Positions 1 to 64,000 of a stretch of 64,000 bases of DNA are shown here, in pieces. The notes beneath the pieces were generated by a model, which saw nothing but the letters and a program-made list of their open reading frames with translations, was not told the origin of the DNA and did not search any database. The position numbers were made by a program, and so were the translations under genes. Source of the DNA: Conus ventricosus (taxonomy: Eukaryota > Mollusca > Gastropoda > Neogastropoda > Conidae); assembly GCA_018398815.1 (NCBI GenBank), contig CM031595.1, positions 50,917,489 through 50,981,488 on the forward strand, written 5' to 3'. Each line of letters opens with the position of its first letter. Position 1 is the stretch's first letter.

Positions 1-412
1 CCAGCCTGACCGGTGCCAGCAGTCCAGCTTGGACCGTGCAAGCAGACCAACACCAGTGCCAGCAGTTGTGTCGTGTTGTGAAGGACAGTGAAAGAAAAAA
101 AAAGGAAAGAAAAAGACAGTGATTCGTTTAATAGTTAAAATCACCTGGCCAGGGTAAAGTAGAAAATCTATTTATACCGGGTTAGTTAATGATGTTTTAG
201 ACAAATGATTTTGTGAAGTTCAGGAAAGAGAGAATGTTTTATTTTGTTGATTCAACATGCATTGATGGTTCGTTTCTATGAACATGTGTAGTAAAGTTAT
301 AGACTTTACTAGGGGTTTGATGTAAACAAATGCTTTTTTTTGAAATATAATGAAAATCGTAAGCAAGTGTGAGTGTGTTTGGGTGGGGCGCTAGTCCTTC
401 CCCCAACTGACA
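1..412 (+). repeat. Partial 5' LTR of a Ty3/Gypsy-type retrotransposon
   Basis: Positions 1-412 repeat, in the same orientation, the stretch ending at 6969. Both share the motif GACCGGTGCC, the run of AAAGAAAAGACAGTGATTCG type and the end ...CTGACA. The copy is cut by the window start, so only about the last quarter of the LTR is present. After the shared CTGACA the two flanks diverge, which places the LTR end at 412. Confidence 0.75.
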
Positions 413-1936
413 TCCCCCAAAAGGGGGGAAAATTTTTTTGGGCGAGCTTGCCGGGATATTCGGGCCCATTTATTATAATTGTTCAACTTCCCCAGAGAGG
501 AAAAAAAGTTGGGGGGGGATTCAAGTATTGAAATCCAAAGACCAAGGGGTTTTTCTTACTGTATTTTCCCCCAAAATTTTTTAAAATAAAAGGCTTGGCA
601 TTGTTTTCCCAAGATATTTTAATACTAGGCTTGGCATTTCACCCCAAGTACTTTTTTCCACATTTTTCCCTATAATTCCTCTCATATTTGGGGGTCAGGC
701 GCGGGGCTTTTTAAAAACCCCCTAACAAACTTTTGTCCCAAGCTAATTTCATTCATTCATAGGTTGTGCTATCACGTATCGTGTGGGTAACCCCCTTTTT
801 GGCTTTTCGTGTAGAAAAAATCTTGTTAAAAAAAAAAAAAAAAAAGAGAAGTTAAAATGGCGGAAAAAAAAGAACACCCCAATTGAACATTGTGAGCTTT
901 CGTCGTGATTTGGGTTTATTTTAAAGGAATGATTGCGTGCATTTGTTAAAAACCAAACAAAAGTTGGAAAGAGATTGGAACGCGCGGAAAAAACCCCGTG
1001 TGCGGGAGAAGCGAAAAGAAATAAAAAAAATTAAAGGGTTTCGGGCCCTAACAATGATAAAAAAAACGCGGGAAAAAACAGAAAGACAAAAGGGGAAGCG
1101 CGGAAAACAGAAAATAAAGCGGGAAACAGAAAGGATTAAAGCTGGGGAAAAAACGCAGGAAACAGAAAAAAAATTTTCAACTAGAGCTAGAGAAAGTGAA
1201 AATCCCCAAAGGGGGGCCCACCGAGGTTTGGAGTTCAGTTTCCAGTGACTTGGGGCGCCAAATCCCCCCGACCCAAGTTGCCAAAATTCTGGGAAAGGGG
1301 CCCGTTTCCGATTAAATGCATACACATCTTTTTCAAAAACTTTTGAAAAACCAGCCCGGGGTTTTGGCCCCCCAGAAGAGTGGGCACCCTTTTGTGGGCG
1401 TTATTTTTGACGGGTAAGGCATTACAAATTTTAAACTGGGGTTGCCAGCAGAACAACAGTCTGTTTTCGGGGGGCTGTGAAGGGAAAATTTTTTGGGATG
1501 AAGGTTTTTTGGACCTAACAAAAAGGGGGGGTTCAGGAAGAAATTTGTTCAGCAAATTACAAACAGGTAACGTCACTCAGTTTGGTGCACGTTAAACCCA
1601 CTTTTTTGAGAAGGGGTTTTAGATTTGAGTGGTACGAAAAAGGGAGTTCGCTAAATTTGAAAGAGTATTTATGAAAAAAAACAAAATTTTGTCAGGTTGC
1701 GGCCCTGATTTAACCATAAAATTTGAAAGAAAGACAGCCAGAAAACCGCAGGGGGGATTTGTTAAAGTTCGAAAGGGGGTTGATAGAGAGGCCTTTTGGG
1801 CCCCCTAAGGTCAGGAGAAACAGGTGTTGGGGAAAAGGGTTTGAAAAGATTTAAAGGAGACTAGGGGAGTTTTCTGCGGGGGTCTGAAAAACCCCAGTGG
1901 GGGGGCCCGGAAGGAAGGGGAAAAGGGGAATTTAGG

Positions 1937-1981
1937 TGTTTCATTTGCACAAAAAGGGAAAATTTGGCGGGGGATTGTCCC
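1937..1981 (+). pseudogene. Gag nucleocapsid zinc-knuckle remnant
   Basis: In one frame this reads C-x2-C followed after nine residues by D-C-P, the shape of a retroelement CCHC knuckle with its histidine lost or corrupted. It lies upstream of the integrase and RT blocks, as expected for Gag. The surrounding sequence is too corrupted to define the rest of Gag or a protease. Confidence 0.45.
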
Positions 1982-2779
1982 ATGGGGTTCCCAAAAGGGC
2001 AGCACCTTGCAAGAGGGGGAAAAAGGGGTCCCCAAGGGGAAACCCACCTGCAGGGGAAACCCAAAAAGGGATTCAGTCGGAAGAGGGGGGAGGGCAGTTT
2101 AAAGGTTGCACTGGACACGCCCAGGGGTTTTCGGGATGGGGGGGCACTGGGGGCGGAGGGGTTTCCCTTTCCCAGTGGAAGAAGGGGGGAAATTGGCCGG
2201 GCAGAGGGTGAAAGTGTTACGGGGGACACGGGGTTTGTTCATGGGGGGGTATTACGAACAACGCTGGTCGAGGGGGGGGTTTTTGAAAAGGGCAAAATCC
2301 AAAACCTGTACTCTAATCGTTGGCACTGGGGAGGGATTTTCCAGTTGCAAAGGGTTTAAAGGGAACGTACCCCTTACTTCTCAGGCGGGGTTGCTGCTTT
2401 GGGGTGATGGAAAAACCCCCTTCCCTGTTTTTGTTCTTTGGGGAAATTTTTCCCGGGGGCAAGGGATCCGGGGATCCGATTTGTTGACGGGCTAGGGGCA
2501 GCAGTTCAGACACGGAGCAGAAGAAGGAGGAAAAGGTTTTTAAAACCCGGGTTGTTGTTCCAGGAAGGGGTGGGGGCTTTGAGGTTGCCCCTAAATTGTT
2601 AGGGAAACCCGCGGGAAAACAAACCCCCCTTCGCTCGTAAAGTTTTGGGGGGTTGGAAGGGTGGAGAGAAACGGGGTTAGAGGGGGGGGAAAACAAAATT
2701 TTTCTTGGGAAAGGGGCTTTTTTTCCCGAGTGGGTTCCCCAAAAGGGGAAGGGACGGGTTAAGGTGAACTCAGTTAGGG

Positions 2780-3500
2780 GTTCCCAGCAGGTTATCGGGG
2801 ACACTGTATTTCAGTGGGCACGGTCGTCTTTGGGGGGTCATTTTCGGCCCAGCAAAACAGCTGACCGAATTTTTGATGATTTTCTTTGGCAGGAGCAAGG
2901 GGCCGAAATCAAGCGTTTCTGCATGTCATGGGGGAACGGGGTGTCAAAGGTCAGCCACATGAGGGTGAAGGGGAAAGGGGCGCCTCTTAAACTTTCCCCC
3001 TTTTAAATTTTGACAAAACCGGGTTCGGAGAGTGGCTGTGGATCTGATTGGCCCAAATTTTCGCCCCGTTCCAAAGGGGGGCCCCAGGGATGAGCATGCA
3101 AATTTGGCCCAAGGGAAAGTTTGCAGGAGGCTAGGGTCGTCCAGAAGAAGGGAATATGGCAGGAAAAGGGGAGGGGAAGGGAATTCCTCAAAAGGGGGGA
3201 GATCAAGTCCTGTTACTGCTTTCCCCCGGATACAAAAAGCTTTCTGATGCTTTGGGAAAGGGGCCCCTTTTTACCCTCAATTTAAAAGGGAGATCAGGAT
3301 CCCAATTTGAATGAATGGGAAATCAAAACTTTTTTCCCTGCAAATTTTTTCTTTCCCCAAATACATTCAGCGTGAAACCCGCACAAAAGGCGCCGCAGCC
3401 CAATTTAAATTTAGGGGGGTAAGGGGACCCCCAGAAGAAGGGGAGATTTGTTTTCCTGAGTTTCCCGGAGAAGAGTCAACAGGGGTGGGTTTATGTATTT
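2780..3500 (+). pseudogene. Integrase (zinc-binding and catalytic core), frame-broken
   Basis: The run ADRIFDDF (near 2860), followed by EIKRFC and a Cys pair, matches the spacer and second half of the Ty3/Gypsy integrase HHCC zinc finger. At 3032-3055 the reading VAVDLIGP gives the first catalytic aspartate of the DDE core in its usual family context. The core beyond this breaks up in homopolymer noise, so the second Asp and the Glu cannot be placed. Identification of integrase is firm; its end is approximate. Confidence 0.7.
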
Positions 3501-3559
3501 TAAAGGGGTAGAAAAAAAGGAGACAGGAGGAAGTTAGGGGCCCTAGAACCCGTATAGGG

Positions 3560-4330
3560 GGCCTTTACTGATAAACCCGGCGGGACAAAATTTTAGAAAA
3601 CATGTACGGTGGGGTTAAAAATCGCCAAAAAAAACCCTACATGTGAAAGCCCCAAACCCATCCCATATTTCCCCCAACAAGTATTTGAGGGGAGGTAGAA
3701 AAAAATGTTGGACCTTTGGGGGGATTTAACCCTCCCCAAAACATCATATAGTTCACCCCTCGTTTTTAGTGAGGAAAAAGTCAGGGGGAGGGATCGATTC
3801 TGTGTTGACTAAAGACGTTTTTAACAGTGGTTTACCAAGGGTCGATGCAGGGTCATAAACCCAACATGGAAGGGCCTGTTCGCTCAGATCGCCCCCAAGC
3901 AAGACCAGTATTTTTTACCCGGAAAATTTAGCAAGGGTTTTCTGGCAAAAGCCCTTTAGTGGGACTCAAAGGAAGTCACAGCATTCTCCACCCTATGGGG
4001 CTTTTACCCGTTGGGGGAGGTACTTTTCCCCTTTTGGGGTGGTCAAGCACCTGCAATTTTTTCTCGGATGGGTGAGGAAGTTTTTGGGCGGGGTTGGAAG
4101 GCGTTGTGAATTTCATGGATGACCCTTCTGATAGCATCCCAGACATGGGAGGGGCTATGAGGCAGCTAGGATCAGTTTTTTTTGAGAGGTTGAGGGGGAA
4201 AAACCCCAAACTTTTTTCAGCCAGACCAACAAGTCCAGGTTGGTTTTCCCAAACCTGGAGTTCCCGGTTTTTGTTGTCGGGGGCCCACACCCCCGGGAAA
4301 CCAGAAAGGGGGGGGAAAAATGGAGAAGAG
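3560..4330 (+). pseudogene. Reverse transcriptase, frame-broken
   Basis: Reading across frames, 3950-4090 shows the RT fingers/palm pattern with F-S-T-P-Y-G followed by a PFGVV-like motif. FMDD, a YxDD-type catalytic box, is clean at 4112-4123, and MRQLG and FERLR follow as in Ty3/Gypsy RTs. The element would use this enzyme to copy its RNA. The block lies downstream of the integrase, the reverse of ordinary Ty3/Gypsy pol. The limits are approximate because no long frame survives. Confidence 0.7.
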
Positions 4331-4399
4331 ATGAATTCAGAGGACCAAAGCCCCCCCAGAAGTCAGGAGGGCTGCTAGGTTTTATTTGGTTTTTTATAG

Positions 4400-4956
4400 G
4401 GAGTTTGGGTTTCCCAAAATTTCCCCCCTGCGATCCGAGGGCCTCTCATTGAAATTTGGGCAAGGCAAGGGAAAACCCCGGGAGTGGTTCGAGTGGTCAG
4501 ACCCCTGCGGAGGGAAGCCCGCAGACGGTGTTGGAAAGGACTAGGTTCCCGTTTCCCTCTTGAAGGGAAACCCGATATGTTTTAAACCCTTTCTGGTTTC
4601 TTCAGATGGGAACAGGTGGTGGGATTAGGGTTTCAAGGGATTGTTTTCAGGAGCAGAAGAGGCGATTTTCCCCGGGAGTTGCTAGCAGGGAAATTTTACA
4701 AAGTGTGGGAAAAAGGGTACGCAAAGGGGGGAAAGGAGTGTTTAGGGTGTGTGTGGGGCCCCTGCAGAAGTTCCCCAAAAAATTGGGAGGGGAAAAAAGT
4801 TCGTGATAGAGAAAAGGGTCCCAAACCCCTCCAAAAATTTTGCAGGAGGCACAGCTGAAAAACAGCAGGGTTCTGCGTTGGGCAATGGCACTGCAGCCCT
4901 ACAGGTACGAGTGCAGTACATTCCCGGTCGACAGAATGTCGGAGCTGACTATTAAG
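4400..4956 (+). pseudogene. RNase H domain of the Gypsy-type pol, 3' end
   Basis: The clean end of this block (about 4869-4953) reads RWAMALQPY, then a segment ending GRQNVGADY. This is the hallmark C-terminal end of Ty3/Gypsy RNase H. A stop follows at once and no integrase block follows before the 3' LTR, so RNase H ends the pol polyprotein here. Confidence 0.65.
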
Positions 4957-5276
4957 CCGTGTATCTAGCAAGCTGCAACTCAGAGGAAGTCAGTAAATAT
5001 CCGGGGTGCTTTGTTGATAATATGTGTTGATGACATTTATGTTGATTGGATAATGGGTTCATTCCCAGTTGGCTATGGTTCATATTCTGTGTGTGAGACT
5101 TGTTCATATTTTTCTTTGTGAGACTTGTTCATGTGAATGTAGTTATCTTGGAGCTTTACAGTCGCTTGGGTAGTGATACATTATTTGCAATAAGTGAGGA
5201 TGGAGATTCCTCAGTGAAGTGTCATGGATCGTGATCATACTATATTGTGCTTTTCATAGGAATTGTGAAGGGAAGA

Positions 5277-6969
5277 TGTGGCAAATCCGCAAGTAGGGGA
5301 ATTGCATAGGTGCGCACAGAGGTCGTTATAAAATGAGTCGAAATAACGCAAGAGTGCACGTCAATGATAACTCATTGGAGTGGTATTCACTAATGATATA
5401 TTTTATAATTTGTAAACCGGTTGTTGTAAAGTATTTTTCAACTTTGCACGTGTAGCTGTGGGTCAGCAAATTCGGTTGTTGTCTTTTTTGTACCGTTGTT
5501 TTGAGACAATGCGGAGCATGGTCTTTTGCAAGGGGGAAATTGTCACGGTCAAAAATAAACTCAACCAAATTCGTGGTCAATCGCCACCAGCCCAGTTGGA
5601 CATAAGCTCTAACGCAAATATTCTGGGCGTCAGGCGGACGGCCCCATGGTTTCGGATCCAGGCAATTAAGCATAGGGAGAGGCTCCACAGAGACGGTCTG
5701 TCCAACCAGCCGGACTAAAATTAGCTGACCGACGCATTCACCTGTCGCCTCAGCCAATTAAAGGCTATTTTTAGCTCTCGTGGAGACAGCACTGTCTGCT
5801 AGACGGACTAAGACGTCCCGGCCGAATGTCTCGATTGGTCTGCCAGCCACGTCGTTTGGGGCCTACCCAGACTCATCTAGCCAATTTAGAGTGACCAGTG
5901 TCCACGAATTAAGCCACACGGCGCCAGTTAAGTAGGAAAGGGGAAGGTAGTGTGTGGGTGGGGTGAAATCTAGCTAATCAATTAAATGACCATTTGACCA
6001 CCACAGAGAGTAAGGTGTGTAGCGTGACTGTCATGTTTGAATATCCAATGTGAATTAAGAGGCGATAACTTCGGGGTGTCAGGGGTAAAAAATACTGACC
6101 AATGGTACTCCCCTTGTTGGACGAGTTCTGAACGAAAAGAAGGATGTGAGAGTGAGAGAACGGGGAGAACGGGGGGATATACGAACAGAGAGACAAGAGA
6201 GAGAGGTCCTGAGTGAATCTCTGAGGAGAGAAACGCAGAGAGATGAGGGGAGGAGAGAAGAGAACCAAGTTGGAGAGATTAGCATGAGATAGTCTGCCGA
6301 GGAAGGACGAAGGAGAGATGTGGAGAGAGAGGAGAGTTGCCAAACTAATGAAGAAGAAAAGAAAAAAAGAAAAAAAGAAAAGAAAAGCAACCATGTCCCT
6401 TGTGATGAAGAGCAGACTAAAAGAGAGAGAGAGAGAGGGAGTGCAATGTGTTTAATGCGGGAAGAAGAAAGGAGAACAGATCGCTGTTATAGTCACTGTT
6501 CTATCCTCACTTGGGTTTCGACCTCATACTTGGCGCCAGCCGCCACTTTCATCAGTCAGTCCAGCCTGACCGGTGCCGCAGTCCAGCTTGACCGGTGCCA
6601 GCAGACCAACACCAGTGCACGCAGTTGGTGTCGTGTTGGAAAGTGACAGGAAAAGAAGAAAAGAATAGAAAAGAAAAGACAGTGATTCGTAAATAGTTTA
6701 AGATCACCTGCCAGTAAAGTAGAAATCTATATAACCCCGGTTAGTTAATGATGTTTAGACAAATGATTTTTGTGAAGTTCAAGGAAAAGAGAATGTTTTA
6801 ATTTTGTTTGATTCCATAAGCATTGATGTTCGTTCTATGAACATGAGTAGTAAAGTTATAGACTTTACTAGTGGTTTTGATGTGGACGAATTTGCATGAG
6901 ATATGAATGAGAATCGTAAGCAAGCTGTGAGTGTGTTTGGGCTGTGGCGCTAGTCCTTCTCCACTGACA
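5277..6969 (+). repeat. 3' LTR of the Gypsy-type element
   Basis: The last ~410 bases duplicate window positions 1-412. The 5' boundary is inferred from a purine run (GAAGGGAAGA, 5267-5276) directly followed by TGTGGC, the usual polypurine tract and TG start. The end is CTGACA, giving TG...CA termini and about 1.69 kb. A TATA-like TTATAAAAT lies near 5325 and a GA-rich stretch at 6130-6440. The 5' limit is an inference because the first LTR is cut. Confidence 0.6.
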
Positions 6970-6984
6970 TCACCCGAGTTTGAC

Positions 6985-7700
6985 AGGGGGCGGTATCCAT
7001 CGACCTGAAAGATTGCTACTTCCAACTCTTTGATCCACCCAAGGGACAGGACGTATCTCCGCTTCGGGTGGTGAACCGCGTTATACAGTTCAGGGCTCTC
7101 CCTTTGGCTAGCCCCGGCCCCCTGTGGGTTTTCCCACGAAGTGGCCCCGGGAACTTTTGTTGCATGTTTACGGAAGAAAGAATCGTCTGATGGCCTATCT
7201 CGAACGATTGCTTCTTCTTCTTGCCTCATCCAGCACTCGTGCTCCCACAAGGCCCTGCCAGTTTTTAAACCTCTGTCAGCAGCTGGATTGTTCGGCAACG
7301 ATGAGAAGTCACGATCTCATCCCGTCGCAGCAGTTTCAGTTTCTGGCATGTCCTTCCGCACCCCACTGGTTGGTCTCTCCAACCCCTCCAACGCCTGGTT
7401 TCCCTCCAGCACCTCTTGGCCCATCTCCTTCCTTGGATCAGGCCACCAGCCAGAAAGCTGGCCTCTCTCTGGTCTGGATGGAGTCCTGGCCCTGCTTAGT
7501 GCCCCTCAGACGTCTGCACCAAACGCGGGTTCATTGCCTCTTTCGCAACGTTTGGTCTCAGCTTGCAGTCGTGGGAACTTCCGATCCTTTCTCCGGTCAG
7601 TGGTTCCAGTCATCGTGGCCCAATTGCTCTCCAGACCCTGGCTGGCTCAGGGAGTCCCCATACACCCCCTCCTCCAACAGGAGGACATGTTCACACGCTC
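6985..7700 (+). pseudogene. DIRS copy A reverse transcriptase fragment
   Basis: SIDLKDCYF at 6996-7022 is the first catalytic RT box with its aspartate. At about 7185-7200 the expected YLDD box reads YLER, because one extra A and one missing G shift the frame and shift it back. Thumb-region similarity to copy B continues to about 7600. The domain lacks its N-terminal part, which lies beyond the LTR insertion. Confidence 0.65.
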
Positions 7701-7915
7701 CCAGTCCGGGTGGGTGCCCACGTCAGCTCTCTGACGGGCGGTCCGGGCAATGGTCCCCGGAGATGGGGATCCTGGCATATCAATCGGCGTGGAGCTGGAG
7801 CCGGGTTCAGAGCCCTCCAAGGAGTTTCTTAGTTTCTTCCCTTCCTGAAGGGGAAAACACGTTCTCCTCAACACCGACAACACGACTGTGGCGGTTTACT
7901 TTTCAACAATAGCAA

Positions 7916-7989
<74 letters not shown>

Positions 7990-8350
7990 CGCGTCTCACC
8001 CCCTGTCCCTGAGGCGGAACAAGCTTCTCCTTTGGTGCGAGACACAATCAATCCGGATCTCGCCAAGCAACGTCCCGGGAAGATCAACATTCTTCGCGAC
8101 TCCCTCAGCAGGTCGCACATGTTACTTCCCTCAGAATGGACTCTCGGCCACTCAATCCTGGAACCTCTCTCTCTGGCTGTATGTTCAAACCAAAGGTAGA
8201 CCTGTTCGCCACCCCGGTTCAACCACCTCTCCAGCTGTATGTCTCCTCCCCAGTTCCTCCGGATACGGCAGCGTGGGCTGTGTCAGCCTGTCCATCCCTT
8301 GTCCCGACTGGACCGGGCCCCCCTATGCCTTCCTCCCCCCGTTCCCCCTT
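7700..8350 (+). pseudogene. DIRS copy A RNase H region with poly-G interruption
   Basis: In mixed frames this matches the RNase H of copy B: segments GWGAHVSSL, LNTDNTTVA, a PGK(L/I)NIL(A/R)DSLSRS motif and a VDLFATR-like region. A run of 74 G at 7916-7989 interrupts the domain just after the TDNTTVA segment. Copy B has a shorter G run at the same place. Confidence 0.65.
7916..7989 (+). repeat. 74-base poly-G tract
   Basis: Uninterrupted G inside the RNase H coding region of DIRS copy A. The matching site in copy B (33537-33549) is 13 G, and 14 C at 63721-63734 in the reverse-oriented copy. The length may be an over-call at a naturally Gly-rich coding stretch. Confidence 0.95.
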
Positions 8351-8599
8351 CTGGGAAAAGTGTCCCGCAAAGCAATGGAAGTAGACGCAGCCACGCTTAT
8401 TCTTGGTGGCCCCATGCCTGGGCCGCCCAAGCGTGGTTTCCAGAACTGTTTTTACACCTGTCCTCAACGTGCCTCCTATACCGATCACGCCTAAAGCAAA
8501 GTCCCTGCTTCAGCCACGGTCAGGCCATTCCACACGGCAACAAAACTGCTGCAGTCCTCACGCCTGTCTACTGTGCGGGACACGCTGTTCGGCACAAGC

Positions 8600-9680
8600 G
8601 GCCTCCCCAGCGGTAATCGGCCTTGTGGAACATCCCACAGGCCAGGGGCAACCCAAAGTGTCTACAGTGGCCACTGGAATGGCTTGGCTCTCTTGTGCTC
8701 CAACCACGCAGTATCACCTCATTCTCCCTCTCAATGCCAATTGGCGAACTACCTACTTTCCTTTCATCGGAAAAAAAAAACAAAAACTTATCAGGCCCTC
8801 CTCTGTTAGGAGTTCACAGGGCGCTATTGTCCACCACTATCGCCAGTTAGGGGCCCCGTCCTTCGGGACACCCTATTCTTCGATCTGGTCAGAGGAGCCC
8901 CCTACAGGAGGCCCGATGCCCCCGCCGTACCCCGAGTGGGAGCTTTTCTTAGTCCTCTCCGCCCCAGCTCCCCTCTTAACGGAGCCCATCCGGAGTGGTT
9001 TTCCTCTGAAATTACCTTTCCTTCAAAACAGCACTTTCTCGTTTCCCTGCCTCAGGGAGGCGCTGCAGTGAAGTGCCCGCCCTTAGTGGGCCGGCCTGGG
9101 AGCTCGCTCTTCCCGAACCGATAGGCTCGATTATCTCTTCGCCTCCTCCCGAATTTTTAGCGAAAAACCCAGTTGCCAGTTCTCCTTCCCCGACTATCGC
9201 CATTCTTCCTCTCACTTCTATTCACGGCCCCAACGACGAAGACCGCACTCTACTGTCCGGTGGCGCGCTCTGCGGGAGTATAGAAACGCAGAAATCGTTC
9301 TCGCTCCAAGCAGCGCACTTTGTTTCTCTCTTACAACGAAGGTTATAAGGAGACAGCAGACGCCTTCAATCTCTCGATGGCTGAGAGAAGTCATTAAATC
9401 TGCCGTACGCGAGACCTGAAGGGGATGGGCTGTTTTCGCACAAGACCTCATGAGATTAGGCATGGTCGGCTCGCTGGCATTGAAACTCATAATGGCCAGC
9501 AATCAGTAGGTGTTAATGCCGCATATTGGCGGTCCCCCCTGGCACCTTCATCCAATTCTACACTGCGCGAGCGTTTCTCGTCTGCGCGATATTGTCTAGT
9601 GCATCGCACAGCTGTGGTGGCCTCAACACTCCATCTCCCGCCACAACGGTCCGGCTCTCTCCGCTCCTACCGGCGGTAAC
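8600..9680 (+). pseudogene. DIRS copy A tyrosine recombinase, frame-broken
   Basis: Segments across frames match the DIRS/Ngaro recombinase: EFLAKNP near 9155, LTSIHGPNDEDRTL near 9210, a PHEIR box near 9447 (the H-x-x-R of the active site) and AAYWRSP near 9520. The recombinase would join the circular cDNA to the target. At least three frame changes are needed to read it through, and the catalytic tyrosine region is not clear. Confidence 0.6.
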
Positions 9681-9749
9681 CGGGTGAGCCCACCTTCCAG
9701 GTAGTGCGACTCTGCATTAGTGACCACAGAAAAGTATTGTAATTTATAA

Positions 9750-10053
9750 GGAAATTCTTATTCCCTAAAATTACGTTTAATAATCTAACATACTACCCGT
9801 GGCTCAACCAATCCCCTCCTACCTTCCCGCCTTCCATGGTTCCATCAGGAGTTCTGCAGTCAGGGTTTGATATACCTCGAAAAGAGGTGGGTCTGAGCAG
9901 CGCAAGGCACGAGCCCTTTCAAGGGTGTTGTTGGTCCGTACAGACTTTATGGTATACAGGCAGGGATAGCAAAATGCTGCCGCTTATTGCATAAATGAGA
10001 GCCAAACGGTAAGTTATGTTAGATTAACCTATTTTTTTAGAATAAAAATTTCC
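9750..10053. repeat. DIRS copy A terminal inverted repeat/internal complementary block
   Basis: The stretch 9750-9798 (GGAAATT...ACTACCCG) is approximately the reverse complement of 10008-10053 (CGGTAAG...AATTTCC), with about 210 bases between. Copy B ends the same way with a different sequence. In DIRS elements this is the internal complementary region followed by the right terminal repeat, so 10053 is taken as the element end, about 155 bases before the first WDFY3 exon. Confidence 0.6.
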
Positions 10054-10208
10054 TTTATGTGTGTTGTCGTTCATACTTGACATGGATTTGAATAGAATTA
10101 CTGATGAATGGCTTGGAGTACCTAGCATGCCTGACTGATGAATTAAAAATTGGGTATGCCATTTGTATGAAATTTTGTAATAGACCAATTCTTTTTTTTT
10201 TTTTCCAG

Positions 10209-10390
10209 CCCCTGCCGATAGCAATCTTGTGCTGACGACCTTGCTGAGAATACTGCGGTACACAGTGTGTATCGTGATGTCCCTTCGTCTTCCGAGATGT
10301 TGGGATCTTGGAGGTCATGGTCACCTGTCTGCCATCGCTATGCTGGCGCACCTCGACAAAGAACTACACAGACACCCACCACAGAGTCTT
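10209..10390 (+). CDS. WDFY3: WDFY3 exon (frame-broken)
   Basis: An acceptor ...TTTTCCAG precedes and GTCAGT follows. TLLRILRY, PFVFRDVGILEVMV and HRYAG lie in different frames, and together match the armadillo-like part of WDFY3 around FKDVFREVGLLEVMVNLL. At least two single-base indels are needed. Confidence 0.75.
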
Positions 10391-12247
10391 GTCAGTGTAT
10401 ATATATCAGAATCGCACAACGGAATTAAACTGTGAATTGATTGAGAAAATGAATTTGATTTTGACCTGTTATGAGATTTTTTTTTTTCAGTGTGGCTTAA
10501 TTAAAAAAGGTTTTTTTTTTTTTTAAATTATACTGTAATTTTTAAAAAAAGAATTGACCCAATTGTTAAAATCTGGAAAATCTCTGAATATATGCTTTAA
10601 AAACAAAGCATTTTTGTTTATCTGTGTTGGTTTATTTGGGTAAGTTTTTTGTTTTATTCTAATGATTTTTTGCTGGCGTGATACCAAATGAAATGTGTGT
10701 TGCAGAGATGAAAAAATGGTTCTGTCCAAGAACAAGCAAGACCTGGGTCACCTGGTCATAGGAGGGCTTTGTCCTGTTTTGGTTGACAAGGGAACAGTTC
10801 AAACTGCAGTAAGATAATAGATTTAACATGGCCTTTTATTTTTCTTTTCAGTGCTATGGCCAGGTTTAATTTAGTTCGTTTGGTTTAGGGGGATGCTTTC
10901 ACTTTGGATTACTAACAGAATGTAGGACCTGGGGGGGGCAGTTCCGTCCTTACTTTGGATAGGTGGTTTGGGAAACTGGAGTCAGTGGGCGTTGACGCGT
11001 AGTAGAACCGGGCCCTGCGAGATCGGGCCTATGTGAGTGCGGAACAGAGTAAGGTCTTGCAGTCCAGAACCCGCGCGCGGCGGGGGACTAGGGTGTGAGG
11101 CACGCGCGGTACTGACGGAGTCGACGATGTGTGAAACTTGTTTTGTGGGATTTGGGTTGAGTCTGCGTGAGATCTGAGAGGCGCGGCAAATGGTGTGTCC
11201 GTCTTGCAGCTATAAATAAATCTGTGCTTTTTTCTCTTTCTTTTTAGAGACTTTTTTGAACTGGATTTTTTTTTTTTTCTGTCTCCGTCAATGTATATCT
11301 AATAACTATATTACAGATTAAAATAAATTAAAAAGAAACATATAAACTCACATCATCATAAAACTAAAAAAGACAAAAGAAAAAAAAAAAACAAGAGAAA
11401 TACAACACAAAAAAAAAAAAACAAAGAAAAGAAAAAAAACAAGAAAAAAACAACAAAAAAAAACAACACAAAAAACAACAAAACAAACGAAGAAAAAAAA
11501 AAAAATAAACCCGCAATAAAAGAAAACACACCAAAAAAAAAAACAAAAAACAAAAAAAAAAAAAAAAAAACACACAAAAAAAAAAACCCAATAGTATATA
11601 TCGCGGAAAAAAGAAGAATAGTAATTATAATAGATGAAAAAATTTCTCCAAATAATAAAAAAAAAAATATCACAACTAGAATTAAATATGACACACGAAA
11701 TTTTGTTTAACAGCGAAATACAAACAAAAAAAAAAAATAAACAATCAACACAAGTTTTTCATCAGCTGTACTAATACCGGAAGTAGCTTTTCTGTGTGTT
11801 TCCGGCATCTCACAGGCCTAACAATGGCGCGACTAGAATGACCAACAAAAGTTCATGGGGGGGGGAGGGGGGGGGGGGGGCACGGTGCTCAGAAATTAAG
11901 TAGTGACATGGCTTTTTTTGAAAGGAATCCAGTAGCATGGGTCAGGGCCAAATTAAAAACAAATGGAGAGGACAATGGACTAAACGCGAACTGATAGACG
12001 ACGGGCAATGAAAATTCGGCAAGTGGTGCAAGAAAATAAATGTGGCCGTCCCGTGTTTTTCTGTATCGTTTGTGGCTATATTGGCGAAGTATGAAAGGAC
12101 GTGATTCAATTACGGAGTCGGAAATGGTAAAAAAAGAAACTTCGAAAGACCATAGCTGACACCCAGAGCATAAGAAAAACATGGAAGGCCAGTTAACATT
12201 TTTGTATTCTTTGCTTAAAGTTATTAGACATCAAATTAAGAAATTGA

Positions 12248-12278
<31 letters not shown>

Positions 12279-15200
12279 TAATTATACTTACAGTTGATAT
12301 TTTTGGTGGGTGGGAGTAATTTAATTTATATCAGGGGTGGGAAAATTTTCGAATTTTTTATGTTAGGATTTCTTTTAAAGAGTATATATTCCTTCTTTTT
12401 TTTTTATATTACTTTCAGGGGGGGTGAAAGGATTCTTAGAATTTTATTATTGTGATGGGGGTTTTGTTGTGTCAGTTTCATTTTGTTTGTTATTTTATAT
12501 ATTATTTTTTTTTAGTTCCTTTCCTTAAAAAAAAATCATGTTTGTTATACTTTTTTAGGAAAAGAAAAGGTGGAAAAACAGAAATGACCAGAAATCCTCC
12601 CTACGACTACTTTATTACTGGGGGCATCATTTCCCCCCTCGGAATATTTATCTCAAGCAGCCAAAAAAAATGTAGCCACTGTCTCCTCCACGTCTAGCCT
12701 ATTTCCAGCTGCAGCCCCACCTGTCAACATTTCTTAATCTGAATGTCCATCTGTGCCCCGCCATGTTCAGTCCTGCTTCTCAAGCTGCTCCATTGTCTCC
12801 AGTACCTGGCTCCCTAAGAAAACCGGAAAAGCTGGTGCTGCAGACATCAGGCAGTTTTTACAAGCGCCCACTACTGGACTGAAAGACTTTTTTTTTTTCT
12901 TCATCCTTTCCTTTCTTTTTTTTTCTTCATCTTTCCGTCTTTTTTTTTTTTTTTTTTTAGTTTTTCTTTAACACTCATTGTTTGGACAGGGCAAGATAGA
13001 TTTTGGAATTATTATATGACTGCTTAATCAAAATCAACAGGAATCATAATGACTCGGCCTTGCTTTTGTTTGAACAACCATGGAAAATGATAGAAATGTG
13101 GATGACAAGCTTTGCCTTTATTGAGGGACAATTCTGAAAATGATTGAAAGATGAATTATACTTCATGTAATGGTGTTTTTTGACAGTGAGGACAAGAGAA
13201 CTGACAAGAAAAGAAAGAGCCACCTTTTGTTCATGCCATTTTCTATATGTGGTTGGTGGTTACAGAAAAAAACAAAATGTGCAGACAACATGTCAACTAT
13301 GATTTCTCCTATTTAAAATGGGTGATGCTTTGGACTTAAAAGACAAAATGGTGCTGGCAAAATAAGGCTACTGTGGTTCCTCATTGTGCATCTCAAATGT
13401 TGAGCAAGTTATATTCTTTTTACACACATCCATGATCAAATAGTAAAGTGACCATTTTAAACAATTTGTGGGGGAAATTTTGTTGATTTTGGAATGGTTT
13501 TTGATCAGTTCAGATTGGGGTCAGAAAAATTTCCCTTGTGAGTTTGTATATCTGGTTTTATTTCACACTTTTAGACTTTAACTTTCCTGAGCTTGTACAA
13601 TAAGCCTGAATATTATTTATTCATTTAAATGTATTTATGGAACAAAAAGTCTAACCCAGTAACACACAAAAGCATGTTACAGTTAAGCTTTTTCCTGCAG
13701 ATAATCATGTTTACAATTAAGCTATTTCTTGGTGCAGGAAGCCTACGAAATTGGGCCTAAAAATACTATTTTAAAAATCAATTTCGCCTGGTCCCGGGGG
13801 GCTTCGCCCCCTGGACCCTCCAATCAGGGCCGCTGCCCCTGTACCCCCCGGGGGCCATAGGCGCCCCTGGACCCCAGCCTAATTTCATCAAATCAAGTTT
13901 TGTAGGTTTCACCCATGCATGCAGTAGAAATCTCTGTCTAATGCTTTGACCTTTTCTAAGATGTTTGATCTTTAAGACAGATGGTCTGGTTGTAGCCATT
14001 GTTTGAACATGTGGGTTCATTAGTAATATTGAGAATGGTCACATCAGTTTGGTGATGGTAATGTAGTGACTTGCTTTGTCTAGTCACTTCACAGTAAAAA
14101 GGCAATATACGCAACTTTTTTTTATCTCTATCTGCTAGTCTTTTTTTTTATTTTTTAAACTGACTCGGATATCATTCAGCTTAAGGTTTTGGGCTATGAT
14201 TACGAAATTTCCAGCTGTAGATAATGAGGAGTAATTGATTTTGGACTCAGTAATATGTTTACGTAATGATGGAATGTGTGACTGCATGTCACTCAAAAAC
14301 AAATTATTTACCAAAGTGTAAATAATAAGTTTTGTTCTATTGCCAGTTGTACATTACCTCAAGTGAAGACTTTGTAATCGTATCCCTTGTCCCTTGTCAC
14401 ATAAAACCCCATTACAGTATAATAGCATATACTTTGAACTTGCAGGTTCTCTCTCAGCATGAGCCTACAGTGTCAGGAAGCATTTGATATTTTATGATAC
14501 TGATCGTTGTTTTTCTTGTTTACTTGCAGCTTTGTAGCTGAGTGATAAACACTTATGTTTGTAAAACTGTCCAGGTGTATTTCACCAGTGTGGAGGAGCA
14601 AGATGTGCCCACAACATGGTGCCATATCCAGAGTGTCGGCAGCAGGCCTTGAACATTGTGCAGCAGCTGGTGCTGTCCCCGGTGGGGATGATGACATGGG
14701 CACCTTGCTGGGCCTTATGCCAACGGCCAATGTCACAGACCTGGAGCTCAAGACACACATTCTGAAGGTGGGCAATGGTGACATTAACTTTTTTTTTTTT
14801 TTGAGACAGGAGCTAATGACAAGGGGGAGAATAAAACAGTAATAGGCAAGAGCTTAAGAAATTTTGTGGGCATGTTCTGGTGAATAAGGCTGTACTCAAT
14901 TAAAATTAATTTCACCCTGATGATTTTTTGAATTTTAAAATAATGTATGCCAATTAGACAAGCTTACAGCACAAGGGATAAGGATTATGTTAGGTGTGTG
15001 TTTTTCTCCTAATTGTTTGTAATTGGCAAAGTCCTGCAAGACCAGCAATAACAAGCATTGTTGTAGATGATTATCATTACTCTGAATCAGTGTTCAGTGT
15101 TCAAGGTTATCGACCAGATTTTTCTGGACAGGTGGAACACTCCTAAAACCCTTTTGGTTTTATCAGTATGAATTGATCTTGTAATTCTGTACAGATCTGG

Positions 15201-18200
15201 GTTAATACTGACATTTTATATCATGTGCAGTCTTTGTTGAATGTTCTACGAGAAAGCCATCGTACAAGGACAGTATTCCGCAAGGTTGGAGGATTCGTGT
15301 ATGTCATGTCAGTGCTTGTCTCCATGGAAGGGAGTCTGGAAGACCTCCAAAGCCACCTTGGAACATGGGTAAGCTAGTCACAGATCTGTGACATCAGTCT
15401 GTTAAACAAAAAAGCAATCTTATGAATTTTCAGATTAGAAATAGAAAAGTTCAAAAGCAAATTTACCTTGACAGAGAGAAGATCAAAAATAGGAAAGCAA
15501 ACTGAATGTGATCTGTGGAAAAAAGGTCAAAGGTAGGAAACATGGTTGAATACCAAATCTGTGATACAGGATCAAATATTTGGAAGCTAATTGAATGTTG
15601 TCTTTGAAATGAGATCAAAAGAAGGACTGCTAATTTATTTTATGACCTGTTAAATGAGGTCAAAGATCAGAAAGCAAATTAAGGTCAAAGATAAGAAAAC
15701 AGAGTTAAATGTGTTCTGTGAAATAACTCATAAAAACTAGTACAGGGGTTTCAGTTTCTTTCCAGCGTATGATTTTGTTTATTTTTGTACTTGACGTCAG
15801 TTTCACTGTTTAAGTTTATGCACTGTTTGCAGTTGCTCGCCGAGACGTTCTGATGATGTTGCACACAGTGTTCAGCACTTTGACAGTAGCCATGAGATAT
15901 GAGCCAGCAAATGCCAGGTTCTTCTCAACTGAGGTCAGTAGTTTGAAAGCCCTGTTCAGAACAATCAAGATGTTTGCGCACATGGAAAAATAGGTGATAG
16001 CTAGGTAGAAACTTGATGGTATTGCGTTTTATGAAGATTAAGTTTTAACTTGTCAGTAAGTAGTCATCAGTGGAATTATCGGAAAAAGTGGGATGCGGTT
16101 CAGAATGATATATTCAAATGAGTAGAATTCTAAAGCACAAAACATTTTGTGTCTTTTCATAATCAATGAAAAGAGTTTCAGCAAGAAATAGACTTAAGTG
16201 TTTTATCGGAATCAAAATTGTGACATAATGTAAATGAGTCAGAATGCACCAATGAAAAAGGCATGTCTTATACATAGCTCACATTTGTATACTTGTATAC
16301 ATGTACATATCACATAATAAGCACTCAAATGCTTTTTTTCATATTTTCTCTCTCAAGTTTGATGCTTTACAAAAATGTCTAAAACTAACATCCTTTTTCT
16401 TCTTCTTGCATTGGAAAGCCTAGAAATTGTTCAACATGCCTTCCTACATACTTCACTCCTTCCCGTCATGATGAACATTCCGATCTATTTATGATGATTG
16501 GCAGGTGCGATACGACAGCCTGACAGAAGCAGTCAGGTTATTGGGTTGTTTCTCTGGAACGGTGGATATCCTGCTGCACAGGAGTCGTACACCTCTGACC
16601 CAGAGTCTGGCCTGCACGATGCTTTTGCTGAACTCTTCTCCCACACCAAGGAAGACAAGTATGCAAAGTATGGAAGACACGGAAGGTGATGAAAGGGAAT
16701 TACTGATGACTTTTTACATGTGTGGTATGTGTCAGCATGTGGTGGTGGTATTTTGCAGACTGTTGCAGGTGTGTGATCAACAGCAGTCCTGATTTTGAAA
16801 AAATGTTTGTAAAAGTGTTTATGCAGACAAAGAAGCCATGATTTTGGAAGAGTGTTTGTGGTTGGAAAGAGGAAAGGAGAACCTGCACGATAAGAACTCT
16901 ATTTTCAGGATAAGAAAGTTTACAGAAGTTGCAAAGGCATATTTTGCGTGTGTGTTACATGATTTTTTGTGAAATTCCAGGTTAATGGGAAAAAAGAAAG
17001 CTGTAGTATCATGGCATAAGGGGTATGTTAAAACTGGATATAAAAGATATGCTTCATATGGTGTCCTGTACTCGGGTTCAAAGAGAGAGATGTACGATCC
17101 TTGTACAGATAATGCATAGTAATTTTATACATGTGTGATTTAACATAGTTTTATGTAATTGATTCATGAAAGGCGTACTAAGAGGCTCTGTTCACAAGAA
17201 AGGATTTGATGGCTGTCAAAGGCTGTTAGCTCTATATTTACTCTTTAATAACCTCTTCTCATCCTTTCCCCCATTCCTTCCTATCCCAACTTTATTCTTT
17301 TCATTTTTAAAAAAAAATGTGTTGAATCGTGATAATGATGGAAGAATTGTTTGAACGCTCCTGTTTTCCCACAGCAATTTTTTTTCATACATGTATAGTT
17401 TGGCACTGTGTTGTCTTGTTTATTGTGTTCCAGGTTTAAAATCCTCTTTGCCCACAACGCTGGCTTCTGGCTGTACCATGCTGCGTTTCCTCTATGACAT
17501 GTCTTTGGATGCCTTTGACAGGTAAACGCTTGTCTGCTCGGCTCTGGTTTGTTTTGTTCCCTGGTCTAGTTTTTACACACAAGAGAGAGAGAGAGAATGT
17601 GTGTGTGTATGCGCATGTGTATTTTGGAATTCTTACAAACGAGAGAGAAAGAGAGAGAGAATGTGTGTGTGTATGCGCATGTGTATTTTGGAATTCTTAC
17701 AAACGAGAGAGAAAGAGAGAGAGAATGTGCATGTGTATGCGCATGTGTATTTTGGAAGGGGCAAAGGAAGGGGAATCACTAGGCAAAACACATGAACCTG
17801 TTTTTTGTGGGTTTTTTTTCTTCTGTTCATCTGTCTGCTGGTCACTCTCACTCTTCTACCTTAGTCTGTATTGTTTCTGTTTGCCATGAAGGTCACTGTT
17901 TTTTTTTTTTTTTTACTTTTCCTTAAACAAAAAAAAAGAAAAAAAAAGGAAAAATAATTGTTCAGGCCGAGCCATCTGAGATCGGACTCGCCATGTCTGC
18001 GGAAACACACATCAATGTCGGAAGAAGGATCAGGCGGAGAAAGTCATCAGGAACGCGCCCCAAGCGCAGCAGCACAGGCAGCATGGGGTTGAGTCTCAAC
18101 GGTCAACCAGACCCTGTCGTTGTGCATGCAGGGGCAGTTCTGTCCATGTTCCACCTCCTCCCTGCCATTGAACACCAAGATACAAAGGTACTTGTTGAGG

Positions 18201-21200
18201 TTGTGACTTCGATCTGTGTTATTAACATGAGAGCGAAAGTTTACCAGTAATGTATGAATAATTGGTGACATAAATTCAGTGGGTCTCTGTTACTAAAATG
18301 AGAGCAGTAGGTTACCAGTAATGTATAGATAATTGTATCATGAATACAGTACTGAGTCGTAACTCTCTCAGATATATGCTTTGGACAGTGGATCATGCTT
18401 CTTGATCCTGACATTTCAGTGGAAAAGAAAGTTCAGCGAACCTGTGGCAGCTAATCATCCTTTCCGTTTTCCTGTCTTTTTGTTTATTTGATTTATTGTT
18501 TTGGTTGTTTACATTTTTGGGTTTATTCCTTGCCATAATTGATCAGGTGCTTAGTGCGGAGAGTGTCTGTTGACCATTCGCCAGCAAGACCAAAGTTTAC
18601 TGTGGTGTAGCGTAATGTTATAAGTGTGTTAAAGCTTGTGATAGTTGTCACTGTCTGCAGAATAGGTCCTCTGCATGATTACCAAAAATTTTTTTTCCTG
18701 TAAATATTGATCTGAAGGGCCAACATTTCTGATTTATCTAACGATTGTATGTTAAGTTCATTCTGAACTTACATTTTCAGTGAATGCAGGTGTTTTGTAT
18801 TTACTAGAGTATTTTCTTTTTTTTCAGTTCAGGATGCTTAATTCTAATGATACAGTCAAGTACCATACATTTGAAAATGTGTAAGCCAGAGTTTAAATAA
18901 TTGTAAATGAAATAAGCCCATGATAAGGTAAACATAAAGGGATTGTTTGGTCCAGTGTTATTTGACAGTCCTGAAATTTGGGTAACCCCCGAAAGTTCAA
19001 TCCTTTTGATTTGGTGTAAAGTGCACTGTACTCTGACAAATATGCCTATGCTAACACACTTCAGATGGCTCTGGAGCTGCAGCTGTTCACAGCATACATG
19101 CTCAAATCCCTGCTGCGGCCTGAGCGCAACCAGCAGATCCTGTGTGACAGTGGGCTGCCTCACGAATTGCTGACCCATGCCAATGCTGCACTCACTGACG
19201 AGACTCACCCCTGCACCCTCCTCTGCAGCACTGTTTGAAAGACTGGCCTCACAGTCCTTGACCCCAAGAGATTTAAGGTGGGTGCATCTCCATGTCTTTG
19301 ACATAGTTGGCTGGGGACTAGGTGGCAGTATCTGGTAGTATTTTGTCTGTCAGGTTATATATCTTGTTAAGTTTGTTTTTTTGACAAACAGATCGGAATA
19401 GAATATAGTAAAATACATAAAATAAAGCAAGAATTTGAAGGAAAGCACTCTAAAGAATTTTCTAATGCCAAATTTGTATCGAAACATTGTGCATTTGGCT
19501 TTTGTCAGTACAGTGAAAGAGGTTCCCTTCTTGTTAAGCCATTGGGCATTTAAGTGTGAGAAATTATTGGAACTTTCAAAGAGATAAGCTGTCAAATATA
19601 GAGTGGAAGATGATGATCCCTAATAATATTGGTGTACTGAAAAGTGTTTGACAAATTGATACGATTCTCTGATGGGTGACAAATTGATGCGATTCTCTGA
19701 TGCAGTGATCATTTTATGTCCGCGCCTTGCACCATTGGCGCATAAATAAAAAAAATGACCCATAAAAATCTTAGGCTGTGTGCCGATCGGCGCATCGTTA
19801 TAAAGTTGCGACACAGAGTGCTGTGCGCTCACAGTCTGTAGACTCCCCAACAAAATTCGTCTGCTACCCAGCGACAGCTAATGTGACGTAAAATGTCATT
19901 GGATGAGACTACAATCAAGCGGTCTGGTCTGCCTGATCAGAAGCGATTTTTCGTCTACCCCAGAGCCTTGTTTTGGAGTGCTTTTCACACACGAAAAGTT
20001 GTAGTTGTAGTGCGGTGTGTGTGTGTGCGCGTGCGTGAGCGCGGACCTGCGTGCATGTGTGCGGTTATGTGTGCGCGAGCGCGTTTGTGTGTGTGTGTGT
20101 GCATGCGTGCGTGTGTGCGTGCGTTTGTGTGTGTGTGTGTGTGTGTTTTCAGTTGTGTGCTTTTTCATCTGTTTGGTTCCGTTTTAGAATGACCCATAAA
20201 ATTTGGAAATGGCCCATAGAAGCTGGTCACAGTGGGCCATTTGAGCCATAGATTTTCAACAAAAAATGATCACTGCTGATGGGATAAAGCATTTGACAAA
20301 TTGATACAATTCCGTAATGGGAGAAAGTCAGACATGTTCTGTGTTCTACAGGGACTTTCTCCGGCTGGGCTCACCACTGAGTTGTCGTTCTGTGGAAGAG
20401 GAGTACCAAGACCAAAGCTCCCTGCCATGGCATGACCCTGACATTGTCAGCAGATCAGTCAGCATGGAAGAGAAGCAGGCCACGGTTGACACGGAGCGCA
20501 AACTGCAGTCCGCCGGCTGCCCGTCCCTCTGACCCGGGTCAAATGCCTTGTCTCCATGACAACACCCAGGGATGCCAGAATGCATGGAGCATCAGTGACC
20601 CAGCTTTTGTGGAGTTTGACATGGCAGCTGAAGGTTTTGCGTGCTTGTATTTGCCCAGCATAGCTCCACAGGGACCTCCTACCCCTTCAGTGGTGGGAGG
20701 TGTGGTGGGCACTTCTGAACCTCCTGTGATTGGAGGCATTGGCACAGGTGACTTTGTGTGTGTTGGGTGAATCTTTGCCTGTCTATATACATTTAATTTA
20801 CTCTAGTCTTTGGCAATAGCATGTGTTATTGCAACAGTGAATATTGTGAGCTGCTTCTGTGCTTTTTAAATTTTTTTTCTTTACAGGTTCAATGATCATG
20901 CTGTATATATTGTAGAATCAGTGTCTTGTTTTCACTTGATATTACGCTTGAACATTGTTTAATGGGATGTAATCTGGAAGGGGAACTCACTTTGTATGTG
21001 TGTGTGTCTGTGTCTATGCGTTGTGTATGTGTGGGAACATTTCTCAGCGTTTCAGAAAAACATTGTCAATAAAGGCAACAGATGTGAACATTATATGTAT
21101 GTATTTGTGTGTGTTTGCATGTGTATCAGTTTGTTTTCTGTTTCCAAGATAGCTTTATAATATGAACAGTTTTGTCGGCAGGAGAGCGAGTGTTCCCTCC

Positions 21201-21405
21201 GCAGTCTGGTCTGACTCTGTCATCGTGGTTCTGCGTGGACAAGTTCAGCAGCGCGGGCAATGACGGGCACCCAGTGCGCCTTCTGACCATTGTGCGCAAC
21301 ATCCACGGCCGTGAAGAAAACCTGATCTGCCTCAGCGTCTTTCTGACATCTCGAGACAGGGCCTTGATTGTCACCACTCAGGAGTCCTACATGCCTGTGT
21401 CTGGT

Positions 21406-21450
<45 letters not shown>

Positions 21451-24400
21451 TGTATGAAAGTGCCTGCATGTAGTGTGTGTTTGTGTAAGTGATTGTCTAT
21501 TGTATTTAGGTGTTTTGAGTACTTTCTAGGTATTGACATTTTTTTCAGTATTTTATTTTCTTTAACAGAAGTAGACTTGAATGAGAATAGACAGGGTAAT
21601 GACAGCTGGTAATAGCATGAATTTTAAGTCTTCAGCCAGAGAGATTAACATTTTTCATCTGATTTAAGATTTTACAGAAGAAAGATTTTTAACGAAGTTT
21701 CTGGTGCGTTTCTAGACAATGTCATTTAAAGAGATGTGTGAAAGGGTTGGTTTTTTAAAAATTAAAAAAAAAAATGACTGGTGAGTTGATTTTAACGTGG
21801 TGACAGCCCTGATGTGGCCCTTTGCGGTCGGCTGGGCTATAAGCAACATTATCTTATCTTATCTCTTATCAGCCATCAAGGTTTCTCTATGCAACGTTTT
21901 TACAGCTATCAACTTTTTTTTTGGAAGCATCAAATGAACATAGCTTCAACCTTTTAAACGTGGATACTTAAAACAAAATATGCTATCTAAACCACACCAA
22001 ATTATAAAGATCCAATAGTGGATGTAGTTTGCTGCATTTGTGTCTGTTTTTTGTATTGGTGATATTTATGACTGAACATTGTGGCCACCTACCTTTTGTC
22101 TGTGTATCCAGAATTCATCTGTTCTCGCAGTAGTGGTCACTTTTGCAACAGCCACCATCACTGAAAGCTTCCCAAATGTCCAGTATGAGAATGAAATACA
22201 GGGTCGCCCTCAACAGGTAGAATATGGCAGTCAAGTGGAACATAGCGGATAGATGATCTATGGTGAAAAGATACTGAAAAAGTTAAAATCATTTGTAGAA
22301 TTCTGAATTAAGTGAACAAATTTCAGGTTATGTCCAGTTGTGGTGAGAAAATGTTAGATTTTTTTTTAAAGAGTGAGCTGAAATGTTTCTCTATTTTGAT
22401 GCTGTTATTACTTGTGTATGTTTTAATATTCAATTCCTTATTCAGCATTTTGTTTGTTTCCAAAAGGCAACGGGTGTGAGTTTGAACAAGATCCAGCTCT
22501 TAGCGACAACACAGTGCGTTTCTGGTGCCTGAATTGACGCAGGAAGGACAGTGGCACCACCTGATGCTCATTTTCCATCGAGCCGGCATCATGAAGAACA
22601 GCAATGTCAGCCTGTTTGTGGATGGAGATCATATTGACACACAGAAGGTAAGCTGTGGAGGTTTTTTTTTCTCTTTTGTTTGTTTGTTATTGGATACATA
22701 TCATTTTAGCCTTTTTCTTTTGTATTTACTTTTTTTTTGTTAGTTAATATACAAAGTTAGCTCAGTTTGCATTTGAATTTCTTCGTAGATGTTTTGTCAG
22801 AAATGCATTCTTGATTTGCTAGCACCAACACATTGATATTCTAGGCTGGGAAGGAAGGGGATCAAATTGTTTATGATATATTTGACCAAGCCACACTTTG
22901 CTTTTTACACATTATCATTATTTTTTTATTTTATTTTGTTTAGTTTATCGCTTTAAATGTGAATGGCCTTTGGTCAAGGGATTTGGTTCATAGAATGTGT
23001 TCTGTTCGTAGCTACACATGTATTTGGCATCATGTACTGTGCTGTGTCAAAATCTTGCCAGCTCTTAACACAAATCTGTGTACAAGTAGACTTGCAGAAG
23101 AGGAAGTTGCCCAAACCAATCTAAAACATGCTTCAGGGTGCTCTGACTGTAAAGCAATGTAACTGAATTGGAAAGAAAAAGTAGTGTTGTCTAACACTTG
23201 TTGTTTAAAGCAATCGTAGTTGCATACATTTTTCTTCATACTTACCTGTCCAAATAAATGCGTTATCTCCACAGATGTTCTTTAATGTGAAAATAAAACT
23301 GCGGTATTTAATTATCAGTCTTGAAACTTTTTTCCAGAATTGTTTGTGTGTGTTGTCATTTCAGTTTTTCATGTTGAAATGAGTTTTCCGTGTTGTTTTG
23401 TTGCCAGCTGCACTACATATCCCCCAACCTAGGTGGAGGAGGCACAGCCAGTCCAACAGCGTTCACCTCTGTGTTCGCCTACATTGGGTCGCCACCACAG
23501 CTCCGGCGCCAATCCCGCCTGTCATGGCGACAAGGTCCTTTGTATCTGCTGGAGGACATTGTGTCCTCATCTGTTGTCTCTGCCATCTATCACCTTGGGC
23601 CCACCTATGTTGGAAGTCTGCAGGCTCCTCTTTCAGGTAAACCACCAGGCTCTTTGAATGTTATATTTCTGGGTATGGAAGTTATGAGGAAAAGAGAGGA
23701 GTATGTGAGAAAGGTCATGAAGCTGTTTGTTTGGAGGTGTAGTACAATTGGTGTCTGAGTAATTGTGAATTAGAGATGATCTTTTCATCGTAAAATAGTG
23801 AGGATGGGATGGTGAGAAGAAGTTGTCTAACTTGCCAGAAATCTGATACAGAAAATACAATAGTCGGATATGATATGATAGGTAGTCTCCAGTATGGACA
23901 AGTCAATTGCAGACTTGTTGCAGACGCACTGAGTCATAATGGTGGACTTTGAAGTTTACTGACATGCCTTATCTGTCATGCTTAGTGGCAAAAGCACAGA
24001 AATGGGTGTTTTGTAAAAAAAATGGTCAGTGTGCAAGTCACAGAGGTATTTGTTTGATAATGTTCATGCAGAATAAGAATTAGCCATTCCTGCCAATGAT
24101 TTTGGAGCACAGCAAAACGTACAAAGTGAGGTTCCAGTGTTGAGATTACAAATGTCTTGGCCGTCTATGACGTGGACCCCATGTTTGTTAAAAGTCTTGT
24201 TTGATTGTGAATTTTGTCGGCCAACAGCCCTTTGTTTTGAAATCACTGGATTAAAAACTTAGCAAAGAAAATAAGAAATAAAAGTTTGATATTGTATGAT
24301 GACTTTTGTTTGGGAATCGGGGGCAAGTTGGAGTCTTTCTAGCTTTCCACTGAATAGTGTGATTGTTTGGGAACTTTTGGCACAAATTTCTGACATGTAC

Positions 24401-27400
24401 TCTTGAAGCCATTCCATTTCAGATTATAGCATTGATGGCCATCATCAATACTGAAGGGCAGATCTCTTCACTGATTCATTTGCATATGATACCATTGCAG
24501 AGGAGAATGAACTCAGCGGGCCGTTTATCACAGAAGAAAAAGTGATGCTAGCCGTCCATGCCCATGCCATGTGTCAGCTGACAGTGGCCAAAGTGCGGAA
24601 AGTCTACAACCGAGTGGACAGCAAATCCATTGCAAAGCAGGTCAGACTTTTGCCTGGAGCTCTTTACTTAGGATGTGAACAAAGTGAAAATACAATTGAT
24701 GTGTTTATGACCAATGTTTTGATACATGTTTGAGTACAGTAGATTGCTTTTTTCCCCCCCTGTCAGGCAAAACCTTAACACTCCATTTTTACCTATCCAG
24801 ATGGTAGCATGTCCATTTTTGGTGTATGTGTTTTTGATCGGATTGGAAATGAATATCTTCAATATGGAGGAAGAAAATGAAACCATCAATCTGAGTCCAT
24901 CTTGCAAGTATGCAGTTGTTTGATTTTTCAAGGTATATGCTAGGGAGGTGGGAGGGTTAAAAAGGATTTGAGTTTTAGAAAAGAGTGTAACCATAGTAAG
25001 CTGACTGTAAAATGCATATATATTTAATTTGGAGACACAGTCTTTTCCAGAAATGGAGCATACATGCATTACTTCAACAGTTATTGTCCATTGAGTGACG
25101 ATTTATTGATACTGAACCATGCATTTGCCGACCATCAGCTGGCGATGTCGGCCCACGAGAACGCCACTCCCATCAGAATTTGCACAACGCTGCGGGTCAC
25201 CTGGCCGGTCCTGCTCGCAGTCTGGGTGCTGTCCTCATGGGCTACCTGGGTGAGTGTGCTGACGAGGCTTGTCAAGTTGGTTGAGGTAGTACCTTTCACA
25301 ACTGATGCTTTGTTTGGCTGGTTAGTTGTTTTTGTTGTTTTAAATGTCTGGTTATGTCTGGTTATTATAAATATGTATACATGTTATAATAAATCATGTA
25401 TACATGTTTATGACATGCATGCACATCTCACTAAGACTGTATGTACAAGAAAGAGACGGTGAGCGAGATGAGGAATGTGGTGGGAGGAGAAAGAGAGAAG
25501 CATGGCCAAGAAAATTTTGTCTCTGAGGAGTGGAGTGAAAAAAATGAAACAGTCTGTCCTGTCTGTAGCTTGTTTATATTTGTAATTTATTTATAGGGGA
25601 TTGGGTAGGTGTGGGGTCAGGACAATGAATGTAAAGGTGATCTTGTTTCTGGAGTTTTATTTTCTTGATGATTCATTTTGGGGAAAGGTAAGGAAAGGCA
25701 AGAAATTGACTGTCATCAAAGACCTGTTTTCTCAGCATTACAAATCTTTGTTTCTGTCCTGTTCTTCCGTGACCCACAGGTGTGCGGACTTTTTGCCCAA
25801 AGCCAGTGGCTCGCATGCTGGAAAATGTGGGTGGAACATCCTGCCTGTTGGGCCTCATTGCCATGGCAACTGATGTTGAAGGCTTGTACGCTGCTGTCAA
25901 GGCTCTTGTGAGTGTTGTGCGAAGCAACCCTGCCTCCAAATGGGACATGGACGAATCAGGGGGTATCAGGTATGTCTGTTGTCTTATTTGTATGCGTTTT
26001 CAGCATTGTTTGGAAGGTTTGTTTTATTGTCTTGTAGCTTGAATGTTAACTTTTTAAGAAAAAAGGAGACTCAAATGTATGTATGCTAGCATGTGCGTGC
26101 ACTCACACACAAGCACAACTCACAAGCACACTCAATGTGCGCACACACACGACGAGTGCACACACACTCACACGCTCGCCCATGCACACACAAAATCTCA
26201 TAAGAATGAACTTGCTGTTTGTCTTTGTTGTTGCATCTGTTAATAAACATATGATTATACAGATACATACTTGGATCTGTTTACTCACATTCAGACTTAC
26301 TTATGTACTTAGACACTTATCACCTCACAACAGGTCTTTCATCGCATACATAACTGTAAGCAAATATTTGTTTGATGGTCATCAAGGCATGTCTGTGTTG
26401 TACAGCTGCTGGCCCTGCTGTACAAAAGAAAACATCACTACTCAACAGTCACATCCTGCACTTGACCTTCTCTCTGGTTGGCTCTCTGGACTCGGGCCGT
26501 GAGAGTGCCATCATCCCCAACAAGGTGGCCTTCGAGGACCTCCTCTGTGATCTGGAGGTGAGCATTCTGTACTTATGTGCTAAACCATTTCAGGGATTGA
26601 ACTCTACTTTGGTTGCATCGTTCATGCTTGTTTCAGAATGATCCAGGGTTTAGAGTCAAGTCATTGATCAACTTGTTTACATTACACTGAAGAGAACATA
26701 TACTTATAGCCTGAAACTTTGCTTTAGTCTGTCTTCACTTTTCCCAGAAGGTTCTATTCAAATGTTTAAATGTTTTTCGCACATTTTTTTTCTCTCTGCC
26801 ATTTTCTGATTTGTTTCTGGTAGTTTTGATGGTCTGTTTCCAGGGATATTCTTTGGCTTTTTATCAAACTTTCGTCATGTGGGATAGAAGTCTGTTTTAA
26901 TGTGCTGTCTGGGGTTGAATTGTCGAATAGCTGGTGCACTGTAAGTGACGGTATTTTGTGGGGGTTTTTGGGTTAAAGGTGTGTTAGCTTGTGTGTAGGT
27001 TTCCCTTGTAGATTCTGTTTTCAGGATGATGAGCTGTTAACTTTTCTTCTAGGTCATAGGATGATGAGCTGCTAGTTTTCTTCTAGTTCATCAGGATGAT
27101 GAGCTGTTAGGCTTTCTTCTGGTACTTCAGGATGATGAGCTGTAGCCTTTCTTCAAGGTCTTCAGGATGATGGGCTGTTAGGCTTTCTTCCAGTTCATCA
27201 GGATTATGGGCTGTTAGTCTTCTAGTTCATCAGGATGATGAGCTGTAGCCTTTCTTCAAGGTCTTCAGGATGATGGGTGTTAGGCTTTCTTCCAGTTCAT
27301 CAGGATGATGAGCTGTTGTCTTTCTTCTAGTTCATCAGGATTATGGGCTGTTAGTCTTCTAGTTCATCAGGATGATGAGCTGTTAGCCTTTCTTCTAGTG

Positions 27401-30400
27401 CTTTAGGATGATGAGCTGTAGTCTTTCTTCAAGGTCTTCAGGATGATGGGCTGTTAGTCTTTCTTCTAGTTCATCAGGATGATGAGCTGTAAGCCTTCTA
27501 GGTCATCAGGATGATGAGCTGCTAGTTTTTCTTCTAGTTCATCAGGATGATGAGCTGTTAGCCTTTCTTCTTGTGCTTCAGGATGATGAGCTGTAGTCTT
27601 TCTTCAAGGTCTTCAGGATGATGGGCTGTTAGGCTTTCTTCCAGTTCATCAGGATGATGAGCTGTTAGTCTTTCTTCTAGTTCATCAGGATGATGAACTG
27701 TTAGTCTTCTAGTTCATCAGGATGATGAGCTGTTAACCTTTCTTCTAGTGCTTCAGGATGATGAGCTGTAGTCTTTCTTCAAGGTATCAGGATGATGGGC
27801 TGTTAGTCTTTCTTCTAGTTCATCAGGATGATGAGCTGGTAACTTTTACCAGCCGTGTTTGCCATGGGTGGCGGACAGAAGTTCTTTCCCTTGCATCCGC
27901 ATCAGCCAAGGCTGGTGGACGGGCAGACAGTATATTCTGCCGTGTCCACCACAATTGGTGGACAGGAGCATGAAAAATTTCTACACTTTCCTTAACCCTC
28001 TGCCCCTTGGATCGCCCACTGTGGCCCGAAACGCGATGCTTTTCGTATCCTTGTAACGCCCGCTGTGGCCCGAAAATACTCCGATACCGTTTGGCTGCCC
28101 TAGCGACGAATTTTTCCCACAATGCTTTGCGGCGTTATACAGTGACGTAGTTCCGGTTTCCAACTTCCTTCCAGTCCAAACAGTGCGTTTTTTCATGGAG
28201 GACTTCGGTCGCAATGATTTTTTGAAGTTGAGAGCAAGTTTGTGATCGAGATTTTCGCTTCGGCAAGATGGACGATGAAACTGTGGAGATGTTGGCGAAC
28301 ATTTTTGGTGGCAGTGACAGTGATGAGGAGCTATTTACTGGCTTTAGATTAGAAGAAATAGTGAAAGGAGAGGAATCCGATGTCGATTTTGGTGGCTGAT
28401 GGAGGCGATCTCGGCGAAAATCTTAACATTGACTATGCCGATTACGATGGCGTTTCATGCAGTTTGGTCAGTAGTGTTGAACTTAGCATAATTTTTTTAC
28501 ACCATTTTATCAACAAAGATATAAGCTTTGATGCATGTGGAATTTTACTTCAAAATGTTAACTTAATTTTGGAGCAAATAAAACATATTTATGACCAAGG
28601 TTTGTATTTTTTCTGATTTTTTATTTAACATCAGTACATCCAATTTACGGAGTTACTTACCTTCCCTTAAGATTTTGATACTAGTAAGCACTCAGACGGT
28701 CCAAGGGGCAAAGGGTTTAAAATGGTCTAAGGGAACTAAGCTCTGTATTTAGTCTTGGGGATGTCCATGTTCTAGCGAGTTGTAGACCTTACTTTAAGTG
28801 CTCTGTCGTGAACTTGGCTGACCCCAGCAGCTTTGAAACAAAGGAATTGGCACTTGGCTTTCCCGCTAAGCGTGGCTGGAATTTCTTGTGCCAGAAATAT
28901 GTCGGTCAGGTGAAGGGGTGGTACCCGATTTCTCGCTCAGTGAAGCGCTTGAAATTATATTACAAAGTACGGGGGCCGGACTCGTGATCCTGGGGTTGCG
29001 GGTTCGAATTTCGGTATAGGGGGATTTTTCCCTCGGAGTTAACATTGGTTCTGACTCCATTCCCCACAGTCCTTCGAATGAGACTATAAACCGAGGTTCC
29101 GTGTGTGAACGCACGCACAACATCTTGCACACACGTAAAATCCCATCACCAACTTTCGGAAGAGAAGGCCAGTTTGGCCGTTGGTATGGATGACACGTGA
29201 CACATAGCATGCACCTTCCCCGAAGATGGAGTATGGCTGCCTTAATGGCGGGATAGAAAAGGGTCATACACACAAAACTCCACTGCCTGGCTATACAGGA
29301 AGTGTCCGCAGGAGTATCAGCCTGCGTACGCAGAAAGAAAAAAAAAAAAATTACAAAGTTGATCTGACAATGAGGCCAGCGATAGAGATATCGATAATTA
29401 CGATAGAGAAGAGGAAAGTGAATTATTTGAAGATGCAGCCGAAAATAATGATTCAGCATCAACTGCAGCAGACACCGCCGCATCACATGTGGTCGCCAAT
29501 GAGGCCAATTCAAATGATTCAAACACAAATGCATTAGATCAAAGCACAGCCAATGCGAACAGTCGCAATGTCGCTTACCTGTTTGCTTCTGATTCTGACA
29601 GCGTGTTGTAAAAGAACAGATTAGAATGTAAACAAAGAATTTTTTTTCCTTGTCAGCCATGTTATTCAACGGACAGTTATGTCAACACATTAAAAAAAAG
29701 TGATTCAAAATTACTTAGTTCAATTAGTTGAGTGTTTGTCCTTTCCTATGACACCTAACACAACACTGTCAGTTGTTGCCTAGCTATCATAAAAATAAAT
29801 TAAAAAGTGGCGAACTATGCGCGTCGGCAGGAACTGAGTGCCGTGCACGAGCATGCGGGAGCAGGGAATCGTGCCGTGCATACCGCCTGCAGCTGGATAG
29901 TATTAATCTTTCATCTAGTTCCCAACTGGCTGGGCTTGTAGATCATATTTATTCTGCTGTCTGCTTTTTCATCTGTCTAGTGTGGATGCCCTTACCAGCT
30001 ACGTACGCTTCAATGTGTATTATGTGTCCATTATTATATTAAATAGTAGCAGAAAAAATGTTGGTTGACAGGGGAATAATACGAAGATAAGTACATCAGA
30101 TTGAAACATTATTCCTTTTGTAACTAAACAAGAGCAACGAACATCAAATGTCATCGTGTATTTGATGGAATGTTTGCAGACTAAATTGAAAGGAAATTGA
30201 GCGGATTGTTTTGTGTGGGTCTTTGTTTTTGACATATTCATGTTAAAAGAAGTGACTGTGTTCGAAGAAGAGGATTGGGTAACAAAAGAAACAGGACTAC
30301 AGGACTAGGATTGTGAAGCTTTTGTGTTCAGTTTGTATGGAAATTCTATTGAGGCGCAGTAGGCTAGTTGCAAGGTGGAACAAGGCATGAAGTGTTGAAC

Positions 30401-33400
30401 AGAGGCTAAGAACAGCTTCAGAAGTATCCATCACAGAACTGTTGATGGCTGTTAGAAAGGAGTCACTGAAAGAGATTGTTGTCTGGAGACTGCGCTACAT
30501 GAGTTCGGCTCACATCTGAAAACAGATTCCTGAAGCTGCATGTAGATTTCGTAATGGTGGTGGTGACGTTTTGGTAAACAAAGAAGGTTTTATGATTTGC
30601 AGGTGTGGCACAAAGCACCCAGTGATCTCCAGCGTTCGCTGTATGAACATTTCTACGAGCTTCTCACCGACTCCAGGTAAGACTGGTCCTGTTGAGTGTA
30701 TAAGTATGATGTTCTTGTTGGTGAAGAAAAAAGTTGCTAGAAGGTGATTATGTCAGTTTTGATTTTAAAGTGATTTGGTTTATTTTACATAGAGCACATT
30801 CGTAGTAATTATAAGAAGTGTGTGTTAATGTGTGCATGTGTACATGTTTCAATGAAAAGAACATAAAAGTTATGAAAGTTCATATGCAAGAATCTTTGAA
30901 AAACGGGACTAAAGGTAGGCTCAAAGAACTTTGGATGATGCTCTGATCTGGATCTTTTTATATGCATGGGGGTTTTCTTAATGAGAAAATAGGCTAAACG
31001 TCTCAGTTGTCTTGCTCAGTTTGAATTTAGCTCCTTGCTACGTCATTGGAGATTCAGTTTTAGTGCATAAAATGAGAGGATTCAGAAAAGGGTTCAGATG
31101 GGGCAATTGGAGGGGGGAGGGGAGGGGGGGAGTATGTAAATGAAAAAAAAATTATTGGTACAAATGTAAAATACGCATGCAATAGTCAGGCATTTAAATT
31201 CGTACCGCCTAAGGCGGATTTTCCGCCCATTTTTTTCATCTGTGCGCCTCCCCAAAAAATGTGCCGCCCAAAAAAAAAAAAGAAAAGAAAAGAACAATCC
31301 TGAAATAAACTTTCGTTCGATGCTATTCCCATTTGGACAATTTGTTATTCTCAAAAGAGTCAACCGGTCACTTCCGCGTCAATCAACATCCGGTCTTTCG
31401 CGCCTGTCGAACGTCGGACATCGTTAAGTTGCCGAAGTTTGTCAAGCGCGTCGCGATTTCACGCCAAAAAAAAGGGATGAGAAACGATTGGAGGTGGGAC
31501 TGGCTAGACCAGGAAGTGGACGATGTTCGAGTTGGCGATGTGTTTCGCAAATTAGACGAAAAAGGCGCTGCATTTTGTGTTCCATGTGGAAAGATTGACC
31601 GACTGAATCAATGTTGTGATGAAGGCTGCCTCATTTTCTTCTTCTTCCTAAATACTGGTTCACTCAAAAACGAGTAGGTCACCAGCGCGAATGTTAAAAA
31701 GTAAAATAAAATAACACAAAATAATGCGAGTGAATGAGTCAGTATGCACATATAAAAGTATATTATTATATGATCTTTTGAAGTATTATTTTCATTACTG
31801 AAAACATGAAAATGTGGCTTATTTGCCCTTCTTAACAGCGCTGAAATAGGGGTTTATTTACAGTTTTAGGCCTTTTATTTCATAAAAAAGCTTCAGCTTC
31901 AGGAGGCTCTGCCCCTGACCCCCGCCGGGGCGTTGCCCCTGGGCCCCACTGGGGGCCTACGGTGGCCCCCAGACCCCACCGATTTTTCAGCCTTTTTTAC
32001 TGCTGGTCACTTTCATGCCTGAATAGTAAATGAGAGGATTAATAGCTACCCAGCTCTCTGATGCAGTGAGTCCAAGCTGAACTGTGAGCTGATGCGTGAC
32101 ATGGCCCTGGTGATGAAGCTGTTGAATATCCTACGGGACGCGCAGTGACAGTAGCCACACTCACCCATTGCCAGTGTCACCTGCGAACTGCTCACCGGTG
32201 CTCCTGATCCCCATGGCTTATTGAGGTACTGCACCTTCCGTCCTTTGCTACTTCATCTTTGGTGTTTAGCTTGATAAGTATATAGAGTATTGCTTCCAGA
32301 CAAGTTGGTTAACCCATTCCATGTCTAAAGAATGTCAGGTCTTGACACTGTCAGGTCTGTTTAAATCAGGGAAGCTGATTAAAAGAATTGAAAAGGAAAA
32401 TAGTCATTGTATTAACTTGATTTTTGGCGTCATATACTGTACCATGTCAGACAATAGCATTCACGGCAGTTAGTCAGCTCTGCCAGGTCGAAGTTTTTGT
32501 GTGGCTAATGCAGTAATAAGACAGTCACGTGATGCCCACCCGCTTCCGCCGTAGGAAGAAGCCAGTGTCAACCTCCGTACCTCATTCTCTCTCGGCCTGC
32601 CGTCCAAGCAAGATATGTCTTGTGCTCTGTCTCGCCTTCTCTTTGCCGTTGTAAACAACATTACGTTCTATGTTCAGTGTGCAAAAGATCGCCTCATTTG
32701 GCATCTATGGGCTCGAAAACAACACACTCATGCTGACTATGGCCACACAAGCGCATGGCTCAGTATCTTTTTACACGCGCGTTCGTGTTCCAGTCTTTCA
32801 AGCTGATGGGTAGGGAGAGTGACACTAGTTCAACCTCTACACTACCCATCCAACTCGGGCTCCCACTCAGGCCCTGGCCCAATCCCACACCTCCAAACTA
32901 CTACACCTTTGTTCCTCTCTGGGGTTCGTCACCAACCCCTCCAAATGCGAGCTCTCGCCCAGTCAGCGATTCACCTCTCTGGGCATGAGCTTCGACACCA
33001 CCTCCATGGTAGTCTCCCCGACCCCGGAGAGTTCCGCTCGCCTAGTGGACCTCATCTCCCACCTTCGACTCCTCCCCTTACTTCGGCAAGGACACTTTCG
33101 TCCCTTCTGGGGATGATGGAGTCCCTGTCTCCTTTCATTCCCCTAGGCAGAGTTCCCAAGCGACAGCTTCAGAGGGAGTTCCGCCGTCGTTGGTCCCAGA
33201 CCAACGACAGCTGGAACCAGACCATTCCCCTAGGGCCTTGGTTCGTTTGGGCCACGGAGGAGTGGCTCAGCCCATCCACCCTGGACCCCAAAGTTCCCAT
33301 CTCCCTCCCTTCCCAGGCTCTGGAACTTTACACAGACGCCTCCAACTCGGGCTGGGGGGCCCATTTGGAGAGCAGTCACGCCTCGGGGTTTGGGATCCTC

Positions 33401-36400
33401 TGACTGCTCGTCTTCACATCAACATCTTGGAACTGGAGGCGGTCAGGCTCGCCCTCCTCCACTTCCAGTCCATAGTCTCCCACCGATTCGTTCTCCTTTC
33501 ACGGACAACACTTCGGTAGCTTGTTACATCAACAAAGGGGGGGGGGGGGCACACTCCATCGGCCTCTCCCTCCGTACAGAGGCCCTCCTCCACTGGTGTC
33601 ACACGCAGGGGGTCACCCTTCGCGCGAGACACATAGCAGGGACACACAATATCCTGGCAGACACTCTCAGCCTCTCCAAGTCTGTCCTCCACACGGAATG
33701 GACCCTCAGCAGGCATACCCTAACAACCGTGTGGGAACATTGGTTCAGACCCATGATCGACCTGTTTGCCACACGGTTCAACTATCGTCTGCCAGTGTAT
33801 GTGTCTCCGGTCCCGGACCCCGGGCTTCCTCCATCGACGCCCTATCCCTTCCCTGGTCCGGCCTCATAGCTTACGCCTTCCCTCCCTTCCCGATCCTCCA
33901 CAAGGTGATCAGGAAGGCGAGACTCGTGAGACCCAGGCTCATTCTCATAGCCCCGTGGTGGCCCACTCAGTCCTGGTTACCGGACCTCAAGTCCCTCACT
34001 CACGCACCCCCTCTTCGGTTGAACACCAGGTGGGACATGCTCAGGCAACCCCGTTCGGGTCGCCTCACGCCAATCCCCAGATGCTTCGCCTCCACGCCTG
34101 GCTTCTGTGCCAGCCCGGTTGCGAGCAGCTAAATCCACCTCTCGAACGGACAGGTCCCAGTCCGTCCTCACTATCCTCTCTATCGCTGGGGCCTCTCAGG
34201 AACTCCGAGACCTAGCCATGTCCTCTCGCAGAGCTAGCACAGAGTCCCTTTACATTTACAGATGGAGGAAATGGGGTCTCATGGTGCGAAGACAATTCTG
34301 TCTCTCACAATCGCCCGTCCAATATCCAGATAGGAAATTTCCTGTCCCACCTTAACCTCTCTGCTAGCTCCATCCGGGGCTACAGGTCGGCCATCTGCAC
34401 GACCATCCGCCAAATGGGCGGACCTTCCTTGAGAATGACTTCCTTCTCAGAGAGATCTCCAGAGGGGCTGCTCTTCGTGAGGCCCAATCCCCTAGACGTG
34501 TTCCCCTTTGGGACCTCTTCACTTACTTGACGTCCTCAGGAAACCCCCAATTGAGCCTGTCTCCTCCATTCCCTTCGACCTTCTGTCTATGAAGACTACC
34601 TTCCTCCTCGCCCTCGCTTCCGCCAGAAGGCGAGGCGAGATCCATGCCCTTAGTGGGGACCCCAGAGACATTGCCTTCCACAGAGACGGCTCCGTCTCTC
34701 TTAAGTTCCTTCCCGATTTCCTAGCTAAGAACCAGGAACCCGGTAGTGCCTCTCCTTACCTCGTCATCCGCCCGCTGGCGGATACACTAGGGGGAGACAC
34801 CTCTTCGGACATAGCCCTTTGCCCCTCTCGAGGTCTAACACACTGCTGGGAACGCTCGCGCCCCAGGCGCGTTTCGCAAAGACGTCTCCTTATTTCCATC
34901 AACCCCAGTAACACGGAAGACATCTCAGCTGGCACTGTCTCTAGGTGGCTCTCCAAGACGGTCAGAACGGCCTATTCCCAGGCATCCAAGGACCTCCCCG
35001 TCTTGTCCCCCCGGGCTCATGAGCTCAGAGCGCTCGCCGCTTCGGCAGCATTCCAGCACTCTGTTCCCATGCGCCACCTCCAGGAGGCAGCCTTCTGGCG
35101 TTCGGAAAATCCCTTCATAAAATTTTATTTAAGGGACATCCGCATGACCAGGGCTGATGGTTCTAATGGGATATCCTTTGTGGCGGCTAATGCATCCATA
35201 TCGGTTAACCCCAGGAACCACTAGGGCACTCGCCCTCCTCCTTTTCCTATGAATTCTGCTATTGTCTGACATGGTACAGTATATGACGCCAAAATGGGGA
35301 GTTTGTATTATACTCCCTGTTTGGCTAGTATACTTACCATGTCAGACTCTAATGCCCGCCCTGCCTTCCCCACTAGCGCCAAGGTTCTGGGGTTACCTTG
35401 CGCGCAGGCCTCGATGAATGAGGTACGGGAGGTTGACACTGGCTTCTTCCTACGGCGGAAGCGGGTGGGCATCACGTGACTGTCTTATTACTGCATTAGC
35501 CAACCCAAAAACTTCGGCCTGGCAGAGCTGACTAACTGCCGTGAATGCTATTGTCTGACATGGTAAGTATACTAGCCAAACAGGGAGTATAATACAAACT
35601 CCCCATACTGGTGACTCAGATTTATTTCCCTTGTTAAGTGATTTGGTCTGGGATGTGTGGATGTAATTTGAATACGATCTGGCAGTGAAAGGATACCTCT
35701 TTGAAACATGATGTGCCTCGTCTTTTTACACACAACATTGTTTTATGATTACTTGAAGGGACTGGGTACTTCATTTCAACTGTGAATTTGTGAAAACCTA
35801 TTCTGCCAAAATCTGAAGAATAAAAAAACTGAAAAAACTTCACACTTACAACAGAATTAATTGTTTTGCCAACATATTGAAATTCTGTATCATATTATGT
35901 ATCTTTGGATTTCGGATGCTTTTACAAATTCAAACATTATTTTACTTTTCACATAACACTGTTTGAATGTATACAGTGAGCTCAGTTTTTGTCCATAGAC
36001 TTAAAAGTTATAAGTAAAAGCTTTCATTTTTAGCTGTCTCAAATTTGAATGCAGTAACTTGCATAGTTTTGGAGTAATACCAGGTTGAGTATTTCAGTTG
36101 CCCAGGCATGGCTCAGGTGTAGTTTGTGTCGAATTTCAACAGCACCTGAACTATGCTCATACACAGGGTTGAATGAGTTAAAGATTTTGTCATGTGTTAG
36201 AAAAAAAAAACACCTTTGAAAGGGAGGGAGTCCATTTCAAAGGTGGTGTGGCAAGCTGTGCTGTATTCAGTGCTGACATTAATTAGTTCAGACAATAAAT
36301 TCCTGGTTTTTATATTTTTTCTTTCCTGACTTAATGATACCAGTTTATGAAGTTTCTAATTTTCAGTGTGTTTTTTTTCCCTATTGCATGCATGTTTGAT

Positions 36401-38888
36401 TTTTTTTTTTTTTAAAGGACGAAAAAGTGAGTGTTTATTTGCTGTATTGCAGACTTGGTCATTTCCTGGTCTCAACCTTACCTCCAGTGACTTTTGCCGA
36501 ACGGTCATTAGATCTGCAGAAGGACACAGCGGCTACAGAACAGAACTCCTCTGAAAATGGGGGCTCCAACTCTGAACTCAGACAGTTCAGCATGCAGCAA
36601 AGTTTCTCAGGTAACAATTCTATGGCAGAGTCATTGCAGCCTCATTTTGAATTGTATAATAAAGTATGGGTATAAACATCAGGGGTGCTCTGGGATTAAG
36701 CATTCTGATAAATGCGTTCATCAGTATAGGTGAAAACAAATACATAAGCAAGAACTGATAGTAAGTGTTGAAGTCAGTCCATTTGATGCTTACAAGATGA
36801 TGTTATACGAATAGACAGTCGTGTCATCGTCAGTATTACCAAAATATGGTTATTGTAATGACAGAATTAAAGTCCATACAGCAGATTTTTAAGACTGCAT
36901 TTATGCTGCTGTTTTCTGACTGTTTTGTATGTCAGATAAATAACATATCTTGCTTTCAGCACATTGAATGAACAGGGTAAATCTGCAGTGATGTGCATTG
37001 TGACAGGTGACACCACCACAGTGACACGGTTGCACAATGTTCGAGTGCGCAACATCCTGCTGGAGGTGGTTCTGAAGCTGGTGCTGCCTCCTGGCTCTCA
37101 GTCGCTCAACCAGACGTAAGCTCGAAAATTGTATTTATATGACCCTAATGACTCCACAACCACATATGTTTTGTATGTTCTCAGGACAAATACTACAGGT
37201 AGCAGGTGCAGTTAAAACTTTGGATGTGACACTAACACACTTGTAATTTACTGATTTTTTGGTTGAAGGTAAATTGAGTCACCTGTAACCTAAATGTTCG
37301 TAGGCATTTTAATGAAATTATCTTGTCTCATATTTGGTATTTCTTGAAAAGAGCTGGGTAACACTGTAACAAACACATCAACAAAGACGTCCATCCATGC
37401 TTTTTAAAGAATTTTGGTATCAGAATAATTTTTAGAGAGGTTTGAAGTGTTCATTATCATGTTCATCCATTAAACGTCTGTTGTTCTATCGTTCCTGTCA
37501 TAATTCATCTACAGTTAATTCTGCAACTTCTTCGCCTACTGGTTCTCCTTTGTGGTGTCCTAATGATGACTTCTTTTGAAAAAAAGGAAATCAAAGTCTA
37601 GCTGAAATCAATAAGTTTTGCAGATTTGACCAGTCAGTTGACAATTAGCCATTGCAAATGGTTCATTTTGAAAACAAACTGTACAAAAGAGTGAACCAAA
37701 TTGGAGTAGAGCTTTGGTGCGAGAATACTCGGACGTGGTCTGCAATGGAAGTATGTTTCTTTTACACCAATCAGCCAGCAATATCAAAATAATGTGTCAA
37801 CACTTGATATATCTCTCTCTCTCCTACCCCCTCTCACCCCCCTTCTTCTGTCTCTCTCACTGTCTCTCTCCACCAGGTTGTTGGTGTTGGGAGAACAAGA
37901 TAAGTACCAGAATGATCAAAGGAAAGAAACAGCAGTATTGAGATTGATATTTGAATGAAAAGCATGATATGTGTGTAATCATAGAAATCTTGTATACTGT
38001 GGTCATTGTTGCAGGATGTGTGAAGAACTTCAGCGAGTGCTTGGATTCGATTGGTTGCTGCTGTTCCTGCAAGGTCACATCCACCCAACCACTGTTCAAC
38101 TTGCCCTTCAAGTCCTTGTGGTCATGCTGCGTAACCAGGAGAATGCACGTCGTTTCCGAGAGGGTACTCACCGGGGTGGCTGGCTGGCTGACACAGAGAA
38201 TGTGCTGAAAAACCAAATGGCTGTCATGTTAGGTATGTGTTGATTGTTCTGTTATTTGAAAGTTTGTTTAGCTTCTTACCATTTTCAGTGGAGAGAAAGA
38301 GAAATGTTTTTGCCTGCTTGGGCTATGTCAAAACCAAGAAAAAAATCTTTTTAAAATATGATGATTTTGCCAGCACATTGAAATTACAAGAAAAGTTTTC
38401 ACAGAGTTTTCTTAGTCATGGAGGATAAGAAAGAGAGAAAGTTTCAAAAATAATTCCAAGCATGTTTTGTTATGAGACTTGTGTTGAAATAAATTATACC
38501 AGTGGACATTATAAGCTGGAGGTACGAAACATTTCTTCTGAAAATTAGGATACCTCACTGGATCGAAACTCAGGACTGCCTGAAGTAACTGCCATTTATC
38601 TAGATTTCTGTGTTCCAAGGTTTCAACGTGGGCGCAGGGGCCAAAGAGAGCACCCATGAGGTGAACTTGGAAGTGTGCGGTGTACCTGGCTTCCAAGTGT
38701 TGCAGTGGCTGCTGCCTCGTCACACACACATACCTGCAGTCTTCTTCCTCCTGATGAAACTGCTGCTGGGCCAGCATGGCCGAGACCTGCCAGATGATGT
38801 GCAGGTACGTTACATTCTTTTTAGTTGACCCTTGATGGTGATGGTGACCTTTTTGGCTTAGAGAATTCTTTTCATTCCAAATCAGTAT

Positions 38889-38926
<38 letters not shown>

Positions 38927-41760
38927 CAATTTCCATGGAAGAGGCTGGAATGTCTTTGCACTCAATCTTAAACATGATCGAATATCCTTACCAGATTATT
39001 TACTGAAAGTCATAGCTTCCATCATTGAATGTTGATCGTGTTTTTATTCTATTCTTTTTGTATCTAAATTGAAAAATTCAGAGTTGATGTCTGTGCCAAA
39101 ATGCTGACTTGCAGTTAAGCCTGGACTCCGTGTGGACGGTGATATTTGGTGTACCAGCCAGTAAGCCAGTGGTGGTGCTGGCCAGGGAACAAGTTGACCT
39201 ATGCCCTGATGCTGCCATGGTCATTCTGTCCATGATTCGCAGTATGCTGAACCAGGTCAGTGCCTGCCGGTTTTGTTCCATCTTTCTGCTTACACAAGAA
39301 TGACTTGTTTTGGAAGCTCAGCTCCCTCCACTTCTTTATTGCCAAACGTTGCAAACTGAATGGGCAGTGTATCATTTCTGTTTAACACAAACTGAAGAGT
39401 TGAAAAAAACAGGTGAGTGGTTAGTTCACCTGTGTAGGAAACAAACCATGACTGGTTTGCTCATAGGTAAGACCCATACAAGGGAATAGAGATGGAAGAG
39501 GGGCTGCCTGCATTCCAGACTATACCTATTTGACCCTGGAAACAATGGAAAAGAGCAGACTGTTCTGGGAATCCACTTTCGTGTTTCATGTCCTTGGGGG
39601 GGGGGGGGAGCAAAATTTAAAAGCAATTGCGCCGTGACTGGCATTGACTGGTAGCCAAGACTATCAATGTTATTGGAAGACCCAAATACTGCCCAGTCGA
39701 CCAACATACATGCATACAAGCCGCCTGCCAAAGTTTTTAGGGAGACAAAATGGGTCAAAGTGAAAAAGAGGTAAGGCATGTGTTTGGCGTCATATACTTT
39801 ACCATGTCAGACCATAGCATTCCACGGCAGTTAGTTAGCTCTGCAGGCCGAGATTTTTTGGCTAATGCAGTAATAAGACCATCACGTGACGTCCACACTA
39901 CTTCCGCCAGGGAAGAAACCGGTGTAAACTTCCTCTTCCTCATTCAACCTCGGCCTCCTGCCTAACAAGGACAGGTTTTTGCTCTGTCTCGCCTATACTT
40001 CTGTTTTTTTGTAGCGATTGCTTGTGTGCTTGCCTTCTTTACTTGCTCTGTTGTGGCTTACGTTCGACCATGGGTACCATTGCCGCGTGAGGCTTATGGA
40101 TGGCATTTTATTTCATTTTATTCACGCTCTAGGCGTGACGGCTCACGACTTCTCTTCACCCCATTGTTCTCCATTCGTCCCTTACTCGGCGGGTTTGGGA
40201 ACGCGTCGCTCTTGTAGTAACGCGTCAGCCACTCTCTTGTTATTTTCTTCCCCATTTCACCGATTTCCATCGATCTCGGCGCGTTGTTTATTCCCAATAG
40301 CCATCTCGGTCATTCACATCGACGATCGATCTTCGTCGGTCGCTCGAGCCGCCATCTTTATTCTCGCCATTTCGGCCGACCCCTGCGTGGTCGTCCTCGG
40401 TTTTCGTACCGCTTCACTGCTATGGAGGTTTTCCTCCTCTATTATTATCTCCTTCTTTTCCTTGCATCACTACCCCTTTGATCGTCTTCTTCGATCGCTC
40501 GTCTAGTACGGTCGATCGGGTTTGTACCCACATTGCTACCATCAAATTAGGATGGCGGACGTGTTTTAAGAAAGAAGAGGAAGAAGAAGAAGAGTTGGCC
40601 TTTCTATCTCCCGTCGATCATTTAAGCCAATAATAAACATTTGTTATCCTAACATTCCTCTACGGCGTCTCCTTTCGGCCCTCGTATACCTTCAGTGCGT
40701 CAGTCGATTTTACTCTCGCGCCCATTGCTTCTCTTTCGATGACCTAACCCTCACCGGTCAATCGACCCGCCATTTTGGGATTTTCCACTACAATGGGCTT
40801 CTCCTCCATATTGCCTCACCGCATGGTGCCCATTTTCGATCGCACATGCTTCCCGGGTACGGGGATTTCCGCAGGCCACATCTATTTGTACCCTACAGAC
40901 CTGTTTACTTCCCGTTTTCCGCCGGAGATTCTCCCGTTTTCGTAGGTCACATCCCGGTCTCCCGGTCATAGCATCGATCTCCCGATGTCCGATTTGGTTT
41001 TCTCCCGGTTTGCGCCGTCTACGCACTCGGCAGTTTGAAACAAGGAACTTTCGAAAGAAACCCCGAGGTCCGCTCGCGCTACGGCACTAGGCCTAGGCCT
41101 AAGCGACGCATAGATAGGTTAGCATCACGCCGGCAGCACACATGCTGCCTAGCGTACAGTACAAGATGCTTGTCACTCTTTAGTGCGAAAGGCGCGAAAA
41201 GTATCTGCATTCAAGATGGCGGCGAAAGAAGCGAAGCTCCATGAAACGGACAGTGAAGATGACACTACTAGGCGTGAAGATAGCCATGGAAGGGGAAAAA
41301 ATCATCGGCGAAAAAGAAGAAATATTTACAACGATTCAAACCATCGTACTCGAAAGATTTCCGGGATTAGTGGCATCACCCAAAGGCGAAGATTTTGCGT
41401 TTTGCCGAAAGTGCAATGTTCACTTCGGAATTGGGCACGGCGGACAGCACGACATAAAACGCCACATCCAGACTGAGAACCACAAGTCGAACGCCTCAAG
41501 CAGCGATGGTGGACGGATAACTCGTTTTTTTATGGCCGCTTCACCTGCGGAAGAGCAAAAAAAAAACATGCTGGAACTCCAGATCACTCGTTCCGAGGCA
41601 ACGTTGTGTGGCGTGATCGCTGAATGCAACTTGCCGTTGGCGTCAGCTGACAAGCTTGTGCGAGCGATCAAGTGGATCTGTCCGGACAGCAAGATTGCCT
41701 CAGGTGAGGTATCTCCTCTCTCTCTCTCTCTCTGTTTGTTTTTTTTCTCTGTCTCTGTAA

Positions 41761-41818
<58 letters not shown>

Positions 41819-42001
41819 ATATACATCTTAATATTGTTAGTAAGACTTTGAAAAAAGTAAAAAAATTTTCAAGTGTGTGGGTTTTTGTTTCTGTGTGGAG
41901 GACTGAAATTTTGTTTAATTGTGCAGTTTTAGTAATTTGTGTTTCAGTTATAAAAGAACAACTCCATACACACACATGCATACATGCACTTAGAGTAGAT
42001 A

Positions 42002-42045
<44 letters not shown>

Positions 42046-43219
42046 TCCCTTGTAATGATGATATGAGAAATTTCAAATATACAGGACAGTGCATTGTTAA
42101 TAGTTTATATTTTCTTCGTTATGTGTGCTATTTTGTGTTTCGTGTATCACTGTATGTCTGTGTGCGCACGGATTTGATGATAGCCTTTTTTTCCATTGAT
42201 CATTCAGAAATGAAGTGTGGCCGCAACAAAGCCACTGCAGTTGTGAAAGCCATGGCGAGAGAAGTGAGTGAATCCCTCCAGTCCAGGATGAAGAAGTTCC
42301 CCTTCACCATCTCTACAGATGGATCCAATAAATGCTGGTTCCAAGCAGTTCCCGCTGGTCATCCGTTGCCTCAGTGAGGTCACAGGGCTGGTTTCCTCAG
42401 AGCTGCTGTCAATCCCCTTGTGTGAAGGATCTGCCACAGGTCAGTGTTTTAGTGCTTGTTTACATTGTGTTATTTATGACTGTTGCTTATGTTGGTGTGA
42501 TTGAGACTATTGAGAGATTGTGTGTGTGTGTGTTGGTGTGTGTGTGTGTTTTTTTATTAAGTGAAACTAAATTTAAAACGGAATATTCTAAAAAAAATTA
42601 ATTTGAATGTGTAAAAACAAATGAATAAAATACCCGGACAGATTTGTTTATCTAAAAAATAAACAAGTTATAAATTACTTGCATTTTTAAGGCATTTTCT
42701 TGGTCTCCTTTTGCATTTTACTCTTTAAAAATGAACACTCCTAACTTGAAATTCTATATCATGTTATATGATCTAATGCAGTGTCCACATGTGTGTGTGT
42801 GTGTGTTCAGGTGAAAATATCTTCGGCCTGATTGCCACGGAGCTGGGGACAGGAATTTTCCCCTGGGGCAACTGCGTCAGCCGGTTGTGACAATGCCCCC
42901 GTCATGACTGGCCAGCACAAGGGGTGTATGCCTATGTGAAAGAGAGGCAGCCACAGATCTTTCTGTCTGGTTGCACTCTTCACATGGGGCATAATGCTGC
43001 CAAGGCTGCTGCTGATCACCTGCCTCCTGTGACGTCTGTCCTTGTCGACATCTTCTACTACTTCGACAAGAGCTCGGCTCGACAGCAGCGCTTCAAAGAA
43101 TGCAGGATCTCTTTGATGTGGATCAGCAGAAGATCCTCAAGCACGTCTGCACACGATGGCTGAGTGTTGGGAGGTATGTTTCTCACTTGTATATACACAC
43201 ACATACACACGCACACGGG

Positions 43220-43288
<69 letters not shown>

Positions 43289-43415
43289 ATACACACACAT
43301 ACATGACTGTACACACATATTGATATAGGCAAACAAGCATTAAATGTAAATGCAAGACTTAAACTTTACACACATGTGCACTCATAGAGTCACCCACACA
43401 CACACACGCACACAC

Positions 43416-43456
<41 letters not shown>

Positions 43457-46400
43457 ATAGGGATTTTCCCAAGCTTAACAGAAATAGGTAAATTAATGTG
43501 TTAATTATACTAATTAATTTTGTGCAAACGTTTGAACAATGATATTCTTGCATCACTGAGTTCAAGGCTTTCAATGCATACTCTGGCTTTGGAAGACTAC
43601 ATTTAATAAATGACTGCCTCTATATTTCATATGTATGTGAATGAATATTCAGACTTCCACAAATTCTCTAAGCAATTCTTTGGTGTGTGTGTGTGTGTGT
43701 GTGGGGTGTGTCCCTGAATTGTTTTTAGATGTCTGGAGCGACTGCTGAAGAACGGGAACCGCTCAGGGATTCTTCCGCGATGAGAAGGAGGCAGCATCAG
43801 CCAGCACATCAAGCTATGCATCACCAAAGTCAATGGCATCTTTGACTTCATGCGCTCACCAACAAACCATCTCTTCTGCCTGTTCCTGCTCCACAACACC
43901 AGAGTATTTGAAGGCTTCCTGACAGCATTCCAGACGGAAAAACCCATGATTTACAAGCTCAGAGGGGCATGCAGAAGCTACTCAGGACAATCTTGACAAA
44001 GTTTGTCAAGCCCTCTGCCATGTACAGTGCCCTTCCTGAGACAGTTGACTACAAATCAGCCTACAACTTGAAGGGAGATGCTGAGGGGGGTCATTGGAGA
44101 GGATGCCGACAGTTCTTGGAGAACAAGTCGGCCAACCATCTGAGAGATTCTCGCATCACTGACTTCTTCAAGGCAATCAGACCTTACTACCAGGCTCTGG
44201 TAGACTACTTGAAGAAGTGGCTGCCCCTGGAAGACGCTCTGCTGCGCCATGCTGAAGTAGCTGATGTGGAACTGAAGCTTGAGGCAAATACCCAGAGCCT
44301 AAGGTTCTTCCTGAAGCGATTTCCCTGCCTGATGCCTGAAGGTTCAACAACTGACATAGTACTGGAGCAGTTCAATGAGTACCAGTGCACAGATGTGTCA
44401 TCGTGTGCAGAGGATCGTGTGGATGAAACCTGGAAGAAGATCGGGAGTCTGAATGATGGTCAGTTCCTAGCACTCTCCCATGTCATGAGGGGCATCCTGA
44501 CCATTCCTCACAGCAATGCACACTGCGAGAGGGTGTTCTCTTTGTGTGAGGAAAAACCGAACAAGCCAGAGAGCCAGCCTTGGGGATTCCACCGTGGAGA
44601 GTCTGCTGATCCTCAAGTCCACCCCCAATGACTTGGTGGAGGATGTTTTAGAGTTTCTCAGAAACCTCTCTCAAGAAGCTGAAGTCTGCTTATGCCAGCA
44701 GCCTGAAGCAGTGAGATCCTTTCAGTCATGTCTGTCCCCCCATCTCCACCACCTCCCTCCCACCTACCCCTTCTTCAGAGTGAGATAATAGTAAATACCC
44801 AAGTTCTGTATTTTCTTCCTATCCCCACCCCCTACTTCAAAGTGAGATGACATTCTGATTCAAGGACTGTCTGTGGTTTTTCCTCCTACCCCCACCCCCC
44901 TACTTCAAAGTGAGATGGCATTCAAGCACTGTGGTTTTTCCTCCTATCCCCCATCTCCTACACCAATGACCTAAGTTCTGCAAGTATGAGAGTATGGGCT
45001 ATTTCAGCGCTTCTTTGGTGAGCTTTGTTGTTTTTCTTTCTTTGTTTGCTTTAATAACATTTTAGCTTACTTTTTAAAGCTGTCATATATACTCTCAATT
45101 AAAAAAGTGCTATGAGTTGATATTGTACTCTTTGCCTGAGAAGAAATGCCGCGAAAAAAAACGCCGCGAAAAATCTACTGACTTGACATGCAAATCTACT
45201 GACTTGGGAGGTCCAATCTACTGAGCAAGTGAATAGGGGTAAACAGGTCTGGTACCCTATATGCACTCTATGTATCCTTACTACAGGTAGATCGAGTGAC
45301 TTACGATCTCTTGATCTGCCTACTGGTGCACATGTGTTTAGTACCTAATTTATCACAGGTAGATTGATGGTCTTTACGATCTCTTCATCTACCAACTGGT
45401 GCACATTGATTAGTACCTCCTTAGCTTTATTACAGGTACACCAGGGTATTTTACTCTCGCGCGCCAGTGCGCGTTCACTCTCGGCGATCGATCCCTTCCC
45501 GGTCAATCGATCCGCCATGTTGGATAGTGCCACTACGGTTGGCGTGTCCACCATATTGCCTGACCGCATGCACCTTGTGTGGCGGTACGCGACTTCGCCG
45601 GCGTATTTTCCTGTACCTTATTTATCATTATTGCAGGTAGAGAGAGTGTCTTACGATCTCTTGATCTACCAACGTGTGCACACTTATTAGTACCCCATTA
45701 GTAACATTTATCTGTTCCCCATTTATCATTACTCCTGGTAGATCAGGTGTCTCTACGATCTCTTGATCTACCAACGTGTGCACATTTATTACTACCCCCA
45801 TTTATCATTACTACTGGTAGATCGGGTGTCTCGACGATTTCTTGATCTACCAACGTGTGCACATTTATTACTACCCCATGTATCATTATTACAATGTAGA
45901 TCGAGAGTCTCCTGGTGGGATTGGATTGAATAATTTCTCTCCTTTCACGATCGTCTGTACTCTCGCGATTTTGTGCATTTTCGCACAGCTCTCCTTTTTC
46001 TTTCCCTCGCGACTTTTTTTACTTCTCGCGAGTTGTGGTCAGTGCCACCGTGCTCTGTGCCCCAGCTTAACGCAACTATCTCCTCGACATAACCTGCTTG
46101 GTATTTCTCTGCACACGCCCTTTGTTTATTTTCCACGATCGTAGACTCGCCGTCGTCGGCCGCCATTTTCTCCCTCGCCGTCGTGTTTCCCACCATTTTG
46201 TCTTCTCGCCGGCCCGTACTTCGTACTGGGTCCCGCCTTAGACGGTTTAGTGCTCAATATCTTCGTACTGGTACACAATATCCACTTTAGTGCTAGAAAT
46301 TTTGTCCTAGTACAAGTTCGTAATACTACACGCTGATCACGATTGATATCTAACATTACTCAGCATTCTCGCTGTTGGTGGCGTGTACGGTAGTTCGAGT

Positions 46401-47820
46401 TTTCTGTCGATTTCTCGACTCCCTTACACAACACCACACGGCCGATCGAGATTAAATTACTTCTTCTCGATCGACCATTTTGTCTCCTCTTTGCATGTGA
46501 TTTTTATCATGATGTCAGCCATGAATCTGCACAGCTACAACTAGCTGGGAGATTTTGAAGACTGTATACCACCAAGCCCCTCAAGACCTCTAAACTTACA
46601 AAAGCTGTGTAGGAATTGTTCATAGTGTAAGTAAAAGCTAGCTTTCACTTTGTTCCGTTGTGATATATGACATAGCATTATGCGTCTCTGGAAATCTGTC
46701 TTTGTCCCTGATTTTCAGGCAGTGAGTGATGTTCAAGCAGAGGGAATAGGCAGAGGGAAAAAGGATAGTGTAGTTCTGGTGATGTGCTCTTCCGGATGAA
46801 AGCTGTCAGGTTTTAAGAGAAGTAATTAAAATTAACTTGACACAGTTGTAAAATGCTATGTGATGAGGTGCAATAAAACAGAATGCAATGTGTTCACACA
46901 GATGCCGGCAGATGACTGCATAGGAGCTCTGCTCTTCCAAAGGTGACCAGCAGCAGCGTTGAAGAGAGGAAGACCACCCGATGACCCTGATCCAGTTCCT
47001 GATGTACCTGTACCACAATGTGGCCGACTTCCGCACCCTGTGCATGTCTGGAGAGTTCATCACAGCTCTGGTGGCCACCCTCTTCCCCTATCCCATCCCA
47101 GACTACAGCAGTGATGTCACCACTCCCAATGAAGAGTTCAAGGTAAACCCTTAGTCAGGGTGAGGTTTTCCCTGTTAATTTTTTTTAAAGGAAATGTTAA
47201 GTTTTGGAAAATAATATTTAGAAATTCTTTACGGGTACATTTACATCCATAATTTTTTTCTCTCAGAAAACGATTCATTCATGATTTAGGATTGATAACT
47301 TTTGTTCTTTATTTAGTCATATGACTAGCAGGGTACAGCTATTTATTCTGGTAAGATATGGCTGAAATGTAATTAATATTTATACAAAGTCTGCTTGTGG
47401 AATGCCTAAATGTGAAGTCGTTCCAGCTCAAAAGGTGACTGCGATGTGTGTGATTGTGGAGTGAGGTACAGGATTGGGGAGAGTTGGAGAATGAATGAAC
47501 AAAGGTGCTTCATGCCGACATCTTTGTGTTAATAAAGCAGAAAGATAAACGATGTTAAGACTTCGCACTTGAGAGCATTGCATAAAAAAAAATGACTAGT
47601 AGTTTTATTGAAGTGTGAGATATTGTTTTCCATGGTGGAGACCAAAGAACAGCATTACATATAAAAAAAAAAAATAGAGAATCCAGAGTTTTCATCTGTA
47701 AGCAGGGAAGGAATGATGAGCATGTTATGTGTGCAGCCTTTCCCTGAATCGGAGCCCATTGTGATGGTGAAATCGCAGGAAAAAGATGTGTTCAGTCACC
47801 TCACTCCTCACCCGCAAAAA
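10209..47820 (+). CDS. WDFY3: WDFY3 (ALFY) orthologue, central part of gene, left copy
   Basis: Twenty-two supported exons, and one uncertain one, follow the order of vertebrate WDFY3 from about residue 530 to 1900. The protein is a large PI3P-binding BEACH/WD40/FYVE scaffold that links p62-marked aggregates to the autophagy machinery. The part seen here is the long helical-repeat region plus a concanavalin-like LamG-type insert (about 20748-23636); no BEACH, WD40 or FYVE domain lies in the window. Diagnostic segments include LLSVLRESHR-like, FFPPPSGL-like, DVEGLYAAVKAL and DSVWTVIFGVPAS. Several exons have 1-base indels. Neurobeachin-family relatives are less likely because the exon sequences match WDFY3 in unbroken order. 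Confidence 0.9.
10706..10808 (+). CDS. WDFY3: WDFY3 exon (probable)
   Basis: The acceptor is GTGTTGCAG and the donor GTAAGA. The encoded SKNKQDLGHLVIGGL corresponds to the DQKHLALLVMETL segment. Similarity is moderate, and the phase to the next exon does not join cleanly. Confidence 0.6.
10809..14574 (+). other. Intron with low-complexity DNA, no gene seen
   Basis: Contents: an A/C-rich low-complexity block (11350-11760) that mimics Phe/Cys-rich frames on the - strand, poly-G runs near 11858-11880 and 12249-12277, T-rich stretches at 12888-12958, and a GC palindromic repeat at 13785-13885. A GC-rich patch at 10920-11200 differs from its surroundings, but I recognise nothing in it. Confidence 0.6.
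13785..13885. repeat. GC-rich palindromic dispersed repeat
   Basis: GGGGGCTTCGCCCCCTGGAC and neighbouring short inverted G/C blocks form hairpins. A related block (TGCCCCTGACCCCCGCC, GGGCCCCACTGGGGGCC) is at 31895-31980 inside a DNA transposon, so this may be a fragment of the same family. Confidence 0.55.
14575..14767 (+). CDS. WDFY3: WDFY3 exon (one-base frame break)
   Basis: It encodes FHQCGGARCAHN, YPECRQQALNIVQQLVLSP and DDDMGTLLGLM, nearly identical to the vertebrate segment GGARCAHNIVKYPQCRQ...DDDMGTLLGLM. A C appears to be missing in the run before GGTGGGG, which splits the frame. The donor is GTGGGC. Confidence 0.9.
15231..15368 (+). CDS. WDFY3: WDFY3 exon
   Basis: It is open in frame: SLLNVLRESHRTRTVFRKVG and GGFVYVMSVLVSMEGSL match the conserved VLRESHRSRTVFRKVGGFVY block. 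The acceptor is ATGTGCAG and the donor GTAAGC. Confidence 0.92.
15833..15933 (+). CDS. WDFY3: WDFY3 exon
   Basis: It encodes MLHTVFSTLTVAMRYEPANA and RFFSTE, matching LLHTVFCTLTAAMRYEPANSHFF. It is open throughout, with acceptor GTTTGCAG and donor GTCAGT. Confidence 0.92.
16505..16685 (+). CDS. WDFY3: WDFY3 exon
   Basis: It starts VRYDSLTEAVRLLGCFSGT, matching IQYEKLADAVRFLGCFS. Downstream, two frames are open. The frame with HDAFAELFSHTKEDKY looks more protein-like, so a frame shift after CFSGT is possible. The acceptor is TTGGCAG. Confidence 0.85.
17434..17521 (+). CDS. WDFY3: WDFY3 exon
   Basis: It encodes SLPTTLASGCTMLRFLYDMS then LDAFDR, corresponding to the SPTLRHCSKLFIYLYKVATDSFDSR segment. 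The donor is GTAAAC. Confidence 0.8.
17577..17755 (+). repeat. Minisatellite, ~62-bp unit, three copies
   Basis: The unit is GAGAGAGAATGTGTGTGTGT, then ATGCGCATGTGTATTTTGGA and ATTCTTACAAAC. It lies in the intron just after the 17434-17521 exon and yields spurious Cys/Val-rich frames. Confidence 0.9.
17966..18187 (+). CDS. WDFY3: WDFY3 exon
   Basis: It is open throughout. A basic, low-conservation linker (RRIRRRKSSGTRPKRSSTGS) is followed by VVVHAGAVLSMFHLLPAI, which matches AVIIHPGAMLAMLDLLASV. The donor is GTACTT. Confidence 0.88.
18188..19064 (+). other. Intron, nothing recognised
   Basis: AT-rich sequence with no repeat or coding similarity that I can identify. A short near-duplication (TTACCAGTAATGTAT) occurs at about 18240 and 18312. 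Confidence 0.5.
19065..19277 (+). CDS. WDFY3: WDFY3 exon (one-base frame break)
   Basis: It encodes MALELQLFTAYMLKSLLRPE and ERNQQILCDSGL, then in a second frame SSAALFERLASQSLTPRDLR, matching LQRMFERLASQALEPMVLREF. The frame changes near 19210. Confidence 0.9.
19703..20275. mobile_element. Small DNA transposon with CAG-type terminal inverted repeats
   Basis: The left end is CAGTGATCATTTTATG and the right end is the complement of CAGTGATCATTTTTTG. The six bases CTGATG flank both sides (19697-19702 and 20276-20281). It is 573 bp with no transposase and carries a TG/CG-rich microsatellite at about 20013-20148. The TIR start fits the hAT superfamily. A 6-bp duplication is shorter than the usual 8, so the group is uncertain. 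Confidence 0.7.
20352..20747 (+). CDS. WDFY3: WDFY3 exon (two frame breaks)
   Basis: It begins DFLRLGSPLSCRSVEEEYQD, as in LREFLRLASPLNC. After a shift it reads TRVKCLVSMTTP, and after a second shift PAFVEFDMAAEGFACLYLPS and IAP, matching VTPAFVEFDTSLEGFGCLFLPSLAP. The frame breaks are near 20520 and 20600. The donor is GTGACT. Confidence 0.9.
21182..21403 (+). CDS. WDFY3: WDFY3 exon, start of LamG-like region
   Basis: It is open throughout: ERVFPPQSGLTLSSWFCVDK, HPVRLLTIVRN and SRDRALIVTTQES match ERFFPPPSGLSYSSWFCIEHF...HPVRLLTVVRR...DRSLIVSTKE. This is the concanavalin-like insert of the BEACH family. A (TG)n run follows the donor directly. Confidence 0.95.
21404..21450 (+). repeat. (TG)n microsatellite
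   Basis: The dinucleotide run begins at the donor of the preceding exon (GTCAGTGTGTG...). Confidence 0.9.
21772..21875 (+). mobile_element. Truncated retroposon 3' tail
   Basis: CCCTGATGTGGCCCTTTGCG, then GTCGGCTGGGC, ends in repeated TTATC units. This end shape is familiar to me from truncated LINE/SINE tails in gastropod genomes (recall, not checked). No 5' part or target duplication is visible. Confidence 0.45.
22112..22216 (+). CDS. Possible extra WDFY3 exon (uncertain)
   Basis: It is bounded by ATCCAG and CAACAG|GTAGAA. One frame is open for 35 codons ending PNVQYENEIQGRPQQ. It sits between two sure exons in a region that varies among species, but the open frame does not join in phase with the exon before it. 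Confidence 0.35.
22467..22647 (+). CDS. WDFY3: WDFY3 exon (one-base frame break)
   Basis: After VRFWC the frame shifts to PELTQEGQWHHLMLIF, then NSNVSLFVDGDHIDTQK, matching IEGQWHHLVLVM...NSTAALYIDGQLVNTVK. A C is likely missing at about 22530. The donor is GTAAGC. Confidence 0.9.
22648..23407 (+). other. Intron, nothing recognised
   Basis: AT-rich sequence with T runs. I see no coding or repeat similarity. Confidence 0.5.
23408..23636 (+). CDS. WDFY3: WDFY3 exon
   Basis: It is open throughout: LHYISPNLGGGGTASPTAFT, SVFAYIGSPPQLRRQSRLSW and LGPTYVGSLQA match LHYVHSTPGGSGSANPPV...AYIGTPPAQRQ...LGPNYVGSFQA. It ends the LamG-like region. The donor is GTAAAC. Confidence 0.95.
23637..24500 (+). 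other. Intron, nothing recognised
   Basis: I identify no coding similarity and no repeats. Confidence 0.5.
24501..24640 (+). CDS. WDFY3: WDFY3 exon
   Basis: It is open throughout: EEKVMLAVHAHAMCQLTVAK then VRKVYNRVDSKSIAKQ, matching SSLTVARIRKVYNKLDSKAIAKQ. The donor is GTCAGA. Confidence 0.95.
25139..25249 (+). CDS. WDFY3: WDFY3 exon (one-base frame break)
   Basis: LAMSAHENATPIRI, then in the next frame HNAAGHLAGPARSLGAVLMG and YL, match SSHENATPVKLIHNSAGHLNGSARTIGAALIGYLG. An extra T near 25180 explains the shift. Confidence 0.93.
25780..25969 (+). CDS. WDFY3: WDFY3 exon
   Basis: It is open throughout: VRTFCPKPVARMLENVGGTS, LLGLIAMATDVEGLYAAVKA and LVSVVRSNP are almost identical to the vertebrate segment VRTFVPKPVA...DVEGLYAAVKALVCVVKSNP. 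It is the clearest exon for naming the gene. Confidence 0.97.
26406..26557 (+). CDS. WDFY3: WDFY3 exon (one-base frame break)
   Basis: LLALLYKRK, then in the next frame SLLNSHILHLTFSLVGSLDS and AFEDLLCDLE, match LLAMLLKKKRSLLNSHILHLTFSLVG...FQDLLCDFE. The shift lies in an A run near 26425. Confidence 0.95.
26558..27022 (+). other. Intron segment, nothing recognised
   Basis: Plain AT-rich intron before the minisatellite. Confidence 0.5.
27023..27843 (+). repeat. Minisatellite, ~37-40 bp unit, about 20 copies
   Basis: The unit is TTCATCAGGATGATGAGCTG then TTAGTCTTTCTTCTAG, with length variants. Units are head to tail with no unique spacers. The core CAGGATGATGAGCTG is nearly invariant, while the TTCTTCTAG part varies. 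Confidence 0.95.
27996..28716 (+). mobile_element. piggyBac-type element, internally deleted
   Basis: TTAA flanks both ends (27992-27995, 28717-28720). The left end CCCTCTGCCCCTTGG and the complement of the right end CCCTTTGCCCCTTGG form a 15-bp inverted repeat with one mismatch and one extra base on the right. TTAA target duplication is the signature of piggyBac. At 721 bp it cannot encode a full transposase and must move, if at all, with help from a related full-length copy. Confidence 0.75.
28268..28399 (+). pseudogene. Truncated N-terminus of a piggyBac-like transposase
   Basis: A 43-codon frame starts MDDETVEMLANIFGGSDSDE and continues ELFTGFRLEEI. It is acidic, like piggyBac transposase starts, and lies just inside the left end of the element. 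The catalytic DDD domain is absent. Confidence 0.5.
28969..29349 (+). mobile_element. tRNA-derived SINE with target duplication
   Basis: A ten-base direct repeat ATTACAAAGT flanks it (28959-28968, 29350-29359). GGTTCGAATTTC at about 29000 is a tRNA-type B box for RNA polymerase III, and the element ends in an A-rich tail. The body has ACCGAGGTTCCGTGTG followed by CACACGTAAAA, which I recall from conserved domains of molluscan SINEs. A clear A box is not seen, so it may be slightly 5'-truncated. Confidence 0.75.
29363..29611 (+). pseudogene. Acidic coding remnant interrupted by the SINE
   Basis: An open stretch reads SDNEASDRDIDNYDREEESE and ends SDSDSVL and a stop. Upstream of the SINE, SLSEALEIILQ could be its earlier part. 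Acidic, Ser/Asp-rich starts of this kind occur in piggyBac-like transposases, but no catalytic domain follows, so the identity is open. Confidence 0.35.
29612..30602 (+). other. Intron segment, nothing recognised
   Basis: AT-rich. I see no coding or repeat similarity. Confidence 0.45.
30603..30676 (+). CDS. WDFY3: WDFY3 exon
   Basis: VWHKAPSDLQRSLYEHFYEL then LTDSR matches VWLHAPYELHLSLFEHFIELLTES. It is open and phase-compatible with the previous exon ending LCDLE. The donor is GTAAGA. Confidence 0.93.
31187..32021 (+). mobile_element. CAG-ended DNA transposon, internally deleted, hAT-like
   Basis: AATAGT flanks both sides (31181-31186, 32022-32027). The ends are CAGGCAT... and ...ATGCCTG. 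Inside, about 31474-31620 encodes WRWDWLDQEVDDVRVGDVF then AAFCVPCGKID, which resembles the BED-type zinc finger that starts many hAT transposases. A GC palindromic block lies at 31895-31980. The transposase core is absent. Confidence 0.55.
32067..32225 (+). CDS. WDFY3: WDFY3 exon (frame-broken)
   Basis: CELMRDMALVMKLLNILRDA, then in another frame TIASVTCELLTGAPDPHGLL, match KLMREFQLIPKLLLTLRDM...ISNVLSFLLQGFPNSNDLL. The donor is GTACTG. The frame breaks are near 32145 and 32165. Confidence 0.82.
32840..33185 (+). pseudogene. DIRS copy B RT C-terminal fragment
   Basis: SQRFTSLGMSFDT-type and TPESSARLVDL-type readings, then LLGMMESLSPFIPLGRVPKR, correspond to the thumb/connection part of DIRS RT. 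The catalytic boxes are absent. At least one frame change occurs between the parts. Confidence 0.65.
33186..34130 (+). pseudogene. DIRS copy B RNase H and connection, frame-broken
   Basis: ALELYTDASNSGWGAHLES holds the first RNase H Asp, INILELEAVRLALLHF the Glu, and TDNTSVACYIN the next Asp box. IAGTHNILADTLS and PMIDLFATRFNYRLPVYVSP follow. A run of 13 G at 33537-33549 lies just after ACYINK. Frame breaks occur at about 33400, 33500 and 33820. Confidence 0.75.
34131..35224 (+). CDS. DIRS copy B tyrosine recombinase
   Basis: An N-terminal part (about 34131-34500) with SSRRASTESLYIYRWRKWG and a SIRGYRSAI-type core-binding helix is frame-broken. The catalytic part is open from 34508 to 35224: ASARRRGEIHAL carries the first Arg, HELR at 35018-35029 the His and second Arg, and FIKFYLRD the nucleophile Tyr codon at 35126-35128. 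It would cut and rejoin DNA during insertion of circular cDNA. The catalytic residues appear present. Confidence 0.8.
35258..35606. repeat. DIRS copy B internal complementary region plus right terminal repeat
   Basis: 35258-35294 complements the left terminus and 35294-35347 complements the right terminus 35553-35606 over 54 bases. The two halves abut at 35294/35295, so this block holds the complement of a circle junction. That is how DIRS elements are thought to complete their ends. Confidence 0.88.
35607..36452 (+). other. Intron segment, nothing recognised
   Basis: Ordinary intron between the DIRS insertion and the next exon. The right arm carries the same sequence at 60918-61755. Confidence 0.55.
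36453..36610 (+). CDS. WDFY3: WDFY3 exon
   Basis: LGHFLVSTLPPVTFAERSLD, open to QQSFSG, matches FGQFISSTLPTFAVCEKFV and the divergent linker after it. The acceptor is GTATTGCAG and the donor GTAACA. The right-arm copy has one extra T in the run before GCCGAA. Confidence 0.9.
36960..37115 (+). CDS. WDFY3: WDFY3 exon
   Basis: It encodes a divergent start, then VRVRNILLEVVLKLVLPPGS and QSLNQT, matching ILLRNRLLDILLKLIYTSKE. The end phase joins the next exon to give TMCEEL. Confidence 0.9.
38015..38232 (+). CDS. WDFY3: WDFY3 exon
   Basis: It is open throughout: MCEELQRVLGFDWLLLFLQG, ALQVLVVMLRNQENARRFRE and GGWLADTENVLKNQMAVML match ACEELVKTLGFDWIMMFMEEH...ILVVLLSNQ...GGGWLEQTDSVLTNKIGTVLG. Confidence 0.96.
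38620..38804 (+). CDS. WDFY3: WDFY3 exon
   Basis: It is open throughout: FNVGAGAKESTHEVNLE, PGFQVLQWLLPRHTHIPAVF and FLLMKLLLGQ match FNVGRSAGGRSTVREI...FPVLQSFLPKHTNVPALYFLLMALFL. The donor is GTACGT. Confidence 0.96.
38893..38924 (+). repeat. (TG)n microsatellite
   Basis: Intronic dinucleotide run. The right-arm copy at about 58460-58488 is shorter. Confidence 0.9.
39115..39255 (+). CDS. WDFY3: WDFY3 exon
   Basis: LSLDSVWTVIFGVPASKPVV, then CPDAAMVILSMIRSMLNQ, matches FDLDSIWTFIFGVPASSGTV...VFLLLGMLRSML. It is open here. The right-arm copy lacks two bases near its end. Confidence 0.96.
39783..39985 (+). mobile_element. DIRS-family left terminal repeat, copy C
   Basis: TTTGGCGTCATATACTTTAC and the next ~200 bases match the left end of copy B at 32422-32620 with scattered differences. 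After about 39990 the sequence is unlike copy B, and no matching right end is found before 46901. It is either a solo left end or the start of a different, non-autonomous element. Confidence 0.75.
39990..40887. repeat. CpG-rich block rich in CGATCG and GCCAT motifs
   Basis: Unusually CpG-rich for this locus, with many CGATCG-like words and GCCAT(C/T)TT motifs (near 40353, 40372, 40772). Its end, about 40700-40860, is a diverged direct copy of 45440-45600. A 162-codon frame at 40018-40506 lacks protein-like composition. It is probably repetitive, possibly the interior of element C. Confidence 0.5.
41213..41224 (+). promoter_or_regulatory. YY1-like CAAGATGGCGGC at the transposase start
   Basis: The start ATG (41216-41218) lies within an AAGATGGCGGC word, the YY1 consensus seen at start sites of many animal genes. 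Use as a regulatory site is inferred. Confidence 0.4.
41216..41703 (+). CDS. hAT transposase exon 1: BED-type zinc finger
   Basis: It starts MAAKEAKLHETDSEDDTTR. A BED-like finger FAFCRKCNVHFGIGHGGQHD with IKRHIQTENH gives C-x2-C...H-x3-H spacing, followed by ITRFF and a helical segment ending ICPDSKIASG. The finger should bind the transposon ends. The left copy has a frame error near 41290 (GGGGAAAAAA) and the right copy has one at GAATTGGG, so each arm corrects the other. The donor is GTGAGG. Confidence 0.85.
41719..41820 (+). repeat. (TC)n microsatellite in transposase intron 1
   Basis: Long TC/CT run just after the exon 1 donor. The right-arm counterpart is (GA)n at 55578-55688. Confidence 0.95.
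42008..42042 (+). repeat. (CA)n microsatellite in transposase intron 1
   Basis: Run of CA. The right-arm counterpart is (TG)n at about 55353-55390. Confidence 0.95.
42208..42439 (+). CDS. hAT transposase exon 2: start of catalytic core
   Basis: It encodes MKCGRNKATAVVKAMAREVS, then FPFTISTDGSN, with the first catalytic Asp of the RNase H-like core in the TDGS box, then FPLVIRCLSEVTGLVSSELL. The left copy has an extra base near 42330. The acceptor is CATTCAG and the donor GTCAGT. Confidence 0.85.
42811..43173 (+). CDS. hAT transposase exon 3: core with second Asp
   Basis: ENIFGLIATELGTGIF, then the GCDNAPVMTG box (C-D-N, second Asp of the hAT core), CTLHMGHNAAKAAADHLPP, and KHVCTRWLSVGR with the conserved C-x-x-R-W motif. 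The left copy has indels around 42885 and 43100. Confidence 0.85.
43194..43452 (+). repeat. Two (CA)n microsatellites in transposase intron 3
   Basis: CA runs at about 43194-43305 and 43396-43452 flank unique sequence. Right-arm counterparts are at 53941-54000 and 54090-54200. Spurious Cys/Val or His/Thr frames come from these. Confidence 0.95.
43729..44714 (+). CDS. hAT transposase exon 4: C-terminal core and dimerisation domain
   Basis: CLERLLKN, then a long open stretch (43969-44540) with WLPLEDALLRHAEVADVELK, and SNAHCERVFS followed by SLGDSTVESLLILKS. This is the hAT C-terminal dimerisation signature around the last acidic residue. Two left-copy indels (near 44545 and 44585) are absent from the right copy. 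The stop is TGA at 44712. The whole protein would be about 690 residues. Confidence 0.85.
44715..45243 (+). other. hAT 3' noncoding region with subterminal repeats
   Basis: A C-rich duplicated segment (TACTTCAAAGTGAGATG at about 44833 and 44900), then three AATCTACTGA words at 45174-45225, about 20-25 bases apart and just inside the right end. hAT transposases bind such subterminal repeats. The left end has a different word. Confidence 0.65.
45286..45900 (+). repeat. Tandem array, ~79-bp units each with GTAGATC/GATCTAC hairpin
   Basis: About six units start at 45286, 45357, 45434, 45637, 45738 and 45817. Most contain GTAGATC and, about 26 bases on, its complement GATCTAC, then GTGTGCACA and TTATCATTA. 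The unit at 45434 has a CpG-rich insert (45440-45600) that copies 40700-40860. The hAT element lies in the first unit. The right-arm copy is at 51485-52110. Confidence 0.85.
45900..46500. repeat. CpG-rich block, second part
   Basis: Again rich in CGATCG-like words and (G/A)CCATTTT motifs (46162, 46193, 46477). It shares composition and some sequence with 39990-40887. No convincing protein. Confidence 0.5.
46902..47142 (+). CDS. WDFY3: WDFY3 exon, left copy (two frame breaks)
   Basis: MTLIQFLMYLYHNVADFRTL, then FITALVATLFPYPIP and NEEFK, match VTLMQFFRYLYHNVPDLASM...LCALAATVFPF...AEEFK. Two single G deletions (near 46922 and 46967) break the frame here. The right arm (50241-50483) is open throughout. 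Confidence 0.95.
47143..47736 (+). other. Intron, nothing recognised
   Basis: AT-rich intron, matched in the right arm by 49649-50240. Confidence 0.6.
47737..47820 (+). CDS. WDFY3: WDFY3 exon, cut by contig end
   Basis: The acceptor is GTGTGCAG. FPESEPIVMVKSQEKDVFSH then LTPHP continues in the right arm into the conserved HPAKRFIIDF. Here the sequence leaves the gene after about 47817 and ends as unrelated text up to the gap at 47842. Confidence 0.85.
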
Positions 47821-47841
47821 AATAGAGCAACTCTGTATTTT

Positions 47842-48841
47842 NNNNNNNNNNNNNNNNNNNNNNNNNNNNNNNNNNNNNNNNNNNNNNNNNNNNNNNNNNN
47901 NNNNNNNNNNNNNNNNNNNNNNNNNNNNNNNNNNNNNNNNNNNNNNNNNNNNNNNNNNNNNNNNNNNNNNNNNNNNNNNNNNNNNNNNNNNNNNNNNNNN
48001 NNNNNNNNNNNNNNNNNNNNNNNNNNNNNNNNNNNNNNNNNNNNNNNNNNNNNNNNNNNNNNNNNNNNNNNNNNNNNNNNNNNNNNNNNNNNNNNNNNNN
48101 NNNNNNNNNNNNNNNNNNNNNNNNNNNNNNNNNNNNNNNNNNNNNNNNNNNNNNNNNNNNNNNNNNNNNNNNNNNNNNNNNNNNNNNNNNNNNNNNNNNN
48201 NNNNNNNNNNNNNNNNNNNNNNNNNNNNNNNNNNNNNNNNNNNNNNNNNNNNNNNNNNNNNNNNNNNNNNNNNNNNNNNNNNNNNNNNNNNNNNNNNNNN
48301 NNNNNNNNNNNNNNNNNNNNNNNNNNNNNNNNNNNNNNNNNNNNNNNNNNNNNNNNNNNNNNNNNNNNNNNNNNNNNNNNNNNNNNNNNNNNNNNNNNNN
48401 NNNNNNNNNNNNNNNNNNNNNNNNNNNNNNNNNNNNNNNNNNNNNNNNNNNNNNNNNNNNNNNNNNNNNNNNNNNNNNNNNNNNNNNNNNNNNNNNNNNN
48501 NNNNNNNNNNNNNNNNNNNNNNNNNNNNNNNNNNNNNNNNNNNNNNNNNNNNNNNNNNNNNNNNNNNNNNNNNNNNNNNNNNNNNNNNNNNNNNNNNNNN
48601 NNNNNNNNNNNNNNNNNNNNNNNNNNNNNNNNNNNNNNNNNNNNNNNNNNNNNNNNNNNNNNNNNNNNNNNNNNNNNNNNNNNNNNNNNNNNNNNNNNNN
48701 NNNNNNNNNNNNNNNNNNNNNNNNNNNNNNNNNNNNNNNNNNNNNNNNNNNNNNNNNNNNNNNNNNNNNNNNNNNNNNNNNNNNNNNNNNNNNNNNNNNN
48801 NNNNNNNNNNNNNNNNNNNNNNNNNNNNNNNNNNNNNNNNN
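47842..48841. other. Assembly gap, 1000 N
   Basis: Exactly 1000 N, so probably a placeholder of unknown true length. Reading frames that cross it are artefacts. Confidence 0.99.
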
Positions 48842-49081
48842 CTTCCCCTCTAGCGCAAAGGTTCTCGGGGTTACCTTGCGCGCAGGCCTCGCTGAATGAG
48901 GTAGAAGAAGTTGACACGGCTTCTTCCGGAGGCGGAAGTGGGGTGATGTCACGTGACTGTCTTATGACTGCATTGGCCACGGATAAAATTCGGCCTGACA
49001 GAGCTGGCTAACTGCGTTGAATGCTATGGTCTGACATGGTAAGTATATTAGCCAAACAGGGAGTATAACACAAACTCCCCA
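48842..49081 (+). mobile_element. DIRS-family right end, copy D
   Basis: It matches the last ~240 bases of copy B (35366-35606), including GACATGGTAAGTATA and the end CAAACTCCCCAT, with scattered differences. It is cut by the gap, so the element body should lie inside it. It is antisense to the right-arm WDFY3 copy. Confidence 0.85.
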
Positions 49082-49440
49082 TGTTGTTGGACTGATATGG
49101 CTTGAGAGCTAACCACGTATTTGTGAAGCATGTGATGGTAGATCTAATTCAGCAAAGCATGGTTGCATGCCAAGGTTCGTCGAAAACAAAGCCAAGTTTT
49201 GAACAAAGAGCATGCTTAAACAATGAGGCCAAAAAAAAAATCTTTAAGTGCTATCTGAAAGCATTCATTTAAAACACACACACACTAGTACACCACAAAG
49301 TACAATTGAACGCTACAGAAAAAAAATGACATTTTCAGTGCCCATTGTAAAATATCAGTGCAATGACAGGATCCCTTCCCTATTCCATCCCATTAGCCAT
49401 ATCCCCAGAGACGGGCGTTTCCATTCATCCTGAATATAAC

Positions 49441-49648
49441 TGCAGCAGCAAACATGCGGCCCAGCACTGACTCCAACATGACATCCAGTACAGCCCCCAG
49501 CTTGGTGGTCTGCTGGGAGAAGCTGTCAATCACCAGGGTGCGGAGGGAAGTCGATAATGAAGCGTTTTGCAGGGTGAGGAGTGAGGTGACTGAACACATC
49601 TTTTTCCTGCGATTTCACCATCACAATGGGCTCCGATTCAGGGAAAGG
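49441..49648 (-). CDS. WDFY3: WDFY3 exon, right copy (full at its 5' side)
   Basis: It reads PFPESEPIVMVKSQEKDVFS, HPAKRFIIDF, then after a one-base shift RTLVIDSFSQQTTKLGAVLD and VMLES, matching HPAKKFVFDFMRVLIIDN...LIDLLLEAS. It extends the left copy. The donor at the 49441 side is not certain. Confidence 0.85.
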
Positions 49649-52600
49649 CTGCACACATAACATGCTCATCATCTCCTTCCCTGCTTACAGATGAAACTCT
49701 GGACTTCTCTATTTTTTTTTTTTATATGTAATGCTGTTCTTTGGTCTCCACCATGGAAAACAATATCTCACACTTCAATAAACTACTAGTCATTTTTTTT
49801 TATGCAATGCTCTCAAGTGCGAAGTCTTAACATCGTTTATCTTTCTGCTTTATTAACACAAAGATGTCGGCATGAAGCACCTTTGTTCATTCATTCTCCA
49901 ACTTCCCCCAATCCTGTACCTCACTCCACAATCACACACATCGCAGTCACCTTTTGAGCTGGAACGACTTCACATTTAGGCATTCCACAAGCAGACTTTG
50001 TATAATATTAAATTACATTTCAGCCATATCTTACAGAATAAATAGCTGTACCTGCTAGTCATATGACTAAATAAAGAACAAAAGTTATCAATCCTAAATC
50101 ATGAATGAATCGTTTTCTGAAGAGAAAAAAATTATGGATGTAAATGTACCGTAAAGAATTTCTAAAATATTATTTTCCAAAACTTAACATTTCCTTTAAA
50201 AAAAATTAACAGGGAAACCTCACCCTGACTAAGGGTTTACCTTGAACTCTTCATTGGGAGTGGTGACATCACTGCTGTAGTCTGGGATGGGATAGGGGAA
50301 GAGGGTGGCCACCAGAGCTGTGATGAACTCTCCAGACATGCACAGGGTGCGGAAGTCGGCCACATTGTGGTACAGGTACATCAGGAACTGGATCAGGGTC
50401 ATCGGGTGGTCTTCCTCTCCTTCAACGCTGCTGCTGGTCACCTTTGGAAGAGCAGAGCTCCCTATGCAGTCATCTGCCGGCATCTGTGTGAACACATTGC
50501 ATTCTGTTTTATTGCACCTCATCACATAGCATTTTACAACTGTGTCAAGTTAATTTTAATCTACTTCTCTTAAAACCTGACAGCTTTCATCCGGAAGAGC
50601 ACATCACCAGAACTACATATCCTTTTTCCCCTCTGCTATTCCCCTCTGCTTGAACATCACTCACTGCCTGAAAATCAGGGACAAAGACAGATTTCCAGAG
50701 ACGCATAATGCTATGTCATATATCACAACGGAACAAAGTGAAAGCTAGCTTTTACTTACACTATGAACAATTCCTACACAGCTTTTGTAAGTTTAGAGGT
50801 CTTGAGGGGCTTGGTGGTATATCAGTCTTCAAAATCTCCCAGCTAGTTGTAGCTGTGCAGATTCATGGCTGACATCATGATAAAAATCACATGCAAAGAG
50901 GAGACAAAATGGTCGATCGAGAAGAAGTAATTTAATCTCGATCGGCCGTGTGGTGTTGTGTAAGGGAGTCGAGAAATCGACAGAAAACTCGAACTACCCG
51001 TACACGCCACCAAACAGGAGAATGCTGAGTAATGTTAGATATCAATCGTGATCAGCGTGTAGTATTACGAACTTGTACTAGGACAAAATTTCTAGCACTA
51101 AAGTGGATATTGTGTACCAGTACGAAGATATTGAGCACTAAACCGTCTAAGGCAGACCCAGTACGAAGTACGGGCCGGCGAGAAGACAAAATGGTGGGAA
51201 ACACGACCGGCGAGGGAGAAAATGGCGGCCGACGACCGGCGAGTCTACGATCGTGGAAAATAAACAAAGGGCGTGTGCAAGAGAAATACCAAGCAGGTAT
51301 GTCGAGGAGATAGTTGCGTTAAGCTGGGGCACAGAGCACGGTGGCACTGACCACAAACTCGCGAGAAGTAAACAAAGTCGCGAGGGAAAGAAAAAGGAGA
51401 GCTGTGCGAAAATGCACAAAATCGCGAGAGTACAGACGATCGTGAAAGGAGAGAAATTATTCAATCCAATCCCACAGGAGACTCTCGATCTACATTGTAA
51501 TAATGATACATGGGGTAGTAATAAATGTGCACACGTTGGTAGATCAAGAAATCGTCGAGACACCCGATCTACCAGTAGTAATGATAAATGGGGGGTAGTA
51601 ATAAATGTGCACACGTTGGTAGATCAAGAGATCGTAGAGACACCTGATCTACCAGGAGTAATGATAAATGGGGAACAGATAAATGTTACTAATGGGGTAC
51701 TAATAAGTGTGCCACGTTGGTAGATCAAGAGATCGTAAGACACTCTCTCTACCTGCATAATGATAAATAAGGTACAGGAAAATACGCCCGGCGAAGTCGC
51801 GTACCGCCACACAAGGTGCATGCGGTCAGGCATATGGTGGACACGCCAACCGTAGTGGCACTATCCAACATGGCGGATCGATTGACCGGGAAGGGATCGA
51901 TCGCCGAGAGTGAACGCGCACTGGCGCGCGAGAGTAAAATACCCTGGTGTACCTGTAATAAAGCTAAGGAGGTACTAATCAATGTGCACCAGTTGGTAGA
52001 TGAAGAGATCGTAAAGACCATCAATCTACCTGTGATAAATTAGGTACTAAACACATGTGCACCAGTAGGCAGATCAAGAGATCGTAAGTCACTCGATCTA
52101 CCTGTAGTAAGGATACATAGAGTGCCATATAGGGTACCAGACCTGTTTACCCCCTATTCACTTGCTCAGTAGATTGGACCTCCCAAGTCAGTAGATTTGC
52201 ATGTCAAGTCAGTAGATTTTTCGCGGCGTTTTTTCTTCGCGGCATTTCTTCTCAGGCAAAGAGTACAATATCAACTCATAGCACTTTTTTAATTGAGAGT
52301 ATATATGACAGCTTTAAAAAGTAAGCTAAAATGTTATTAAAGCAAACAAAGAAAGAAAAAACAACAAAGCTCACCAAAGAAGCGCTGAAATAGCCCATAC
52401 TCTCATACTTGCAGAACTTAGGTCATTGGTGTAGGAGATGGGGATAGGAGGAAAAACCACAGTGCTTGAATGCCATCTCACTTTTGAAGTAGGGGGGTGG
52501 GGGTAGGAGGAAAAACCACAGACAGTCCTTGAATCAGAATGTCATCTCACTTTGAAGTAGGGGGTGGGGATAGGAAGAAAATACAGAACTTGGGTATTTA

Positions 52601-53936
52601 CTATTATCTCACTCTGATGAAGGGGTAGGTGGGAGGGAGGTGGTGGGATGGGGGGACAGACATGACTGAAAGGATCTCACTGCTTCAGGCTGCTGGCATA
52701 AGCAGACTTCAGCTTCTTGAGAGAGGTTTCTGAGAAACTCTGAACATCCTCCACCAAGTCATTGGGGGTGGACTTGAGGATCAGCAGACTCTCCACGGTG
52801 GAATCCCAAGGCTGGCTCTCTGGCTTGTTCGGTTTTTCCTCACACAAGAGAACACCCTCTCGCAGTGTGCATTGCTGTGAGGAATGGTCAGGATGCCCCT
52901 CATGACATGGGAGAGTGCTAGGAACTGACCATCATTCAGACTGCCGATCTTCTTCCAGGTTTCATCCACACGATCCTCTGCACACGATGACACATCTGTG
53001 CACTGGTACTCATTGAACTGCTCCAGTACTATGTCAGTTGTTGAACCTTCAGGCATCAGGCAGGGAAATCGCTTCAGGAAGAACCTTAGGCTCTGGGTAT
53101 TTGCCTCAAGCTTCAGTTCCACATCAGCTACTTCAGCATGGCGCAGCAGAGCGTCTTCCAGGGGCAGCCACTTCTTCAAGTAGTCTACCAGAGCCTGGTA
53201 GTAAGGTCTGATTTGCCTTGAAGAAGTCAGTGATGCGAGAATCTCTCAGATGGTTGGCCGACTTGTTCTCCAAGAACTGTCGGCATCCTCTCCAATGACC
53301 ACCTCAGCATCTCCCTTCAAGTTGTAGGCTGATTTGTAGTCAACTGTCTCAGGATAGGGCACTGTACATGGCAAGAGGGCTTGACAAACTTTGTCAAGAT
53401 TGTCTGAGTAGCTTCTGCATGCCCCTCCTGAGCTTGTAAATCATGGGTTTTTCCGTCTGGAATGCTGTCAGGAAGCCTTCAAATACTTGGTGTTGTGGAG
53501 CAGGAACAGGCAGAAGAGATGGTTTGTTGGTGAGCGCATGAAGTCAAAGATGCCATTGACTTTGGTGATGGCATAGCTTGATGTGCTGGCTGATGCTGCC
53601 TTCCTTCTCATCGCGGAAGAACTCCCTGAGCGGTTCCCAGTTCTTCAGCAGTCGCTCCAGACATCTGAAACAATTCAGGGACACACACACACCACACACC
53701 ACACACACACACCAAAGAATTGCTTAGAGAATTTGTGGAAGTCTGAATATTCATTCACATACATATGAAATATAGAGGCAGTCATTTATTCAAGTAGTCT
53801 TCCAAAGCCAGAGTATGCATTGAAAGCCTTGAACTCAGTGATGCAAGAATATCATTGTTCAAACGTTTGCACAAAATAATTAGTATAATTAACACATTAA
53901 TTTACCTATTTCTGTTAAGCTTGGGAAAATCCCTAT

Positions 53937-53990
<54 letters not shown>

Positions 53991-54116
53991 GTGTGTGTGG
54001 GTGACTCTATGAGTGCACATGTGTGTAAAGTTTAAGTCTTGCATTTACATTTAATGCTTGTTTGCCTATATCAATATGTGTGTACAGTCATGTATGTGTG
54101 TGTATATGTGTGTGTG

Positions 54117-54181
<65 letters not shown>

Positions 54182-55350
54182 TGTGCGTGTGTATGTGTGT
54201 GTATATACAAGTGAGAAACATACCTGCCAACACTCAGCCATCGTGTGCAGACGTGCTTGAGGATCTTCTGCTGATCCACATCAAAGAGATCCTGCATTCC
54301 TTTGAAGCGCTGCTGTCGAGCCGAGCTCTTGTCGAAGTAGTAGAAGATGTCGACAAGGACAGACGTCACAGGAGGCAGGTGATCAGCAGCAGCCTTGGCA
54401 GCATTATGCACATGTGAAGAGTGCAACCAGACAGAAAGATCTGTGGCTGCCTCTCTTTCACATAGGCATACACCCCCTTGTGCTGGCCAGTCATGACGGG
54501 GGCATTGTCACAACCCAGGCTGACGCAGTTGCCCAGGGAATATTCCTGTCCCCAGCTCCGTGGCAATCAGGCCGAAGATATTTTCACCTGAACACACACA
54601 CACACACATGTGGACACTGCATTAGATCATATAACATGATATAGAATACAAGTTAGGAGTGTTCATTTTTAAAGAGTAAAATGCAAAAGGAGACCAAGAA
54701 AATGCCTTAAAAATGCAAGTAATTTATAACTTGTTTATTTTTTTAGATAAACAAATCTGTCCGGGTATTTTATTCATTTTGTTTTCACACATTCAAATTA
54801 ATTTTTTTTAGAATATTCCGTTTTAAATTTAGTTACACTTAATAAAAAAACACACACACACACCAACACACACACACACATCTCTCAATAGTCTCAATCA
54901 CACCAACATAAGCAACAGTCATAAATAACACAATGTAAACAAGCACTAAAACACTGACCTGTGGCAGATCCTTCACACAAGGGGATTGACAGCAGCTCTG
55001 AGGAAACCAGCCCTGTGACCTCACTGAGGCAACGGATGACCAGCGGGAACTGCTTGGAACCAGCATCATTGGATCCATCTGTAGAGATGGTGAAGGGGAA
55101 CTTCTTCATCCTGGACTGGAGGGATTCACTCACTTCTCTCGCCATGGCTTTCACAACTGCAGTGGCTTTGTTGCGGCCACACTTCATTTCTGAATGATCA
55201 ATGGAAAAAAAGGCTATCATCAAATCCGTGCGCACACAGACATACAGTGATACACGAAACACAAAATAGCACACATAACGAAGAAAATATAAACTATTAC
55301 AATGCACTGTCCTGTATATTGAAATTTCTCATATCATCATTACAAGGGAA

Positions 55351-55394
<44 letters not shown>

Positions 55395-55585
55395 TATCTA
55401 CTCTAAGTGCATGTATGCATGTGTGTGTATGGAGTTGTTCTTTTAATAACTGAAAACACAAATTACTAAAACTGCACAATTAAACAAAATTTCAGTCCTC
55501 CACACAGAAACAAAAACCCACACACTTGAAAATTTTTTTACTTTTTTCAAAGTCTTACTAACAATATTAAGATGTAATGAGAGAG

Positions 55586-55640
<55 letters not shown>

Positions 55641-58456
55641 CAGAGACAGAGAAAAAAAACAAAACAGAGAGAGAGAGAGAGAGAGAGATACCTCACCTGA
55701 GGCAATCTTGCTGTCGGACAGATCCACTTGATCGCTCGCACAAGCTTGTCAGCTGACGCCAACGGCAAGTTGCATTCAGCGATCACGCCACACAACGTTG
55801 CCTCGGAACGAGTGATCTGGAGTTCCAGCATGTTTTTTTTTTGCTCTTCCGCAGGTGAAGCGGCCATAAAAAAACGAGTTATCCGTCCACCATCGCTGCT
55901 TGAGGCGTTCGACTTGTGGTTCTCAGTCTGGATGTGGCGTTTTATGTCGTGCTGTCCGCCGTGCCCAATTCGAAGTGAACATTGCACTTTCGGCAAAACG
56001 CAAAATCTTCGCCTTTGGGTGATGCCACTAATCCCGGAAAATCTTTCGAGTACGATGGTTTGAATCGTTGTAAATATTTCTTCTTTTTCGCCGATGATTT
56101 TCCACTTCCATGGCTATCTTCAAGCCTAGTAGTGTCATCTTCACTGTCCGTTTCATGGAGCTTCGCTTCTTTCGCCGCCATCTTGAATGCAGATACTTTT
56201 CGCGCCTTTCGCACTAAAGAGTGACAAGCATCTTTGTACTGTACGCTAGGCGCATGTGTGCTGCCGGCGTGATGCTAACCTATCTATGCGTCGCTTAGGC
56301 CTAGGCCTAGTGCCGTAGCGCGAGCGGACCTCGGGGTTTCTTTCGAAAGTTCCTTGTTTCAAACTGCCGAGTGCGTAGACGGCGCAAACGGGAGAAAACC
56401 AAATCGGACATCGGGAGATCGATGCTATGACGGGAGGACCGGGATGTGACCTACGAAAACGGGAGAATCTCCGGCGAAAACGGGAAGTAAACAGGTCTGT
56501 AGGGTACAAATAGATGTGGCCTGCGGAAATCCCCGTACCGGCAAGCATGTGCGATCGAAAATGGGCACCATGCGGTGAGGCAATATGGAGGAGAAGCCGA
56601 TTGTAGTGGAAAATCCAAGATGGCGGGTCGATTGACCGGTGAGGGTTAGGTCATCGAAAGAGAAGCAATGGGCGCGAGAGTAAAATCGACTGACGCACTG
56701 AAGGTATACGAGGGGCCGAAAGGAGACGCCGTAGAGAGAATGTTAGGATAAAAAATGTTTATTATTGGCTTAATGATCGACGGGAGATAGAAAGGCCAAC
56801 TCTTCTTCTTCTTCCTCTTCTTTCTTAAAACACGTCCGCATCCTAATTTGATGGTAGCAATGTGGTACAAACCGATCGACCGTACTAGACGAGCGATCGA
56901 AGAAGACGATCAGGAGTAGTGATGCAAGGAAAGAAGGAGATAATAATAGAGGAGGAAAACCTCCATAGCAGTGAAGCGGTACGAAGACCGAGGACGACCA
57001 CGCAGGGGTCGGCCGAAATGGCGAGAATAAAGATGGCGGCTCGAGCGACCGACGAAGATCGATCGTCGATGTGAATGACCGAGATGGCTATTGGGAATAA
57101 ACAACGCGCGAGATCGATGGAAATCGGTGGAAAATGGGGAAGAAATAACAAGAGAGTGGCTGACGCGTTACTACAAGAGCGACGCGTTCCCAAACCCGCC
57201 GAGTAAGGGACGAATGGAGAACAATGGGGTAAAGAGAAGTCGTGAGCCGTCACGCCTAGAGCGTGAATAAAATGAAATAAAATGCCATCCATAAGCCTCA
57301 CGCGGCAATGGTACCCATGGTCGAACGTAAGCCACAACAGAGCAAGTAAGAAGGCAAGCACACAAGCAATCGCTACAAAAAAACAGAAGTATAGGCGAGA
57401 CAGAGCAAAAACCTGTCCTTGTTAGGCAGGAGGCCGAGGTTGAATGAGGAAGAGGAAGTTTACACCGGTTTCTTCCCTGGCGGAAGTAGTGTGGACGTCA
57501 CGTGATGGTCTTTTACTGCATTAGCCACAAAAAATCTCGGCCTGCAGAGCTAACTAACTGCCGTGGAATGCTATGGTCTGACATGGTAAAGTATATGACG
57601 CCAAACACATGCCTTACCTCTTTTTCACTTTGGACCCATTTGTCTCCCTAAAAACTTTGGCAGGCGGTTGTATGCATGTATGTTGGTCGACTGGGCAGTA
57701 TTTGGGTCTTCCCAATAACATTGATGTCTTGGCTACAGTCAATGCCAGTCACGGCGCAATTGCTTTTAAATTTTGCCCCCCCCCCCCCAAGGACATGAAA
57801 CACGAAAGTGGATTCCCAGAACAGTCTGCTCTTTTCCATGTTTCCAGGGTCAAATAGGTATAGTCTGGGAATGCAGGCAGCCCCTCTTCCATCTCTATTC
57901 CCTTGTATGGGTCTTACCTATGAGCAAACCAGTCATGGTTTGTTTCCTACACAGGTGAACTAACACTCACCTGTTTTTTTCAACTCTTCAGTTTGTGTTA
58001 AACAGAAATGATACACTGCCCATTCAGTTTGCAACGTTTTGGCAATAAAGAAGTGGAGGGAGCTGAGCTTCCAAAACAAGTCATTCTTGTGTAAGCAGGA
58101 AAGATGGAAACAAAACCGGAGGCACTGACCTGGTTCAGCATACTGCGAATTGGACAGAATGACCATGGCAGCATCAGGGCATAGGTCAACTTGTTCCCTG
58201 GCCAGCACCACCACTGGCTTACTGGCTGGTACACCAAATATCACCGTCCACACGGAGTCCAGGCTTAACTGCAAGTCGCATTTTGGCACAGACATCAACT
58301 CTGAATTTTTCAATTTAGATACAAAAAGAATAGAATAAAAACACGATCAACATTCAATGATGGAAGCTATGACTTTCAGTAAATAATCTGGTAAGGATAT
58401 TCGATCATGTTTAAGATTGAGTGCAAAGACATTTCCAGCCTCTTCCATGGAAATTG

Positions 58457-58492
<36 letters not shown>

Positions 58493-60917
58493 TACTGATT
58501 TGGAATGAAAAGAATTCTCTAAGCCAAAAAGGTCACCATCACCATCAAGGGTCAACTAAAAAGAATGTAACGTACCTGCACATCATCTGGCAGTCTCGGC
58601 CATGCTGGCCCAGCAGCAGTTTCATCAGGAGGAAGAAGACTGCAGGTATGTGTGTGTGACGAGGCAGCAGCCACTGCAACACTTGGAGCCAGGTACACCG
58701 CACACTTCCAAGTTCACCTCATGGGTGCTCTCTTTGGCCCCTGCGCCCACGTTGAAACCTTGGAACACAGAAATCTAGATAATGGCAGTTACTTCAGGCA
58801 GTCCTGAGTTTCGATCCAGTGAGGTATCCTAATTTTCAGAAGAAATGTTTTCGTACCTCCAGCTTATAATGTCCACTGGTATAATTTATTTCAACACAAG
58901 TCTCTAACAAAACAATGCTTGGAATTATTTTTGAAATTTCTCTCTTTCTTATCCTCCATGACTAAGAAAACTCTGTGAAAACTTTTCTTGTAATTTCAAT
59001 GTGCTGGCAAAATCATCTATTTATAAAAGATTTTTTTCTTGGTTTTGACATAGCCCAAGCAGGCAAAAACATTTTCTCTTTCTCTCCACTGAAAATGGTA
59101 AGAAGCTAAACAAACTTTCAAATAACAGAACAATCAACACATACCTAACATGACAGCCATTTGGTTTTTCAGCACATTCTCTGTGTCAGCCAGCCAGCCA
59201 CCCGGTGAGTACCCTCTCGGAAACGACGTGCATTCTCCTGGTTACGCAGCATGACCACAAGGACTTGAAGGGCAAGTTGAACAGTGGTTGGGTGGATGTG
59301 ACCTTGCAGGAACAGCAGCAACAATCGAATCCAAGCACTCGCTGAAGTTCTTCACACATCTGCAAACAATGACCACAGTATACAAGATTTCTATGATTAC
59401 ACACATATCATGCTTTTCATTCAATATCAATTCAATACTGCTGTTTCTTTCCTTTGATCATCTGGTACTTATCTTGTTCTCCCAACACCAACAACCTGGT
59501 GGAGAGAGACAGTGAGAGAGACAGAAGAAGGGGGGTGAGAGGGGGTAGGAGAGAGAGAGATATATCAAGTGTTGACACATTATTTTGATATTGCTGGCTG
59601 ATTGGTGTAAAAGAAACATACTTCCATTGCAGACCACGTCCGAGTATTCTCGCACCAAAGCTCTACTCCAATTTGGTTCACTCTTTTGTACAGTTGTTTT
59701 CAAAATGAACCATTTGCAATGGCTAATTGTCAACTGACTGGTCAAATCTGCAAAACTTATTGATTTCAGCTAGACTTTGATTTCCTTTTTTCAAAAGAAG
59801 TCATCATTAGGACACCACAAAGGAGAACCAGTAGGCGAAGAAGTTGCAGAATTAACTGTAGATGAATTATGACAGGAACGATAGAACAACAGACGTTTAA
59901 TGGATGAACATGATAATGAACACTTCAAACCTCTCTAAAAATTATTCTGATACCAAAATTCTTTAAAAAGCATGGATGGACGTCTTTGTTGATGTGTTTG
60001 TTACAGTGTTACCCAGCTCTTTTCAAGAAATACCAAATATGAGACAAGATAATTTCATTAAAATGCCTACGAACATTTAGGTTACAGGTGACTCAATTTA
60101 CCTTCAACCAAAAAATCAGTAAATTACAAGTGTGTTAGTGTCACATCCAAAGTTTTACTGCACCTGCTACCTGTAGTATTTGTCCTGAGAACATACAAAA
60201 CATATGTGGTTGTGGAGTCATTAGGGTCATATAAATACAATTTTCGAGCTTACGTCTGGTTGAGCGACTGAGAGCCAGGAGGCAGCACCAGCTTCAGAAC
60301 CACCTCCAGCAGGATGTTGCGCACTCGAACATTGTGCAACCGTGTCACTGTGGTGGTGTCACCTGTCACAATGCACATCACTGCAGATTTACCCTGTTCA
60401 TTCAATGTGCTGAAAGCAAGATATGTTATTTATCTGACATACAAAACAGTCAGAAAACAGCAGCATAAATGCAGTCTTAAAAATCTGCTGTATGGACTTT
60501 AATTCTGTCATTACAATAACCATATTTTGGTAATACTGACGATGACACGACTGTCTATTCGTATAACATCATCTTGTAAGCATCAAATGGACTGACTTCA
60601 ACACTTATATCAGTTCTTGCTTATGTATTTGTTTTTCACCTATACTGATGAACGCATTTATCAGAATGCTTAATCCCAGAGCACCCCTGATGTTTATACC
60701 CATACTTTATTATACAATTCAAAATGAGGCTGCAATGACTCTGCCATAGAATTGTTACCTGAGAAACTTTGCTGCATGCTGAACTGTCTGAGTTCAGAGT
60801 TGGAGCCCCCATTTTCAGAGGAGTTCTGTTCTGTAGCCGCTGTGTCCTTCTGCAGATCTAATGACCGTTCGGCAAAAAGTCACTGGAGGTAAGGTTGAGA
60901 CCAGGAAATGACCAAGT
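49649..60917 (-). CDS. WDFY3: WDFY3 orthologue, right (inverted) copy of part of the gene
   Basis: Exons equivalent to left positions 36453-47142 occur in reverse order on the - strand: 60759-60917, 60254-60409, 59145-59359, 58576-58758, 58130-58268 and 50241-50483, joining 49441-49648. Intron content, including the hAT insertion, is the same. This is a second representation of one locus, not a separate gene with its own start or end. Confidence 0.85.
50241..50483 (-). CDS. WDFY3: WDFY3 exon, right copy (intact frame)
   Basis: It is equivalent to 46902-47142 but open throughout: PADDCIGSSALPKVTSSSVE, MTLIQFLMYLYHNVADFRTL and PNEEFK. It shows that the left copy's breaks are not shared. Confidence 0.95.
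50484..52129. repeat. Right-arm copy of the CpG-rich block and hairpin tandem array
   Basis: Reverse complement of left 45260-46901, with GTAGATC units at 51485-52110 and the CpG-rich part at about 50890-51480. Confidence 0.85.
52677..53664 (-). CDS. hAT transposase exon 4, right copy
   Basis: It runs from CLERLLKN through SNAHCERVFSCVRKNRTSQR to a TGA at 52677-52679, with a C-terminus ending SLKKLKSAYASSLKQ. Its own indels occur near 53215, 53350 and 52800. The serine/lysine-rich end is clearer here than in the left copy. Confidence 0.85.
54224..54587 (-). CDS. hAT transposase exon 3, right copy
   Basis: It contains CVSLGCDNAPVMTGQHKGVY, YVKERQPQIFLSGCTLHM and KHVCTRWLSVGR. It has its own indels near 54410 and 54535. 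Confidence 0.85.
54959..55189 (-). CDS. hAT transposase exon 2, right copy
   Basis: It is open, with MKCGRNKATAVVKAMAREVS and TISTDGSNDAGSKQFPLVIR, so the left copy's extra base after GGATCCAAT is not shared. Confidence 0.87.
55697..56181 (-). CDS. hAT transposase exon 1, right copy
   Basis: It starts MAAKEAKLHETDSEDDTTR and reads through SSAKKKKYLQRFKPSYSKDF, where the left copy is broken. It then breaks at a missing G within the zinc-finger segment (near 55970). Confidence 0.85.
56508..57403. repeat. Right-arm copy of CpG-rich block, first part
   Basis: Reverse complement of left 39990-40887, with the same CGATCG and AAATGGCG-type words. Confidence 0.8.
57404..57606 (-). mobile_element. 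DIRS-family left terminal repeat, copy C in right arm
   Basis: Reverse complement of 39783-39985, ending GGTAAAGTATATGACGCCAA. The same insertion is present in both arms. Confidence 0.85.
58130..58268 (-). CDS. WDFY3: WDFY3 exon, right copy (two-base deletion)
   Basis: Equivalent to 39115-39255. Two bases are missing between CTGTCC and ATTCGC, which breaks the last 20 codons. Confidence 0.93.
58576..58758 (-). CDS. WDFY3: WDFY3 exon, right copy
   Basis: Equivalent to 38620-38804, two bases shorter, so the frame is broken within the LLPRHTH...QHGRDLP segment. Splice sites are retained. Confidence 0.93.
59145..59359 (-). CDS. WDFY3: WDFY3 exon, right copy (frame-broken)
   Basis: Equivalent to 38015-38232, with several single-base losses (for example one G in GATTGGTTG). 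The protein match, including MCEELQRVLGFD, remains clear. Confidence 0.93.
60254..60409 (-). CDS. WDFY3: WDFY3 exon, right copy
   Basis: Same length and reading frame as 36960-37115. VRVRNILLEVVLKLVLPPGS is intact. Confidence 0.93.
60759..60917 (-). CDS. WDFY3: WDFY3 exon, right copy (one extra base)
   Basis: Equivalent to 36453-36610. A fifth T before GCCGAA shifts the frame relative to the open left copy. Confidence 0.93.
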
Positions 60918-61755
60918 CTGCAATACAGCAAATAAACACTCACTTTTTCGTCCTTTAAAAAAAAAAAAATCAAACATGCATGCAATAGGGAAAAAAAACA
61001 CACTGAAAATTAGAAACTTCATAAACTGGTATCATTAAGTCAGGAAAGAAAAAATATAAAACCAGGAATTTATTGTCTGAACTAATTAATGTCAGCACTG
61101 AATACAGCACAGCTTGCCACACCACTTTGAAATGGACTCCCTCCCTTTCAAAGGTGTTTTTTTTTTCTAACACATGACAAAATCTTTAACTCATTCAACC
61201 CTGTGTATGAGCATAGTTCAGGTGCTGTTGAAATTCGACACAAACTACACCTGAGCCATGCCTGGGCAACTGAAATACTCAACCTGGTATTACTCCAAAA
61301 CTATGCAAGTTACTGCATTCAAATTTGAGACAGCTAAAAATGAAAGCTTTTACTTATAACTTTTAAGTCTATGGACAAAAACTGAGCTCACTGTATACAT
61401 TCAAACAGTGTTATGTGAAAAGTAAAATAATGTTTGAATTTGTAAAAGCATCCGAAATCCAAAGATACATAATATGATACAGAATTTCAATATGTTGGCA
61501 AAACAATTAATTCTGTTGTAAGTGTGAAGTTTTTTCAGTTTTTTTATTCTTCAGATTTTGGCAGAATAGGTTTTCACAAATTCACAGTTGAAATGAAGTA
61601 CCCGTCCCTTCAAGTAATCATAAACAATGTTGTGTGTAAAAGACGAGGCACATCATGTTTCAAAGAGGTATCCTTTCACTGCCAGATCGTATTCAAATTA
61701 CATCCACACATCCCAGACCAAATCACTTAACAAGGGAATAAATCTGAGTCACCAG

Positions 61756-64000
61756 TATGGGGAGTTTGTATTATACTCCCTGTTTGGCTAGTTATACTTA
61801 CCATGTCAGACAATAGCATTCACGGCAGTTAGTCAGCTCTGCCAGGCCGAAGTTTTTGTGTGGCTAATGCAGTAATAAGACAGTCACGTGATGCCCACCC
61901 GCTTCCGCCGTAGGAAGAAGCCAGTGTCAACCTCCCGTACCTCATTCATCGAGGCCTGCGCGCAAGGTAACCCCAGAACCTTGGCGCTAGTGGGGAAGGC
62001 AGGGCGGGCATTAGAGTCTGACATGGTAAGTATACTAGCCAAACAGGGAGTATAATACAAACTCCCCATTTTGGCGTCATATACTGTACCATGTCAGACA
62101 ATAGCAGAATTCATAGGAAAAGGAGGAGGGCGAGTGCCCTAGTGGTTCCTGGGTTAACCGATATGGATGCATTAGCCGCCACAAAGGATATCCCATTAGA
62201 ACCATCAGCCCTGGTCATGCGGATGTCCCTTAAATAAAATTTTATGAAGGGATTTTCCGAACGCCAGAAGGCTGCCTCCTGGAGGTGGCGCATGGGAACA
62301 GAGTGCTGGAATGCTGCCGAAGCGGCGAGCGCTCTGAGCTCATGAGCCCGGGGGGACAAGACGGGGAGGTCCTTGGATGCCTGGGAATAGGCCGTTTGAC
62401 CGCTTGGAGACCACCTGAGCGGGCCCAGCTGAGAGTTTTCCCGTGTTATGGGGTGAGGAAAAAAGGAGAGTCTTGCAAAACGCGCCTGGGGCGCGAGCGT
62501 TCCCGCAGGGTTGACCTCGAGGGGGCCAAAGGGCTATGCAAAGAGGGCCCCCTAGTGTTCCCCCAGGGGGCGGATGACGAGGTAAGGAGAGGCCTCCCGG
62601 GGTTTTCCCTGGTTCTTCTGGAAATGGGAAGGAATTAAGAGAGACGGAGCCGTTCTGGGGAAAGGGCAGTTCGGGGGGCCCCACAAGGGCAGGATTCCCC
62701 TCGCCTTCTGGCGGAAGCGGGGCGGGGGAAAGGAGTTTCATAGACAGAAGGCAAAGGGGGAATGGAGGAGACAGGTCATTGGGGGTTTCCTGAGGATTTC
62801 AGTAAGTAAAGAGGTCCAAAGGGGAACCGTTAGGGATTGGGCCTCCGAAGAGCACCCCCTTGGAGTTTCTGAGAAGGAATCTTCTAAAGGAAGGTCCCCC
62901 ATTTGGGGATGGTCGTGCGATGGCGCCCGTGCCCCGGATGGAGCTAGAGAGGGTTAAGGTTTTGGGAAAAAGGAAATTTCCTATTGGATTTTGGACGGGC
63001 GATTGGAGGACAGTTGTTTCGCACATGAGACCCATTTCCCCCATTGAAAATTTAAAAGGGCTCTGTGTGCCTGCGAGAGGAAGGGCTAGGCTCGGAGTTC
63101 TGAGGGCCCCCAGCGATGGGAGGGGATAGTGGGGAGGCTGGGACTGCCCCGTTCGAGGGGGGATTTAGCGCCGAAAACCGGGCTGGCACAGAAGCCAGGC
63201 GTGGAGGCGAAGCATCTGGGGATTGGCGTGGGGCCCCCCGGAACGGGGTTGCCTGAGCATGTCCCACCTGGTGTTCAACCAAAGGGGGGTGCGTGAGTGG
63301 GGGACTTGAGGTCCGGAAACCCAGGACTGAGTGGGCCACACGGGGCTATAAAGGAATGAGCCTGGGTTCAGAGTCCCCCCTTCCGATCACCTTGTGGGGA
63401 TGGGAAGGGGGGGAAGGGCGTAAGTAGAGGGACCGGGAAGGGAAGGGCGTCGATGGGGGGAACCCCGGGGGTGGGACGGGACCATCACTGGAGACGTGTT
63501 GAACTTTTTTTGGCAAAACAGGTCGATCAGGGGTCTAAACCCCAATGTTCCCCCGGTTTGTTAGGGTATCTGGGGGGTCCATTCCGTGTGGGGACAGACT
63601 TGGAGAGTGAGGGTCTGCCAGGATATTGGTGTCCCCGCTATGTGTCCGCGGAAGGGGGACCCCCGCGTGTGACACCGTGGAGGAGGGGCCCCTGTACGGG
63701 GGAAAGGCCCATGGAGTGTGCCCCCCCCCCCCCCTTTTTGTGTAAAAAAGCTACGAAATTTTTTTCCGTGAAAAGGGGAAAAGAATCGGGGGAGATATGG
63801 AGGGGAAATGGGGAGGGCGAGCCCGACGCCTCCCGTTCCAAGATGTTGTGTGAAGCGAGCAGTCAGAGGATCCCAAACCCCCGAGGCGGATGCTCTCCAA
63901 ATGGGCCCCCCAACCCCGGGTTTGGGGGCGTTTTGTAAGTTCCCGAGCCCGGGAAGGGAGGGGGAAAGGGAAATTTGGGGTCCAGGGTGGTGGGTGAGCA
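61756..64000 (-). mobile_element. DIRS-type retrotransposon copy B in right arm, cut by window end
   Basis: Reverse complement of about 33300-35606. The right terminus and internal complementary region are at 61756-62106. The recombinase C-terminus is open at 62111-62359 (HELRALAASAAFQHSVPMRH, then FIKFYLRD). Beyond about 62390 the copy degenerates into homopolymer-inflated text through the recombinase N-terminus and RNase H, with 14 C at 63721-63734 at the poly-G site. Confidence 0.85.

Follow-up and report, generated by a model that had tools for sequence, protein, structure and literature searches.

Gmr1 was reportedly described from cod by Goodwin and Poulter in 2002. Gmr1-like elements encode integrase (IN) upstream of reverse transcriptase (RT) in a Gypsy-type pol and have a SCAN-type capsid, and their pol order is given as protease (PR), IN, RT, RNase H (RH) (PMC2582038). 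Several protostome relatives have been reported: the crustacean elements GyRex4, Gychoro2, GyMaja1 and GyLiva4, Gmr1-related like Saugg1 of fish, were presented in 2013 as the first in protostomes (PMC3587641), and LGF3 of the annelid Lamellibrachia luymesi was assigned in 2021 to the Gmr1 family by RT, RH and IN trees (PMC8220671), a clade not recovered by a later annelid survey (PMC8556966). SCAN itself is described in frogs as seen in Gmr elements only (PMC4131045), and reviews derive it from a Gmr1-like gag (PMC3424704, PMC4592553).

Here we analyzed a stretch of 64,000 nucleotides of Conus ventricosus DNA (the window), and we are confident that it contains a copy of an abundant Ty3/Gypsy LTR family with Gmr1-like anatomy in a mollusc, the copy belonging to an apparently recombining subfamily from which part of IN has been deleted. 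The label Gmr1-like is a putative one, given on the basis of domain order and the SCAN-type capsid, both of which are also found here in a mollusc host, and Gmr1 itself was compared by description. The original prediction of a Gmr1-like Ty3/Gypsy element in a protostome thus agrees with the IN position, the capsid and the host, while its claim that a protostome member would be news in itself is superseded by the crustacean and annelid reports. For the phylum Mollusca such an element may be new, as searches of an open-access library turned up none and a large mollusc survey names none (PMC6238403). Gypsy enzymes arranged in Copia order are known from few elements, to which a mollusc can now be added in which gag, pol and LTRs are seen together, whereas crustacean GyRex4 (RT/RH) and GyRex5 (IN) are separate fragments (PMC3587641). 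LGF3, likewise compared by description, also has a lophotrochozoan host, of a different phylum.

Map of the window copy

Between approximately 0.4 and 4.9 kb the bases of the window are homopolymer-smeared, and for this reason a Pfam search of the copy's own single-frame translations finds the IN zinc domain as the sole retroelement domain (E 3e-4). We therefore turned to clean copies in this genome, which is 3.52 Gb in size. A clean and a noisy version of one other stretch are both present inside the window, and from this pair we infer that the frame breaks are mostly sequencing or assembly noise; decay as their main source was rejected on the same grounds. When peptide pieces of a clean copy were used as tblastn queries (E <= 0.01), the window copy gave the order gag, CCHC knuckle, PR, IN zinc domain, IN-core stub, IN C terminus, RT and RH (Table 1). 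This bears out the predicted succession of zinc knuckle, integrase, RT and RNase H. The predicted integrase does lie upstream of RT but is incomplete, with approximately 505 bp of its core missing.

Table 1. Features of the window copy and its 3' flank (positions in the window)
Feature	Position	Strand	Basis
5' LTR, 3' part	1..430	+	84% to 3' LTR; noisy, end approximate, set by comparison with clean copies
gag region	763..1593	+	tblastn 765-1529 (1e-11), 874-1593 (1e-9); Pfam on clean copies
CCHC zinc knuckle	1934..1981	+	tblastn 1919-2008 (3e-6); reading frame
Aspartic protease (PR)	2100..2350	+	tblastn 2169-2351 (6e-4)
Integrase N-terminal zinc domain (H2C2)	2783..2959	+	tblastn 2800-2928 (7e-13); Pfam PF17921 E 3e-4, below curated cut-off
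Integrase core start with VDLIGP	3018..3092	+	tblastn 3026-3088 (0.005, 21 columns); remaining core deleted
Integrase C-terminal part	3094..3365	+	tblastn 3094-3270 (3e-9); adjoins deletion junction
Reverse transcriptase	3769..4278	+	tblastn 3777-4106 (1e-20); RVT_1 in clean copies
RNase H	4497..4955	+	tblastn 4507-4905 (6e-15); RT_RNaseH in clean copies; last residues from frame
Polypurine tract	5530..5540	+	sequence; directly before 3' LTR
3' LTR, TGTCA...TGACA, 1445 bp	5541..6985	+	other copies' LTRs compared; C7392 target duplication
Other retroelement pieces, DIRS-type RT by motif	6986..9100	+	frames; extent by eye; outside element

VDLIGP, at 3038-3055, is the site of the first catalytic Asp; by itself it is weak evidence, as the pattern also matches phage portal-like proteins. 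The FMDD of RT lies at 4112-4123. In clean copies, Asp_protease_2 (E 0.0021-0.02) and, in the C-terminal part of IN, SH3_Tf2-1 (E 3e-4 to 7e-4) both scored below the cut-off, which for the former is the curated one. The CCHC knuckle of the window copy reads Asn in place of His.

The 5' LTR starts at C1:50916454, approximately 1.03 kb before the window, and the remainder of this LTR is in L028 from 3966. The LTR that had been placed at 5277-6969 was corrected to the boundaries given in Table 1. No target-site duplication was found at the window copy, with ATATT before the 5' LTR and GGGGG after the 3' LTR, and its two LTRs may for this reason come from two insertions or from an assembly join. 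The family does have the hallmarks of LTR elements, namely, TGTCA..TGACA ends (TG..CA) and a short target-site duplication, of 5 bp, at two of four LTR sets (present at C7392 and C2 and absent at C12 and C32; C13 was unreadable). Downstream, the flank at 6986 to 9100 has a weak tblastx match to an element at 32.8 to 35.2 kb of the window, and Pfam found no RT in it. A simple insertion into a neighboring DIRS-type element was rejected, as tblastx did not match the 5' flank to the other element of DIRS type in the window.

A sequence search of solved structures with two pieces of the window copy gave no match. Pattern and protein searches of collections mainly of prokaryotes and their viruses found no relative, which has no bearing on rarity. 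In these searches, IMG/VR gave one spurious match, and the pattern matches were phage portal-like proteins, other unrelated proteins and unrelated short frames.

Domain order and capsid in clean copies

Among 22 copies examined, all of them chosen by likeness to this retrotransposon family, IN precedes RH in every one; RT lies between the two in 16, and the RT block is absent from the other 6. Integrase is thus encoded upstream of RT-RNase H, and the RT-RNaseH-integrase order of conventional Ty3/Gypsy elements was found in none of the 22. At least 40 copies with an IN core were scored at 99-100% among 2,611 candidates. In one clean copy, a single natural frame of 802 amino acids encodes integrase and then RT (Pfam RVT_1, RT_RNaseH and Integrase_H2C2). 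The best solved match of this frame, covering both the RT and the integrase blocks, is Ty3-G of yeast (E 4.5e-87; PDB 7q5b): residues 496-800 match 598-896 of Ty3-G and residues 53-411 match 1088-1448, so that the blocks are swapped relative to the RT-RH-IN order of this closest solved relative. Eight other Gypsy loci of the same genome served as a control, of which six have the order RT-RH-IN, one (L076) has IN-RT-RH, and in one no IN was found. The IN-first rows cluster together with moderate, unstarred support in trees of own-genome sequences excised with this family's own peptides (88/89 for RT, with L042 and L040 dropped as short, and 87/94 for IN, with L080 dropped for want of a match).

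A SCAN-type capsid in gag is a Gmr1-like hallmark. When the family's own gags were scored by Pfam, the SCAN-type capsid C terminus was over the cut-off in 8 of 10 open reading frames; it was also seen in two of three copies tested earlier, and Retrotrans_gag was found in clean copies. Pfam did not find SCAN in L024, L047 or L052, and when solved structures were searched by sequence with the L022 gag frame, no SCAN or capsid chain was returned, the one match being unrelated (E 0.4). For the gags scored here, a SCAN-type capsid thus accompanies the IN-first order outside vertebrates.

Taken by itself, the domain order would also fit a Ty1/Copia element, in which integrase before RT is normal. 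However, both enzymes are of the Ty3/Gypsy type according to the Ty3-G match and to Pfam, which gave no other RT family, and no Copia-type RT was encountered; Copia membership was rejected on the Ty3-G match and is hardly credible. It is also very unlikely that two elements were joined by nested insertion, ectopic recombination or an assembly chimera, so that IN only appears to be upstream of RT. The unmatched LTR flanks of the window copy, in a noisy region, speak for such a join, but clean copies on many contigs share the order, one of them within the single 802-amino-acid frame, and 5 of 20 clean copies likewise combine a whole RT block with the integrase deletion. A chimera as the source of the domain order was rejected for this reason; a join at the LTRs of two copies of the same family is possible and would leave the order unaffected. 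An unlikely but not negligible reading is that the family is not strictly Gmr1 and represents either an IN-first Gypsy lineage of independent, second origin or a mollusc MolGy clade. The comparison with Gmr1 was by description, and the mollusc survey lists 21 Gypsy clades, none named Gmr1 (PMC6238403). Against this stands the SCAN-type capsid, given its restriction to Gmr elements in frogs (PMC4131045) and its derivation from Gmr1-like gag (PMC3424704, PMC4592553).

Integrase-core deletion and probable exchange between copies

The stretch missing from the window copy removes the second catalytic Asp and the Glu and leaves the first Asp, and its junction is common to L023, L026 and L027. The same junction occurs in at least 40 other places, with 40/40 scored matches spanning it among 970 candidates. 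Twenty of these 40 were fetched, and all lack the core; 5 have a whole RT block, 12 share a 695-bp RT deletion, and 3 have other RT losses. At the RT deletion there is a 4-bp microhomology, GGAG, and the ends are not GT-AG; all four combinations of the two deletions are present among the copies. Between the two deletions, mean divergence was 0.030 for IN- RT+ versus IN- RT- copies and 0.058 for IN- RT+ versus IN+ RT+ copies, whereas downstream of the RT deletion the values were 0.039 and 0.034, respectively; the IN-deleted copies were picked with a 101-base query that overlaps approximately 50 bases of the compared blocks, which may inflate their likeness. The noisy window copy was left out of these groups, as were L025, L071, L072 and L075, and L066 was dropped in the first block.

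We also considered that the gap, rather than being a one-off deletion, reflects an intron that was spliced out and repeatedly reverse-copied into DNA. Given its 1-bp ambiguity, the gap can be placed as a 506-bp stretch bounded by GT and AG, and its junction is identical in RT+ and RT- copies. However, the second deletion shows microhomology in place of GT-AG ends, a better match to the donor consensus lies unused four bases upstream, and core-less copies are alike beside the gap whatever their RT state, which, selection by the query notwithstanding, suggests one origin. Repeated splicing as the likeliest source was rejected on the junction ends and flanking divergence, and we consider it quite improbable. 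The flanking sequence instead suggests that the IN-core deletion had one origin, followed by recombination with full copies.

Full copies are expected to transpose like other LTR elements, their RNA being packaged in gag particles and copied by RT-RNase H and their integrase inserting the product with a 5-bp target duplication, as the domains and the duplications at two of four LTR sets would predict. The window copy is a member of a defective subfamily, which probably had a single origin when approximately 505 bp of the integrase core were lost, and since only the first catalytic residue is kept, the copy must presumably have been inserted by integrase supplied from full copies. Because all four deletion combinations exist and the flanking divergence differs as described, defective and full copies appear to swap parts by recombination, most likely through RT template switching. 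LTR retrotransposon deletion derivatives mobilized in trans are likewise short, numerous and alike in their breakpoints. In the present family, what is lost is the integrase core and, as a separate event, RT, and the types appear to exchange parts, which offers a natural example, at high copy number, of recombination between defective and full elements.

A wider reading, which we offer tentatively and to which we give somewhat less than even weight, would be that molluscs harbor a thriving Gmr1-like lineage in which L076 and the present family would represent two families or more. The SCAN-type capsid would then be older than the protostome/deuterostome split, or transferred across it, and so far older and wider than vertebrates, whose SCAN transcription factors would have come later from that capsid. 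In the same reading, a large subfamily of this genome would descend from a single IN-core deletion, parasitizing full copies while still exchanging RT segments with them.

Two individual copies deserve mention: L073 is at odds with a simple recombination picture, and L025, on C2, is a more distant copy, with 76% DNA identity to L024 and two LTRs that are 0.18 apart.

Order of the integrase and reverse transcriptase domains

With peptides of L024, a clean copy from the same genome, as queries, the Gmr1-like Ty3/Gypsy element at the start of the window reads, on the plus strand, gag, CCHC, protease, integrase (IN) zinc domain, IN-core piece, IN C-terminus, reverse transcriptase (RT) and RNase H, the IN core being represented by a 21-column piece only. 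A single further match in the 64 kb at an E value of 0.01 was to RNase H, at 58.6 kb (E = 0.001). When the window sequence itself was translated, Pfam recovered the IN zinc domain (2806 to 2925, upstream of FMDD; E = 3e-4, below the curated cut-off) and no other retroelement domain. The bases between about 0.4 and 4.9 kb are homopolymer smeared, with abrupt limits, and cannot be relied on: G/C runs of at least 4 bases make up 7 to 23% of the sequence in 500-base steps from 501 to 5000, compared with 1 to 6% in shuffles. A second smeared block with abrupt limits lies at about 62.3 to 64 kb; its clean partner, in an inverted near-copy within the window, points to a fault of assembly or sequencing, so that the frame breaks in the window copy are probably mostly noise.

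Clean copies were sought in the genome (3.52 Gb, 12,740 contigs) with a 421-base piece of the LTR, which gave 3,553 first-look candidates; the 40 that were scored were all 93 to 100% identical. We examined 22 copies, namely, 6 stretches between two same-strand LTR matches and 16 around IN-core matches, the latter drawn from 40 scored matches. IN lies ahead of RNase H in all 22, with RT between the two in 16 and the RT block absent in 6. The pooled natural open reading frames (ORFs) of L022, L023 and L024 gave the Pfam order Retrotrans_gag, SCAN, zf-CCHC, Asp_protease_2, Integrase_H2C2, rve, SH3_Tf2-1, RVT_1 and RT_RNaseH, where Retrotrans_gag, Asp_protease_2 and SH3_Tf2-1 were below their curated cut-offs. 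A natural frame of 802 amino acids in another copy, L044, carries H2C2 (residues 56 to 114), rve (132 to 228), SH3 (353 to 407), RVT_1 (537 to 696) and the start of RNase H (762 to 802). Its residues 496 to 800 align with residues 598 to 896 of Ty3-G and its residues 53 to 411 with residues 1088 to 1448, whereas in Ty3-G itself the IN and RT blocks stand in the opposite order. The original prediction that IN is encoded upstream of RT, read from the noisy window copy, is thus borne out by clean copies and domain profiles, none of the 22 copies having the conventional order; it is right and robust.

For comparison, 8 Gypsy loci with long ORFs were chosen from 150 scored RNase H loci, out of 15,863 candidates. 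The order was RT-RNase H-IN in six and IN-RT-RNase H in one (L076); IN was not found in the remaining one. L076, at C3:24080404-24084804, represents another IN-first Gypsy family in this genome and is 59% identical to the window-copy family in the IN core and 49% in RT; the other seven loci show 31 to 40% RT identity to the window-copy family. IN-first sequences cluster in both the RT tree (10 rows, 88/89) and the IN tree (11 rows, 87/94); this support is moderate, L078 forms a long branch in both trees, and a long-branch warning was raised for the IN tree.

A defective, probably recombining subfamily

Relative to L024, about 505 bp (L024 positions 2644 to 3148) are absent from the window copy at 3092 to 3110. 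L023, L026 and L027 share one deletion junction, within one base at either end, and the window junction matches it within the window's noise. Placed on the L044-Ty3 alignment, the loss extends from shortly past VDLIGP to ahead of the SH3-like domain and takes with it two residues of the IN catalytic triad, Glu and the second Asp; the window copy is integrase defective. A junction query returned 970 candidates, and all 40 scored span the junction at 96 to 100% identity. The IN core was absent from all 20 of these that were fetched (L056 to L075). Their RT block was whole in 5, carried a 695-bp deletion in 12, and had lost 504 to 511 bp in 2 and 1,447 bp in 1. The deletion of about 695 bp, which carries a 4-bp GGAG microhomology, is also found in two copies that retain IN (L045 and L053); therefore, all four combinations of IN and RT state exist. 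In all, it is common to L045, L053, L023, L026, L027 and the 12 junction loci. L071 and L075 have lost RT sequence in yet another way: both losses start at L024 position 3566, and their ends lie 7 bases from each other.

Across the middle block, which separates the two deletions, copies lacking the IN core had a mean divergence of 0.030 whatever their RT state and were 0.058 to 0.068 from full copies, a comparison qualified by the 101-base query that found these copies, which overlaps the compared blocks by about 50 bases per side. The preceding block gave the same pattern more weakly (0.025 versus 0.033 to 0.037), and after the RT deletion the groups were not separated (0.032 to 0.039). Four of the five IN-lacking copies with RT (L056, L060, L062 and L074) were nearest to a copy lacking both blocks in the middle block and to a full copy after the RT site; the fifth, L073, showed the opposite pattern. 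Taken together, these patterns fit a one-time loss of the IN core, which would have been followed by exchange with full copies, most simply by template switching. Splicing was also considered as the source of the IN gap, at which GT and AG ends are readable, but is the less likely reading, as the linkage argues against a repeated origin.

Recent movement and relation to known Gmr1-like elements

The LTR pair of the copy on contig C32 differs by 2 substitutions in 1,411 columns (K2P, 0.0014), and because these LTRs are nearly identical, the family has moved recently. Other LTR sets are 0.02 to 0.18 apart, the 5' LTR on C7392 not being matched to its end, and the two LTRs of the window copy are 84% alike over the part inside the window. 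Five-base target duplications flank the copies on C7392 (GCGGT) and C2 (CAAAA), and none was seen for C12 or the window copy; the C32 site sits in a repeat, and the C13 3' end reads N.

IN upstream of RT is described as a mark of Gmr1-like elements (PMC6238403, PMC8220671, PMC3587641, PMC2582038). A protostome member had been thought worth recording. The haemocyanin domain PF14830, which is not known outside molluscs, gave 15 above-cut-off matches in the genome, lying in two clusters, and no match in 14 control genomes. The host is therefore a mollusc and indeed a protostome, but earlier work already reports such elements from crustaceans, in 2013 as the first in protostomes (PMC3587641), and from an annelid in 2021 (PMC8220671). 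Another study counts Gmr1 among the clades of several phyla, although its own annelid data yielded none (PMC8556966), and the parts available of a mollusc survey list 21 Gypsy clades, none called Gmr1 (PMC6238403), although a MolGy clade could prove to be IN first. Excerpts of the open-access literature yielded neither a Gmr1-like member nor a SCAN domain in molluscs. The less expected part of our results is the defective, recombining subfamily.

An above-threshold Pfam match to SCAN was obtained for 8 of 10 gag ORFs, and also for the gag of L022 and L023; SCAN was not found by Pfam in the gag of L024, L047 or L052. Earlier work describes SCAN as a descendant of Gmr1-like gag (PMC3424704, PMC4592553), and SCAN was found in more than half of the Gmr elements of frogs and in no other element type there (PMC4131045); in zebrafish, SCAN-coding stretches lie at the gag position of five expressed elements, of a lineage unnamed in the passage (PMC8672886).

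Features of the window

Coordinates of features in the window
Feature	Position	Strand	Basis or remark
LTR element	first 7 kb	+	window sequence
3' LTR	5541-6985 (1445 bp)	+	TGTCACGG to TTGACA
Element, DIRS type by motif	6986-9100		motif reading
Run of 74 G	7916-7989		
36-bp tandem array, about 23 copies	27021-27847		
Element, DIRS type by motif	32800-35220		motif; weak tyrosine-recombinase match (PF00589, E = 0.007, below cut-off)
Inverted near-copies, 96.6%	33265-47819 and 49565-63999		
hAT transposase C-terminus (PF05699)	43912-44628; inverted partner, 52781-53245		Pfam
Scaffold gap, 1000 N	47842-48841		

The inverted near-copies flank the scaffold gap; head-to-head scaffolding of two haplotypes is the probable explanation.
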